From a virus, in the IMG/VR virus record IMGVR_UViG_3300048835_000079, positions 1 to 41,394 of that record: a stretch of 41,394 nucleotides of DNA. One strand, written 5' to 3'. Both the position numbers and the translations under genes were made by a program. The notes below the pieces were generated by a model. The model worked only from the letters and a program-made list of their open reading frames with translations. It did no database searches and was not told the origin of the DNA. Positions 1 to 41,394 of the stretch are shown one piece after another; the first letter of the stretch is position 1, and each line of letters opens with the position of its first letter.

Positions 1-127
1 TCCTTGATGGCTACCATCATGCCCTGTGCTTCATCTCTGATAACCTCGTCGCCCGAACGCTGCGTGACTGCGGAAGCCTTGTCCGCTTGCCGGGCATCCT
101 CGCCCGAACAAGCGGATGAAGCAGAAT
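1..127. repeat. Terminal direct repeat, left copy (circular overlap)
   Basis: These 127 bases are identical to 41268-41394. An exact 127-base end overlap is what a de Bruijn assembler using k=127 leaves on a closed circle, so the real molecule is about 41,267 bp and circular or terminally redundant and permuted. The reading frame at 197 to 41189 is open across the join, which supports the closure. Biological terminal repeats of this exact length are possible but less likely. Confidence 0.93.
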
Positions 128-197
128 GGGGGCACTCATGCCTTTGGTAGTCTGTGTCCCAGCTAACTCCACATTTTCTGCAATAATCGCTATTCAT
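1..197 (-). CDS. Zinc-finger-like 91-aa cassette protein, 5' part (spans the circular join)
   Basis: On the circle this gene is complement(41189..41267 joined to 1..197), 91 codons plus a TAA stop. It is split only because the window is linear. The N-terminus MNSDYCRKCG has a C-x2-C pair at residues 6 and 9 and a His/Cys group (H20, C22, H24), suggesting a small zinc-binding knuckle. A low-complexity Ala/Ser/Asp linker follows, then a beta-rich C-terminus ending in EITRQE. The ATG at 195-197 lies inside an atypical attC-like site, and the end lies next to the degenerate core of site H, so this is the last cassette of the array. The function is unknown. Confidence 0.72.
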   Translation of the reverse strand, partial: MNSDYCRKCGVSWDTDYQRHECPHSASSACSGEDARQADKASAVTQRSGDEVIRDEAQGMMVAIK

Positions 198-232
198 AAT
201 CCCCTCTCTGCTTATCACGCAGCGTTATCGGG
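47..232 (+). other. attC-like site I (atypical, about 186 bp, array exit)
   Basis: The left core (47-58, CGTCGCCCGAAC) matches the reverse complement of the core that opens this cassette at 41147-41158 at 11 of 12 positions. The right core is GTTATCGGG at 224-232. A perfect 12-bp inverted repeat joins the two ends (56-67 with 215-226). The inner arms do not show the regular extrahelical-base pattern of the other sites. The long loop contains a strong hairpin (about 78-116) and the start of the 91-aa ORF. It could be an attC with an expanded loop or a hybrid of two sites. Confidence 0.5.
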
Positions 233-608
233 ACGACGCCATCTGAATCGCCCGATCAACTGCGTCTCTTGCTTCCTTCAAATCTTGCATTGCGTCACCC
301 TTACCGCGAATGCCACTACACAACAGTTTCTTGATGGCGTGTTGCCTCGCTGGACACGTCACCGCAAAGGCTTCGAGGATCGCGTAAACATCGGCCCGGC
401 CATCAACCAGACAACGCATCTCACGAAGATACTTCGAGCCGCTTTGGTTGAATCGTTGAACAACATCATCTTTGGTTAGGTTTGTAGACATTTTCGCCCG
501 AATCACCTCCGGGCTAATGTCCTGCGTCCCTGGCTTCCTCTCTTTGCTTTCATGTAAAGCAACGGCCTGTTGATTCAGCCTCTTCAAAGTTTCCAGTCCG
601 TGTACCAA
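225..608 (-). CDS. Hypothetical 127-aa alpha-helical protein
   Basis: I do not recognise this family. The preferred start is TTG at 606-608, because AGGAG sits 7 bases upstream and the preceding gene ends at 623; the ATG at 491 gives an 88-aa alternative. The protein is charged and mostly helical, with two half-cysteines near the middle. Its TAA stop (225-227) lies inside the integron core GTTATCGGG (224-232), so the gene ends exactly where the cassette array begins on the circle. It is either the native phage gene next to which the array inserted, or a cassette that lost its other core. Confidence 0.72.
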   Translation of the reverse strand: MVHGLETLKRLNQQAVALHESKERKPGTQDISPEVIRAKMSTNLTKDDVVQRFNQSGSKYLREMRCLVDGRADVYAILEAFAVTCPARQHAIKKLLCSGIRGKGDAMQDLKEARDAVDRAIQMASSR

Positions 609-622
609 TTTCGTTCTCCTAT

Positions 623-943
623 TCAGTTTGTGTAACCAGGAGGCGTCCAATCCGTCGCCACCTTTCCTTGCTCGATATAACTCAACTCCGGCGCCTTCAT
701 GCCCCATCTGGAAGCAGCCTCGCGCAGACCAAGACCAAGTGTGGTCACTCGGTACTTGCGGAAAGTTAGCCCACGTTCATATTGCTCAACCTGTTGGCTT
801 GAAATCCACCCAACTCCTTCACAGGTAGTACACTCAAGCTCTCTTATTGGTGGTCCACTCATTCCAGGTGCATAGGACACAATGACAATGGAAGACTCGC
901 CAGCCCCGTTACATTCCGGGCATTTTGTCTTGTCGCTACTCAT
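623..943 (-). CDS. DnaJ-type zinc-finger plus helix-turn-helix small protein
   Basis: The protein has 106 residues. The N-terminal half has two CxxCxGxG-like knuckles (CPECNGAG near residue 8 and CTTCEGVG near 38), as in DnaJ zinc-finger domains. The C-terminal half (about 65-95) contains a segment resembling an XRE-type helix-turn-helix (LREAASRWGM...LSYIEQGK). The start MSSDKTK at 943 follows a structured intergenic RNA, and the gene is 14 bases upstream of the next ORF, so they are probably co-transcribed. It may be a small DNA- or RNA-binding regulator; the role is inferred from motifs only. Confidence 0.78.
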   Translation of the reverse strand: MSSDKTKCPECNGAGESSIVIVSYAPGMSGPPIRELECTTCEGVGWISSQQVEQYERGLTFRKYRVTTLGLGLREAASRWGMKAPELSYIEQGKVATDWTPPGYTN

Positions 944-979
944 TCGCAACTCTCCAATAATCCCAGTTAGTCCAAAAAC

Positions 980-1053
980 CCTGCCCGCAGTGTTCATCGT
1001 GAACTCCAACAGCCACCTCGAAAAAGTGTTAGTGTTGTTCACCTGCGGGCAGG
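980..1053 (-). terminator. Perfect 11-bp inverted repeat followed by a U-run
   Basis: CCTGCCCGCAG at 980-990 pairs perfectly with CTGCGGGCAGG at 1043-1053. The 52-nt loop contains a smaller GTTCA/TGAAC hairpin. Read on the minus strand the outer stem is followed by GTTTTTGG, so it can act as a terminator or a structured 5' leader between the tRNA-like gene at 1058-1137 and the gene starting at 943. The long loop is unusual for a simple terminator. Confidence 0.45.
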
Positions 1054-1057
1054 CAGA

Positions 1058-1137
1058 GCCCCATCGCGGATTCGAACCGCTCCAGTGCCTGGCCGTCCTT
1101 GGACGCTCCTTGCACCACTCAACCTTGAGCATGGGGC
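1058..1137 (-). tRNA. tRNA-like RNA with no normal anticodon arm
   Basis: On the minus strand a 7-bp acceptor stem (GCCCCAT with ATGGGGC) encloses a canonical T-arm with loop TTCGAAT. The 5' part has a D-arm-like motif (CTCA AGGT TGAG), but no 7-nt loop with U33 can be drawn. The middle instead folds as GTGC...GCAC with an inner GTCC/GGAC hairpin. CCA is not encoded. It is best read as a degenerate tRNA or tRNA-mimic RNA. It sits between the genes at 943 and 1179. Confidence 0.35.
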
Positions 1138-1178
1138 TTAGGTGCCACACTCCCAGCAGTGGCCGCTGACCGTACTTT

Positions 1179-1499
1179 TTAAGTCCTTAAACGGCTTTGA
1201 CTTTTTTCTTCGCCTTCCTTCGCTGCCACATCAGCCGCAATCCCTGGCTGATTCGCTTCTGTCGTTCCTTCGCTGTCAGTTTCTTGCGTTTCTTCATCGT
1301 CATCTTCAACCAATGGTTCGTATGTCCAGTCTCCGTCTTGACACGCCAACCTTCCCTGTATTGTGTCGCACCAATAAAACACCATCACATGGCCAAACGC
1401 ACAGTCGATATCCCTCGCTTCGTTCAGTGCATCAATAACTTTGGCGATTGCCCGCAGCTCGTCTGCAGTGTGATACATTCCATAACGTTTCTTGGCCAT
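1179..1499 (-). CDS. Hypothetical 106-aa phage protein, acidic tail
   Basis: The protein begins MAKKRYGMYHTADEL and is 106 aa. The first 65 residues look folded, with a helix containing ELRAIAKVIDAL and an aromatic stretch around FYWCD. The remainder is an acidic Glu/Asp/Thr-rich tail that ends basic. It resembles short proteins of unknown function that I have seen in other phages, but I cannot name a family. It lies between two tRNA-like genes on the same strand. Confidence 0.72.
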   Translation of the reverse strand: MAKKRYGMYHTADELRAIAKVIDALNEARDIDCAFGHVMVFYWCDTIQGRLACQDGDWTYEPLVEDDDEETQETDSEGTTEANQPGIAADVAAKEGEEKSQSRLRT

Positions 1500-1521
1500 T
1501 TGGTTTCCTCTCTGTAAAAGC

Positions 1522-1657
1522 GGACCAGGCAGGAATCGAACCTGCGCCCCGGTTGGTGTCTCGCGTCAACCGGTTGTACTGCCGTTCGTGTTGAAACAAA
1601 CCGAACCGTACTATCCAGGGGCGGTCAGCCCCCAGCTCTACCCTGAGCTACTGGTCC
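1522..1657 (-). tRNA. tRNA-Val(GAC)-like gene with about 70 extra nt before the T-arm
   Basis: The minus strand shows a 7-bp acceptor stem (GGACCAG/CTGGTCC), a normal D-arm (GCTC AGGGTA GAGC), a five-bp anticodon stem with loop CTGACCG (anticodon GAC, U33 present, but C rather than a purine at 37), and a perfect T-arm (GCAGG TTCGATT CCTGC). About 70 nt separate the anticodon and T arms and hold two further hairpins, one closed by GTTCG/CGAAC and one by CCGGTTG/CAACCGG. CCA is not encoded. It could be a tRNA with a very large variable arm, a spliced tRNA, or a non-translating tRNA mimic. Confidence 0.5.
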
Positions 1658-1797
1658 AAAATGCCCGTCTCTCCGAGCTGTCACGGTCTCCATGCTTCGC
1701 ACCCACCGTTCGCTGCTGTCAGTCATGGCCCCGGCGACGATGTAAGCCATCGGTCTCGTCGCTCCACTTAACCTTGCGGTGATGGCTAGTGCTCAGT

Positions 1798-1895
1798 GAC
1801 TCGGGCAGGATTCGCACCCGCTATTGGCTTCTGCACCGTCAGGAGAGCCACATCCCTGATGCAGATATTGCGTGTTCCCACCACGCCGCCGAGTC
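1798..1895 (-). tRNA. tRNA-like RNA with an extended middle hairpin
   Basis: The ends form a 7-bp acceptor stem (GACTCGG/CCGAGTC) next to a T-arm GCGGG TGCGAAT CCTGC. A short D-arm-like hairpin (GCG/CGC, 11-nt loop with GG) follows the 5' strand. In place of an anticodon arm there is a long stem TCTGCA...TGCAGA continuing as TCAGG...CCTGA with an 11-nt loop. A T7 run lies just upstream, after the methyltransferase stop codon. Amino-acid identity cannot be assigned. The 140 bases between this element and the one at 1657 also contain pairing segments but no clear tRNA. Confidence 0.35.
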
Positions 1896-1902
1896 AAAAA
1901 AA

Positions 1903-2634
1903 TCACTCCCAAACTTCAACTATTCTCCTTCCAATCCATTCTGCGACTTGCGGCACAACTGCGTTGCCGAGTCCTCTAAGTCGGTCCACATAGGCGGAAA
2001 TCCCTGAACGGCTTCGATGACCGCTATGCTCGGGTATGGCTGGCCATGATGCCTTGCCCACCAATGTGTAAATGTTGTTTCTCGGTTGGCTTTCGGATGA
2101 TCTTTGGTGGTTCCACCCTTCCATGCGTTGGCTGTCGGCGTTGGCATCGACACCGAGCACAAACAATCGTTCTCGACGATGCCTAGCGCCAACGCAACAC
2201 GCCCTAAATCGGAAGGGCAAGCAAGCGTAACCAAGCGACTCAAGGCCAGCTCGGAATCGAAACCAAGGCCAGGGAGCATCGACTCTGATGTGGCTTGGAT
2301 TTTCTCTGACCACAATGCGAGGGCGAACCTCTTCAACAATTCGCAGGAACTCACCGCCAAGACTCTCTTTTTTGGATCGACCGGCACCCACTGCCGCGCT
2401 GTTAGCTTGGCATGGGTCTCCTCCACAGATAACGTCAACTCGCTCAAGGTTGTGTTTTCCGCACTGCTTAATGTCTCGTTCTCTATGAACGCTTGGCCAA
2501 TGTTTTTCAAGCACTTTTGTTGCGTAGTCATCTATCTCCACCTGCCACTTGCAAACCATCCCTGCCTGTTCAAAACCAAGATCAAATCCGCCGATTCCAG
2601 CAAATAAACTTCCAAACGTAATCACAGATTCCAT
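1903..2634 (-). CDS. dcm: DNA (cytosine-5) methyltransferase
   Basis: The 243-aa protein has the C5-methyltransferase motifs in order: motif I (FGSLFAGIGGFDLGF, residues 7-21, AdoMet binding), motif IV with the nucleophile (GGDPCQ, Cys75), motif VI as ENP (111-113, usually ENV), motif VIII (RHRRERLF, 151-158), a short target-recognition region (about 163-215) and motif X (GLGNAVVPQ, 221-229). It would methylate cytosines in phage DNA, probably to escape host restriction; the target sequence cannot be read from the protein. The start at 2634 begins just before motif I. No cognate nuclease is adjacent, so it is an orphan methylase. It lies between a terminator candidate and the tRNA-like genes. 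Confidence 0.93.
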   Translation of the reverse strand: MESVITFGSLFAGIGGFDLGFEQAGMVCKWQVEIDDYATKVLEKHWPSVHRERDIKQCGKHNLERVDVICGGDPCQANSAAVGAGRSKKESLGGEFLRIVEEVRPRIVVRENPSHIRVDAPWPWFRFRAGLESLGYACLPFRFRACCVGARHRRERLFVLGVDANADSQRMEGWNHQRSSESQPRNNIYTLVGKASWPAIPEHSGHRSRSGISAYVDRLRGLGNAVVPQVAEWIGRRIVEVWE

Positions 2635-2739
2635 CCTAAAAATTGCACCGCCCACTTTGCCGCCGATATGGTCACGGTGCTGAGAAGGAGCCTCACAATC
2701 ACCTAGCGTCAACGGCTGCCTGTAAGTGATTGCTACATG

Positions 2740-2769
2740 AAAAAGCGCCCGAGGTTTGCCGCGCCGGGC
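2740..2769 (-). terminator. Rho-independent terminator candidate upstream of dcm
   Basis: On the minus strand GCCCG pairs with CGGGC across a 13-nt loop, followed by GC and a T5 run. It lies 16 bases after the stop of the gene at 2785, within the 150-base gap before the methyltransferase. The rest of that gap shows no further gene. The stem is short but GC-only. Confidence 0.45.
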
Positions 2770-2784
2770 TCGCGGTCGAAAGGT

Positions 2785-2949
2785 TCAATCAAACAATCCT
2801 GGCTGCCTGAGCACCGCGCCCAGGGCATCATCCACCTGCTTTTCGAGCCGCTTCGATTTCTCGAGCGCCGGCCCGCTGCGCGTTCGAAAATACTCTCGCT
2901 GAGCCGTTCGCATTTCCTGCACCAAACTAGCTAGTTGCTCTACAGTCAC
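2785..2949 (-). CDS. Small helical protein (54 aa, GTG start)
   Basis: The start is a GTG at 2947-2949 that overlaps the upstream TGA as GTGA, a sign of translational coupling. The sequence (MTVEQLASLV...RQPGLFD) is a helical hairpin rich in Arg, Lys and Glu. It is like short phage proteins found beside recombination genes that end in PxLF. I cannot assign a function. Confidence 0.72.
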   Translation of the reverse strand: MTVEQLASLVQEMRTAQREYFRTRSGPALEKSKRLEKQVDDALGAVLRQPGLFD

Positions 2950-3182
2950 GCCAGCACCCCAGCGTCGTTTCGTTTCTTGCCTTTGGAAACGTCCTGCAGC
3001 CAAACCGACCTGGTATTGGCCTGGTAGTCCCGACCATCCCATTCCAGCAACTCACCATTCCGCCAGATGCAGAACTCACCCCAACCGATGATCGAGAACT
3101 GAATGTATCCCTCGTCAACGTCGGTGATTTGCACTCGATTGGCCCCGAGCCCCTGGAGAAGTCGGTTAAATTGCTCAATCAT
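2946..3182 (-). CDS. Hypothetical 78-aa protein
   Basis: The protein begins MIEQFNRLLQGLG. A helix is followed by a compact beta-rich region with many aromatic residues (GWGEFCIWRNG, LLEWDG). The start overlaps the stop of the preceding gene by 8 bases, and its own stop overlaps the next start, so it is firmly part of the recombination operon. No family is recognised. Confidence 0.75.
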   Translation of the reverse strand: MIEQFNRLLQGLGANRVQITDVDEGYIQFSIIGWGEFCIWRNGELLEWDGRDYQANTRSVWLQDVSKGKKRNDAGVLA

Positions 3183-3516
3183 CGCTTTGCCCCTCCAGCG
3201 CCAAAACCAAACTCATCACCACATCGTTGCCAGCAGATAGCGGAACATCGATGTACCAATCCACATGGCCAGACGAACAGTGCTGTATCGTGATCCAGGG
3301 ACAATGGTTGGACTCACCGATTACTTTCACCTTCCCCTTCCGGTAGGTCGGCCTGGTCGGTCGATCTGGCCTGCTGTCAGACTCGGAAGGCTTAAACCCA
3401 AGCCCCAACAGCAGCTCCCTGGCGCAGCTCACTGTGGCCGGTCTGGAGTCGCTACGCCGCTTGGGGCGTCCGCTGACATGGACGCCACCGCTTTTCTTTC
3501 GCTCCTTAACTCGCAC
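3175..3516 (-). CDS. Hypothetical 113-aa basic protein
   Basis: The start is a GTG at 3514-3516, overlapping the last 11 bases of recT. The first 60 residues are very basic and probably disordered (RPKRRSDSRP). The last 50 form a small beta-rich domain (KVKVIGES...WITIQHCSSGHVDWYIDVPL). Its tight coupling to recT suggests a role in recombination or DNA binding, but this is context only. Confidence 0.68.
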   Translation of the reverse strand: MRVKERKKSGGVHVSGRPKRRSDSRPATVSCARELLLGLGFKPSESDSRPDRPTRPTYRKGKVKVIGESNHCPWITIQHCSSGHVDWYIDVPLSAGNDVVMSLVLALEGQSDD

Positions 3517-4417
3517 TGGGAGCCTCGCTGACTGGAGCCTCTGGCTCCTGCTCGGGATCTACTGAAGACGCAATCAGCCGCTCGGTCAGGTCATCCAGTC
3601 CCAGTCTCTTTGCAGTGCCCTGGATGACTTCAGCGCCGCCAAAAGAGTTCTCCGAGTCGATCGACAGCGCCCGAACGCTTTCTACATCATCGATCACACA
3701 CCAACCCCGCGATACCGCGTAGTGCATCGCTGTCTTCATGGATTGCTCAATCGGCCATTTGTGCCAAGGGTCAGACTCTCTAGCCCAGTCGTTAGCCAGA
3801 GCAAACCTATAGGCATCGGATTGATTTCTACGAAGCTCAATAACCGACTTTGGCACCCAGCCGCGAAAAGTCACAATGCCGCTTGTTCTGTCTTTTACCA
3901 AAACAACCACACCGCGCAGGTCGTCCATCGTCGCCGGTGGATTGTCGATGTCGCGAGACTTGACTACAGCCTCGCCGCCATCGTCTACTCCAATATCGTC
4001 TTTGTAGGAAATCGGAATCGGTATCAAGGCTTGATCGCATCGCTTTGCCAGTGCAGCAATACCGCGATGAGAAAGCTCATATCGAAGTATTGGTGGCTCA
4101 CCCTTCCTAGCACGCCGAGGGATCGCGTAGGCAAGAGCGTTTCGAGTCGTTCCGACCATAATTCCAGTCAACGCAGAAATTGCGACTACAGAACCGATAC
4201 TTTCTTTTGTGCAGTTATAGAACTCGTCTGGTTTCTTGCTGCTAGCTGCTGCTGCTGACAACGCGATCGAAACTCTTCCTATCGCGTCAGCCGCCCTCTC
4301 TTCTCCGACCCAGTCTGTTAGCAAGCTGGTCGCGATTGCAGTACATGTTGCCCGAAACTGCCTTGCTGGTGTCAATACTGGCTGCTTGTTGTCGCTGTTT
4401 GTTACTGCTGTACTCAT
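3506..4417 (-). CDS. recT: RecT-family single-strand annealing protein
   Basis: The 303-aa protein matches the RecT/Redbeta-like family. It has an N-terminal helical region, the central segment LSHRGIAALAKR (115-126), a GWVPKSVIEL segment (186-195) and the C-terminal signature SDPWHKWPIEQSMKTAMHYA (215-234), which corresponds to the conserved P-W-x-M-x-K-T motif. It anneals complementary single strands produced by a partner exonuclease, here the YqaJ protein encoded just upstream (4783-5778). The extreme C-terminus is acidic and Pro/Ser/Ala-rich. Confidence 0.92.
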   Translation of the reverse strand: MSTAVTNSDNKQPVLTPARQFRATCTAIATSLLTDWVGEERAADAIGRVSIALSAAAASSKKPDEFYNCTKESIGSVVAISALTGIMVGTTRNALAYAIPRRARKGEPPILRYELSHRGIAALAKRCDQALIPIPISYKDDIGVDDGGEAVVKSRDIDNPPATMDDLRGVVVLVKDRTSGIVTFRGWVPKSVIELRRNQSDAYRFALANDWARESDPWHKWPIEQSMKTAMHYAVSRGWCVIDDVESVRALSIDSENSFGGAEVIQGTAKRLGLDDLTERLIASSVDPEQEPEAPVSEAPSAS

Positions 4418-4447
4418 AATGCCAATACCCTTCTGCTTAGATAAAAA

Positions 4448-4783
4448 CTAACCCTCTAAAGACGATCTAAACTCAATCAGTGCGGCAACGTGCAATTCAA
4501 GTGACTTTACTTGCCGCTTTAGCTCCTCGATCTGCTCCTGCAAGCACTCATTGCTCAGACGCTTTTGGTATGTCTCAACCACCCGAGTAACTTCCATCTT
4601 GGCATCCTCGCAGACACCGACGATATTTCGGCGAGTCACCGGAAACTGAATCGCTTTGGAAAAATAAGAAATGGCCTCATCCCAATTTTTCAGCGGGCTT
4701 TCCAGTGCTGAAATGGCGTCCCGCAGTTCAAACGACTTCGCGCGACCCAAGACATTCTGCCGTGTTCCCCTGACACCACCCAT
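4448..4783 (-). CDS. Coiled-coil protein between yqaJ and recT
   Basis: The protein has 111 residues from the ATG at 4783 (MGGVRGTRQN), whose A is shared with the upstream TAA (TAATG). The C-terminal half is a predicted coiled coil (ECLQEQIEELKRQVKSLELHVAAL in two blocks). It lies between the exonuclease and the annealing protein, so it may be an accessory factor that links them. No named family is recognised. Confidence 0.75.
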   Translation of the reverse strand: MGGVRGTRQNVLGRAKSFELRDAISALESPLKNWDEAISYFSKAIQFPVTRRNIVGVCEDAKMEVTRVVETYQKRLSNECLQEQIEELKRQVKSLELHVAALIEFRSSLEG

Positions 4784-5778
4784 TATTTGCCCACCCTTCT
4801 TAAAACGCGAAACGTAGAACACTTCTCACACTCAAGCGCGATCTCTGGATGTCGCTCCCGCAGCAAATCCGCGTCGATCGACCTGCGCGACTGCTCCTTC
4901 CACGAATACCGCCCACCACCAGGCAGAGAGCCCCAGGTAGCCCCACCGATCGCCGCTTTCAGGCGGTTCTCGATGCCATCAATCTTGGCCTCGATCTGCT
5001 TTCGCTGGTCCTTCAGCTCCAGCAGCTCTCGGTCCAGATCGAAAAAGTCAACTGGCAAGCTCACTTCCTCGCCCGAGTCATGCGGGTAGATCAACCCAAT
5101 GACAGCCTTCGTCGCCTCCGACTCATCGACCGGCGGCATTTCCTTTTTAAGCACGTAAATCCAGAACCGAGCCAGCTTACTCAGCATGGCCTCGATAAAT
5201 CGGTCGTTCCGCTCGATAAGCCTAATACTCAGCTCATCGCCACCAATCAATCCAACCAGGTAGCAATGACTCGCACCCGTAACCGCCATCTGAGTCTGGC
5301 ACTGCACCATGTACTTCAAAGGTGGCTCGATGTCCTCATCCCAATCGCCGCGAAACCGACCATTGACCGCTTTCAGCTCCACTGGGATGCAGCCATGTTC
5401 TGGGTGTCGGCACCACCTATCGAGAGTCGCAAACAGCCACTCATAGGTGTCACTGCGATAGATCGTGAAGTCGCCTGGATCGACGGTCTCAAACCCCGTT
5501 TCCTCCTCGAACTCCATCGCGATATACGGCTCCAGCCGCTTGCCCCTGTTCATGCGTTTCAAAGTGGCCGCGTCAAACTCTTGCTTGGCCGCTCCGGTCT
5601 TCTCTGCCCAGACTGTGATCGGGCTGGTATTGGCGTAGCCAACACCGAAGATACTCGCCACTTCGCTGGCACCGATGCCAGTCCTCCGAGTCTCCAGCCA
5701 CTGCTCCCGAGTGTCATGGAACTCGGTTATCGATGTCCACCTGCTCTTTGTCTCGTACTTCTCCGCTGTCTCCGTCAT
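4783..5778 (-). CDS. YqaJ-family viral recombination exonuclease
   Basis: The 331-aa protein has the YqaJ/lambda-exonuclease fold signatures: TRRTGIGASEVASIFG (30-45), GKRLEP with Glu83, ATLD with Asp120, PVELK with Glu134 and Lys136, and the QCQTQMAVTG helix (159-168). These are the metal and catalytic residues of the PD-(D/E)XK type. The C-terminal third is a coiled coil and a small domain. It resects double-strand ends for RecT. I chose the ATG at 5778 over upstream in-frame starts because it begins close to the conserved domain; the 5' end still overlaps the preceding gene by 65 bases. Confidence 0.92.
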   Translation of the reverse strand: MTETAEKYETKSRWTSITEFHDTREQWLETRRTGIGASEVASIFGVGYANTSPITVWAEKTGAAKQEFDAATLKRMNRGKRLEPYIAMEFEEETGFETVDPGDFTIYRSDTYEWLFATLDRWCRHPEHGCIPVELKAVNGRFRGDWDEDIEPPLKYMVQCQTQMAVTGASHCYLVGLIGGDELSIRLIERNDRFIEAMLSKLARFWIYVLKKEMPPVDESEATKAVIGLIYPHDSGEEVSLPVDFFDLDRELLELKDQRKQIEAKIDGIENRLKAAIGGATWGSLPGGGRYSWKEQSRRSIDADLLRERHPEIALECEKCSTFRVLRRVGK

Positions 5779-5908
5779 CCTTCTCAATCCCCTTGCATTT
5801 GATCCCATAACCACGAAGCGCAACCTTCAAAAACTTGCGCAGCCTTATAGCTGCTGGGCTCGGCCAGCCCTTTTCAATTACCTCAACCTCCAGTCTGTAT
5901 TTGGCCAT
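5714..5908 (-). CDS. Small basic 64-aa phage protein
   Basis: The sequence begins MAKYRLEVEVIEKG and continues with a helix and the motif LRKFLKVALRGYGIKC, a pattern I have seen in small proteins beside phage recombination genes. A beta-strand plus helix arrangement is likely. Its end overlaps the yqaJ start and its own start overlaps the preceding gene. The function is unknown. Confidence 0.75.
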   Translation of the reverse strand: MAKYRLEVEVIEKGWPSPAAIRLRKFLKVALRGYGIKCKGIEKDDGDSGEVRDKEQVDIDNRVP

Positions 5909-6149
5909 CCTTAGCCGCTCTCCTTACTCGCTCCCTGACTTCACTGGCCACTTCGTAGTGGCTCACGTATCGGCCAGGGTATTCGTCGCTCAGCGCGTTG
6001 GAGACTCGCAAGGCCAAGCGATTAACCGACTCCATTGGCTCTTCGTCGGGCTCAGCCCCCTCGAAGAATTGCCGCTCGACTTCAGCCACCGCAACCTGAT
6101 GCAGTTCATCGGCTGTCAGTCGTAACGCCTCTGGAATCGCCATCATCAT
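5883..6149 (-). CDS. Hypothetical 88-aa helical protein
   Basis: Three successive ATG codons (6149, 6146, 6143) open the frame. The first overlaps the upstream TGA as ATGA and is preferred. The protein is entirely helical and acidic, with segments such as LTADELHQVAVAEVERQFFEG. No domain is recognised. It is part of the packed early operon. Confidence 0.72.
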   Translation of the reverse strand: MMMAIPEALRLTADELHQVAVAEVERQFFEGAEPDEEPMESVNRLALRVSNALSDEYPGRYVSHYEVASEVRERVRRAAKDGQIQTGG

Positions 6150-6517
6150 TTCCCCCAAACAAGCCACTCGAAAAACAACGACCATAAACTCACCGGCTTG
6201 ACTGGCTTCGGGACTGGTCTCGGAAGATCGCTCAAAGTCCGCATCTCCGCGTCCCTATCTCGCCGCTCGCAACACGCATGGCACTGGCATGCACTACCGC
6301 AAGCCTCTGGCCATTTCTCCCTGATCATCGCGACCAACTCAGCCGCGTCGTGAAAGTCCAAACCTGTCAGCAGATCCGCAGCCTCGCGACCAGGCCAGCG
6401 GAGCGCTTCGTACTTTTGATCCAGATTGCCATGCACGATGTACACATGACCATCCTTTACGAGTCCAGCCGCAGCGGTCCTGCCAACAACAACGTCCGCT
6501 TCAATTTGCTTTAACAT
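6146..6517 (-). CDS. Hypothetical 123-aa protein with CxCxxCC cluster
   Basis: The protein starts MLKQIEADVV. An N-terminal beta-rich part (VYIVHGNL) precedes a helical region and a cysteine cluster CQCHACC near residues 78-84 that could bind zinc. A proline-rich stretch (RPVPKPVKPV) and a hydrophobic end (LWSLFFEWLVW) follow; the end could associate with membrane. No family is recognised. The 63 bases upstream to 6580 hold no further gene. Confidence 0.72.
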   Translation of the reverse strand: MLKQIEADVVVGRTAAAGLVKDGHVYIVHGNLDQKYEALRWPGREAADLLTGLDFHDAAELVAMIREKWPEACGSACQCHACCERRDRDAEMRTLSDLPRPVPKPVKPVSLWSLFFEWLVWGK

Positions 6518-6580
6518 GCTGGCAATCCTTTGCGTAAATGAGGTTCTGAATAGCCCCAGACATACAACGCCCCCTTGAAA

Positions 6581-7360
6581 TTAGTTATCGTTTACCCACG
6601 CCCTAATCGCAGCCTTTGAAATGTCGCTGCACTTCGCCCAAAACTTTTTGAACTCATCGAGCTTGTTGTCTTCCTTCGGTTTCTGAAGTTGCTCCTCTTC
6701 TTGTTCTTCCACATCCTCGTATTCAATCGCTTCCGGTTGAACTAGATGATTTATTGACTGTTTTGGTTGCGTCGCTTCCTTAACAACTTGCCTAACCGCC
6801 TTGATGCCTTGCTTTAAAATCTTCGCTTGCTCTTTCTTGTCAGGCACTGCTTTGACAAACTTAGCCGCAAGGCTTGAGGTGATCTCGTCGCGCTCCATCG
6901 CCTCAACAAGCTCTTTGCAACCGCCTTTAATTGCAGCCTTGGCTCGCTTGACTGATGGTTCGCTGACGTTCAACTGTGCAGCCGCATCTGCCAAAGTATC
7001 ATTTGATCCCTTGCCACCTGTGTGCTGATTTCCGCGCTCTCCACCATGTTTCAGCTTCGCCAGCTTCGCCGCCACCGTTTCTCGCTGCGTTTCACTCAGG
7101 TGCCTGCGATGCAGGTTATGGCTGATAACGTACTTCCAAGGATCGGTATCAGGATCAAGCTCCGACACATGGGGATTACGCTGCAGCTCCTCGCACGCCC
7201 GCAGCCGGTGCCTACCATCTATTAGCTTGTCGCACCAAACAACGATATCCTCACGCTGTCCGTTTTCTGCGATGTCCTTTTTTAGTCCCTGATACTCCTC
7301 CTCAGTCATCGGAGGAAACAACGTAGCTGCTGGATGCACTTCATACTGATGCTTTAGCAT
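6581..7360 (-). CDS. ParB-like nuclease/CTPase-domain DNA-binding protein
   Basis: The 259-aa protein has an N-terminal ParB/Srx-type domain: the MTEEEYQGLKKDI segment, then LIDGRHRLRACEEL (47-60), the ParB box with its GRHR core. A helix-turn-helix of the KorB/ParB type follows at about 121-145 (LADAAAQLNVSEPSVKRA). The C-terminus is an acidic Glu/Gln-rich linker plus a final helical segment. It overlaps the GHKL ATPase gene by 20 bases, so the two are likely translated together. It may be a regulator or DNA clamp. No second partition gene (ParA) is present, so plasmid-style partition is not supported. Confidence 0.85.
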   Translation of the reverse strand: MLKHQYEVHPAATLFPPMTEEEYQGLKKDIAENGQREDIVVWCDKLIDGRHRLRACEELQRNPHVSELDPDTDPWKYVISHNLHRRHLSETQRETVAAKLAKLKHGGERGNQHTGGKGSNDTLADAAAQLNVSEPSVKRAKAAIKGGCKELVEAMERDEITSSLAAKFVKAVPDKKEQAKILKQGIKAVRQVVKEATQPKQSINHLVQPEAIEYEDVEEQEEEQLQKPKEDNKLDEFKKFWAKCSDISKAAIRAWVNDN

Positions 7361-8726
7361 TGCTCTTTGCCTCCATGTAGTCTTTAACTAGATAGCCCAT
7401 CGCCTGCCCAAAGTCTTTGAACGAAAACTTAAAAAGCTCGTTCCCTTTTTCGTCATGGCGGCACCCGTAGTCGGCAATCAAAGCAACTGCACAAGCAGTC
7501 AATGCTGCCCTATTAGATTCAGACTTAGCCAAGGCAATCAGTCCGTTGTTTAGGTTGAGCGAAACTCGCATTCCAGCGCGATCAAACGAACCAAGCACTG
7601 ATTGGTCTAACTCACACCAATCGAGAATGTACCCGCCACGCCTGCCAGTCTTGCCGTTAGTGCAAAGCGAATCACCAAGACCATGAACCTTGCTGGCTTT
7701 TGTATGCTTTTTACCAGTGCTCTTTGGTGCTATAGAGCCAACAGAATCTCCTTTGTCTCTCTTGGCCTTGCCTTTGTTCGCTTCATTGACTGCCTGATTC
7801 AGCATTTGCTGAAGTTCACCACGCAGAGCAGATGATTCGATAGTCTCGGCAAGCTGGTCAGCCTTCTTAAGAACGTGCTCGATGCGAACAAAAATCGCAT
7901 CAGCCAATCGCTCTTGGTTCTCGCTCAGGTCGTCTTTGTTTTTAGCTAAAGCCCAGCCTTCACCGAGATGAATCGTTCCAGCCATGCGTCGCACGCTGTA
8001 TTGTCCAGCACCTAGCGAATTGGCATCAATGATTCTATGGCCATAGACCAGCCAAAACGGCCCTCGTTCTATTGAGACGCCATCCGGCAAAATACCAATG
8101 TCAATCCTTACGGCCTTGCCATCAATTTCAAACTCGGATTGCACAACATCGTTTCGCACTGGCATCTCAACCGGCGGCAAAACCTTCTTCTTGCCATTGA
8201 TGGACCTTACTATCTGAATGCCATGAGCAATTGCAGGGGTGAAGACAAACGCCAAGCTCTGGAAAGCATCTTCATTGGGCTGCTTCTTCCCGTTTCGCAG
8301 CGGCAGCTTAATGACTGTTCCCGATGGACCGTTGCAATCTCGGATTTCAGGGTCTGGGACGTTCCAATTGTTCTGCATCCACTCGGTATAATTCACCTTC
8401 ATTGTGGATTCTTTCTTTCCGCAGCACGTGACTACCTCCATTGTGTCAGCGCAAGAAAGCCAAGCATCCTTTGCACCAATCCCATATCGACCTAGCTTGC
8501 TGGTCTTTCGGTGCTTGTGATCGCCAAGCTTGAAGACTGAAGTAATATCTTCGCATCCAGCACCGTCATCAGAGACAGTTAGAACTCTGTTGGTAATGTC
8601 GATAACGACACGTGTTGCACCGGCATCAAGAGAGTTGTCTACTAGCTCAGCAAGAGCCTTCCACCAAGGAAGATTTGCATTAGCAAGCGAAGCCAGTAAA
8701 TGCGGTGCTGGTGGCAAGTGAACCAT
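7341..8726 (-). CDS. GHKL (Hsp90/MutL/MORC-type) ATPase
   Basis: The protein is 461 aa from the ATG at 8726. The Bergerat ATP-binding fold is clear: N-box AELVDNSLDAG (26-36, Glu27 and Asn31), G1 box VSDDGAG (51-57), G2 region KLGRYGIGAKDA (77-88). The middle region resembles the transducer part of this superfamily, and a basic linker (about 325-350) leads to an unassigned C-terminal domain. ATP-driven dimerisation is expected. Similar stand-alone GHKL proteins occur in phages and anti-phage islands, but the substrate here is unknown. Overlap with the ParB-like gene suggests a two-part system. Confidence 0.85.
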   Translation of the reverse strand: MVHLPPAPHLLASLANANLPWWKALAELVDNSLDAGATRVVIDITNRVLTVSDDGAGCEDITSVFKLGDHKHRKTSKLGRYGIGAKDAWLSCADTMEVVTCCGKKESTMKVNYTEWMQNNWNVPDPEIRDCNGPSGTVIKLPLRNGKKQPNEDAFQSLAFVFTPAIAHGIQIVRSINGKKKVLPPVEMPVRNDVVQSEFEIDGKAVRIDIGILPDGVSIERGPFWLVYGHRIIDANSLGAGQYSVRRMAGTIHLGEGWALAKNKDDLSENQERLADAIFVRIEHVLKKADQLAETIESSALRGELQQMLNQAVNEANKGKAKRDKGDSVGSIAPKSTGKKHTKASKVHGLGDSLCTNGKTGRRGGYILDWCELDQSVLGSFDRAGMRVSLNLNNGLIALAKSESNRAALTACAVALIADYGCRHDEKGNELFKFSFKDFGQAMGYLVKDYMEAKSNAKASV

Positions 8727-8785
8727 ATCCGTACTCCTAAACCCAAAAGAATCCTGCAAGCCAGCGTAGTGCCAGCCTGCCACTA

Positions 8786-9025
8786 CTACTTCAGAACAAC
8801 GCTGACCTTTGCAGCCAGCCAGTCTTGAATCTGCTCGGCAACGTCTTCACAACGTCGCTCGCCTGCCAGCCTGAAAGCCTGCTTAGCCCCACGAAAAACG
8901 TGGAACCACTCAGAGATTTCCTGCCTACTAGTGGGAAGCAGAATTGCGTCCCGAACTTCGGCGAATGTGTCGCCTTGAGAAATCCGATCGAGTGCTTCGA
9001 ATGGATGGTAAATGCAGTCAGACAT
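8786..9025 (-). CDS. Hypothetical 79-aa protein
   Basis: The start at 9025 (MSDCIYHPFEALDR) has a strong GGGAGGTG ribosome-binding site 2 bases upstream. The protein is helical and ends in QDWLAAKVSVVLK. It precedes the GHKL ATPase by about 60 bases. No family is recognised. Confidence 0.75.
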   Translation of the reverse strand: MSDCIYHPFEALDRISQGDTFAEVRDAILLPTSRQEISEWFHVFRGAKQAFRLAGERRCEDVAEQIQDWLAAKVSVVLK

Positions 9026-9128
9026 AACACCTCCCAAGTGGGCTAGGGTAACTAATAAACTAAACAACGTGACGCCAAGTCTTACCACAAATAGCCCGCG
9101 ATGCAGTTTTGTGACTCACGCCAATCTG

Positions 9129-9575
9129 CTATGCAAGCCAAGAAATACTAATACCTAGCTCATTGTGAAGAACCCGCAGGTTCCTGACTGTACTCTCGTT
9201 CAGCACCGCATTCCATGAACGCTCGCCTCGAAAGTGATTTGATCGACCACGCAAATATGCGTCCTTCACATTTCTCGACTGATCAACGCACTCAAGATGC
9301 TCCGGGTTGACACAAAGCCTATTATCGCACTTGTGAGCAATCACCATATTATGCGGGATTTCTTGTCCGTTAGCGATAACCCACGCTGCCCTATGAGCAA
9401 GCACATTCCACTTTGACCCACCGACCTTTTGGCACAAAACACCGTACCCGTCAACCGTCGCACCTTGCCACTCAACGCAACCCGCCAAATTAGGCTGAGA
9501 TTTGCCTCGCTCCATACTGGCAAGCAGCGATGGGTTTACGACAATTGGTCGCTTCTTTTGTTTTTTCTTGTCCAT
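9129..9575 (-). CDS. HNH homing-type endonuclease, interrupted by an amber codon in its C-terminal HTH
   Basis: The 148-aa product from MDKKKQKK has the HNH_3 pattern: GCVEWQGATVDGYGV, VLAHRAAWVIANG, VIAHKCDNRLCVNPEHLE (HNH core with His/Asn/His) and QSRNVKDAYLRGRS. The C-terminal helix-turn-helix (LNESTVRNLRVLHNEL) stops at TAG (9129-9131). The same frame continues for 22 codons to a second TAG at 9060, and those codons encode the missing recognition helix (QIGVSHKTASRAICG). The gene is therefore either truncated by a nonsense mutation or read through. Such nucleases are free-standing mobile genes in phages. Confidence 0.88.
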   Translation of the reverse strand: MDKKKQKKRPIVVNPSLLASMERGKSQPNLAGCVEWQGATVDGYGVLCQKVGGSKWNVLAHRAAWVIANGQEIPHNMVIAHKCDNRLCVNPEHLECVDQSRNVKDAYLRGRSNHFRGERSWNAVLNESTVRNLRVLHNELGISISWLA

Positions 9576-9617
9576 GCTACCCACCTGCAAATTATTTCTA
9601 AATCCAAACCAAAAAAA

Positions 9618-9794
9618 CTACTTAGGCTTGCAGCCCCTATTTGGTTTCCAATGCTTTCGAATCTTCGCAATGTCAGCATCGCTTAGCATGTGAGCGTATC
9701 CGTATTTCTTTCCAAGACTCAACGCCTTCGCCCACCGTGTTACAGTTGCGATTGAGCAGTTAAGTTCTTTGCTTGCTTCCGTTGCTGTTTTCAT
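9618..9794 (-). CDS. Small helix-turn-helix DNA-binding protein (MerR/excisionase-like)
   Basis: The 58-aa product starts MKTATEASKELNCSIATVTRWAK. The first 30 residues form a helix-turn-helix of the MerR-N/excisionase type, followed by a wing-like segment (GKKYGYAHMLSDADIAKIRKHW). It is a likely transcription regulator of the early operon. The upstream 45 bases are AT-rich and contain weak promoter-like hexamers. No integrase is present for it to act as an excisionase. Confidence 0.75.
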   Translation of the reverse strand: MKTATEASKELNCSIATVTRWAKALSLGKKYGYAHMLSDADIAKIRKHWKPNRGCKPK

Positions 9795-9839
9795 GATGTT
9801 GAATGTTATCGGCAACAAAAACCTTTTGCAATAGGTATT

Positions 9840-10040
9840 CTAAGATTTTTTAGAATTATTTTTCCTCGGCTGCCCAGGCGTTGCCCGTTCGCTTAGTTGG
9901 TCCCTGACCTCCTTCGGTAAGGACCGATTGCACTGCTTGCCGATCCATGCAGCCAAAGACAATCCAGCGGATTTTGCCGCCGCCTCCCATGCAGCCCACC
10001 AGTCAGTGGGCTGGGTTGTGTTTCGCCGTTCGTTGGTCAT
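9840..10040 (-). CDS. Small 66-aa protein, possible RHH-type DNA-binding
   Basis: The sequence MTNERRNTTQPTDWWAAWEAAAKSAGLSLAAWIGKQC resembles short phage proteins in which a helix ends in SLxxWIGxQC, a pattern like the C-terminal half of ribbon-helix-helix or Arc-like proteins. The tail is basic. The start shares its A with the upstream TAA (TAATG at 10040). It is a possible regulator; this is inference. Confidence 0.7.
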   Translation of the reverse strand: MTNERRNTTQPTDWWAAWEAAAKSAGLSLAAWIGKQCNRSLPKEVRDQLSERATPGQPRKNNSKKS

Positions 10041-10321
10041 TATTCGACCACCATCAACGCATCGCGTGCATAGCTAGGTCCATCGCTAAAACCTTCAAGG
10101 CTCTGAATCGCACGCCACGTTGCGGAGTCAACCGTTGCTCCACCTTCTCGGACTTGATTTGCGATCTCTGGGTAAGCTTCGTCAAATGCTGCCCAAAAGG
10201 TTTCTGCGTTATTTTCAAAGTCTGCTTTGATAGTGACTTGCTTTGTGTTTTTATCGATCATGCTCAGGTGCTTTCGGTATTGTCGAGTCCCAGAATTTCT
10301 TGCTGAGTTTTGCTTTTTCAT
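10040..10321 (-). CDS. First gene of the leftward early operon, 93 aa
   Basis: The protein starts MKKQNSARNSG, with AGGGGA 7 bases upstream. A basic N-terminus leads to an acidic helical C-terminus (AETFWAAFDEAYPEIANQVREGG). No family is recognised. It is the first ORF downstream of the promoter at 10378-10405, so it is probably among the earliest expressed. Confidence 0.72.
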   Translation of the reverse strand: MKKQNSARNSGTRQYRKHLSMIDKNTKQVTIKADFENNAETFWAAFDEAYPEIANQVREGGATVDSATWRAIQSLEGFSDGPSYARDALMVVE

Positions 10322-10376
10322 TTTGCTGTCCCCTGTGTTAGTTGTTTTCGGCTCGCGACTGTCGCTTGCACGATTC

Positions 10377-10420
10377 TATTATACACACAATATCGGGCAC
10401 AGCAAGAGTATTGTACACAC
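10377..10420. repeat. Two 12-bp direct repeats over the early promoter
   Basis: TATTATACACAC at 10377-10388 recurs as TATTGTACACAC at 10409-10420, 11 of 12 identical and 32 bp apart start to start, about three helical turns. The first copy covers the -10 box of the early promoter and the second lies just upstream of its -35, overlapping a second weak -10. This is a plausible operator pair for one of the small HTH proteins encoded just downstream. Confidence 0.55.
10378..10405 (-). promoter_or_regulatory. Early leftward promoter (sigma-70 type)
   Basis: On the minus strand TTGCTG (10405-10400) and a perfect TATAAT (10383-10378) are separated by 16 bases. Transcription would start near 10371 and run into the gene at 10321, whose leader is about 50 nt. 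It is the best promoter in the 171-base gap between the late and early blocks. Confidence 0.65.
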
Positions 10421-10441
10421 TTTTTGAAATTATTTCAGAAG

Positions 10442-10479
10442 TTTTCCCAGTCGGGAAAATAGCCGGTTTTTAGAAAAAC
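10442..10479 (-). terminator. Late-operon terminator, two adjacent hairpins
   Basis: Fourteen bases after the stop of the last late gene, the minus strand forms GGTTTTT CT AAAAACC and then TTTTCCC GACT GGGAAAA. The stems are compact, but no uninterrupted T-run follows the second one. They probably end leftward late transcription just before the early promoter. Confidence 0.5.
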
Positions 10480-10492
10480 CAGGCTTGATTTC

Positions 10493-11848
10493 TTACCGAT
10501 CGGGATACGGAAAATGCCGGTTGACCATCTTTAACGCCTCGGAGCGCCGGCAGCTGTAGAACCTTAACCAGCACCGTACCAGCCGCGATAGTTCTGGCTG
10601 CTCCCAATCGCCCAGAACGCGAGTAGCCGTGTCCCCCAGCCCTTTGTCCTCTGGCTGAACCAACTCGCGGAGTTGGGCTATTACAGCTTCATGTTGCTCA
10701 TAAGGTAGCTCGTTGATTTTTTCCCGTACAGCGCGGACCTCATGGATTGCCAGCGAAGTCTCCTCGGGTGCTTCGTCACAGCAGCCCGCGACCACTACAG
10801 GGGTAACTGTGATCGTTGCGTTTTCGTACCGGCAAGACCCTTCGTCCCCTGGGTCGCTGGAATCGTAGTCATCGTCGATTCGCATATCCTCTGGCAACGC
10901 GGAACTGCCAAAGCCCTTAAACCAGTTCCATTCGTTTTGGCCGTTGTCATCAGGCAGGATTTGCAGCTGCAGCGTTTTCTCGCCTGTCGTTGCGTTGCAA
11001 AGCAACACCACGCTAATTTGGGAGTTTCCTGCAAAGCAGTCATGGGGGCCGGTCACTGTCGCAGCAAATGAAGGATTGCAGCCGCATTGATCCTCGAAGC
11101 CGACTCCAGTCTGCAAAGTGACCCTGACAGACACGCTTTCCAGGCAAGTGCAATTATTGGACTCAATGTCTGCAATGGTCACGTCAAAAGCCGCGATCGT
11201 TCGATTGACCGTTGGGAAGCAGCATGACCGAGCGCACCGAGGGCATGTGGTGTTGTGGAGGTAGTGGTCTGAATAGGTGATCTCAGACCATTTGGTGACT
11301 GTGGAACTACCAGCACCTATCGCAAACCAGTAGCCGCTAGCTGTGCCGCAATACCTCTGAGTAAGACCACCGCTGACCGATGACTCGAACAGGTTGTCAC
11401 CCATGCAGACGGTCCAAATCAAAGTCGCATCGGTTACGACGTAGCTTTCCTCAAACTCCACCGAACCACCAACCACAATCCGCTGAGTAATCTCGTTGGT
11501 GTCGATCACTTCAATTTCAGTGTAGGTATCAGTCGGCGAGCCGCATGGAGTACCAAGACTGCCGTGGAAAGCATAGATGCGGAACTTCTGTCCAACCGTA
11601 TCGGCTTCGATTGTTGCCGTGAAGATTCCGTATGGATGCCCAACCATGTGTTTGAGCACCATCTTGGAATCGCTTGCTCTGCTGACGATTCCAGTGAACG
11701 CTGGGGAAGATGGGTTTATCTCCCAGTCGGTCCAGTCGCCTCCGCACACTTCCCAGTCCGGCTCAAGCAACGTTTCGTCATTGCTGGTTCGCTGGAATCC
11801 GTCTGAGTATTCGTAGCAAGGCCCGCAGCAGCATCGCTTGGTCGGCAT
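10493..11848 (-). CDS. Large cysteine-rich tail-tip or appendage protein
   Basis: The 451-aa product from MPTKRCCCGPCYEYSDGF contains about 29 cysteines, many paired (CCCGPC, CPRCARSCC, CGC), unusual for a virion protein. The first about 200 residues look like a beta-sandwich of the concanavalin/LamG type (GIVSRASDSKMVLKHMVG). A Cys-rich beta region follows (about 205-370), then a helical C-terminus with SLAIHEVRAVREKI and LVRCWLRFYSCRR. As the last late gene after tail genes it is probably a tail-tip or host-contact protein stabilised by disulfides or metal. I recognise no named family. Confidence 0.72.
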   Translation of the reverse strand: MPTKRCCCGPCYEYSDGFQRTSNDETLLEPDWEVCGGDWTDWEINPSSPAFTGIVSRASDSKMVLKHMVGHPYGIFTATIEADTVGQKFRIYAFHGSLGTPCGSPTDTYTEIEVIDTNEITQRIVVGGSVEFEESYVVTDATLIWTVCMGDNLFESSVSGGLTQRYCGTASGYWFAIGAGSSTVTKWSEITYSDHYLHNTTCPRCARSCCFPTVNRTIAAFDVTIADIESNNCTCLESVSVRVTLQTGVGFEDQCGCNPSFAATVTGPHDCFAGNSQISVVLLCNATTGEKTLQLQILPDDNGQNEWNWFKGFGSSALPEDMRIDDDYDSSDPGDEGSCRYENATITVTPVVVAGCCDEAPEETSLAIHEVRAVREKINELPYEQHEAVIAQLRELVQPEDKGLGDTATRVLGDWEQPELSRLVRCWLRFYSCRRSEALKMVNRHFPYPDR

Positions 11849-12270
11849 CAGGCATCCCCTGCTACGCAACATCGATCGTGGGCCACATAGTGGCAGGGTG
11901 TAAGCTCGCCTTCTTCGGCTTCAGGATCTTGAGAGGCTGCAATCCCCCTGCCAAACCAAACCCAAACACCGTCCAGATCTTCAATCGGCAAATCGAAAAC
12001 ACACCCCGACCAATCCACCACTTGAACAGACGTTCCAACCACAGTGCCTTCGTTGCAGGGGCCGACTTCCACCATGACCGTTCCGACTTTTTTGCCGGTA
12101 TAGTGCCCAGTACCATCAGTTAAAGCAGTTAGCGTTCCCTGGTAGGTCGCACCATCACCACCCAAGTCCCTTGGCACAATCTCTGGGAACTCGCCATCCG
12201 TGTTGCCAATGAGGTTGATTACCTCAATCGTGTCGGCTTTATTAAAGCCATAGACTTTATCGTCAGGCAT
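11848..12270 (-). CDS. Tail-module protein, 140 aa
   Basis: The protein begins MPDDKVYGFNKADTIEV. It is beta-rich and acidic, with a GTVVGTSVQVVDWSG segment and a C-terminal Cys/His group (PCHYVAHDRCC). Start and stop overlap the neighbouring genes by a single base, as elsewhere in this module. It is probably a minor structural protein. No family can be named. Confidence 0.72.
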   Translation of the reverse strand: MPDDKVYGFNKADTIEVINLIGNTDGEFPEIVPRDLGGDGATYQGTLTALTDGTGHYTGKKVGTVMVEVGPCNEGTVVGTSVQVVDWSGCVFDLPIEDLDGVWVWFGRGIAASQDPEAEEGELTPCHYVAHDRCCVAGDA

Positions 12271-12677
12271 TATGCCCTCGGTATGCCAGTGGCACGAATG
12301 TCCAAGTCAAGCTGTGTTGCCGTAGCCGCTGTGCCCAATCGAGTTACGTTGTAGCCAGTTGTCAATTCACTCGCTGCGATGATCTCTCCAGCAGTCGCAC
12401 CCACGTAGTACGTTTCGCCTACCACCATCGTCGTACCAACCAGGATGATACTGCCACCAAAAGCAGCAATGCCATACCCACCATCTACTCCAGGTGTCAT
12501 CGCAATGCACTTGGCCGCAGCTGCTGTCGCCGATAAGTTAGCATCGGCTAGCTTGTGCTCATTGTCTGCGCTGTCTAAATACAATGGATTCCCAGGGGCC
12601 ACAGTCGCACCATAGGGCACGTTCCGATAGTCCGTGTTGGCGGTTGGCCTGACTGCTGTGATTCCAGTAAGCGGCAT
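12270..12677 (-). CDS. Beta-rich structural protein, decoration or tail-adaptor type
   Basis: The 135-aa protein has the rhythm of small phage cement or decoration proteins: YGATVAPGNPLYLDSADNE, then Ala-rich turns, then GETYYVGATAGEI and a final strand. It has few charged residues and no enzyme motifs. Its place after the tape measure suggests a tail role rather than a capsid role, so the assignment is open. Confidence 0.68.
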   Translation of the reverse strand: MPLTGITAVRPTANTDYRNVPYGATVAPGNPLYLDSADNEHKLADANLSATAAAAKCIAMTPGVDGGYGIAAFGGSIILVGTTMVVGETYYVGATAGEIIAASELTTGYNVTRLGTAATATQLDLDIRATGIPRA

Positions 12678-12679
12678 GG

Positions 12680-13537
12680 CTAGAGCCTCAGAAACGAAAA
12701 TGAAATGGATGGGTAGATGTCAAACTCTAAGGTTGCCGGAGGACTACCAGCCGCTGCTTTTCCGCCGCTGCCGTTGAGGCTGCCAAGAATCACAGTCCGA
12801 TTGTCGTCGTCTAGGTACGGCTTCCTCTGCCCTGTGGCAAGGTAGATCGTCCCAACATCAAGCCGCTTGTGAGTCCAGAGACGGTCGTTGTACTTCAAAG
12901 AATACTGAGTGAGTCGCCGCCGCGCCCCGTAGTAGAACCCTACGCGACTACTCAGGATTGTTAGCAGCAATGACTTCGCGGCCCGTCCTTTGAATGAAGC
13001 ATTATTGACGGTTTCGTTACGATCGATGATTTGCTCATCGGTAACGGTTGCGGGCTCGAACTGAAAGAACTCCCAGACTGGAATGAAACGGCCAATTGTC
13101 AGGCCGACCTGGAAAGGCTGCCCAGCCGAGTTAGCAATGGAGGTGCCACTCTGGTCTTTCGTAACAACCTCCTGAAGCCGTTCGAACTTGGTTTCGTAGA
13201 TCGGCACCCAGACGGTTGGATCGGACTCCGGGTCTTGCGAGTCTTGGCCTTCTTCAACTTCACTGGAAAAGGTCGCGGTCACATCCCAGATCAGTGGATT
13301 GTCCGCCCGCCTAAATGCGTCCACGCCAATACAGACCGCCGCGCCAAAGGCTGATACCGTCTGGTTTGCCCGTGGCAGACCAGGCGTACCGTACAGCACC
13401 TCAATCCGCGTCGTGGATTTGTTATCGGTCTGGACAATGTAGCGGTAGGTCTCGTTCAGGACCGCCATGCCGTTTGAGTTGGAGACCGTAGCACTACCGT
13501 CCCGAGTCTGGCTGTTGTCAACGATCCATGATGCCAT
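12680..13537 (-). CDS. Tail-associated structural protein, 285 aa
   Basis: The protein begins MASWIVDNSQTRDGS and is beta-rich throughout. Notable segments are TTRIEVLYGTPGLPR, VGLTIGRFIPVWEFF and a C-terminal YPSISFSFLRL. It lies directly downstream of the tape measure, where distal-tail or baseplate hub proteins are encoded. It lacks the usual Dit or Tal signatures that I can recognise. Confidence 0.7.
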   Translation of the reverse strand: MASWIVDNSQTRDGSATVSNSNGMAVLNETYRYIVQTDNKSTTRIEVLYGTPGLPRANQTVSAFGAAVCIGVDAFRRADNPLIWDVTATFSSEVEEGQDSQDPESDPTVWVPIYETKFERLQEVVTKDQSGTSIANSAGQPFQVGLTIGRFIPVWEFFQFEPATVTDEQIIDRNETVNNASFKGRAAKSLLLTILSSRVGFYYGARRRLTQYSLKYNDRLWTHKRLDVGTIYLATGQRKPYLDDDNRTVILGSLNGSGGKAAAGSPPATLEFDIYPSISFSFLRL

Positions 13538-15153
13538 TACCGCGCCCTCGCCAAAACAGTCGGCTTTTCTGCAATCTTGCGAAGCAACGCGATTTGCTCT
13601 TCGCTTTGCTTGGCTTGCTCTTCCATCAGCTCCATTTGCCGCTTGGCTTCAGCAATCAATTCGGCCTCGCCGGGTGTTGGGGCATCGGGCATTGTCTTAT
13701 CTGCGAGTGCCGCATTGGCCTGGTCTGCCAGAAACTTTGCAGCCTCTGCGCTGCCAGCTTCCATGCCGCCGCCTGGCCCCTTGGCAATGTCGGCCTTCAT
13801 TTGCTTGTGGCGTTTCTCGCGTTCATCGAACTCCTTTCGGGCAGCATCCAGGGCGGTCTTGGCCATCTGGTCGCGCTTTTGCGATTCTTGCTCGATTAGC
13901 TTGAGCCGCTCTTTTTCAGCTTGGTCCAGCTTGCTGTCGGTGTCCTTGGCATCTTCATCGAGAAGGTTTTTGCGTCTTTCATCAAGCTCTCGTTGCCTCT
14001 TTGCTGCTGCTTGATCTAGTTCGAATCGCTTGTCATAAAGTGCCTGAAGTGCTTTTTCGCCGCTGCTAAAATCCAGAGCCGCTTGAATGCCTTCTATAGC
14101 GCCGCCAAAATTTAGCGTTGCTGTGTTGTAAAGAACCCGATCGAAGGCTCTCGCTACCTCATAGAGATCCGTGAAAACACCAACGAGATAGACTGTGGTA
14201 TCGACGACTGAACGAATCGTACCGTCAACTCCACTGAGTCCGTCCGCTGAATCCAGAATCAAATCGGCAACTAAGTGCATGGCTGGAGCAAACTCAGCAG
14301 CTAATTTTGTTGAGATCCCATCTACAACTGTGAACACTCGGCCCCATGCGTCATTGTTGGCCTCAACGCCCATTGTTTGAGCAACAGTCAATGAGTTCCA
14401 CTTTTCCTGGAAAGCCGCTGATTCTTCGATGACAGCCCTGCCAGCCGAAAGAGTATCTACAAACTCAGTGCCAGACTTGCCGAAAATCTCCATTGAAATT
14501 GCCAGCCGATCTGCCTGGCTGTTTACCGACTGCATTGAATCGGCAATCATCTTGACGGACTCTACCGGACCAGCCTGCATCAGCTGGCCAGCATCAAGGC
14601 CCAACTTCCGAAACGCATCCCTGGCTGTCGGATCGCCCTCCACTGCTTTGGAAATGTTGATCAGCATTTTTTTGACGGAATTATCGACTGTCGCCGCGTC
14701 CATCCCGCCAATTTCGCCAGCTGCAAATCGCAGTTGCGATATTTCGTTGAAAGTCAAGCCGAGCTTTGCCCCAGCTTTTACAGTCTCGTCGATCTCAGCC
14801 TGTACGTCTCGTAGGTGATGAACGAATGCCACGCCACCAGCAATGGCCGCAGCGCCGGCTACTGCTACGGTTTTAAATGCTGTGGCATAAAGATTGACTG
14901 ACGAACTTGCCAGCCCCAGCTTGCTTTTCTTGTCATCCAGCAGCCGGTTGTACGTCCCAAGGTCAATCGCCCCCTTTTTGTACGCATCGCTCAGTCGGTC
15001 TTGCTCACGAGCGTACTTTTCAGTGGGGCTCCGAGCACCTTCAATATCCTTGATAAGCGCCCGCGTTTCGCTGCGAGAGATTTTGGCGCCATCGATATAG
15101 CTCCTGGCGTCCATGCCAAAGCCGACCGAATAACTATTGATCGTGGTAGCCAT
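13537..15153 (-). CDS. Tail tape measure protein
   Basis: The 538-aa protein starts MATTINSYSVGFGMDARS, has a long helical N-terminal part, a hydrophobic stretch (FKTVAVAGAAAIAGGVAF, about 92-109) and TMP-like core SQLRFAAGEIGGMD, and ends in a long Lys/Glu/Ala coiled coil (about 375-538). Tape measures set tail length; one this short predicts a short siphophage tail, of the order of 80 nm using the usual 1.5 A per residue. Its start overlaps the stop of the tail-chaperone extension by one base. Confidence 0.9.
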   Translation of the reverse strand: MATTINSYSVGFGMDARSYIDGAKISRSETRALIKDIEGARSPTEKYAREQDRLSDAYKKGAIDLGTYNRLLDDKKSKLGLASSSVNLYATAFKTVAVAGAAAIAGGVAFVHHLRDVQAEIDETVKAGAKLGLTFNEISQLRFAAGEIGGMDAATVDNSVKKMLINISKAVEGDPTARDAFRKLGLDAGQLMQAGPVESVKMIADSMQSVNSQADRLAISMEIFGKSGTEFVDTLSAGRAVIEESAAFQEKWNSLTVAQTMGVEANNDAWGRVFTVVDGISTKLAAEFAPAMHLVADLILDSADGLSGVDGTIRSVVDTTVYLVGVFTDLYEVARAFDRVLYNTATLNFGGAIEGIQAALDFSSGEKALQALYDKRFELDQAAAKRQRELDERRKNLLDEDAKDTDSKLDQAEKERLKLIEQESQKRDQMAKTALDAARKEFDEREKRHKQMKADIAKGPGGGMEAGSAEAAKFLADQANAALADKTMPDAPTPGEAELIAEAKRQMELMEEQAKQSEEQIALLRKIAEKPTVLARAR

Positions 15154-15856
15154 TACTGAAACACCTTTTCCGCCATCTTCTGAGCCGCAGCAAACCGCTG
15201 TTTAAGCTCTTCCGCTGTCACCTTTTCATGGCTGGTTGCCTGCTTTTGCCCCACCCAGTTGCCAGGCATCATGCACCTGGCTATTGCATTGACGAACTTC
15301 TCGATATCCTCAATCTCGCCGCCATGCCTTCGACACAGGTAAAACAGCAGCCCAACTATCTTGGCCAGCAACTCCGACTCAAGGCCGAAGGGCTCAAGCC
15401 GATAGTAGGCCAGCCAATTGTCAAACACTCTGGCAGGGCAATCTTCCAGCCACTGCTCTGGATCTTCTATTCCAAGCCGCAGACCCAACCTGTGAGCCAG
15501 TGTTAGCTCTGGGTTGAGTCTGAGCCTTTTGGGTCGCGGCGCACCCGCTGTATGTCGTCCTCATCGAAGCCAAGCAAACTGATCACCGAGGCCAGCAGCG
15601 GGCTGGTAATGTGGCTGCCAACTTTGCTCCACTGCTCTTTCGTCAGCGTCGAGCCATCTTCCTTCATCGTGACGCACTCAGTCAGCAGCGTCTGGTCGAA
15701 CAGGTCGCCGTTAAGTGATCCGTCTTTTTTGCGACAACTGGCCAGCAAAGCCGCTTTGTCCCCAAGTGACTTGCCAGTGACAACGAACACATTGCCAAGC
15801 ACCGTTACCTCTTCGCTGGCAACTGGGATCTTGAGTAGCTCTTCTGCTAGGCTCAT
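15153..15856 (-). CDS. Frameshifted tail assembly chaperone (G-T fusion)
   Basis: A -1 shift at CCCAAAA (15533-15527) joins the 117-aa upstream ORF to the second frame. After the slip the frame reads KRLRLNPELTLAHRLGLRLG and continues as EDPEQWLEDCPARVFDNW, ending at 15153, about 234 aa in total. The sequence LTLAHRLG...W...W is typical of the T domain in lambda-like G/GT pairs. The fusion normally recruits the tape measure and tail tube subunits during assembly. The second frame also has an internal ATG at 15488, but without an obvious ribosome-binding site. Confidence 0.8.
15503..15856 (-). CDS. Tail assembly chaperone (G)
   Basis: The 117-aa protein starts MSLAEELLKIPVASEEVTVLG and contains the conserved order of tail chaperones of siphophages: a beta N-terminus, KSLGDKAALLASC, then LLTECVTMKEDGS and a helical end. 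It lies between the tail tube gene and the tape measure. It is the short, unshifted product. Its start overlaps the stop of the upstream gene as ATGA. Confidence 0.85.
   Translation of the reverse strand: MSLAEELLKIPVASEEVTVLGNVFVVTGKSLGDKAALLASCRKKDGSLNGDLFDQTLLTECVTMKEDGSTLTKEQWSKVGSHITSPLLASVISLLGFDEDDIQRVRRDPKGSDSTQS
15527..15533 (-). promoter_or_regulatory. Programmed -1 ribosomal frameshift heptamer
   Basis: The minus strand reads C CCA AAA G in the frame of the chaperone gene, the X XXY YYZ pattern. It lies about 22 bases before the TAA stop of that frame, and the -1 frame is open for the whole downstream ORF. The position matches the known G/GT frameshift of lambda-type tails. Confidence 0.8.
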
Positions 15857-16164
15857 TCGTCGTCATCCTCCGCGCCGGCAGCTGCATTGACAATCTCGAC
15901 CAGCTCGGACAAACCAGGCGGCGCGATGCCAGCAGCAACAGGCTTGCCCAGATGCTTTGAGCATGCCGCCGCGACGGGCTCGCAAAGCTCCTGTGGGAAG
16001 CCAGCCAGTGGCAGGAATGTAGTGTCGCCAACGTAGCCACACTGAACAAACTCGCCGATTTCCTGGTTTTTCAGCAGCACGATATGCTGATTGAGCGACT
16101 TCTCAACAACTCCCCAAGGTGTTTTTTTGGGAACAGTGTGAGGTCGCAATTGCACTTCTACCAT
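15853..16164 (-). CDS. Small phage protein between tail tube and chaperone, 103 aa
   Basis: The sequence begins MVEVQLRPHTVPKKTPWG and includes a short conserved-looking motif IGEFVQCGYVGDTTFLPLAG. It ends in an acidic EDDDE tail. I have seen proteins of this size and motif next to tail tube genes in related phages, but know no function. The ATGA overlap with the chaperone suggests coupled expression. Confidence 0.72.
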   Translation of the reverse strand: MVEVQLRPHTVPKKTPWGVVEKSLNQHIVLLKNQEIGEFVQCGYVGDTTFLPLAGFPQELCEPVAAACSKHLGKPVAAGIAPPGLSELVEIVNAAAGAEDDDE

Positions 16165-16214
16165 TGCCTGATTCCTTAACTAGATGACTGATGAACGAAA
16201 AGTGAAACCGTTTG

Positions 16215-16640
16215 CTAGGATGTGGTGGCCTTCGTGTAGGTCGGGCCGGTGTCGCCGTTGTACTGGAACTCGCACTCACCGAACAAAACTTCTCCGAGCT
16301 TGCCATCTGGCAGCTTGAGGTCAGTAAAGACCGCAGTGCCAGCCAGATTGGCCGCTGCTACGTTGCCAGCCTGCAATGCGTAGGTAATGGTCATGGTCTC
16401 GGGTGCCGCGCCGACTACAGGCATGGTTGCAGAAGTCACAAAGACAAACTTCAGCTTGCACTTGCCAATCTTTTTCAAGTCGCTGGCAATCAACTCCTGA
16501 AAATCGGTCGTAGCCAACGTGCTTACGTCGAGCATGTCCAGCGTAATAGAGCCGACAGTGATCTCCGTCACGGCCAGCGAAAGCGATGAAGTCCCAAAGG
16601 TTGCTGTCATCCCTTGGCCGGTATCTCCGATGTTTGGCAT
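16215..16640 (-). CDS. Major tail tube protein
   Basis: The 141-aa beta-rich protein (MPNIGDTGQGMTATFG) has few charged residues. Its position between the tail terminator and the chaperones, together with the segments TEITVGSITLDMLDVS and GECEFQYNGDTGPTY, fits a siphophage tail tube subunit. It should be the most abundant tail protein. The family name is not certain from sequence alone. Confidence 0.8.
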   Translation of the reverse strand: MPNIGDTGQGMTATFGTSSLSLAVTEITVGSITLDMLDVSTLATTDFQELIASDLKKIGKCKLKFVFVTSATMPVVGAAPETMTITYALQAGNVAAANLAGTAVFTDLKLPDGKLGEVLFGECEFQYNGDTGPTYTKATTS

Positions 16641-16643
16641 TTT

Positions 16644-17081
16644 TTACCCTTCCAAATAGAAAACCATCAAATCAAACTCGGCGATATACCGCCAGCCTTG
16701 GCCGCCATCAGTAGGCGATTCGGCAAAGCAGCTTAGCCCTTCTTCGATCACTACGCCGCGAAAGTCTACGCCACCGCTTAGCCCCTTGAGTGTCGCTATT
16801 CCGCAGTTCTTGATTGCCCTTGCCAGTCCGGTCGCAGCCGCATGCGTGTTCGCGTAGGCTGTAATCCGCGTCCTCGATTGCACTATCCCGGCCCTGTCGG
16901 CCAGCGTCTGCGTCTCGGTGCTGGTTATGATTTCGTAGGTGGCAGCTGGTCCGCTTGCGAGGTCGCAGTCTTGGGGCAGCACGATGGCAAACAGCCTTGC
17001 ATTTGCTCCCGATCCGATCAAGCTTGTTACGGCTGTCTTGGAAAGTATGTAGCTGCACAGTGCTGTCTCCATTACTGCCAT
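16644..17081 (-). CDS. Tail completion/terminator protein (DUF3168-like)
   Basis: The 145-aa protein starts MAVMETALCSYILS. It shows the DUF3168 layout: an N-terminal helix, TSLIGSGANARLFAIVLPQ, a strand with YEIITSTETQTLADR and then SRTRITAYANTHAAATGLARAIKN. It caps the tail and joins it to the head connector. The position before the tail tube gene agrees. Confidence 0.85.
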   Translation of the reverse strand: MAVMETALCSYILSKTAVTSLIGSGANARLFAIVLPQDCDLASGPAATYEIITSTETQTLADRAGIVQSRTRITAYANTHAAATGLARAIKNCGIATLKGLSGGVDFRGVVIEEGLSCFAESPTDGGQGWRYIAEFDLMVFYLEG

Positions 17082-17082
17082 G

Positions 17083-17580
17083 TCACGATCTCATGTTTGC
17101 GTCAATGTCCGCTTTGAGGCTGGTTTTAACTGCTGACAATTGCTCGCTCTTGGTTTCGTCAAATGCTTTTACGATCCAGGTTTCATCGGCCTTATACTGC
17201 GCCACCGCCGTTCGGCTTCCCCACAAAACATGCCGCCTTGGCTTTTCCTGCATGAAGTGAGCCATGTTGCCTTCTGGATTCTTTGGTCCAACTACTGCCC
17301 AGGTTCCTGTGTCGTATTTCAAAATTCGGTGTCTGATTTGCTCTCTCAGTTTTTTTGGCCAGCCTGCCCGAGACTTTTTGCTTTGCTTTTTCCTCGAGTC
17401 TCCCTTTGGGTTTTTCTTGCTGTCAGGTGCTAGTTGCTTGGCTCGTTTTGCCACAATCTTTGCCGCCGCCGTGACAGCTCGATCCATCGGACCACCGCTG
17501 AGCACCACGAGCTTTGGCAGCCTGTCCAGTAAGTCCATGACCTCCTTTTCGCCTGTTATGTCGATCTTGATTTCAACCAA
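17083..17580 (-). CDS. HK97 gp10-like head-tail connector component
   Basis: The likely start is a TTG at 17578-17580 giving LVEIKIDITGEKEVMDLL, the usual N-terminus of HK97-gp10 proteins, with AAGG 9 bases upstream; it overlaps the previous stop. An ATG at 17538 is the alternative. The middle is strongly basic (about 60-85) and contains the conserved helix AAAKIVAKRAKQLAP. It joins or tapers the tail to the head. Confidence 0.8.
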   Translation of the reverse strand: MVEIKIDITGEKEVMDLLDRLPKLVVLSGGPMDRAVTAAAKIVAKRAKQLAPDSKKNPKGDSRKKQSKKSRAGWPKKLREQIRHRILKYDTGTWAVVGPKNPEGNMAHFMQEKPRRHVLWGSRTAVAQYKADETWIVKAFDETKSEQLSAVKTSLKADIDANMRS

Positions 17581-17926
17581 CGGGAGCAGCCTTGCAGTAC
17601 AAGTGAATAAATCGCTCAATACCACTAGGGATTTCGACTCTCACGATTCCGTACGTTTGGCCGTTAAACAAAATTCGGTCTTGAACTGAATAACCAGGCT
17701 TCGCGTTCACCTTAAAAACTGCAGTCACGCCAGCTTCAATTTGCTTGCCGCGAATTACTTCTCCGCCCGTAACCTCTTCGAAAGTTGCTGGTTCGCTAGT
17801 AAGTCGATTCACGTAGGAGACGATCTTTTGCCTGGACGCATCGATAGTCTGAACGGCAGTCTGGACCGTGATGCGATGGCGCATGTCGCTAATTTTTTGG
17901 CGATACATTGAGCCAATGCCAGCCAT
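17573..17926 (-). CDS. Head closure (head-tail joining) protein
   Basis: The 117-aa protein has the head-tail joining pattern: MRHRITVQTAVQTIDASRQ near the start, then TFEEVTGGEVIRGKQIEAGVTAVF and the end segment GQTYGIVRVEI. This family (SPP1 gp16/HK97 gp9-like) closes the connector and stops DNA leaking. It overlaps neighbours on both sides. Confidence 0.85.
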   Translation of the reverse strand: MAGIGSMYRQKISDMRHRITVQTAVQTIDASRQKIVSYVNRLTSEPATFEEVTGGEVIRGKQIEAGVTAVFKVNAKPGYSVQDRILFNGQTYGIVRVEIPSGIERFIHLYCKAAPVG

Positions 17927-18537
17927 TACCCTTTAACTCCAAAGTAGTCGTACTGAGCGCCGCATTTGAGTGAATCCATGGCCCATTTGATATGACTTGG
18001 GATTTGCTGATTGGTGTCGCCACGATTCATAAAACGAAACGCCACAAGTTCAAAAATTACATTTTGATATTCCACTGGAACACTGGCCGCCGATGATCCG
18101 AATCCAGCAACGTAAGTGATCGAAACAGCCTCTGAGGTTTCTGGCCTGAGGACAGGCCACGACTCACCAAAGGCTGGTTCAATAAATGCTGGATGCGAGT
18201 CATCAGCGACCTGGTAAGCCGAGCTACTCAACGTTTGAGTATTTCCATTGGCGTCCACGTAAACGATTGAAGTAATCGACTGCAGTGGCGGCCTTGGCAA
18301 ATAAACTTTGGTTCGATTTACCGGCGAGTAACCAGGAAACTCACGCAATGTCAGCTTCCAGGTTTGCGTTATGAGAGCCCTTCGCGTATGTCGCTCCACT
18401 TCGCCGGTGGCCACCTTGATAAGCCTTATCAGGTGGTCATCATGCGTAGTGTCCGTGTCTCCAATTTCAACTTGCTTCTTTGCATCAACAAGTGAAACAG
18501 CGAGGCTGGCTGGATCAACCGTTCGCTTCAGGCCCAT
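17926..18537 (-). CDS. Head-tail adaptor (gp6-like)
   Basis: The 203-aa protein matches the phage gp6-like connector family: DAKKQVEIGDTDTTHDDHLIRLI (19-41), the helix ATGEVERHTRRALITQTW, and the loop LPRPPLQSITSIVYVDANG. It forms the ring under the portal. The start MGLKRTVDPAS lies inside the end of the preceding gene. Confidence 0.88.
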   Translation of the reverse strand: MGLKRTVDPASLAVSLVDAKKQVEIGDTDTTHDDHLIRLIKVATGEVERHTRRALITQTWKLTLREFPGYSPVNRTKVYLPRPPLQSITSIVYVDANGNTQTLSSSAYQVADDSHPAFIEPAFGESWPVLRPETSEAVSITYVAGFGSSAASVPVEYQNVIFELVAFRFMNRGDTNQQIPSHIKWAMDSLKCGAQYDYFGVKG

Positions 18538-18730
18538 CGTTCACCTTTGCTTTAGCTCTGGTTTTTTTCGATGCTTGCTGATCAATCACTGGTTGCGGAC
18601 TAGCTGGCTTGATGATTTTCACGGCCCCAGCAGCTAGCATGCTTTCTACCAGACTGTCTGGTAGATCGATGCTTTCGCCTGGTCCGAAGCAAACTTCGCC
18701 AGCAGCCCGCTTTAGTGTGTAGACGAGCAT
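18515..18730 (-). CDS. Small 71-aa head-module protein
   Basis: The protein (MLVYTLKRAAGEVCFGPGES) has a short beta/helix core with LPDSLVESMLAAGAV and a Lys/Ala-rich tail. Small proteins like this with a GxxxxLP...L...G pattern occur beside connectors in many siphophages, usually without a known function. Its end overlaps the gp6-like gene by 23 bases. Confidence 0.72.
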   Translation of the reverse strand: MLVYTLKRAAGEVCFGPGESIDLPDSLVESMLAAGAVKIIKPASPQPVIDQQASKKTRAKAKVNDGPEANG

Positions 18731-18742
18731 GAAAGGAAAACC

Positions 18743-19174
18743 TTATGCAGTACCAGCCACAGGTGAAATGTGAGTCTCGCCGCTGACGGTCGCGCCATCA
18801 GTTGCTTCCAGTGTTCGCAATCCCGTACAGATGTAGGTGATTGCTCCCACGGTCGCATTCTGAGTGGCCCTGCTGACGACGACGCGACCATACCGCTTGT
18901 TAGGCTTGATGATTCGCAACACTTTGGTTGTGTCGTCCTCAGTGTCTGCCACGGTGATGTTAGTGCCAGCAACATCGGTGGTTGGGCTCGTTGTGTCGCC
19001 TTCCTGGAACTTGATGCTTGTGACAGCACCTGAGACGATCGCACCAAACGGCACGATAATCAGAAGTTCCTCAACGCCAGAAAGGTCAACAGTGGCACCA
19101 TTGACTGCTGATGTTCCAGCAGCGCCAGCCGTTACTGTGGTTGCCTGGATGACGCGGATATCTTTGACTTTCAT
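18743..19174 (-). CDS. Putative capsid decoration protein
   Basis: The 143-aa protein (MKVKDIRVIQATTVTAG) is beta-rich and Thr/Val/Ala/Gly-rich with few charges. It is encoded immediately after the major capsid protein, the usual place for capsid cement or decoration proteins. No family signature confirms this, so the name rests on composition and position. Confidence 0.65.
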   Translation of the reverse strand: MKVKDIRVIQATTVTAGAAGTSAVNGATVDLSGVEELLIIVPFGAIVSGAVTSIKFQEGDTTSPTTDVAGTNITVADTEDDTTKVLRIIKPNKRYGRVVVSRATQNATVGAITYICTGLRTLEATDGATVSGETHISPVAGTA

Positions 19175-19232
19175 TTGACTTACTCCGAAAGACTTTTGGA
19201 TTACAAAAAACTATTGCTCTAAGTGGCTGCGA

Positions 19233-20552
19233 TTAAGAGGTAGCGCACTTCAAGCGGACAAACGCCTCTTCCAGAGTTGGCATTCCGTCAGTCTTCAGCC
19301 GCCCGATGTAACCGATCTGGTTGGTGTCGGCGTACTTCTCGAACAGCACTTGGATTTCCATGTCCAAAGCATCGGCGATTTCGTAGTAGTTCCAGTTGGC
19401 CAGCAACCCGCAGTACAGGCCGCTGGTGTAGGTGTTTGGAACTCGCTCTGATTCGTCGATTGGGTAGCCAAGCAACATATCGGGTTGCCCCATCTGCAGG
19501 CCTGGCTGCCACAGGTACTGGTTATCCTGCAGCTTCAGCTTGCTGATGATCTTGACGGCATCGCGATGGAACAGCCACCGAACCGCGCCCAAAAGACCAG
19601 TTCGATACTGGGCCTTCAAAGCGTACTTGGCATCAACCAGGCCATCAGCCGTGATGCTAGTGGCTGATCCGGTCGCAACATCCCGAGCGGTGCTGATGCC
19701 GTCAGCCGATGCAGTAAAGACCCCAAGAGGCTGCTGAGCGCCGTGGCCTGTCAGGTAGCCATCTTCCATGGCTTCGCCCGCGTCCCTGGACATTTCAGAC
19801 TGAACCTCGGTGACGATCCCCTGCATCGTTCGTCGGACAAGATCCCGCGAAAGCCGGATCATGCCGGTCAAGTGATGAGGGGTCAAAACCTTTTTGCCGT
19901 ACTTGAGAGCCGTGTCTTCGGATGACACGGTAAGCTCGCTGGACCAGCCAAAGGTGTTCATCCTCGCGGTTCGCTTGCGAATCCCAAGGCTGCCAGCTTC
20001 GGCAACCGTATGAATCTTGGCGTACCGCCGAATGAAAAGCAGGTCATCAACCTCTTTCAGAAGCCCAGCTGCAAACTGCTCAGAAGCCAGCAAATAGCCA
20101 GCCTGCTCAGGGCTGTCGGACTGCAAGGCGGCCAGCTGGTTTGGCAGCAAGCTGTCTTTGCCTCGATGCAAAGCATGAGTAAAAGCCTGTTCGTAGTCTG
20201 CGGAGCCACGTGCGCCACAGTCCACAAACTTGTATTGCGGCTTACCGTCTCGGCTAAATGACCGAATAGCCACTTGCCGCTTTTCGTCCTGAGTTCGGCT
20301 GGGATTGACGCTTGGATCGTCAGGCGTGATGCGTGCGCTTCTTTGACGGGCCTCGATATTCTCGATTGCCTTACGACGCTCTAAGGCGGCGGTGATATCC
20401 GAGGTGTCGGAAATCATCGCGTTGTACTTTTCGTCGCACTCCTTGGACCAGTTGGATTCATTGGCCTCAAGGTAGGATCGTGCTTCAGTGACCAACTTTG
20501 CCCGAGCTTCCAAAAGCTCCTTGTTGGTCTTTCCCTTTGGATCGAATGCCAT
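19233..20552 (-). CDS. HK97-fold major capsid protein
   Basis: The 439-aa protein begins MAFDPKGKTNKELLEARAKL. Residues 1 to about 110 are charged and helical, the delta/scaffold domain normally removed by the prohead protease. The rest has HK97 capsid segments: ASEQFAAGLLKEVDDLLFIRRYAKI, a MIRLSRDLVRRTMQGIVTEVQ spine-helix region, GYLTGHGAQQPLGVF and MLLGYPIDESERVPN. It forms the icosahedral shell. It has its own upstream promoter and leader, in keeping with high expression. Confidence 0.93.
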   Translation of the reverse strand: MAFDPKGKTNKELLEARAKLVTEARSYLEANESNWSKECDEKYNAMISDTSDITAALERRKAIENIEARQRSARITPDDPSVNPSRTQDEKRQVAIRSFSRDGKPQYKFVDCGARGSADYEQAFTHALHRGKDSLLPNQLAALQSDSPEQAGYLLASEQFAAGLLKEVDDLLFIRRYAKIHTVAEAGSLGIRKRTARMNTFGWSSELTVSSEDTALKYGKKVLTPHHLTGMIRLSRDLVRRTMQGIVTEVQSEMSRDAGEAMEDGYLTGHGAQQPLGVFTASADGISTARDVATGSATSITADGLVDAKYALKAQYRTGLLGAVRWLFHRDAVKIISKLKLQDNQYLWQPGLQMGQPDMLLGYPIDESERVPNTYTSGLYCGLLANWNYYEIADALDMEIQVLFEKYADTNQIGYIGRLKTDGMPTLEEAFVRLKCATS

Positions 20553-20588
20553 TTGTGTTGTCCCTTCATTTTGACTGTCGGGACCAAC

Positions 20589-20647
20589 AAAAAAGGGCGC
20601 TGGCCACCGACGACTGTAAAAAACAATCGTTGGAAGACAACGCCCTT
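20589..20647 (-). terminator. Terminator-like hairpin in the major capsid leader
   Basis: On the minus strand AAGGGCG (20647-20641) pairs with CGCCCTT (20599-20593), followed by a T6 run, 37 bases before the capsid start codon. The 41-nt loop has an inner hairpin (TCCAACGA with TCGTCGG). A second hairpin GCGGG AGAGATA CCCGC lies upstream near 20731-20747. It could end the upstream transcript, act as an attenuator, or be a processing or stability element for capsid mRNA. Confidence 0.5.
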
Positions 20648-20759
20648 GATTTACTCAGGCACTTCTTACCTCAACTCCCATTGAGCCGCCATCTAGTTGG
20701 CTCGCCAGAAATCGCGTTTTTAGTTGTAGTTGCGGGTATCTCTCCCGCGTTCGCCTTAA

Positions 20760-20789
20760 ATCATAAACATAAGTGAGTGTAAAAGTCAA
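20760..20789 (-). promoter_or_regulatory. Promoter for the major capsid gene
   Basis: TTGACT (20789-20784) and TATGAT (20765-20760) are 18 bases apart on the minus strand, in the 262-base gap between the protease and capsid genes. The gap holds no other gene. Transcription from here would give a leader of about 200 nt carrying the hairpins described at 20589-20747. Confidence 0.6.
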
Positions 20790-20814
20790 GTGTTGATGAT
20801 TTTTTAACCATCAA

Positions 20815-21681
20815 CTACGCTCCCAGTTGAGCCCTTGCCAGAGCCGCCCTAGCTCCTGCCGGTGCTTTTCTGGTCATCATTCGATTGATAGTCTGGTCCA
20901 GCGTGCCAATGCGGTCAGCAAGCCCAGCTTCGACCGCCTCTTCGGCCCGCATCATCTCGCCACCACCAAACTTGCTTTCAACCTGGTCAATTCTGACTCC
21001 ACGATTTGTAGCCATGGCCCGCTTGAATTTCTCATAGCTTCCGGCAATGCGGTCCTGCACGAACGCCCGCATTTCATCAGTCATTGGCTCAAACCCGCTG
21101 AATCGTGCTTTCTTTTCTGGAGTTCGCATGATCTCCACCTTGACTCCAAGCTTTTCCAGCCAGCCAGACTCATCGGCGTACATCGAAATCACGCCGATCG
21201 AACCCACTTCACCGCTGGGAGTTACAACCAGCTCGCCGGCCGCAGCTCCGATCCACAGGGCCGCCGATGCCATCATGCCATTGGCAATCGCGGATATCTG
21301 GGTATTGCCATTGTCCCGAACCCTGCGAACTGCATCAGCAGCTTCCTGGGTGCCTGTTACCGTTCCGCCTGGACTGGTAACGTTCAGCAAGATTTTGGAT
21401 ACATTGGGGTTGGCATCCAATGTTGCAACCAGCCTGGCCAGTCCGTCCAGGGAAGTTCCCCCGTAGTCTCCTGATGGAGACAGCACACCCCAAACTGGCA
21501 CGACTGCCAGCATGTTACTGGTCGTTGCAGCCCCAACAGCCGATTGCTCGTTTCCGTTTTCGTCAAGAAACATCAGCTCTTTAGGGGACTCAAGCAACTT
21601 GCCTGGTTCGCGTTGCCTTGCAATTAGCGTCGATACATACTCTGGCAGAATGGCCATCGGTTCCATTGGATCAAATCGCAT
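20815..21681 (-). CDS. Prohead protease, S49 (SppA/protease C) family
   Basis: The 288-aa protein has the S49 serine protease layout: VVPVWGVLSP (60-69), ILLNVTSPGGTVTG (97-110), the catalytic Ser139 in NGMMASAALW, and GSIGV (160-164). The probable general base is Lys190 or Lys191 in TPEKKARFSG. It removes the N-terminal scaffold of the capsid protein. The start overlaps the portal end by 11 bases. It has no signal peptide, unlike bacterial SppA. Confidence 0.92.
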   Translation of the reverse strand: MRFDPMEPMAILPEYVSTLIARQREPGKLLESPKELMFLDENGNEQSAVGAATTSNMLAVVPVWGVLSPSGDYGGTSLDGLARLVATLDANPNVSKILLNVTSPGGTVTGTQEAADAVRRVRDNGNTQISAIANGMMASAALWIGAAAGELVVTPSGEVGSIGVISMYADESGWLEKLGVKVEIMRTPEKKARFSGFEPMTDEMRAFVQDRIAGSYEKFKRAMATNRGVRIDQVESKFGGGEMMRAEEAVEAGLADRIGTLDQTINRMMTRKAPAGARAALARAQLGA

Positions 21682-23227
21682 TTTGTAACTCCTCAGAATT
21701 GGTGGCTGTCGCAGCCAAAGTATTGAGCCGCTGAATTACCCTGCCATAAAGCTCATCGATTCGCGGCTGAATCGACTTTGGCCCTTGCTCTGGCTTGAGC
21801 GAATCAAGCCATCCAAGAAATTCACTTGGGATCTTGGCTTTTTGCTTTGCCTGAGCCGTGATTCTTTTTTCTATCCTGTCTAGATAAGCGTCTGCTACGT
21901 CGCTGTAATCGATTGCCTCTTCTCGATCGCTATCTTCTGGGCTTGCCTGTGGGGATTGCTGCGGCGGAGCTACCAAAGCCTGGTCGTCTTCGTAGACAAT
22001 GTTTGATGGAATTCGATAGGATGCCGCGCGAGCCGATTTGCTTGGGCCAAAGTTCACCTTTCGTCTGCCTTCGTCTTTGGTGATTAACCCGTTGTTATAA
22101 AGCTCGACCGACCCAGAAGCCCTTTCGCTGAAGGAAACCCAGTCCAGCATTTCATCATCTACATCGATTGAGTGTGAGCCGGAATCAACCTGATCACTAC
22201 TTAGTAGCTTTCGGTCATATTGGACCCTGAACTTATTGACCCACGGCAGTATATCGTCGTCTTTGTGCTCGTGGTTGGCTTGCTCAAGGGATGCAAAAGC
22301 CGAGTTGGCCCCGTCAATCAGCTTGTGGACTTTGATGCCAATCGCCATGGCAAGTAGCCGGATATCGAATTGCTTACCTTCCAGCATCTGAGATTTTTGC
22401 GGGTCGATCGTGACTGGGACAAACTTGGCCCCTTCTTCCAGCAAAATCAACTTGTGGGCCTTGCCAAGTCCTGACATTGCCTTTGACAAGCTTTGCATGT
22501 AGGTCTCTTCCGCTTCTTCATCAAGAGCCCCGTCCATCGTGATAAATCCGACTGGATTGGCTCCGTTGCTAAAGAAACGATTGGAAAATTCACCTTTGGC
22601 CATCGCGCCGCCAAAACACTCGGTCAGCAACTGAACCAAATCCCAACCCCACCATGGACTGGGGCCAAGCCCTTTGATGTGCAAAACGTCTTGGTAATCG
22701 AAATACTTCGTCTGGCCTCCGATTTTCGTTTCGACCATCAGCATTCCGTCTTGATCATCAGCGGCCCCGATCTTTTGAGCCATCTCTTGATTCATTCGAA
22801 TCAATCTTGTCCTGTCAGGCAAAAGCGGATAAAGCTCGATATGCCCGCTCTCAGACTCTCGATCAATCCACGCACAGCCATTTCCAAACAGTAACGCCCA
22901 TTGAGTGAGCTGCTGTCGAAGAGAGGGCGCGTCAATTTCTTTGTTGGCCATTAAGTTGACGCATCGCCACGCTGGGTGGTCTCGATCAAACAGCCTGCCA
23001 TCCTCTTCTTCCCGAAAGACATACCATGGCATTCCAAACATCTTATCGGTAATGATTTGCACAGCCCGCTTGATTGCTGGTAAGGCCATAACTTTTTCGT
23101 GAGTGACGCTCACCCCAGCCGTATTTTGGTTGCCCAGCCCAAGCATGCGAACCACGGCAGGATCTCTTGGGTGAGATCCACTAAGCGAAATCGCGGAAAA
23201 CATGGATGCCACTGTTTCAAGAATCAT
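21671..23227 (-). CDS. Portal protein (HK97 family)
   Basis: The protein is 518 aa from the ATG at 23227 (MILETVASMFS). HK97-portal segments are present: LPAIKRAVQIITDKM, HPAWRCVNLMAN, QLTQWALLFGNGCAWIDRE, the VLHIKGLGPSPWWGWDLV region and NRFFSNGANPVGFI. The C-terminal part is Pro/Gln-rich, then helical. The dodecamer forms the DNA channel and docks the terminase. Confidence 0.93.
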   Translation of the reverse strand: MILETVASMFSAISLSGSHPRDPAVVRMLGLGNQNTAGVSVTHEKVMALPAIKRAVQIITDKMFGMPWYVFREEEDGRLFDRDHPAWRCVNLMANKEIDAPSLRQQLTQWALLFGNGCAWIDRESESGHIELYPLLPDRTRLIRMNQEMAQKIGAADDQDGMLMVETKIGGQTKYFDYQDVLHIKGLGPSPWWGWDLVQLLTECFGGAMAKGEFSNRFFSNGANPVGFITMDGALDEEAEETYMQSLSKAMSGLGKAHKLILLEEGAKFVPVTIDPQKSQMLEGKQFDIRLLAMAIGIKVHKLIDGANSAFASLEQANHEHKDDDILPWVNKFRVQYDRKLLSSDQVDSGSHSIDVDDEMLDWVSFSERASGSVELYNNGLITKDEGRRKVNFGPSKSARAASYRIPSNIVYEDDQALVAPPQQSPQASPEDSDREEAIDYSDVADAYLDRIEKRITAQAKQKAKIPSEFLGWLDSLKPEQGPKSIQPRIDELYGRVIQRLNTLAATATNSEELQNAI

Positions 23228-23378
23228 TGGCCACCACCTTTGTCTGTTCGTAAATTGCAATCGCAATCATCGGAACTCCCAGCGCCAACAGGCCGATCGG
23301 AGTCGCAACAAGAAAGCCCGCCACCACACAGCATGCGTAGCCAGTGATAAACACCAAATTGAGGACTAGCGATTTCAT
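23217..23378 (-). CDS. Small two-helix membrane protein between terminase and portal
   Basis: This 53-aa ORF (MKSLVLNLVFITGYACCVVAG) is too short for most ORF callers. Its ATG (23376-23378) overlaps the terminase TGA as ATGA, and its stop overlaps the portal start, so it is almost certainly translated. Residues 4-24 and 26-43 are hydrophobic, joined by a short turn with a Pro, suggesting a membrane hairpin. The C-terminus is polar. It might be a holin-like or membrane-docking protein; there is no direct support for either. Confidence 0.75.
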   Translation of the reverse strand: MKSLVLNLVFITGYACCVVAGFLVATPIGLLALGVPMIAIAIYEQTKVVANDS

Positions 23379-25138
23379 GCTGTCAAAACTCCTCTGCGAC
23401 GATAAACACTGGAACGCTTTGGCAGTTGCTTGGTTCCCCAGTACGCCATCACGCTTGCTACCATTCCGTCTATTTTTCGGTAATCGTCGTTTTTGTAAGG
23501 CTTTTTAAGTATCCTAAACCCGCGAGCATTCATGTAAGTCGAAGTGTGGCCAGCTTGCCAATTAAGACAAGGATTGTTGCAATGAATCAGGCTTTGATCA
23601 ATGACAGCCGCCTCGAAGTCGTCAATTGGCTTTTCCATCATCTGAGCGTTTTGCGGGTACTCGATTTGATTGATCTTCGGGTACTTGTCTTCACACCATT
23701 CCGTAAAGTCCGCCGCAAATGTTCGGTCCTTTACCAAAACCTTGATATCCAGCGATTTGGTTAGCCTTTCAAATTCTTCTCGAATGAATCCCTCTTGGAT
23801 CGTGTCGCCGGGAATCATTACCAGGTGCCCAGCCGCTACCCACTCTTTGAATGCGGCTTTATCAGCGTTGGCTTCAATGTAACTCTCCGTCATCCAGAGC
23901 CGCGCGAACAGCTGGATTCTGTCACCAACTGGAATGCAAATCCCCAGAGCCGACATGTCTTTTGTCTTGCTCAGGTCCATTCCAATAGATGCTGGTCGGC
24001 CACGATAATCTTCAATGCTGTACGCCGCACCGCAAGCCAACCATTGGTCCATGCGGAGCCATTGATTCGCGGTGTGCTGCCAGATGTTCAATCGGTACAT
24101 CTTGAAGTCCGCTAGTCCGCTGATGGTTCGTTTAGATTCATTGTAATCAGCAAGGAATTCTTCTTCGTGGGCAGTATGTCCCCAAGCTGGATTGGCCATT
24201 TTTCCATACTTGACTGGATCTTCTGCCAGTTGCTGATCAGTTAAAGTCTGCGGTGCTTCGTAAATTGCCACAAACAACTGGTCATTGCGTTCCGCGCCAC
24301 TGACAACTTGCCTTGCGTAATCTTGGCGCTCCTTCCCATAGCCATCAGGGTTGTTGCCAGCGGTGGATACTTCTATGTGGAATGGCTCGGCCCGAGAGAT
24401 CCCAGCCCGCGAAATGATCTTAATGAAATCGCGGTCAACTACGTGAGTTTCGTCAATCAGGATATTACCATTGATTCCCTCCTTGCTTGTCTTTGTTCTT
24501 TCGTTGGCCGATGAAAGAGGTTTATATTTTGACCTGGTTGGAATGTGCTCAATAGACTTCTCGTTGCGATTGGTCTTACATTCACTAGAAAGCTCTGGCG
24601 ATTGCTCCACCATGGCTATCGCATGAGCCATTGCAATGCCAGCCTGAGTTCCGTCCTTGGCACCACCAAAACACTTAGCGCCCATTTCTCCATCGCCACA
24701 AGTAAGATAAACTCCCCAGGCTGCAAGTGTTGGCGTTTTTTTCTGCTTCTTAGGTATGTAAATTGACGCTTGATTAAATCGCCTAATGACGCGACTCCAT
24801 CTTTCAGAATTGCGAACCCAACCAAACATCCGCATCGTGCATTCGTACTGCCAATCAGGAAATCCACCATCATTCACCCATCGAGCGTAAACCGCAGCTC
24901 GTTCAATCGACTTTTCCTCACCTCCATCTTCCCATTCATCAAGTATCTGTCGATCAACCTCTGGGCACCCAGACCGCAACAACACATTTTGGCCAGCCCA
25001 TTCACCTTCATAAAGCCTGCAATACTTTTCGATCCACCAAACAGTATAGGCTCCGCGCGAAGGATCGAACCAACAACCATTGGCAGTCGCCAATCTGTCT
25101 GATTCATTTCTGATCCATTGCTTGGTTGCGCTGTCCAT
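23375..25138 (-). CDS. terL: Terminase large subunit
   Basis: The 587-aa protein belongs to the HK97-like Terminase_1 group. The ATPase has a Walker A-like PKKQKKTPT (129-137), Walker B NILIDE (225-230) and a coupling segment EVSTAGNNPDG. The RNase H-like nuclease has Asp388 in IGMDLS, a second acidic region DDFEAAVIDQ, and the final motif KIDGMVAS with Asp557. It cuts and pumps phage DNA into the prohead. It shares one base with the small subunit stop (TAATG). Confidence 0.95.
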   Translation of the reverse strand: MDSATKQWIRNESDRLATANGCWFDPSRGAYTVWWIEKYCRLYEGEWAGQNVLLRSGCPEVDRQILDEWEDGGEEKSIERAAVYARWVNDGGFPDWQYECTMRMFGWVRNSERWSRVIRRFNQASIYIPKKQKKTPTLAAWGVYLTCGDGEMGAKCFGGAKDGTQAGIAMAHAIAMVEQSPELSSECKTNRNEKSIEHIPTRSKYKPLSSANERTKTSKEGINGNILIDETHVVDRDFIKIISRAGISRAEPFHIEVSTAGNNPDGYGKERQDYARQVVSGAERNDQLFVAIYEAPQTLTDQQLAEDPVKYGKMANPAWGHTAHEEEFLADYNESKRTISGLADFKMYRLNIWQHTANQWLRMDQWLACGAAYSIEDYRGRPASIGMDLSKTKDMSALGICIPVGDRIQLFARLWMTESYIEANADKAAFKEWVAAGHLVMIPGDTIQEGFIREEFERLTKSLDIKVLVKDRTFAADFTEWCEDKYPKINQIEYPQNAQMMEKPIDDFEAAVIDQSLIHCNNPCLNWQAGHTSTYMNARGFRILKKPYKNDDYRKIDGMVASVMAYWGTKQLPKRSSVYRRRGVLTA

Positions 25139-25509
25139 TACCGCTTTCTACTTACAACACCCTGCTGAATGGCTGGCCGCTTCCTTCGTGCATCAGGCAC
25201 CAAGCCAAACAGCTTGAAGTATCGCAAGATTTCTGCTTGCGCCGCCCGCTTGTCTCTAATTGCAGGGTGCTGAGTAAATCCACCCTGGGCCGAAACATGG
25301 TATCGCCCGTCCTTTTTTATCGCTTTGTCGCATGCATCAATTTCATCGAAGGCTTCGCAAAGCTTCAACCATCCGTCTAAATCCCTTGAGGTCAAAACGC
25401 CTTCAACCCATAAGGATTTACCCTTCAACCACATCTCTTTCCCGGACTTTCCAAGATGCTTTGGAACGTCAGGAAAACCACCGGTAAACTTTAAGCTTTC
25501 AGCACCCAT
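25138..25509 (-). CDS. terS: Terminase small subunit (P27-like)
   Basis: The ATG at 25509 (MGAESLKFTGGFPDVPKHLG) is preferred over an upstream GTG because GGGGTG precedes it. The 123-aa protein fits the P27 small terminase pattern: P..L...GKEMWLKGKSLWVEGVLTSRDLDGWLKLCEAF, then QHPAIRDKRAAQAEILRYFKLFGLVPDARRK. It recognises the packaging site and directs the large subunit. Confidence 0.9.
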   Translation of the reverse strand: MGAESLKFTGGFPDVPKHLGKSGKEMWLKGKSLWVEGVLTSRDLDGWLKLCEAFDEIDACDKAIKKDGRYHVSAQGGFTQHPAIRDKRAAQAEILRYFKLFGLVPDARRKRPAIQQGVVSRKR

Positions 25510-25602
25510 ATACAGGCACCCCAAAAACAGCAACAAAAACACGCCACTAGGTCAGGCTATCTCCGTCTGGACCGGCCTATAGGATTTCAGCCCCCCCTAC
25601 CC

Positions 25603-25899
25603 TCACAAAAGCCCAGAAACAGTCACTGGGCTTGCAGCCACCACACCAACCGCCCTTGCACGAACAAATAGAGAGTCACTTAAGGTAGGAAGCCCAAGAA
25701 GTTTTGCCCCGTTGTGCATTACCTTAAACGCCCCACTACCATCAAAGTCTGCAGGAACATAGATACTATTGTCTTTGCTCACTTCAATAAAGACTTCTGT
25801 TCCCTCTGCCAAGCCCTCAAAAACAAGCAACGCTGGGGCACTGAACTGAATGCCAGAGCCAACAGTGTCTGATGTTACTGCATTCAAAAGAGTTTCCAT
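25603..25899 (-). CDS. Hypothetical 98-aa beta-rich protein
   Basis: The protein (METLLNAVTSDTVGSGIQFS) is uncharged and beta-rich, with ALLVFEGLAEGTEVFIEVSKD and VRARAVGVVAASPVTVSGLL. It resembles small single-domain virion proteins that decorate heads or tail fibres. It lies between the HNH nuclease and small terminase. Confidence 0.72.
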   Translation of the reverse strand: METLLNAVTSDTVGSGIQFSAPALLVFEGLAEGTEVFIEVSKDNSIYVPADFDGSGAFKVMHNGAKLLGLPTLSDSLFVRARAVGVVAASPVTVSGLL

Positions 25900-25908
25900 C
25901 GGACTGAC

Positions 25909-26238
25909 CTATCTTGTTAAACCTTGCGCCACATCTTTCTTTGTTTTCACACCGTGGCACTCTGGGTGTAAAAACTGAATATTCTTTTCGTCATAAAACA
26001 ATGGATCATTCTCACTTGTGACAGGAATGATATGATCTGCATGAGGCGATTCCGCACCAAAAGCCAAACCACATGCAGCGCAAGCTACACCTAATCTAGC
26101 TCGCTTTCGAAATAATCGCTCACGAAACGCCCTCCATCTCCTACCATAACCTAAGACCGCTGAGCTTTCCTTCTGCCTCTTGCAATCGCACTGGCCGCTA
26201 ACAACCGAGCCACATCTACCACATACCCTGGACTTCAT
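25909..26238 (-). CDS. HNH endonuclease beside the terminase
   Basis: The start at 26238 (MKSRVCGRCG) gives 109 aa and leaves a 4-base gap to the upstream gene. The protein has a zinc pair near the N-terminus (C6, C9, C17, C19) and an HNH core: VACAACG (51-57), ADHIIPV with His69, Asn86 and HPECHGVKTK with His95. HNH proteins encoded next to terminases are known to stimulate terminase cutting in cos-type siphophages (HK97 gp74). The same role is likely here. Confidence 0.88.
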   Translation of the reverse strand: MKSRVCGRCGSVVSGQCDCKRQKESSAVLGYGRRWRAFRERLFRKRARLGVACAACGLAFGAESPHADHIIPVTSENDPLFYDEKNIQFLHPECHGVKTKKDVAQGLTR

Positions 26239-26242
26239 GCCA

Positions 26243-28228
26243 TCACCGGACAATCGAACGTAATGGAAAAGGATCAACCGCGTCTGCCGGAACTTCAACC
26301 AAATAAACACGCTGACCCAACACCACACCATAGATATAACCAGGAAGCGTATTGGCAAACTCAGCAATACCATTTGCATCACTGGTTGCTGTCCTGATCA
26401 CATCCGATAAGGCATATCCATCAACCACGCCAAGGCTGCTAAGTGACTCTTTAGCGAACAACTTGACCTCCACCCCACTCTCTGGATCTCCGTTTTCATC
26501 CAGACACAAGTAGTAAGCCGTCACTCGATCTGGATCGCTCGGCGACAGGCTCACCGCGTCCATGTCGTAGCTCTGAGCAGCGTCAGCATCAACCACCAAT
26601 GACGCGCCCGCAAAAGTCGCTGACGGAGCTGTGATAGCCACCGTCCACGTTCCGTCGTCCAGGTTGAACGTCGCCACGCCGCTGACGTTGGTGGAGAGAA
26701 TGTAGGTCTCGGCTCCCTTTGTAACGCGAACGCGGGCACCCTCCTGGATGACCGAATCGACCGTAACGGTTATGGTCACGGTTCGCGCGCCCGAGCCGCC
26801 CCCGCCGCCGCCTCCTCCGCCAGTCCAGGCTGTGTCTCCACGGTCCCTGATGCTTTCTAGGCTGTCCGTTACCCCAGAGAAAGTTGCTGTTCCTCCGGTG
26901 TTGATCTCTGTTTCAGCCGTAATCATTCCGGCAGTACCGGAATCCTTTCTGAATCCCCTTCGCAGCCAGTCACCCAAGGAAGTGATGCCAGAAAACAGAG
27001 TAGCTGTGATTCGAGACTGAAGCGTATCGACTTTCCCATCCACGGTTGTCAGGGCTGAAGCACTCGCTCGGCTACTTACCGTTGCATCCAGGTTAGCTAG
27101 CCTGCTGTCACCGATAGCCGTTAGTCCAGCCCCGTCAGTACCAACTTGCGTTTGCAGGTCGATCACCCTGGTTTGAACGTCCTGCAGAGTGGTCAGTGTG
27201 TCGTAATCAACCACGGCCCCAATCCACTCGATGTACCGAGCCTCTGCTGATACGGCTCCCGATACTGTGATCCGTAGCGACTCTTTCGCGTGGGTGTTGG
27301 CTACAGTGTAGGTGAACGTGTAGCGGCCTGTAGATGGATTGGATACTGCCGATAGGTTAGCCGAACGATCTGTGGCCGCCGCATTGGCCGCTGCCAGTGT
27401 AGGTGATGCGTCCAGGTTTACGAGCTTGTCCTCATCGTCCTTGACCACCACCGTGAATGCGTAAACGGTTGAGCCGCTGTCCGGGATCTCTAGCAGTGGT
27501 GCCCCGAAAATGTTCATCTTGGCCGAGAGGTTGTTCAAGGCTGTTATCAGGTTGCTGACGTTGTCTACACTGGTCTGGCTGGCTCGGCTGGACACTGTGG
27601 CATTAAGATTGTTAGCAATTCTCTCACCAAAGCCACCAACAACTCGAATGGCACTTGTCAGTTCATCCCATACTGCGGTGACAATTCCAGAAATCCCCGT
27701 TGCCGATAGCGTCCGTGTAGTCACCTCCCAAACCGCATCAAACGCCCCTGCAGCAAACTTGGCTGATGTGAACGCACCGCTGGCAATACTCGCCGCATTG
27801 ATCCAGTTGGCGGGAGCGTTGGCACCGAGTCCAGCAAACGATGAAATCGTTGCCGGAAACGTCACCGGACCAGATGCAGACGCTGTTTGGCCAGCGACCT
27901 GCACAGCATTGGCTCTATAATCTCCAACTTCCTCTGGGTACAACGCGAACACTAACGGCACCGCCCCTGTGTTTGTCACGGTGACTTTCAGCAGCACGTT
28001 GTCCGCGTTCATTTCGTCGGCTGTCAGGTCGATGTAGCCAGTCCCGCTTGTCCCGATTTCCGTAGCTTCGTTCGTGCAATCCGCATACGAACCGCCATCT
28101 TTGGAGACTTCGGAATCAGCCCCTGCCCACGAAGTGATTAGCGTACTATCACTTGGCTTGCGAATCGCAAAGTAAAATCTGTACGCTACATTTTTTCGTG
28201 GCACTGGCATTGCATCGGATGCTGGCAT
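26243..28228 (-). CDS. Large virion adhesin or tail-fibre-like protein
   Basis: The 661-aa protein begins MPASDAMPVPRKNVAYRFYF. An N-terminal beta domain (about 1-100, ending VPLVFALYPEEVGDYRA) is followed by an Ala/Thr/Ser-rich, helical repeat region with recurring LDATVSSRAS-like units (about 205 and 375), a poly-Gly hinge (about 470-480), and a C-terminal carboxypeptidase-regulatory/Ig-like pair (TVTITVTVDSV; LDENGDPESGVEVKLF). This layout fits a fibre that holds surface-binding domains. The receptor is unknown. Confidence 0.78.
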   Translation of the reverse strand: MPASDAMPVPRKNVAYRFYFAIRKPSDSTLITSWAGADSEVSKDGGSYADCTNEATEIGTSGTGYIDLTADEMNADNVLLKVTVTNTGAVPLVFALYPEEVGDYRANAVQVAGQTASASGPVTFPATISSFAGLGANAPANWINAASIASGAFTSAKFAAGAFDAVWEVTTRTLSATGISGIVTAVWDELTSAIRVVGGFGERIANNLNATVSSRASQTSVDNVSNLITALNNLSAKMNIFGAPLLEIPDSGSTVYAFTVVVKDDEDKLVNLDASPTLAAANAAATDRSANLSAVSNPSTGRYTFTYTVANTHAKESLRITVSGAVSAEARYIEWIGAVVDYDTLTTLQDVQTRVIDLQTQVGTDGAGLTAIGDSRLANLDATVSSRASASALTTVDGKVDTLQSRITATLFSGITSLGDWLRRGFRKDSGTAGMITAETEINTGGTATFSGVTDSLESIRDRGDTAWTGGGGGGGGGSGARTVTITVTVDSVIQEGARVRVTKGAETYILSTNVSGVATFNLDDGTWTVAITAPSATFAGASLVVDADAAQSYDMDAVSLSPSDPDRVTAYYLCLDENGDPESGVEVKLFAKESLSSLGVVDGYALSDVIRTATSDANGIAEFANTLPGYIYGVVLGQRVYLVEVPADAVDPFPLRSIVR

Positions 28229-29377
28229 CTAAAACGCTCCTATTCCTGTTTGTCCGAGATGGCCGAGCCACAGACCGGATGCACCGCCGCCTGCTGCTGG
28301 TTCGTCGCCTGCACCGTAGCCTTTACCCCAGTAAAGCGATGTGTTTTTGATTCGATAGTCACCTGATGCTACATTTACAAATTCATCGGCATCAGTGCCA
28401 GCTGCGTCAGTATTGCCGTTGTTGTTGGCCGTGTAGGCTGAGGTGACGTTAGACAGTGCGGCAGAGGAAAAGTTTCTAAACCGATTATTGCGGGCAATAG
28501 ATGGGTGGGCTGTGGTGTCAATCCGAACGGAGTTGTTACCACCTACAATAAAGCAACCGACTACTGTGCTTGGTGAAGTGGTCCTTGTTGACGCAGCAAA
28601 AATATTGTCTCCACCGTTGCCATACATTGTTAATCTATTGCAATAAATACTTGCGTTGGTCGCTGTTCCTGTTTGATGGACTCCCCCTCCCGGATTGTTT
28701 ACTATGGTGCAGTTTTCTATTCCAAATCCTGTATTTGAAACATTCACTAAACCAAGCCTAGTGCCGGTCGTTGCTGATGAGTTTCCTTCGATTCTGATAT
28801 TGAAAAGAGAACCAGGAACAGGGGTTGCTCCTACATTGGCGTAACCTGTTCCAGTACACGCATAAACGCAATTTGAACCATTTATAACTCCACAGGTTAC
28901 GGAGGTGTTAGATGTGGTGTTTGTAACGAAGCACCAATCTATCCGTCTAGCATTATTGGTAACACTCCCGTTCCTTCCTGATGCTGTTATTTTCAAGCCA
29001 TACAAAGATACATTGATATTGTTGACTGTGGCTATATTGGTAGTCGTAACAATTTCAGGCATTGTTGAGCTATCCCAAGCTGGCATCGGACTAATCCAGT
29101 TGGGGTCTGGCGGTGTCCATCGCGTACCGTCACTATTAGCGGCTTCGAGAATACACGGAAATAACAGAGAAGGACCAGATGCCCCTGTGAATGAAGCTAT
29201 AGAAGTCGTCAAACTGTAAGTCCCCGGACCGATTCTGGCAATAAGAAAATCCGCAGTAAAATCAAACGCACTAATTGCCGTGTTTATCGCACCGCTGACA
29301 ACAAAAGCCATGCGGTCATTCCAAGACGACCCGTTGTTCGCTCCTGCTGATGAGGCACCAAAATATAATACTGCCAT
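28229..29377 (-). CDS. Right-handed beta-helix (tailspike-like) protein
   Basis: The 382-aa protein begins MAVLYFGASSAGANNGSSWND, the common start of parallel beta-helix proteins. It then has repeated turns rich in Asn/Gly/Thr/Val (NNINVSLYGLKI, GFGIENCTIVNNPGGGV, ARNNRFRNFSS). It ends in GASGLWLGHLGQTGIGAF. Such proteins often depolymerise or bind surface polysaccharide; no catalytic residues could be chosen. Its stop abuts the next gene. Confidence 0.82.
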   Translation of the reverse strand: MAVLYFGASSAGANNGSSWNDRMAFVVSGAINTAISAFDFTADFLIARIGPGTYSLTTSIASFTGASGPSLLFPCILEAANSDGTRWTPPDPNWISPMPAWDSSTMPEIVTTTNIATVNNINVSLYGLKITASGRNGSVTNNARRIDWCFVTNTTSNTSVTCGVINGSNCVYACTGTGYANVGATPVPGSLFNIRIEGNSSATTGTRLGLVNVSNTGFGIENCTIVNNPGGGVHQTGTATNASIYCNRLTMYGNGGDNIFAASTRTTSPSTVVGCFIVGGNNSVRIDTTAHPSIARNNRFRNFSSAALSNVTSAYTANNNGNTDAAGTDADEFVNVASGDYRIKNTSLYWGKGYGAGDEPAAGGGASGLWLGHLGQTGIGAF

Positions 29378-29379
29378 TC

Positions 29380-29697
29380 TTAGGGCTGCCTATTCCCATT
29401 GACCTGCCACTTGTACAGCACATCAATCCGTCCGCTCGTCATGAACGTCTGAAAGTCCTGCATCAGCGTTACAAGGTTAAACACATCACCACCCGTTGCG
29501 ATGGTGCGTCCATCAGTAGCTGATCCATCCAGCACAGGATTCGATGCCCCGCCATCGTTGATGATCGTCCCCAAGTTGCGTGCGTTGTATTCCTCATACG
29601 CTGCATCAACTCGGATTTTAAGAGCCACGAACCGATCGGCAATCTGCCGCAGTTCGTCGTTGCAAAATTCAACTAATTGTGGGTTGTCTAATGCCAT
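29380..29697 (-). CDS. Hypothetical 105-aa virion-module protein
   Basis: The protein (MALDNPQLVEFCNDELRQIAD) has a helical first half and a segment with GTIINDGGASNPVLDGSATDG, a Gly/Asp turn seen in fibre-chaperone or hinge proteins. It ends YKWQVNGNRQP. It is encoded 2 bases before the beta-helix gene and may serve in its assembly. The function is unknown. Confidence 0.72.
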   Translation of the reverse strand: MALDNPQLVEFCNDELRQIADRFVALKIRVDAAYEEYNARNLGTIINDGGASNPVLDGSATDGRTIATGGDVFNLVTLMQDFQTFMTSGRIDVLYKWQVNGNRQP

Positions 29698-29755
29698 ATC
29701 TATCCTTTCCTATGCTGGTTAATTTTCGCCAGTGCCGACGGGTCCAGGTCGTCGG

Positions 29756-30409
29756 CTAGATTGTCCCGTTGGTAAACCTCTGCACCACCTGCACTGTGCC
29801 CAGTATCTTGGTGATCTCCGCATCGGCCCGCCGCAGCTCGGCCGAATAGCTGTATTGAGTTGCCCGCAGCCTGCCAGTGCTGGACCTGGGTAGCTCAAAC
29901 CTTAAACGCCACTTTGGCAAGCTGTTCACCGTTACCGCTGTGATCGTGCCAGCTACCAGCCAGCGCGGGGCACCTCGGGCCGAGCCACCAAACCGGCAGC
30001 TGTAATCACCTATCACGCCAGGCCCTGGATCAACAAACCAATCGAACGACCGGCCATCGGCGGCCAGGTAGTCGTCACCGATCACGATCGGCCCAGAAAT
30101 CACGCCATCCACCGTTACCGGGGCGTTGCTGACTGCACTCCCGCCGCTCAGTAGTTGCTGCAGTGTGTTCAACTGCCGAAACTGCGAGAAATCCACAAAC
30201 GCGATATTCTGGTCCCAGTTGGTTGGGGCTGTGCTGCCATCGAATACGTACCAATCGTGGGCATCGTCCAGCGTCACCGAGGCCCGGCCAGCGGCGAGCG
30301 TTACAGCGATACGATCGGCCAGCCAGTCCGTAAAATTGGCCTCACTGGCTGCGAACGCGTACAGCGGCCCAGCGGCGTCAGTGCTGAATTGAATCGGGCG
30401 GCTAACCAT
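29756..30409 (-). CDS. Tail-fibre-module protein, 217 aa
   Basis: The start at 30409 (MVSRPIQFSTDAAGPLYAF) overlaps the protease stop by 8 bases. The sequence is beta-rich, with DLAD/HDWYVFDGSTAP-like segments and a conserved middle VTVDGVISGPIVIGDDYLAADGR. It is probably a structural component of the fibre or baseplate. No family is recognised. Confidence 0.74.
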   Translation of the reverse strand: MVSRPIQFSTDAAGPLYAFAASEANFTDWLADRIAVTLAAGRASVTLDDAHDWYVFDGSTAPTNWDQNIAFVDFSQFRQLNTLQQLLSGGSAVSNAPVTVDGVISGPIVIGDDYLAADGRSFDWFVDPGPGVIGDYSCRFGGSARGAPRWLVAGTITAVTVNSLPKWRLRFELPRSSTGRLRATQYSYSAELRRADAEITKILGTVQVVQRFTNGTI

Positions 30410-31586
30410 AGTTATTGAACCCCGACAAATCAAAATCTGTGCTTGTGTACCCACCGCCCAGGCTGGTCATAGCCGCGTCAATTTCAGCCTTTAAGACTTC
30501 AGCCCCAAGCAAATATCCAAATAGCGTTCCGGTGTGAAAACCTAGCAAAACCAACTCGCCATTGATCGGATGAAAACACGGCTGGCCGCTGTCGCCGCTC
30601 ACGATATTTTCCGATGCCTCGTTGGCCAAAAAGTGCGCAAAGCAGTTTGTGTTCAGTAGTGCCCGCTGGGCATCATCAAATCCCCACGGGTACAACTGCC
30701 TCAGTCTGTGCAGCACTTTGCGTTCCTGGTCGAACGCGATGATCGGTAAATCGCTGTTCGAGTACAGTGTCAGGTATTCCTGCCAATCGCTGGCTGGTCC
30801 CATCAGCTTGTACCATTTAATCGTTTCGGGCACATCTGCATTCAGCTTCCCGATAGTGGTGTCCCGCTCAGTTGGGTACTCGACCACTGAGCCGATATCC
30901 TGACGCGATTCTAGGGTGCGTTCTACTGCAGCCCCATCTTGCGTCACAAAAGTGATGGTGGCACCTACGTTTATCCGATAGTGCTTAGCCATCACAATAT
31001 GCCTCGGGCTGATTAGCGTGCCAGCCCGCTGAGCCCCTCCGCTCGTTGTGTTGCTGTAGGCCACGCCCGTCAGGTCCAGAGCCCCGGTCCATACGTTTGG
31101 ATTACGTGTTGTTCCGCTGCTGTAGATGTTGGTCTGTTGGCTGAACGCCAGTAACGCCGCCGCCGAATCTTTGATATGCTTTCCCAGCGTTCCGCTGTTG
31201 TAGCTTTGGAGCCTGACGATTGTTTGCACTTCCTCCACAGCCGCATTGACCACCACAGCCCGCCTAACGTGCTTGCGCGTGCAGCGTATGGTGGTGGTCC
31301 CGTCTGTGATCGAACGAACATAGCCAGCCGCATCCACAGTTGCCACTGCGGCATTGTCGCTGCTGAACTGCATTTTTTCCGCCGCGTCCGGCGGGTCGGT
31401 TACAATTAACCCTTCTTGCCGCGTTTCTGCTGAGGACTCATCAACCACCGTCGCGTCATCGACAACGTAGGGCGTGCCGTTCACGCCTGGCGTAGTGATC
31501 ACGCCAGCACCGTTCCATAGAGCGGTAAAGTTAAAATCCGGTGGCACGATCGACTGTGCCGGATCTGGCGTAATCGTCAGCGTCAT
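30402..31586 (-). CDS. Virion-module trypsin-like protease with an Ig-like domain
   Basis: The ATG at 31586 overlaps the upstream TGA as ATGA, giving 394 aa. Residues about 65-105 form a bacterial Ig-like (Big_2) repeat (SSDNAAVATVDAAGYV). The rest is a chymotrypsin-fold protease with His202 (IVMAKHY), Asp242 (ERDTTIGKL) and Ser333 (GDSGQP). No signal peptide is present, so it is more likely part of the virion than secreted. It may cut a protein surface layer of the host during adsorption. This is inference from fold and position among fibre genes. Confidence 0.85.
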   Translation of the reverse strand: MTLTITPDPAQSIVPPDFNFTALWNGAGVITTPGVNGTPYVVDDATVVDESSAETRQEGLIVTDPPDAAEKMQFSSDNAAVATVDAAGYVRSITDGTTTIRCTRKHVRRAVVVNAAVEEVQTIVRLQSYNSGTLGKHIKDSAAALLAFSQQTNIYSSGTTRNPNVWTGALDLTGVAYSNTTSGGAQRAGTLISPRHIVMAKHYRINVGATITFVTQDGAAVERTLESRQDIGSVVEYPTERDTTIGKLNADVPETIKWYKLMGPASDWQEYLTLYSNSDLPIIAFDQERKVLHRLRQLYPWGFDDAQRALLNTNCFAHFLANEASENIVSGDSGQPCFHPINGELVLLGFHTGTLFGYLLGAEVLKAEIDAAMTSLGGGYTSTDFDLSGFNNYG

Positions 31587-32266
31587 CCGATCACCCTGTA
31601 CATCAGATCGCCCCGCGTCAAAACCTTGTTGGGCGTTCCAGAAATCTTCTGGTAAAACACTTCTAGGTTCCAGGCGATTGTGGTCTTGACGATTGTGGGA
31701 GGTAGGATCACTGATCCCCCTGTGCCGGTCAGTGTCATAGCCCCACCATTGAGTGTTGGCGCACCAGCACCGTCCCGAACGAACATTGCCACCGCCTCGG
31801 GTACGTTCCAGGTGACTGAGTAGGTGGTGCCGGACGCTGTGTTCCACCGCAGAGTCCCGCTGATTTCCAGCATCGAATTGGCCGGTAAGGCCAGCGTCAT
31901 ACCTGGAATTAGGACGAAACTCAGCGAATCCAAAGTGACATTATTTACCTGTGTCCGAACAAGCGTTCCGTCGATCGGGTATCCGCCCGCAGTCTCCGCC
32001 TCATCGCCCACCCGAAAGCCGATTGGTACGCCGCTGCCGTTTTTGACAATGACAATTTCGCCCTCTGGCAGTGGCCCCAGGGCTTGCAGGTTGGCCAGCG
32101 TGTCTGCTCGGTGGGCTACGATAGCCTCGATGGCCCCCTCGCTGTTGATCTGCGGAGGGTGGCCGATTTCCCCGATGTTGGTCAGGTGGCCATTGGCATC
32201 CAGTCCTGCCACTCCGTTGGGCTGGTCAATCTGCGATTTTCTGATTGCGTTTAGTTGTACGGTCAT
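31583..32266 (-). CDS. Fibre-module structural protein, 227 aa
   Basis: The start at 32266 (MTVQLNAIRKSQIDQPNGVAG) gives the common N-terminus of phage fibre proteins, IDQPNGVAGLDANGHL, in which linking segments alternate with Gly. The C-terminal half is a beta sandwich (TLALPANSMLEISGTLRWNT, TYSVTWNVPEAVAMF). It ends RGDLMYRVIG, overlapping the next start. It lies just after a terminator-like hairpin. Confidence 0.78.
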   Translation of the reverse strand: MTVQLNAIRKSQIDQPNGVAGLDANGHLTNIGEIGHPPQINSEGAIEAIVAHRADTLANLQALGPLPEGEIVIVKNGSGVPIGFRVGDEAETAGGYPIDGTLVRTQVNNVTLDSLSFVLIPGMTLALPANSMLEISGTLRWNTASGTTYSVTWNVPEAVAMFVRDGAGAPTLNGGAMTLTGTGGSVILPPTIVKTTIAWNLEVFYQKISGTPNKVLTRGDLMYRVIG

Positions 32267-32279
32267 AACCCCAGCCACC

Positions 32280-32321
32280 AAAAAAAACGACTGCCAGCAC
32301 CACGATGGCAACTGACAGTCG
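32280..32321 (-). terminator. Strong rho-independent terminator between lysis-side and fibre genes
   Basis: A 10-bp stem (32321-32312 with 32297-32288, one G-U pair) encloses a small CCA/TGG hairpin and is followed by T8 on the minus strand. It lies 13 bases before the start codon at 32266, so it would limit read-through from the protease gene into the fibre and packaging genes, or serve as an attenuator. Confidence 0.65.
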
Positions 32322-32350
32322 GCGATTGTTAAGGAACAACTCCCTAAGAG

Positions 32351-32431
32351 CTACCACGGAAGCATCTCGATGACCACCGAGACCGCCCACGCTACGAACA
32401 GCAGCTCCCAGTCGGCCAATAGTCGCCTCAT
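32351..32431 (-). CDS. Very small membrane peptide (26 aa)
   Basis: The ATG (32429-32431) overlaps the protease TGA as ATGA, which suggests coupled translation. The peptide reads MRRLLADWELLFVAWAVSVV and ends IEMLPW, a single transmembrane segment with a basic start. Its place right after a secreted protease would suit a small lysis or anchoring peptide, but length alone makes the call tentative. Confidence 0.45.
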   Translation of the reverse strand: MRRLLADWELLFVAWAVSVVIEMLPW

Positions 32432-33768
32432 GCCTGCAGCACCCTCGGAGACACCACGTTGCAGCCTACGCCTGCCAAACCAGGCACATGCGCGGGCACT
32501 GCATCAGCTTTACTGAGTGAGTTAATCAACTTAATCAGCTCCATGATCTGCTTCATAAGCTCAGCCCAATCAACTCGACTGAGGAAATCACCAAACCGCC
32601 CCTTCTCGCTTTGCTGTGCTCTCAGAAATTGGATCAAAGCCCACTCTTTGGCTGTCAGCTTGTAGCAGTCGCAATCGCCACCATCCGGTTCCGGCTTGGG
32701 ATCTGGCTCGGGCTTGGGGTCTGGCTTTGGCTCTTCCACAGGAGGCTTGGGGCTCGGGTTGTACCAAATGGGCATGTCCTGCATTGTTGCGTTTAGCTGA
32801 CTGGCAATCACGTTCTCGGTAACAGGCCGAACCCTTGGGCCGACCAGGCTGAAAGCACCCGCGTTTTCTTCGCCAGACTCTTCGTGAAACGCTCCATCAG
32901 GGTGTTGTCTCGGCTCTTCTGCCAAAACCGCTGGCAACTCGCCAAAAATGCCCTCTTCGGTTTCTGGCCGCTCTTGCGGATTGCCACACAGCTCGACCAG
33001 ACCATCGGGCCTGGGGTCTGCCAGAAGTACATTCCGCTGGCTGGCCACTTCCCAGAGCTTGCTAGTCTTTTGGCCGGCGCACCTGCCATTGATCGACCAG
33101 GTAAGCAGCGCGATCTGCTGTCCAGTGCTGTTGTAGATCGCCGAGCCCGATTGCCCGCCGATCGCGTCAGGAAGCCCAGTAATGAGCCCCTGCCCGTAGT
33201 TGCGCGGGTCATTGAACTTCTTGACCACCAAAGGCCAAACACACTTAGGCGAGCCCGTAGTTCCGTAGGGCGGATTGGCTGGCTCAGTCTTGAGCATCGG
33301 CATGTAACGCTGGCTGGTCAGCCCCTCAAATTTAGCAATTGCAAAATCCACCATGCGAGAGTTGCTGTAGCCTGCGAAAACGATGTTGCCCGTTAGCCGC
33401 CTGGTCTGGCCACCGCTCACGATATCGATTGTGACCCGCTTACCGATCTGGGTGCCCCAGACATGGGCGTTAGATACGACATAAGCCCCACTCGAATCAG
33501 CCCCGCAGATTGTGCCCGAGCCGCAGCTCCCACTAACCAGCGCTCGAGTATGCGGGCCATCGGCCACTGCGCTGGAGACTTCTTCGATTCCTTCAGGTGT
33601 CGAAAGTGGGACCAGCGCCGGCTGGCTGGCGACCGCGCCGACCTGCGGGACGCAATCCGCGCCGTAGCATGCCTGACTTTGTACTGCCCTGAATCGAAAG
33701 AGTTGAGCTTCAGAGATTGCCGGCGCGATTAGCACCAGGCAGAGCCACAGGAGAGATACCCGTCGCAT
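32428..33768 (-). CDS. Secreted trypsin-like serine protease
   Basis: The protein is 446 aa from the ATG at 33768, with AAAGGA upstream. A clear signal peptide (MRRVSLLWLCLVLIAPAISEA) precedes the mature part. The protease has His102 (VSNAHV), Asp141 (MVDFAIAKF) and Ser207 (IGGQSGSAI). A Pro/Lys/Glu/Asp repeat linker (about 345-365, KPDPKPEPD units) and a helical C-terminus follow. Export suggests action in the periplasm or cell wall, perhaps in lysis. It lies first in the late block. Confidence 0.86.
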   Translation of the reverse strand: MRRVSLLWLCLVLIAPAISEAQLFRFRAVQSQACYGADCVPQVGAVASQPALVPLSTPEGIEEVSSAVADGPHTRALVSGSCGSGTICGADSSGAYVVSNAHVWGTQIGKRVTIDIVSGGQTRRLTGNIVFAGYSNSRMVDFAIAKFEGLTSQRYMPMLKTEPANPPYGTTGSPKCVWPLVVKKFNDPRNYGQGLITGLPDAIGGQSGSAIYNSTGQQIALLTWSINGRCAGQKTSKLWEVASQRNVLLADPRPDGLVELCGNPQERPETEEGIFGELPAVLAEEPRQHPDGAFHEESGEENAGAFSLVGPRVRPVTENVIASQLNATMQDMPIWYNPSPKPPVEEPKPDPKPEPDPKPEPDGGDCDCYKLTAKEWALIQFLRAQQSEKGRFGDFLSRVDWAELMKQIMELIKLINSLSKADAVPAHVPGLAGVGCNVVSPRVLQA

Positions 33769-33814
33769 GGAGATTCCTTTCGGGAGAGGTGTTAGAAGAT
33801 TATGCACACCCTCA

Positions 33815-33843
33815 ATGATACAGCCTAAGAAGCAAACTTCCAA
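33815..33843 (-). promoter_or_regulatory. Candidate late promoter
   Basis: TTGGAA (33843-33838) and TATCAT (33820-33815) are 17 bases apart on the minus strand. They sit between the zinc-ribbon gene and the secreted protease. It is the only promoter-like pair I see at the early-to-late boundary. The -35 is weak, as expected for an activated promoter. Confidence 0.42.
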
Positions 33844-33844
33844 A

Positions 33845-34045
33845 TTACCGAGTTCCAGTATTGGAACTTTCGGAAATTTTCTCGGAAATTTTTTTTTCGA
33901 CTGTCGTAACCCTCTCACCGCAGCTGGGGCATCGCCTCACACGCTCGATCTTTCCTCGCTCACGTTTTCGGGTGTAGTACACCTCGAGCGCGACGCCGCA
34001 GTGCTCGCAAATAAACCCAACGTCGAGCGATTGAGGTTGCGTCAT
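33845..34045 (-). CDS. NrdR/Ogr-like zinc-ribbon protein
   Basis: The 66-aa protein (MTQPQSLDVGFICEHCGVAL) has two C-x2-C pairs (CEHC and CPSC) and the phrase RRCPSCGERVTTVEK, close to the zinc ribbon of NrdR and of Ogr/Delta phage activators. It probably binds DNA or RNA polymerase. It is encoded just upstream of the first late gene, so a role as late activator is plausible. The ATG at 34045 has GGAAG upstream; a TTG at 34075 is an alternative start. Confidence 0.78.
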   Translation of the reverse strand: MTQPQSLDVGFICEHCGVALEVYYTRKRERGKIERVRRCPSCGERVTTVEKKISEKISESSNTGTR

Positions 34046-34105
34046 GCGTTTCAACTTCCGTGGTCGTTTTGGCAAAAATAGAAATTCTGGACGGTAAGAC
34101 CTGCG

Positions 34106-34426
34106 CTACTTGGATTCTTCCTGCTCGTGTAGTACGCACCCAAACTGCTCGCCTGTAATCAACTCTGCTCGATACTCACTACCGTCAACGACACAAGCTC
34201 CGTCAACTTGCGGACGCTGCCAAAACTCAATTTTTGGGTGCCTGCAGTACCGCACGCGATACCCGAAAACCTTTGCCGCTTCCGATTCCGTTTGGGTTGG
34301 CCTGTGGGTTCCTGGATGATATGGGTACAAAATCAGATCCCAACTGCGTTGCTCATCTTCGTGCTCTTGCCAGTGTCTGCAGGTTGCGCATCGCGGAAAG
34401 CTCAACTTTTCGTCTACTTGTTTCAT
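34106..34426 (-). CDS. Cysteine-motif protein, 106 aa
   Basis: The start at 34426 (MKQVDEKLSFPRCATCRHW) has AGAGGG 6 bases upstream. Cysteines C13, C16, then the pair in VRYCRHPK, VDGACVVDG and EQFGCVLH suggest a zinc or iron-sulfur site. Proteins with RCxTCRHW...C...FGC are common in phages, without known function. It is encoded after the protein at 34441. Confidence 0.76.
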   Translation of the reverse strand: MKQVDEKLSFPRCATCRHWQEHEDEQRSWDLILYPYHPGTHRPTQTESEAAKVFGYRVRYCRHPKIEFWQRPQVDGACVVDGSEYRAELITGEQFGCVLHEQEESK

Positions 34427-34440
34427 TTTGCCCTCTTTTT

Positions 34441-34779
34441 TTACCAGTATTTTCGCCGCCAATTCTCAGCCACCACCTGCCGGTCCTTCGCTTCTGGGTC
34501 GTAATCCGTGGTTGTCTCGCAAAAAATCGCCGATGAAAACCGCACGCCATTGTGGTTTACATACCACCGCTCGCCCATTTTCGTTGGGTAGTCTTCGGTT
34601 GTCTTGACAATCCACCACCCGCAGCAAGTGTACCGTTTTCGATGCCCGTCCCACTCCCAAAGAATCACCTGAGTAAAGCTATGGTGCCCGCCTGGCTGAA
34701 AGTGATTTAGCTCAATCACGTTGACCGCTTCCGTTCTCAGGCCGACGGCAAAGCCGCAGAGCATCCATGCAAACCACAT
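34441..34779 (-). CDS. Conserved hypothetical 112-aa protein (LNHF family)
   Basis: The protein begins MWFAWMLCGFAVGL, a short hydrophobic stretch, then VIELNHFQPGGHHSFTQVILWEWDG, a pattern I associate with small proteins of planctomycete genomes and their phages. The C-terminal half has aromatic-rich segments (CCGWWIVK, ERWYVNHNGV). It may be membrane-anchored. The function is unknown; the family memory is not verified here. Confidence 0.76.
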   Translation of the reverse strand: MWFAWMLCGFAVGLRTEAVNVIELNHFQPGGHHSFTQVILWEWDGHRKRYTCCGWWIVKTTEDYPTKMGERWYVNHNGVRFSSAIFCETTTDYDPEAKDRQVVAENWRRKYW

Positions 34780-34783
34780 TTGG

Positions 34784-35116
34784 TCAAGTCTCCTTGCAGT
34801 CGATTCTAAGATACTTCCTGCAAAACTTTTGATGCACCTTTAATGCGTCTTTCCGGTTTGCTGAACGCTCGCAATCGGTTTCGCTGTTTGCAAGACCGAA
34901 CACCATCGTTTCCCACAATATTGGAGGACCACATTCGTATGCGTGATCCAAGCCAAGATAAACTGTAGAAACATAAACACCTTCCACTTCATCGCGAGCC
35001 AACTTAAAACCCATTCTGGTTTTTATGCCATCTGGCAAAGCACGTTGCCACTTGTAGTAATCTTCCATATCTACTAAACGAGGACAGTCGTTTTCGTCCA
35101 AAATGTAATGATCCAT
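34784..35116 (-). CDS. Conserved phage hypothetical protein, 110 aa
   Basis: The sequence MDHYILDENDCPRLVD, then VYVSTVYLGLDHAYECGPPILWETMVFG and a C-terminal helix matches a small family that recurs in many phages, in which a GLDH...PxLWETM(V/I)F core is preserved. The role is unknown. GAGGTGA lies 5 bases upstream of the start. It is in line with its neighbours. Confidence 0.8.
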   Translation of the reverse strand: MDHYILDENDCPRLVDMEDYYKWQRALPDGIKTRMGFKLARDEVEGVYVSTVYLGLDHAYECGPPILWETMVFGLANSETDCERSANRKDALKVHQKFCRKYLRIDCKET

Positions 35117-35120
35117 ACGT

Positions 35121-35219
35121 TCACCTCATGCCATCCAGATAAGCGATGATTACGTTGACAATCGCCAGCACGATCAGCAGGAACAAGCCGGTCAGGAATG
35201 CGTCAATCAGGTTGTGCAT
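35121..35219 (-). CDS. Small single-pass membrane peptide (32 aa)
   Basis: The ORF MHNLIDAFLTGLFLLIVLAI ends VNVIIAYLDGMR and has a strong GAGGTGA ribosome-binding site 4 bases before the ATG. It begins inside the end of the preceding gene and stops 4 bases before the next start. One hydrophobic helix spans nearly the whole chain. It may be a small membrane modulator. It is too short for routine gene callers. Confidence 0.65.
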   Translation of the reverse strand: MHNLIDAFLTGLFLLIVLAIVNVIIAYLDGMR

Positions 35220-35562
35220 CGGTCACCTCGATTCGGCAGTATTCAAAACAGCCCTTTTCGCAGGACCACGGAAGCCTTTCTGAGGCGTAGCAACTAAGCC
35301 ACCCTTCTAGCTTGCTTTTTGCCCACTCAACCCCATCATGTGAAAATTCACACTCTTTACCGAAGTCGTCAGGAAGCTTCGGTTCGCGGTATTTTTTGAT
35401 GCGTTCGAGGATGACAACTGGTGTTCTTATCCAGTCGTATCTGGCTTGTTCCGCAATCGGACAACCTTCTTCCATCAACAATATGTGCTCGCCTCTTTTA
35501 GGCTGTCTTAAATCAACCACCTTCCAACCTTCTGGGCAATCAATGTCGATTTCAAATTTCAT
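35203..35562 (-). CDS. Hypothetical 119-aa protein
   Basis: The ATG at 35562 overlaps the upstream stop as ATGA. The protein (MKFEIDIDCPEGWKVVDLRQP) has a beta start and a central basic helix (VVILERIKKYREPK), then a Cys-rich end (LSCYASERLPWSCEKGCFEYC). No family is recognised. It is coupled to the helicase-loader-like gene. Confidence 0.75.
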   Translation of the reverse strand: MKFEIDIDCPEGWKVVDLRQPKRGEHILLMEEGCPIAEQARYDWIRTPVVILERIKKYREPKLPDDFGKECEFSHDGVEWAKSKLEGWLSCYASERLPWSCEKGCFEYCRIEVTDAQPD

Positions 35563-36344
35563 GCGTTTACTCCTGCATGCCAATTGTCAAACGAATCGTC
35601 GTAATTCTTCGGCTTGTGCTTCACAACCCAATCCGCAATCCTTGCTGCGTCCTCGCCATCATCCATCCACCTGCAAAAATTCTGCTCGCTGAACTCAGGT
35701 AGTTTTCCGCTTTGCTGCATCGGCTTACGCTCCTGCACCGATCGACCTGAATGGCAGTTACAAGCGACCATGTACGTTAGCGAACCATTGACCTTCTCAG
35801 CGTCAATCTCGAGTGACTGAACCTTCCGCATCGTGTCCATTCGAACCACACGAACCAGCCCACGATCGCTACACAGCAGACACCGATACCGAGGACCGTC
35901 GTAGTCGTTCGCTGACGGGAAGGCTGCTTCGATGGCTGCTAAGATTTCCGCTTCGCTAGCACCCTGCTGACGCATCTCCATAGACTTCACTAAAGCCGCA
36001 GCCATCGGTGAGCCTTGGTAATCTCGCTTCCTGCCATAAGACTTCTCGCGCTCAATAGCTACCGCCCGATCACGCTCCGACTGCATGCCAGACTTGCGGG
36101 CTTCAAGAACCAGCCGGCGAATAAATGGACCTGGCTGTTGTAGGTTTTCATAACTGATCCCACCTTCAACCAAAAGATTCCGCAAAGCCTCTCGGCATTC
36201 GCCAATGGACAGATCACGCCAAGCGACAGTCCACCCATTGCGAGTTCTGTTAAAGTCAGGTGAATGCTTTTCTGCTGTAGCCTTGAAAGCCGGAAATGCG
36301 ATAATCAGTTCATCGCAAAACAAGTCCGCTTCGTGATCGTTCAT
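35559..36344 (-). CDS. Probable helicase-loader-like replication protein
   Basis: The 261-aa protein has an N-terminal helical region like phage helicase-loader/inhibitor proteins (FCDELIIAFPAFKATAE), a charged middle, and a zinc knuckle built from CLLCSDRGLVRV (about 152-163) and ACNCHSG (about 196-202). The latter order, CxxCxDxG...CxC, is seen in DnaC-type loaders. No ATPase domain is present, so it would load or recruit a host helicase. The gene is coupled to the DnaD/RepO-like gene by an ATGA overlap. Confidence 0.68.
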   Translation of the reverse strand: MNDHEADLFCDELIIAFPAFKATAEKHSPDFNRTRNGWTVAWRDLSIGECREALRNLLVEGGISYENLQQPGPFIRRLVLEARKSGMQSERDRAVAIEREKSYGRKRDYQGSPMAAALVKSMEMRQQGASEAEILAAIEAAFPSANDYDGPRYRCLLCSDRGLVRVVRMDTMRKVQSLEIDAEKVNGSLTYMVACNCHSGRSVQERKPMQQSGKLPEFSEQNFCRWMDDGEDAARIADWVVKHKPKNYDDSFDNWHAGVNA

Positions 36345-37141
36345 ATAATCGCTCCTTCTGCTTTGACGGTTGCTGGCTTTGGTTGTGACGCTGGCAAATA
36401 GTTCGTTTTCAAGCTATCTGCTGCCCTGTTCAACCACTTGACTAAAAACCTTGGCATCCCACTGGCAGTCTTTTTGGGGTGAACCGAAAGCCAAGCTTTC
36501 GCTTTTCGACACTCGGCAAGCACATCCATTGCAGGGTAGGCGTCAGACCACTCGGTAAGCTGGCTGTGCGTTAGCTCCCATGTTCGGTCAATCCCACTGC
36601 ACTCAAAAATCATGACCGGAGGCGGCTCCGTTCGTGGCTCGTCCACGACGGAGCTATCTTCTTGAATTGGCTTGGCTTGGTTAGGCTTGGCTAGGCTTGG
36701 CTTGGTAGCACCATCCATAGTAGGTTGCTTAGCAGGCTCCTTAGGAGGTTGCTTAGCAGGCTCCTTAGGAGGTTGCTTAGTAGGCTCCTTAGGAGGTTGC
36801 TTAGTAGGCTCGGCTATGATTTCTCTGCCGTGCTTTTTTAGATTGCCCCTAACGTATTGCGGGCAGTGATCTGACCAGTCATGGACTATCAATCGGTGGT
36901 CACTACAAACGTCCAACCACCCACATTCAATCAAAGAATCGACCAGCAAATCCGGGTCGCCTTCCCAGTCAACCATGATGGCGATTTCTTCGTTTGTAAA
37001 CCTGCCGATATCACCCGTAGGGCAGTTCTTAGCTGTCGATAGCCACAGCCCCTCCAGGAGCCCTATAATGCCTCTGCGAGATTCACCTAGCCTGCGTTGC
37101 AGCTTTACAAACTTCAGCAGTTCCGTTGTGCCAGCCTTCAT
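36341..37141 (-). CDS. Replisome organiser-like replication protein with KQPPKEP repeats
   Basis: The 266-aa protein from the ATG at 37141 has an N-terminal winged-helix-like region (SRRGIIGLLEGLWLSTAKN, RFTNEEIAIMVDWEG; about 20-90) and a conserved C-terminal DNA-replication domain (LTHSQLTEWSDAYPAMDVLAECRKAKAWL, MPRFLVKWLNRA). Between them lies a stretch of about four KQPPKEP(A/T) repeats, encoded by 24-bp DNA repeats. It resembles phage replisome organisers that bind the origin. No origin iterons could be defined. Confidence 0.76.
   Translation of the reverse strand: MKAGTTELLKFVKLQRRLGESRRGIIGLLEGLWLSTAKNCPTGDIGRFTNEEIAIMVDWEGDPDLLVDSLIECGWLDVCSDHRLIVHDWSDHCPQYVRGNLKKHGREIIAEPTKQPPKEPTKQPPKEPAKQPPKEPAKQPTMDGATKPSLAKPNQAKPIQEDSSVVDEPRTEPPPVMIFECSGIDRTWELTHSQLTEWSDAYPAMDVLAECRKAKAWLSVHPKKTASGMPRFLVKWLNRAADSLKTNYLPASQPKPATVKAEGAII
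36723..36812. repeat. 24-bp tandem repeat, about 3.75 copies
   Basis: The unit GGTTGCTTAGCAGGCTCCTT plus AGGA repeats without gap at 36723, 36747, 36771 and, partly, 36795; the last two copies have TAGTAG in place of TAGCAG. It encodes the KQPPKEP linker of the replication protein, so copy number probably varies by slippage. It is not an iteron set because it lies wholly inside a coding linker and follows codon phase. Confidence 0.85.
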
Positions 37142-37145
37142 TGCA

Positions 37146-37487
37146 TCAAATTTCCTCAATCACTAATTCCGTTTTCTCGTCTTCCTTCGACTTGACTTTG
37201 ACCTGGCAATACCGGACTTCCGCGACGAACTTGGGCGAATCGTCCGGCAATACTCCGCAATGCACGAGGCCATCAATTGCCGCTTTTGCTGAAATGCCAT
37301 CGGCGTCACACAATCGCGATCGATAGCTAACGACTGTGATACGGACTGGTGGATTAAGTCGCGTACCTTTTTTCGCTTCCAGTGGTGCATCGCCAGCAGC
37401 TGATTCCACGTTGGCAGGGCAAACGGGATCACTACTGTTAAGGACCGTCGCCGTTCCATACTTGCTTCCCTTCGTGTATCGTTTCAT
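37146..37487 (-). CDS. RusA-like Holliday junction resolvase
   Basis: The 113-aa protein from the ATG at 37487 has the RusA signature: CDADGISAKAAIDGLV (60-75) and GVLPDDSPKFVAEVRYCQVKV (78-98). The Asp61/Asp63 and Asp82/Asp83 groups correspond to the metal-binding acidic residues and Lys68 to the conserved lysine. It resolves branched DNA before packaging. It is the first gene downstream of the cassette array in the direction of transcription. Confidence 0.82.
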   Translation of the reverse strand: MKRYTKGSKYGTATVLNSSDPVCPANVESAAGDAPLEAKKGTRLNPPVRITVVSYRSRLCDADGISAKAAIDGLVHCGVLPDDSPKFVAEVRYCQVKVKSKEDEKTELVIEEI

Positions 37488-37579
37488 GGTCCCTGTATTT
37501 CGTTCTTGCCGTAACAAAAAGCCCTGTGTTTTTTAGTGTTGCTTGGCGTGATAGGCAGACGGGAGTCTGTATAACAGTA

Positions 37580-37588
37580 GTTATCGGG
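37580..37588 (+). other. Leftmost core site of the cassette array
   Basis: GTTATCGGG opens the first cassette. Its reverse complement CCCGATAAC stands at 37912-37920, the other end of the same cassette. The bases to the left (CAGAC GGGA GTCTG hairpin, then TATAACAGTA) do not form an attC with it. This is therefore the boundary between array and phage backbone, either a weak attI or a secondary G|TT site. Confidence 0.7.
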
Positions 37589-37904
37589 ATTCAAACGTCC
37601 GCGATCTTTGCCATGCCGTCCACGCCAACTCAACTTCGTAACTGTCGTAGCATGTCGTGTCGATGCTGTTGCGTCGCACGTTTCCGATGGATGTTTCCGC
37701 TTTAACCCACCGCTCAAACCTCGCTCGTTCCTTTTCTGTCTCCATCAACTGCATTTGCTCCTTCGATGGCATTTCTGTTGCGATGATGTCCACGCAATAA
37801 ATGAGGTTACTAATCAAATCGTAAGCGTTGCCTGCATCGGTCACATCTGAGCAAGCACACTTTTCCGCCATCTGTTTCAACTGACCTAAAACATGATCTC
37901 TCAT
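37581..37904 (-). CDS. Cassette 1 protein, 107 aa
   Basis: The protein (MRDHVLGQLKQMAEKCACSD) is helical, with two CxC-like cysteines near the start and a C-terminal FERWVKAETS...YEVELAWTAWQRS. That ending is shared by many phage-encoded proteins of unknown role (an aromatic W-x2-W-Q helix). Its TAA stop (37581-37583) is made by the core GTTA of the cassette boundary. The ribosome-binding site is weak. Confidence 0.72.
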   Translation of the reverse strand: MRDHVLGQLKQMAEKCACSDVTDAGNAYDLISNLIYCVDIIATEMPSKEQMQLMETEKERARFERWVKAETSIGNVRRNSIDTTCYDSYEVELAWTAWQRSRTFESR

Positions 37905-37911
37905 GGTAGAA

Positions 37912-38005
37912 CCCGATAACAATGTAATGCACGGGAGTTGCGGTCCGCGCGTTTTCTGATGGTTAGATCACGGGCCGCAACCCCGTGATTACAAGCGTTA
38001 TGCGG
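37912..38005 (+). other. attC site A
   Basis: CCCGATAAC (37912-37920) and GTTATGCGG (37997-38005) bound two arms that pair through GTAAT-CACGGG-GTTGCGG, with single unpaired G and A in the left arm. The right end reads ACAAGCGTTATGC, close to the classical CAAGCGTTA end of attC sites. It separates cassettes 1 and 2. Confidence 0.85.
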
Positions 38006-38390
38006 ACTCTTCCGCACTCCAGTCGTTGGACTCGAAAAACTCATCCATTGGCTCCAATTCTCCGTTTTGGTGCCAATTCGCTACCTGCATGTTTTGTCCG
38101 TAGAACGTATCCCACATCTCACCGACAATTCTTTCTAATCGCTCGATCTTGTCAGCCGCTTCTTGCATGAGCCGATCGGATTGCGTGTTTACACGCACAA
38201 GGGCCAATTCACGGTTTTTGTTCCACTCCTCGTCTTTGGCGTCATTCCACCATCGTTCGGCTTCGTGCTTTTCCCATCGCTCGAACTCGATGCAATAACT
38301 CTTGTCGTCCTTGTCCTGCACCCGCCAAACGTCGCGACCACTAGACGCATCCCGAAGCCGCATAACAATGGGTTGATCCGAAGCACTCAT
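37998..38390 (-). CDS. Cassette 2 protein, 130 aa
   Basis: The protein (MSASDQPIVMRLRDASSGRD) is acidic and Trp-rich, with CIEFERWEKHEAERWWNDAK and a helical end (AADKIERLERIVGEMWDTFYG). The start at 38390 lies in the loop of attC site B, with GGAG 10 bases upstream, so the first residues are encoded by the attC arm. The TAA stop is made by the core GTTATGC. The function is unknown. Confidence 0.76.
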   Translation of the reverse strand: MSASDQPIVMRLRDASSGRDVWRVQDKDDKSYCIEFERWEKHEAERWWNDAKDEEWNKNRELALVRVNTQSDRLMQEAADKIERLERIVGEMWDTFYGQNMQVANWHQNGELEPMDEFFESNDWSAEESA

Positions 38391-38452
38391 TCGCGTTTTT
38401 CTCCAATGGTTAAATTTTTCGTTCGTGCTCGGATAACCCAAGCGTTATTTTG
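38358..38452 (+). other. attC site B
   Basis: CCGCATAAC (38358-38366) is the exact reverse complement of the core opening cassette 2 (GTTATGCGG, 37997). The right core is GTTATTTTG (38444-38452), preceded by CCCAAGC. The arms pair through GGGTT-ATCCG-AGCAC, again with extra G and A only in the left arm. The loop carries the ribosome-binding site of cassette 2. Confidence 0.85.
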
Positions 38453-38681
38453 CACTGATCCTATTCACTATCCGTGCGACAACATCCATCACGGACGGGT
38501 TTCCGTACTGCCCTTCATCGACATGCACAAACAACTCTGACGCCTCCACCTTCCAATCCTTATCAGACGGAAGTTCACCCCAAAAATCTTCCATCAGTGC
38601 TCTCGCGATTTGCTCTGCACTTGGCATCGATTCTGCCACGGGCACATAAGTCACACCGTCAATCACAACGCTTTTGGCCAT
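38445..38681 (-). CDS. Cassette 3 protein, 78 aa
   Basis: The protein MAKSVVIDGVTYVPVAESMP begins with a small beta hairpin (DGVxYVP), common in small phage proteins. It continues as a helix (SAEQIARALMEDFWG) and ends in a helical segment with VVARIVNRISAK. The TAA stop overlaps the core GTTATTTTG. No named function. Confidence 0.74.
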   Translation of the reverse strand: MAKSVVIDGVTYVPVAESMPSAEQIARALMEDFWGELPSDKDWKVEASELFVHVDEGQYGNPSVMDVVARIVNRISAK

Positions 38682-38702
38682 ACTCCACCACCCTTCCACA
38701 CG

Positions 38703-38795
38703 AAAAATAACACCGCAATGCAGCCGAGTTGCCGAGAGGCTGCATCACAAAAGAAAGTCACCCCCGGCAACCGGCTGATCCGGGGCGTTCGTCAG
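38703..38795 (+). other. attC site C
   Basis: The left core AAAAATAAC (38703-38711) is complementary to the opening core of cassette 3 (GTTATTTTG) at 8 of 9 positions. The right core is GTTCGTCAG (38787-38795). The arms pair as AT-CAGCCG-GTTGCCG with an extra G and A in the left arm. The ending CCGGGGCGTT is GC-rich compared with other sites. Confidence 0.82.
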
Positions 38796-39178
38796 ACTAA
38801 TGCGTCCGACGCTTTTACAGGCTTCCCATCAACAACCACATACTTCACCGCATCTTCGACCAAAAAGAATCGCGGTCGCAACTTGTGGCGATCCAACCAA
38901 GCCGCCATCACTGCTTGTACTTCATTTTCTAACTCCGCTTGCTGTTCCGCTGTCGAATCGTCCCAGCATTCCGCGTAATCGCCAGCATAAGAATCTTGGC
39001 AGCTAACATGCTCCAGCCAATCGTCTGCTCGCCACATGCTTTCCGGTTGTGGAGGTGGGACGCACTTGCCGACCCAAAAAACTTCGTGCGCGTAACCATT
39101 GGCCGCGTCTTCGATCGCGTCTTCGACTGTCTCGTATGACCCTTCGTATTGTTCTTCGTCTGTTGAAATCGCATACAT
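38792..39178 (-). CDS. Cassette 4 protein, 128 aa
   Basis: The protein (MYAISTDEEQYEGSYETVED) is very acidic. It has a conserved-looking order: YETVEDAIEDAANGYAHEVFWVGKCVPP, a CQDSYAGDYAECWDD segment, then the helix ELENEVQAVMAAWLDRHKLRPRFFLVED. I recall similar proteins in phage genomes, so phage relatives may exist. CTGGAG lies 8 bases before the start. The function is unknown. Confidence 0.76.
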   Translation of the reverse strand: MYAISTDEEQYEGSYETVEDAIEDAANGYAHEVFWVGKCVPPPQPESMWRADDWLEHVSCQDSYAGDYAECWDDSTAEQQAELENEVQAVMAAWLDRHKLRPRFFLVEDAVKYVVVDGKPVKASDALV

Positions 39179-39194
39179 AAATTGCTCCAGTTAG

Positions 39195-39288
39195 CTAACG
39201 AACAAAAAATTGCACGGAAGCGACGGAGCAACCGTGAGGACAATGGAGCATCAAACGCCGTCGCTCCGTGAATTTATGCGTTCGTGGG
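39195..39288 (+). other. attC site D
   Basis: The left core CTAACGAAC (39195-39203) matches the complement of the opening core GTTCGTCAG at 8 of 9 positions. The right core is GTTCGTGGG (39280-39288), preceded by AATTTATGC. The arms pair through AATT-CACGGA-GCGACGG with one extra G and one extra A in the left arm. The stem is the clearest in the array together with site E. Confidence 0.87.
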
Positions 39289-39291
39289 ATG

Positions 39292-39603
39292 CTACCAGTA
39301 CGCAAACTCTTTGCGTGTCAACTCGTACCACGAGTCGCTGATAGCCTCCCAATAATCGTCGTAGTCGTCCTCTCGTCGCAACGTGACAGCATTCGCAAAC
39401 GCCTCTGGCCGTAACGTCTTGACGACGATTTCGTCGCACGACAATCCATCCTTCGACGTGATGTCGCGACTTCCACCATGGTCGATGTCGCTATTCCGGT
39501 AAGGCTCCATGAGCACACGCAACAGCGGCTCGTCGAGTTTCCCTAAGTCATAAGCGCCGATGACCGTTGATTCCAAAATCGTGTATCCCTTATTCCATCC
39601 CAT
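39292..39603 (-). CDS. Cassette 5 protein, 103 aa
   Basis: The protein MGWNKGYTILESTVIGAYDLG begins with a motif found in small hypothetical proteins (MGWNKGYT). It is acidic and rich in Asp/Tyr towards the end (REDDYDDYWEAISDSWYEL). An open frame continues upstream through attC site E, but the first ATG after the site at 39603 is preferred. TAG at 39292-39294 ends it 3 bases from the core. Confidence 0.74.
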   Translation of the reverse strand: MGWNKGYTILESTVIGAYDLGKLDEPLLRVLMEPYRNSDIDHGGSRDITSKDGLSCDEIVVKTLRPEAFANAVTLRREDDYDDYWEAISDSWYELTRKEFAYW

Positions 39604-39608
39604 CGCAC

Positions 39609-39702
39609 ACCACGAACAAAAAATTGCACATGAGCCGCCGATAGGCCGTTTTGCCAGTGGCGACTCAACACCGGCGGCCCCGTGAATTTCAGCGTTATCG
39701 GG
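39609..39702 (+). other. attC site E
   Basis: The left core ACCACGAAC (39609-39617) is the reverse complement of the opening core GTTCGTGGG at 8 of 9 positions. The right core GTTATCGGG (39694-39702) follows TTTCAGC. The left arm AACAAAAAATTGCACATGAG pairs with the right arm as in site D, with extra G and A. The central stem is GCCGCCG/CGGCGGC. Confidence 0.87.
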
Positions 39703-39703
39703 A

Positions 39704-40000
39704 TCAAAACGCTGGGTCATGCCCGACAAATTGCCCCGCATCGTGCTTCGACCAGCATTCTCGGCACGCTGGCTTTGCCGCCCAATCGCCCTCAAAGTCG
39801 TTTGCGACAATCAGGGCAGTTTCGGTGTCAATCGGAACACCCCACCGTAAAAGATCGTCATTGCCGCAAATGCAACATGTCGCCATCGGATATTGCAGGT
39901 GGATGACTTCCGGCGACAACTCACCGTATCCATCGCGACCCGATAACAACGCGATGCACGACGAGTCGCGGTGGCTAGGTTTTTCGTTCGCTTCGCTCAT
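39704..40000 (-). CDS. Cassette 6 protein, small zinc-finger, 98 aa
   Basis: The start at 40000 (MSEANEKPSHRDSSCIALLS) has GGAG 9 bases upstream inside the attC loop. A shorter start at 39886 (MATCCICGNDD) gives 60 aa and lies outside the site. The conserved part has two zinc-type pairs, CCIC and ACRECW, as in small treble-clef proteins, with ALIVANDFEGDW between. The function is unknown. Confidence 0.7.
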   Translation of the reverse strand: MSEANEKPSHRDSSCIALLSGRDGYGELSPEVIHLQYPMATCCICGNDDLLRWGVPIDTETALIVANDFEGDWAAKPACRECWSKHDAGQFVGHDPAF

Positions 40001-40043
40001 TCAGCTTTTCTCCCGCGACCGTGTGATCGCTAACGTTCCACGG
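39939..40043 (+). other. attC site F
   Basis: The left core CCCGATAAC (39939-39947) is an exact reverse complement of the opening core GTTATCGGG (39694). The right core GTTCCACGG lies at 40035-40043. The arms pair through GCGAT-CAC(G)ACG-GTCGCGG, with the same extra G and A in the left arm. The loop holds the start region of cassette 6. Confidence 0.86.
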
Positions 40044-40045
40044 AC

Positions 40046-40384
40046 CTAGACGCCCAACGCCTTCCGTTCTTTCAATGTCAACTTGCGTAAACCGCTCTCG
40101 CGGTGCAATTCACGATCTACCGGCAATTCGTCGAAAACGCCGTTTGCTGGAACATAGTAATTCCAACTACCGTACTGGTTCTTCTCTACCCATGCCTCAA
40201 ATTCATGAAACGTCGGATCTGGTGTTAGCCCAGGAAACGGGCGAACCTCTTGGCGTAGCTTTTCACAAAACTTTGACGCTTCCGATGCCATGCTGAACCA
40301 TGCAATGGTTCCTCGATGACCATCATCTACGCTTGTACGCGAGACCGCGTACACAATGCACTTCTCTAGGCTTGCTGCCATCAT
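40046..40384 (-). CDS. Cassette 7 second gene, 112 aa
   Basis: The ATG at 40384 overlaps the stop of the upstream gene as ATGA. The protein (MMAASLEKCIVYAVSRTSVD) has a beta start, an aromatic centre (FHEFEAWVEKNQYGSWNYYVPANG) and a basic C-terminus (LRKLTLKERKALGV). No family is recognised. A two-gene cassette is unusual in integrons. Confidence 0.74.
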   Translation of the reverse strand: MMAASLEKCIVYAVSRTSVDDGHRGTIAWFSMASEASKFCEKLRQEVRPFPGLTPDPTFHEFEAWVEKNQYGSWNYYVPANGVFDELPVDRELHRESGLRKLTLKERKALGV

Positions 40385-40788
40385 TCCTCCCACACGTCTT
40401 TGCCGGTTTGCTTTTGAAACTCACGATCCACTTTTGCGACTGGCCGAGACTTAGACCGTCGCGTGTAATACTTCTCGCTTCGCAATCGTTCCCATTGCTC
40501 GCGATCCGTCACCGACCACACTGAAAACGGTGGTGGGTCTTCGCCTCGCATGATCGGAAACGGCGTTCCTTCCCAATGCCCAACTAGCACCCAATACAAA
40601 ACTGCTGACTGCTTTTGTGGTTTTGGGAAAACTCGTCCGAATCCGTTGCACTTTTCGCAGGCGTACCAATGGTCGATTGATTCGTTGTCCCATCGACCAC
40701 CCTCGCCCATACACGCATCGCACAGCACCGAGGCCGTGGAACAATGGGTTGCAACGGAGTCGCGGCAACGTTGGTTTGGTTTAGTCAT
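40381..40788 (-). CDS. Cassette 7 first gene, DnaJ-type zinc-finger protein, 135 aa
   Basis: The start at 40788 (MTKPNQRCRDSVATHCST) lies in the loop of attC site G with GAGG 7 bases upstream. Two zinc knuckles, CDACMGEGG (23-31) and CEKCNGFG (44-51), form a DnaJ-like finger. The middle is aromatic (LYWVLVGHWEG), and the C-terminus is basic. Its product may bind nucleic acid or protein through the finger. Confidence 0.78.
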   Translation of the reverse strand: MTKPNQRCRDSVATHCSTASVLCDACMGEGGRWDNESIDHWYACEKCNGFGRVFPKPQKQSAVLYWVLVGHWEGTPFPIMRGEDPPPFSVWSVTDREQWERLRSEKYYTRRSKSRPVAKVDREFQKQTGKDVWEE

Positions 40789-40828
40789 AGTCTTTCCTCG
40801 CGACCCGTTGAACCCAAGCGTTCTGCGT
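40734..40828 (+). other. attC site G
   Basis: The left core CCGTGGAAC (40734-40742) is an exact reverse complement of the opening core GTTCCACGG (40035). The right core GTTCTGCGT (40820-40828) follows CCCAAGC. The arms pair as GGGTT-CAACGG-GTCGCG with extra G and A in the left arm. The core pair lies 785 bp apart because this cassette carries two genes. Confidence 0.87.
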
Positions 40829-40830
40829 AC

Positions 40831-41109
40831 CTACTGAATCTCAACTGACTCGCCAAACCATTGCTTGGCACAGTCCTCGCTACAGAATGGGACGCCATTC
40901 GCCATCACCCATCCGCCTGAATCTTGATGCCCCCAATGTCCGCATTGGTCGCACGCCATGTATAGCCCATCGATCAGATACCCGCATCTGTCGCAATCGT
41001 CGTCACCGCACTCCGCTAAATGCCGTGCGTGTTCTTTGCCATCCTTCCACGGATCGGACGCAGAACAACGCGATGAACACCGAGCGACGGAATCAGGTTT
41101 TTTCGCCAT
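40831..41109 (-). CDS. Cassette 8 zinc-ribbon protein, 92 aa
   Basis: The start at 41109 (MAKKPDSVARCSSRCSASDP) lies in the loop of site H with GGGAGAAAG upstream. The core has several zinc pairs: CGDDDCDRC, CDQC with GHWGHQDSGG, and FCSEDC. These resemble a treble-clef or MYND-like finger. It ends KQWFGESVEIQ. The longer frame to 41184 lacks a good start site. The function is unknown. Confidence 0.76.
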   Translation of the reverse strand: MAKKPDSVARCSSRCSASDPWKDGKEHARHLAECGDDDCDRCGYLIDGLYMACDQCGHWGHQDSGGWVMANGVPFCSEDCAKQWFGESVEIQ

Positions 41110-41155
41110 GCTTAATCTTTCTCCCGTCGCCGGGTTATCGCAGGACATTCGGGCG
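41058..41155 (+). other. attC site H with a degenerate core
   Basis: The left core ACGCAGAAC (41058-41066) is an exact reverse complement of the opening core GTTCTGCGT (40820). The right core is ATTCGGGCG (41147-41155), with A in place of the G of the usual G|TT. The arms pair through GCGAT and GCGACGG with extra bases in the left arm. The changed base may block cleavage here and join the last two cassettes. Confidence 0.78.
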
Positions 41156-41188
41156 ACGAATGGAATTTCGCGTCCATCGCTCATGCAA

Positions 41189-41394
41189 TTATTCTTGACG
41201 AGTTATCTCGATTCGCACTTTGAAACCTTCGATTAAAAAGTCTTTGTATGCCCCATGTATCCGAAGTTCCTTGATGGCTACCATCATGCCCTGTGCTTCA
41301 TCTCTGATAACCTCGTCGCCCGAACGCTGCGTGACTGCGGAAGCCTTGTCCGCTTGCCGGGCATCCTCGCCCGAACAAGCGGATGAAGCAGAAT
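41189..41394 (-). CDS. Zinc-finger-like 91-aa cassette protein, 3' part (spans the circular join)
   Basis: This is the C-terminal portion of the gene whose ATG is at 197. In this copy the coding sequence occupies 41189 to 41267 and continues into the repeated bases 41268 to 41394. Residues from about 48 onwards read GDEVIRDEAQGMMVAIKELR, then HGAYKDFLIEGFKVRIEITR and end with TAA at 41189-41191. The cassette opens at the degenerate core at 41147. Nothing in the sequence gives a function. Confidence 0.7.
   Translation of the reverse strand, partial: SASSACSGEDARQADKASAVTQRSGDEVIRDEAQGMMVAIKELRIHGAYKDFLIEGFKVRIEITRQE
41268..41394. repeat. Terminal direct repeat, right copy
   Basis: This is identical to 1-127, so one copy should be removed when circularising. 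It lies within the cassette array and contains a strong hairpin (the copy of 78-116). A repeat placed in a mosaic region is a place where an assembler could join molecules wrongly, so junction reads deserve checking. Confidence 0.93.

Follow-up and report, generated by a model that had tools for sequence, protein, structure and literature searches.

An integron cassette array with inverted genes and no integrase in a tailed-phage genome

Results

The evidence supports the presence of a true integron cassette array, made up of attC sites and cassettes without an integrase, in a tailed phage. The DNA analysed (the window, 41,394 nucleotides) comprises positions 1 to 41,394 of IMG/VR record IMGVR_UViG_3300048835_000079, and the array occupies 37580-41267/1-232, with eight regular attC sites and one atypical site (Table 1). 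A preliminary description had read the region as an integrase-less integron cassette array in a genuine phage; every part of this reading was tested and all were met. Terminase, portal and capsid genes on one contig, taken as the criterion for a genuine phage, were found in the window and likewise in phage records G043, G029 and G031. The terminase large subunit of the window is at most about 30% identical to those of named phages, and a 496-aa protein near the array had no match among named phages. The window also encodes a YqaJ exonuclease and a RecT-like protein, the latter just under the cut-off. Searches with the TIGR02249 and PF00589 profiles gave no match in the window, in agreement with the earlier claim that it encodes no tyrosine recombinase, and no integron integrase was found. 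A complete integron, with intI adjoining attI and the array, is present in G043 and G029 and not in the window.

Table 1. Positions of the array, cassette genes and marker features in the window
Feature	Position	Strand	Remarks
Array left edge, possible attI-like junction	37555..37583	+	CTGTATAACAGTAG/TTATCGGG; attI role inferred
attC site A	37912..38005	+	R1 89.7 bits; belongs to the model's own alignment
attC site B	38358..38452	+	R1 82.9 bits; Shine-Dalgarno-like sequence and cassette-gene ATG within, - strand
attC site C	38703..38795	+	R1 66.3 bits
attC site D	39195..39288	+	R1 75.2 bits; homologous site in G043 shows compensatory changes
attC site E	39609..39702	+	R1 78.5 bits
attC site F	39939..40043	+	R1 72.7 bits; contains start codon and Shine-Dalgarno-like sequence
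attC site G	40734..40828	+	R1 86.6 bits; contains start codon and Shine-Dalgarno-like sequence
attC site H	41058..41154	+	R1 62.8 bits; right core GACATT, not GTT
Atypical last attC, long loop	47..232	+	R1 29.1 bits, E 1.4e-4 for 101-232
Cassette 1 gene	37581..37922	-	113 aa, function unknown; - frame ranks first among the six on phage codon usage
Cassette 2 gene	37998..38441	-	130 aa counted from ATG in site B; codon usage
Cassette 3 gene	38445..38699	-	84 aa; codon usage
Cassette 4 gene	38792..39178	-	128 aa; 80% identity to cassette gene of integrase-encoding phage record G043
Cassette 5 gene	39292..39600	-	about 103 aa; codon usage
Cassette 6 gene	39704..40000	-	98 aa; start signals, codon usage
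Cassette 7 second gene	40046..40393	-	115 aa; codon usage
Cassette 7 first gene	40381..40788	-	135 aa, start within site G; weak, sub-threshold resemblance to a DnaJ zinc domain
Cassette 8 gene	40831..41184	-	about 105 aa from start in site H
Cassette 9 gene (part)	3..218	-	spans record ends; 98 aa in sister contig (L050 1563-1859)
Terminase large subunit	23375..25138	-	phrog_9, E 2.5e-97; phage identity
Portal protein	21671..23266	-	phrog_12, E 1.7e-64; phage identity
Major head protein	19233..20552	-	phrog_10, E 7.5e-51; phage identity
Terminal repeat, first copy	1..127		within duplicated last cassette
Terminal repeat, second copy	41268..41394		127-bp repeat

A covariance-model search had been suggested as a check on the proposed sites. 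Using a model (R1) built from the attC sites of the window only, we obtained matches on the + strand at all nine sites, and the positions first given for the eight regular sites and the atypical one stood. The array qualifies as a cluster of attC lacking an integrase (CALIN), for which two or more attC sites are needed, each having short cores and paired arms, one of which carries additional unpaired bases. An unpaired G and an unpaired A were present in the left arm in 8/8 regular sites, as had been described, with one unpaired base beyond these in sites F and H. Across the eight sites, standard pairs filled 91.5% of pair cells compared to 69% after shuffling, 16/22 pairs showed change on both sides, and sliding the partner by 1-3 columns left pairing at only 30-40%. 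In an alignment of 111 distinct sites, 94.6% of cells were paired and 590 cells were changed on both sides compared to 171 after shuffling; this alignment was itself fitted to the structure. The right core of the atypical last site, GTTATCGGG, falls in the stop codon of the phage gene at 225-707. R1 also found the class 1 attC sites after aadA, cmlA and aadA in a phage P1 record, as well as attC arrays adjoining IntI (above the curated cut-off) in G043 and G029. A search of Rfam returned no attC-like family; besides a tRNA-like match there was only one to a miRNA, which scored well under its cut-off.

For 92 cassettes from 13 arrays, complementarity between the opening core and the closing core of a cassette reached 5.47 of 6 variable positions, compared to 2.51 for shuffled cores (maximum 2.98 in 2000 permutations) and 2.7 within one site. 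This complementarity is not due to chance, and complementary ends within the same cassette are the mark of circular cassettes. For the window, the earlier figures of 9/9 in five cassettes and 8/9 in three were reproduced, while that for the last cassette is about 12/13 rather than 11/12. Alternatively, the repeats may not be recombination sites at all, and homologous recombination by RecT and YqaJ at intergenic hairpin repeats could shuffle the genes, a proposal helped by the presence of both proteins in the window. However, the sites of one array have little sequence in common (mean column identity 57%). Such shuffling also does not predict that complementarity links the two ends of a cassette and not those of a site, nor does it predict the detection of known attC sites by R1 or arrays beside IntI. 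Hairpin repeats shuffled by the phage RecT were rejected, and we consider this explanation highly improbable.

As a correction to the preliminary description, the cassette at about 40036-40820 contains two ORFs. Every cassette gene of the window is encoded on the - strand, against the orientation of the attC top strand, and for all nine window ORFs the opposite-strand frame was the best by phage codon usage. Among the cassettes counted, 66 genes ran opposite to attC and 9 in the same direction, with most of those in related phage arrays opposite, so the canonical arrangement, in which a gene and its attC share one orientation, does not apply. Pfam matches occurred solely on the strand opposite to attC, and the codon-position differences in cassette 4 between the window and G043 were 16/16/56. 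The start codon and ribosome-binding site often lie inside attC, both in the window and in related phage arrays. Neither the inverted genes nor the starts in attC had been noticed in the preliminary description. Promoter scans revealed nothing beyond chance. Each cassette gene faces against the usual integron direction. Its translation would begin at a start of its own that lies within its attC or beside it, and we infer that the array may be transcribed by read-through from phage genes upstream on the - strand. No function was identified for any of the window cassettes. The cassette 4 protein has no relative in Pfam or PDB; its sole match, a weak one at 28%, was a hypothetical protein from Vibrio phage PhiPS02, and its predicted structure (mean pLDDT 54) was too poor for a structure search.

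Related phages have in common an attI-like site, CKGATAATTCAAAG/TT, whose motif is conserved in 12 related records. The left edge of the window array lies at the same position as this site but differs from the shared motif, and the left junction was found in no other viral contig. The wider phage set carries anti-restriction cargo, namely DNA methyltransferases and Lar. The shared attI-like site, the swapping of whole cassettes and the anti-restriction cargo were not part of the preliminary description. A captured piece of a host chromosomal integron could persist in a phage as a passive relic whose array is no longer mobile, and the window has two features in keeping with this: it lacks an integrase and its last sites are degenerate, site H being without GTT. 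Seven sites nevertheless have intact cores and arms, and cassette 4 is common to the window and G043 from end to end. Moreover, the arrays of related phages with 95-99% backbone identity differ by single, whole cassettes, an exchange that is seen for the phage set and not strictly for the window phage. We therefore regard a relic as unlikely, although the contigs (no reads) hold no direct sign of recombination of the window array itself.

A host integrase acting in trans on the window array is plausible, as an inference. A second source exists, since phages of the same kind (G043 and G029) encode IntI themselves. No IntI in the phage and plasmid collections is more than about 39% identical to that of G043, and a scan of a genome collection with two IntI proteins found only a distant Clostridia recombinase. 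The G043 intI occupies its usual place, and its transcription runs outward from the array; what is reversed is the orientation of the cassette genes.

A sister contig (G010) is identical to the window over 25 kb and holds an extra 1,641 bp. It contains three additional cassettes, its last cassette is duplicated, and it encodes no integron integrase. The genome had been described as a circle, a claim that rests on a 127-bp terminal repeat inside the duplicated cassette. Because the sister contig holds the additional cassettes and the duplication, a 41,267-bp circle is unproven. The use of the sister contig as proof of two array versions in the population is also weakened, as the two contigs share their first base, which precedes a SNP by one 127-mer, and the sister contig may be a longer assembly of the same genome. 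The coincidence of the contig ends with a repeated cassette, which makes the closing of the circle doubtful, would also fit an assembly chimera in which a bacterial integron was joined to a phage by the assembler. Against this, the sister contig joins the array to the backbone on the right side, other phage records have arrays at the shared attI-like site, and the phage backbone matches the codon usage of the cassettes. A chimera was rejected on this evidence and is the explanation to which we give the least credence.

Discussion

The identity of the attC sites, the signature of circular cassettes, the inverted coding strand, the cassette-wise exchange in relatives and the integrase in phages of the same kind are all observed. 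We are confident, short of certainty, that the phage carries a true array whose circular cassettes are moved in trans, whose inverted genes bring their own starts and which acts as an exchangeable accessory store. The cassettes would leave and enter in circular form through the action of an integron integrase (there are no recombination data for the window sites), which we infer acts in trans and comes either from the host or from a co-resident integrase-encoding phage. The array would then serve the phage as a stock of small accessory genes that can be exchanged, and in the wider phage set some of these genes counter host restriction. For the cassettes of the window, whose functions are unidentified, a part in counter-defence is inferred. 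More tentatively, and with rather less than even confidence, these arrays may represent a phage-adapted integron class. Such a class would have an attI-like platform, inverted genes with a start in or beside attC that are translated from an array-crossing transcript, a shared counter-defence store, and some members that supply the integrase.

Integrons have been regarded as gene stores of bacteria, and those of phages as rare borrowings. If our reading is true, phages that keep an attI-like site and swap single cassettes, including anti-restriction genes, would be regular integron users. The inverted genes and attC starts would be a different answer to the problem of expression, in which the start site is brought by each recombination site and there is no common attI promoter.

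The preliminary description knew of no phage with such an array. This was wrong, as integrase-less attC clusters have been reported in phages (Qi et al. 2023, PMC9892861): 10,705 phage genomes yielded 17 such clusters and 3 complete integrons, and several phage CALIN sites were shown to work with IntI1. Like the CALINs of TJE1, P12002L and PH101 (PMC9892861), the window has an integrase-less attC array with small cassettes, and methyltransferase cargo is a further likeness. Those CALINs have few sites, and the genes of TJE1 and PH101 lie in one direction and were called typical. In contrast, the array described here comprises at least nine cassettes whose genes run against attC, with starts that lie within it; related phages also have a common attI-like site, and cassette exchange is visible. 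The complete integrons of temperate phages (Shewanella phage M16-3, Vibrio phage Va_90-11-286_p16 and a P1 isolate; PMC9892861) resemble G043 and G029 in having intI, attI and attC, whereas the window is without intI. They derive from a host or transposon, the M16-3 IntI being 95.3% identical to that of Shewanella oneidensis (PMC9892861), in contrast to the divergent IntI of G043. Class 1 cassettes (aadA, cmlA) have the same attC architecture as the window and are found by R1; unlike the window, class 1 integrons have genes oriented with attC and an attI promoter that drives the array. Treponema integrons (PMC3607928) likewise have an atypical relation between intI and the cassettes, but there intI and the cassette genes are on the same strand and intI is transcribed toward attI, whereas in G043 intI points away from the array.

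Covariance-model matches and core pairing identify the sites as attC

Three tests identify the window sites as attC sites. All nine sites, eight regular and one atypical, lie where the preliminary description placed them, and the arm pairing it described for the regular sites was borne out. In the eight-site alignment, standard pairs made up 91.5% of pair cells compared to 69% after shuffling, both sides had changed in 16 of 22 pairs, and pairing was lost when the partner column was slid by one base. At sites E and F the bottom strand folded no better than shuffled sequence, and folding energy by itself is weaker evidence than pairing and covariation. A covariance model, R1, was built solely from the eight regular sites and scanned over 790 kb (the window and other viral loci). 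Its only hits at E up to 1 were the window's own sites and those of a single sister contig. In a phage P1 record, R1 matched class 1 cassette sites immediately after aadA, cmlA and aadA (E 7e-6 to 8e-4); Vibrio-type sites gave weak matches.

Viral contigs were also searched with a short degenerate motif derived from the window sites. The motif matched 37 contigs; R1 also had matches in 29 of them, many arranged as arrays of 6 to 12. In two of the 29, the phage records G043 and G029, the array adjoins a gene for an integron integrase that scores above the curated cut-off. The G043 integrase aligned to the solved Vibrio integrase IntI4 over 304 residues, and the alignment covers the segment between the catalytic boxes that is a marker of integron integrases. 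The opening and closing cores of each cassette were compared at their six variable bases in 92 cassettes from 13 arrays. They paired at 5.47 of 6 positions, compared to 2.51 in shuffled pairings and 2.69 between the two cores of one site. Excision as a circle predicts this pairing, and the pooled value upholds the complementarity of opening and closing cores first described for the window cassettes.

Cassette genes are inverted and often start within attC

The top strand of R1 is canonical: it follows the gene direction in class 1 integrons and, in G043 and G029, is directed away from intI. Relative to it, the longest ORF ran the opposite way in 66 cassettes and the same way in 9, of which seven come from the single isolate-derived record L080; another 18 cassettes were ambiguous. 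Several of 84 opposite-strand ORFs matched Pfam families, including DNA methyltransferases, Lar restriction alleviation and GIY-YIG, compared to none of 73 same-strand cassette ORFs. By phage codon usage, the minus frame ranked first of six for all nine window ORFs tested, the last only narrowly. In that frame, the gene of window cassette 4 differed from its G043 homologue at 16, 16 and 56 sites by codon position. Collectively, these results show that the cassette genes are inverted relative to attC. The array of L080, viral record IMGVR_UViG_2883346072_000004, has canonical gene direction, and cassettes of 470 bp recur in it four times between others.

Of 95 sites in the inverted arrays, 31 had both a Shine-Dalgarno-like sequence and a start codon within attC, and 23 more had them just past it; none of the 11 sites of the canonical L080 array had both. 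When only the unpaired loop was counted, start signals occurred at 16 of 111 sites on the gene strand and 2 on the other (mean 3.5, maximum 13 in 1000 shuffles). Unrelated cassette proteins thus have attC-encoded N-termini in common, such as MENQNQADTAPVDRLVMP. In the window, sites B, F, G and the last one carry start signals, as does H by inspection. Transcription would occur by read-through from the minus-strand phage genes and each cassette would be translated from its own start, a model inferred from gene orientation and start sites. A promoter scan found nothing above chance.

Cassettes are shared among phages

Window cassette 4 and its G043 counterpart were 78% identical in DNA from the core into attC, with no identity beyond, and their homologous attC sites showed compensatory differences in an alignment judged by eye. 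A further group of phage records (G030, G031, G037, G039 and G024/G048; G031 has terminase, portal and capsid) has backbones that are 70-95% identical. Within this group, single cassettes were shared at 95-100% end to end with different neighbours. Cassette 4 of G048 is cassette 6 of G039, and the cassettes beyond differ; cassette 6 of G048 is cassette 3 of G037, and cassette 8 of G039 is cassette 7 of G030. A cytosine DNA methyltransferase in the window backbone is 41% identical to a cassette-borne one in G043; this kind of gene is thus found both in a backbone and in a cassette.

Coordinates of features in the window and related records
Feature	Record	Coordinates	Strand
Backbone cytosine DNA methyltransferase	window	1903-2712	-
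Cassette-borne methyltransferase	G043	19069-19815	
Terminal repeat region	window	1-128, 41268-41394	
Corresponding stretches	sister contig L050	1-228, 1522-1869	
tRNA-like match	window	1521-1657	-
Short tandem repeats	window	36680-36810	
ORF containing the tandem repeats	window	36341-37159	
Canonical-direction array	L080	358-6730	
'xerD integrase-like' gene	L130	4680-5678	

The window is a tailed phage whose array size is unresolved

The window is a tailed phage, with terminase, portal, capsid and tape measure all on the minus strand. The 41,394-base IMG/VR record has an exact 127-bp terminal repeat. A sister contig (IMGVR_UViG_3300048591_000337) is 100% identical to window 1-25450 and has, ahead of this stretch, the last cassette again and three more cassettes. 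Its two last-cassette copies are one SNP apart, at position 128, and window and sister contig share a first base exactly 127 bp ahead of that SNP, consistent with the assembly graph branching at a repeated 127-mer. Exactly one 127-mer long, the terminal repeat stops one base short of the SNP. The "circular" status of the window may be an effect of this repeat, and it remains unproven that the genome is a 41,267-bp circle. The sister contig leaves two readings: a true genome whose array is ~1.6 kb longer than the window's, or two coexisting versions.

Two other window features were noted. An Rfam tRNA match (45 bits) extends over 137 bases, as though ~65 bases interrupt it; ARAGORN called no tRNA there. 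The product encoded by the tandem repeats weakly matches a Pro/Thr disordered repeat.

Integrase source and an attI-like platform

As first described, no tyrosine recombinase was found in the window, so any movement of the array requires an integrase acting in trans. The host or a co-resident phage could supply it. intI does occur in phages of this kind, namely G029 and G043, the latter with terminase, portal, capsid and one cassette in common with the window. In another viral record, L130 (GenBank KX853513, virus Rctr41k), a protein annotated 'xerD integrase-like' scored 383 bits with the integron integrase model, above its cut-off of 265; R1 had no attC match at E up to 1 in the 25.6 kb of this record that were scanned.

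Among 10,705 phage genomes, Qi et al. (2023; PMC9892861) reported 17 integrase-less attC clusters, three complete integrons and one lone integrase, and showed that IntI1 works on phage attC sites; the earlier suggestion that no described phage has such an array was therefore wrong. The literature searched, which excluded bioRxiv preprints altogether and most papers behind subscription, described neither inverted cassettes that start inside attC nor an attI-like platform common to phages.

In phages of the G030/G031/G037/G039/G024/G048 type, the common flank upstream of the first cassette ends CKGATAATTCAAAG/TT, and the sequence diverges beyond. In all, 12 viral records, including some near-duplicates, have this motif beside an R1 array and correctly oriented. 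Directly past it in the cassette-gene direction, G030 has a terminator-like hairpin. The left edge of the window array, CTGTATAACAGTAG/TTATCGGG, is unlike this motif, and that it acts as attI is an inference. The phage motif resembles the end of attI1, which is ACAAAG/TT.
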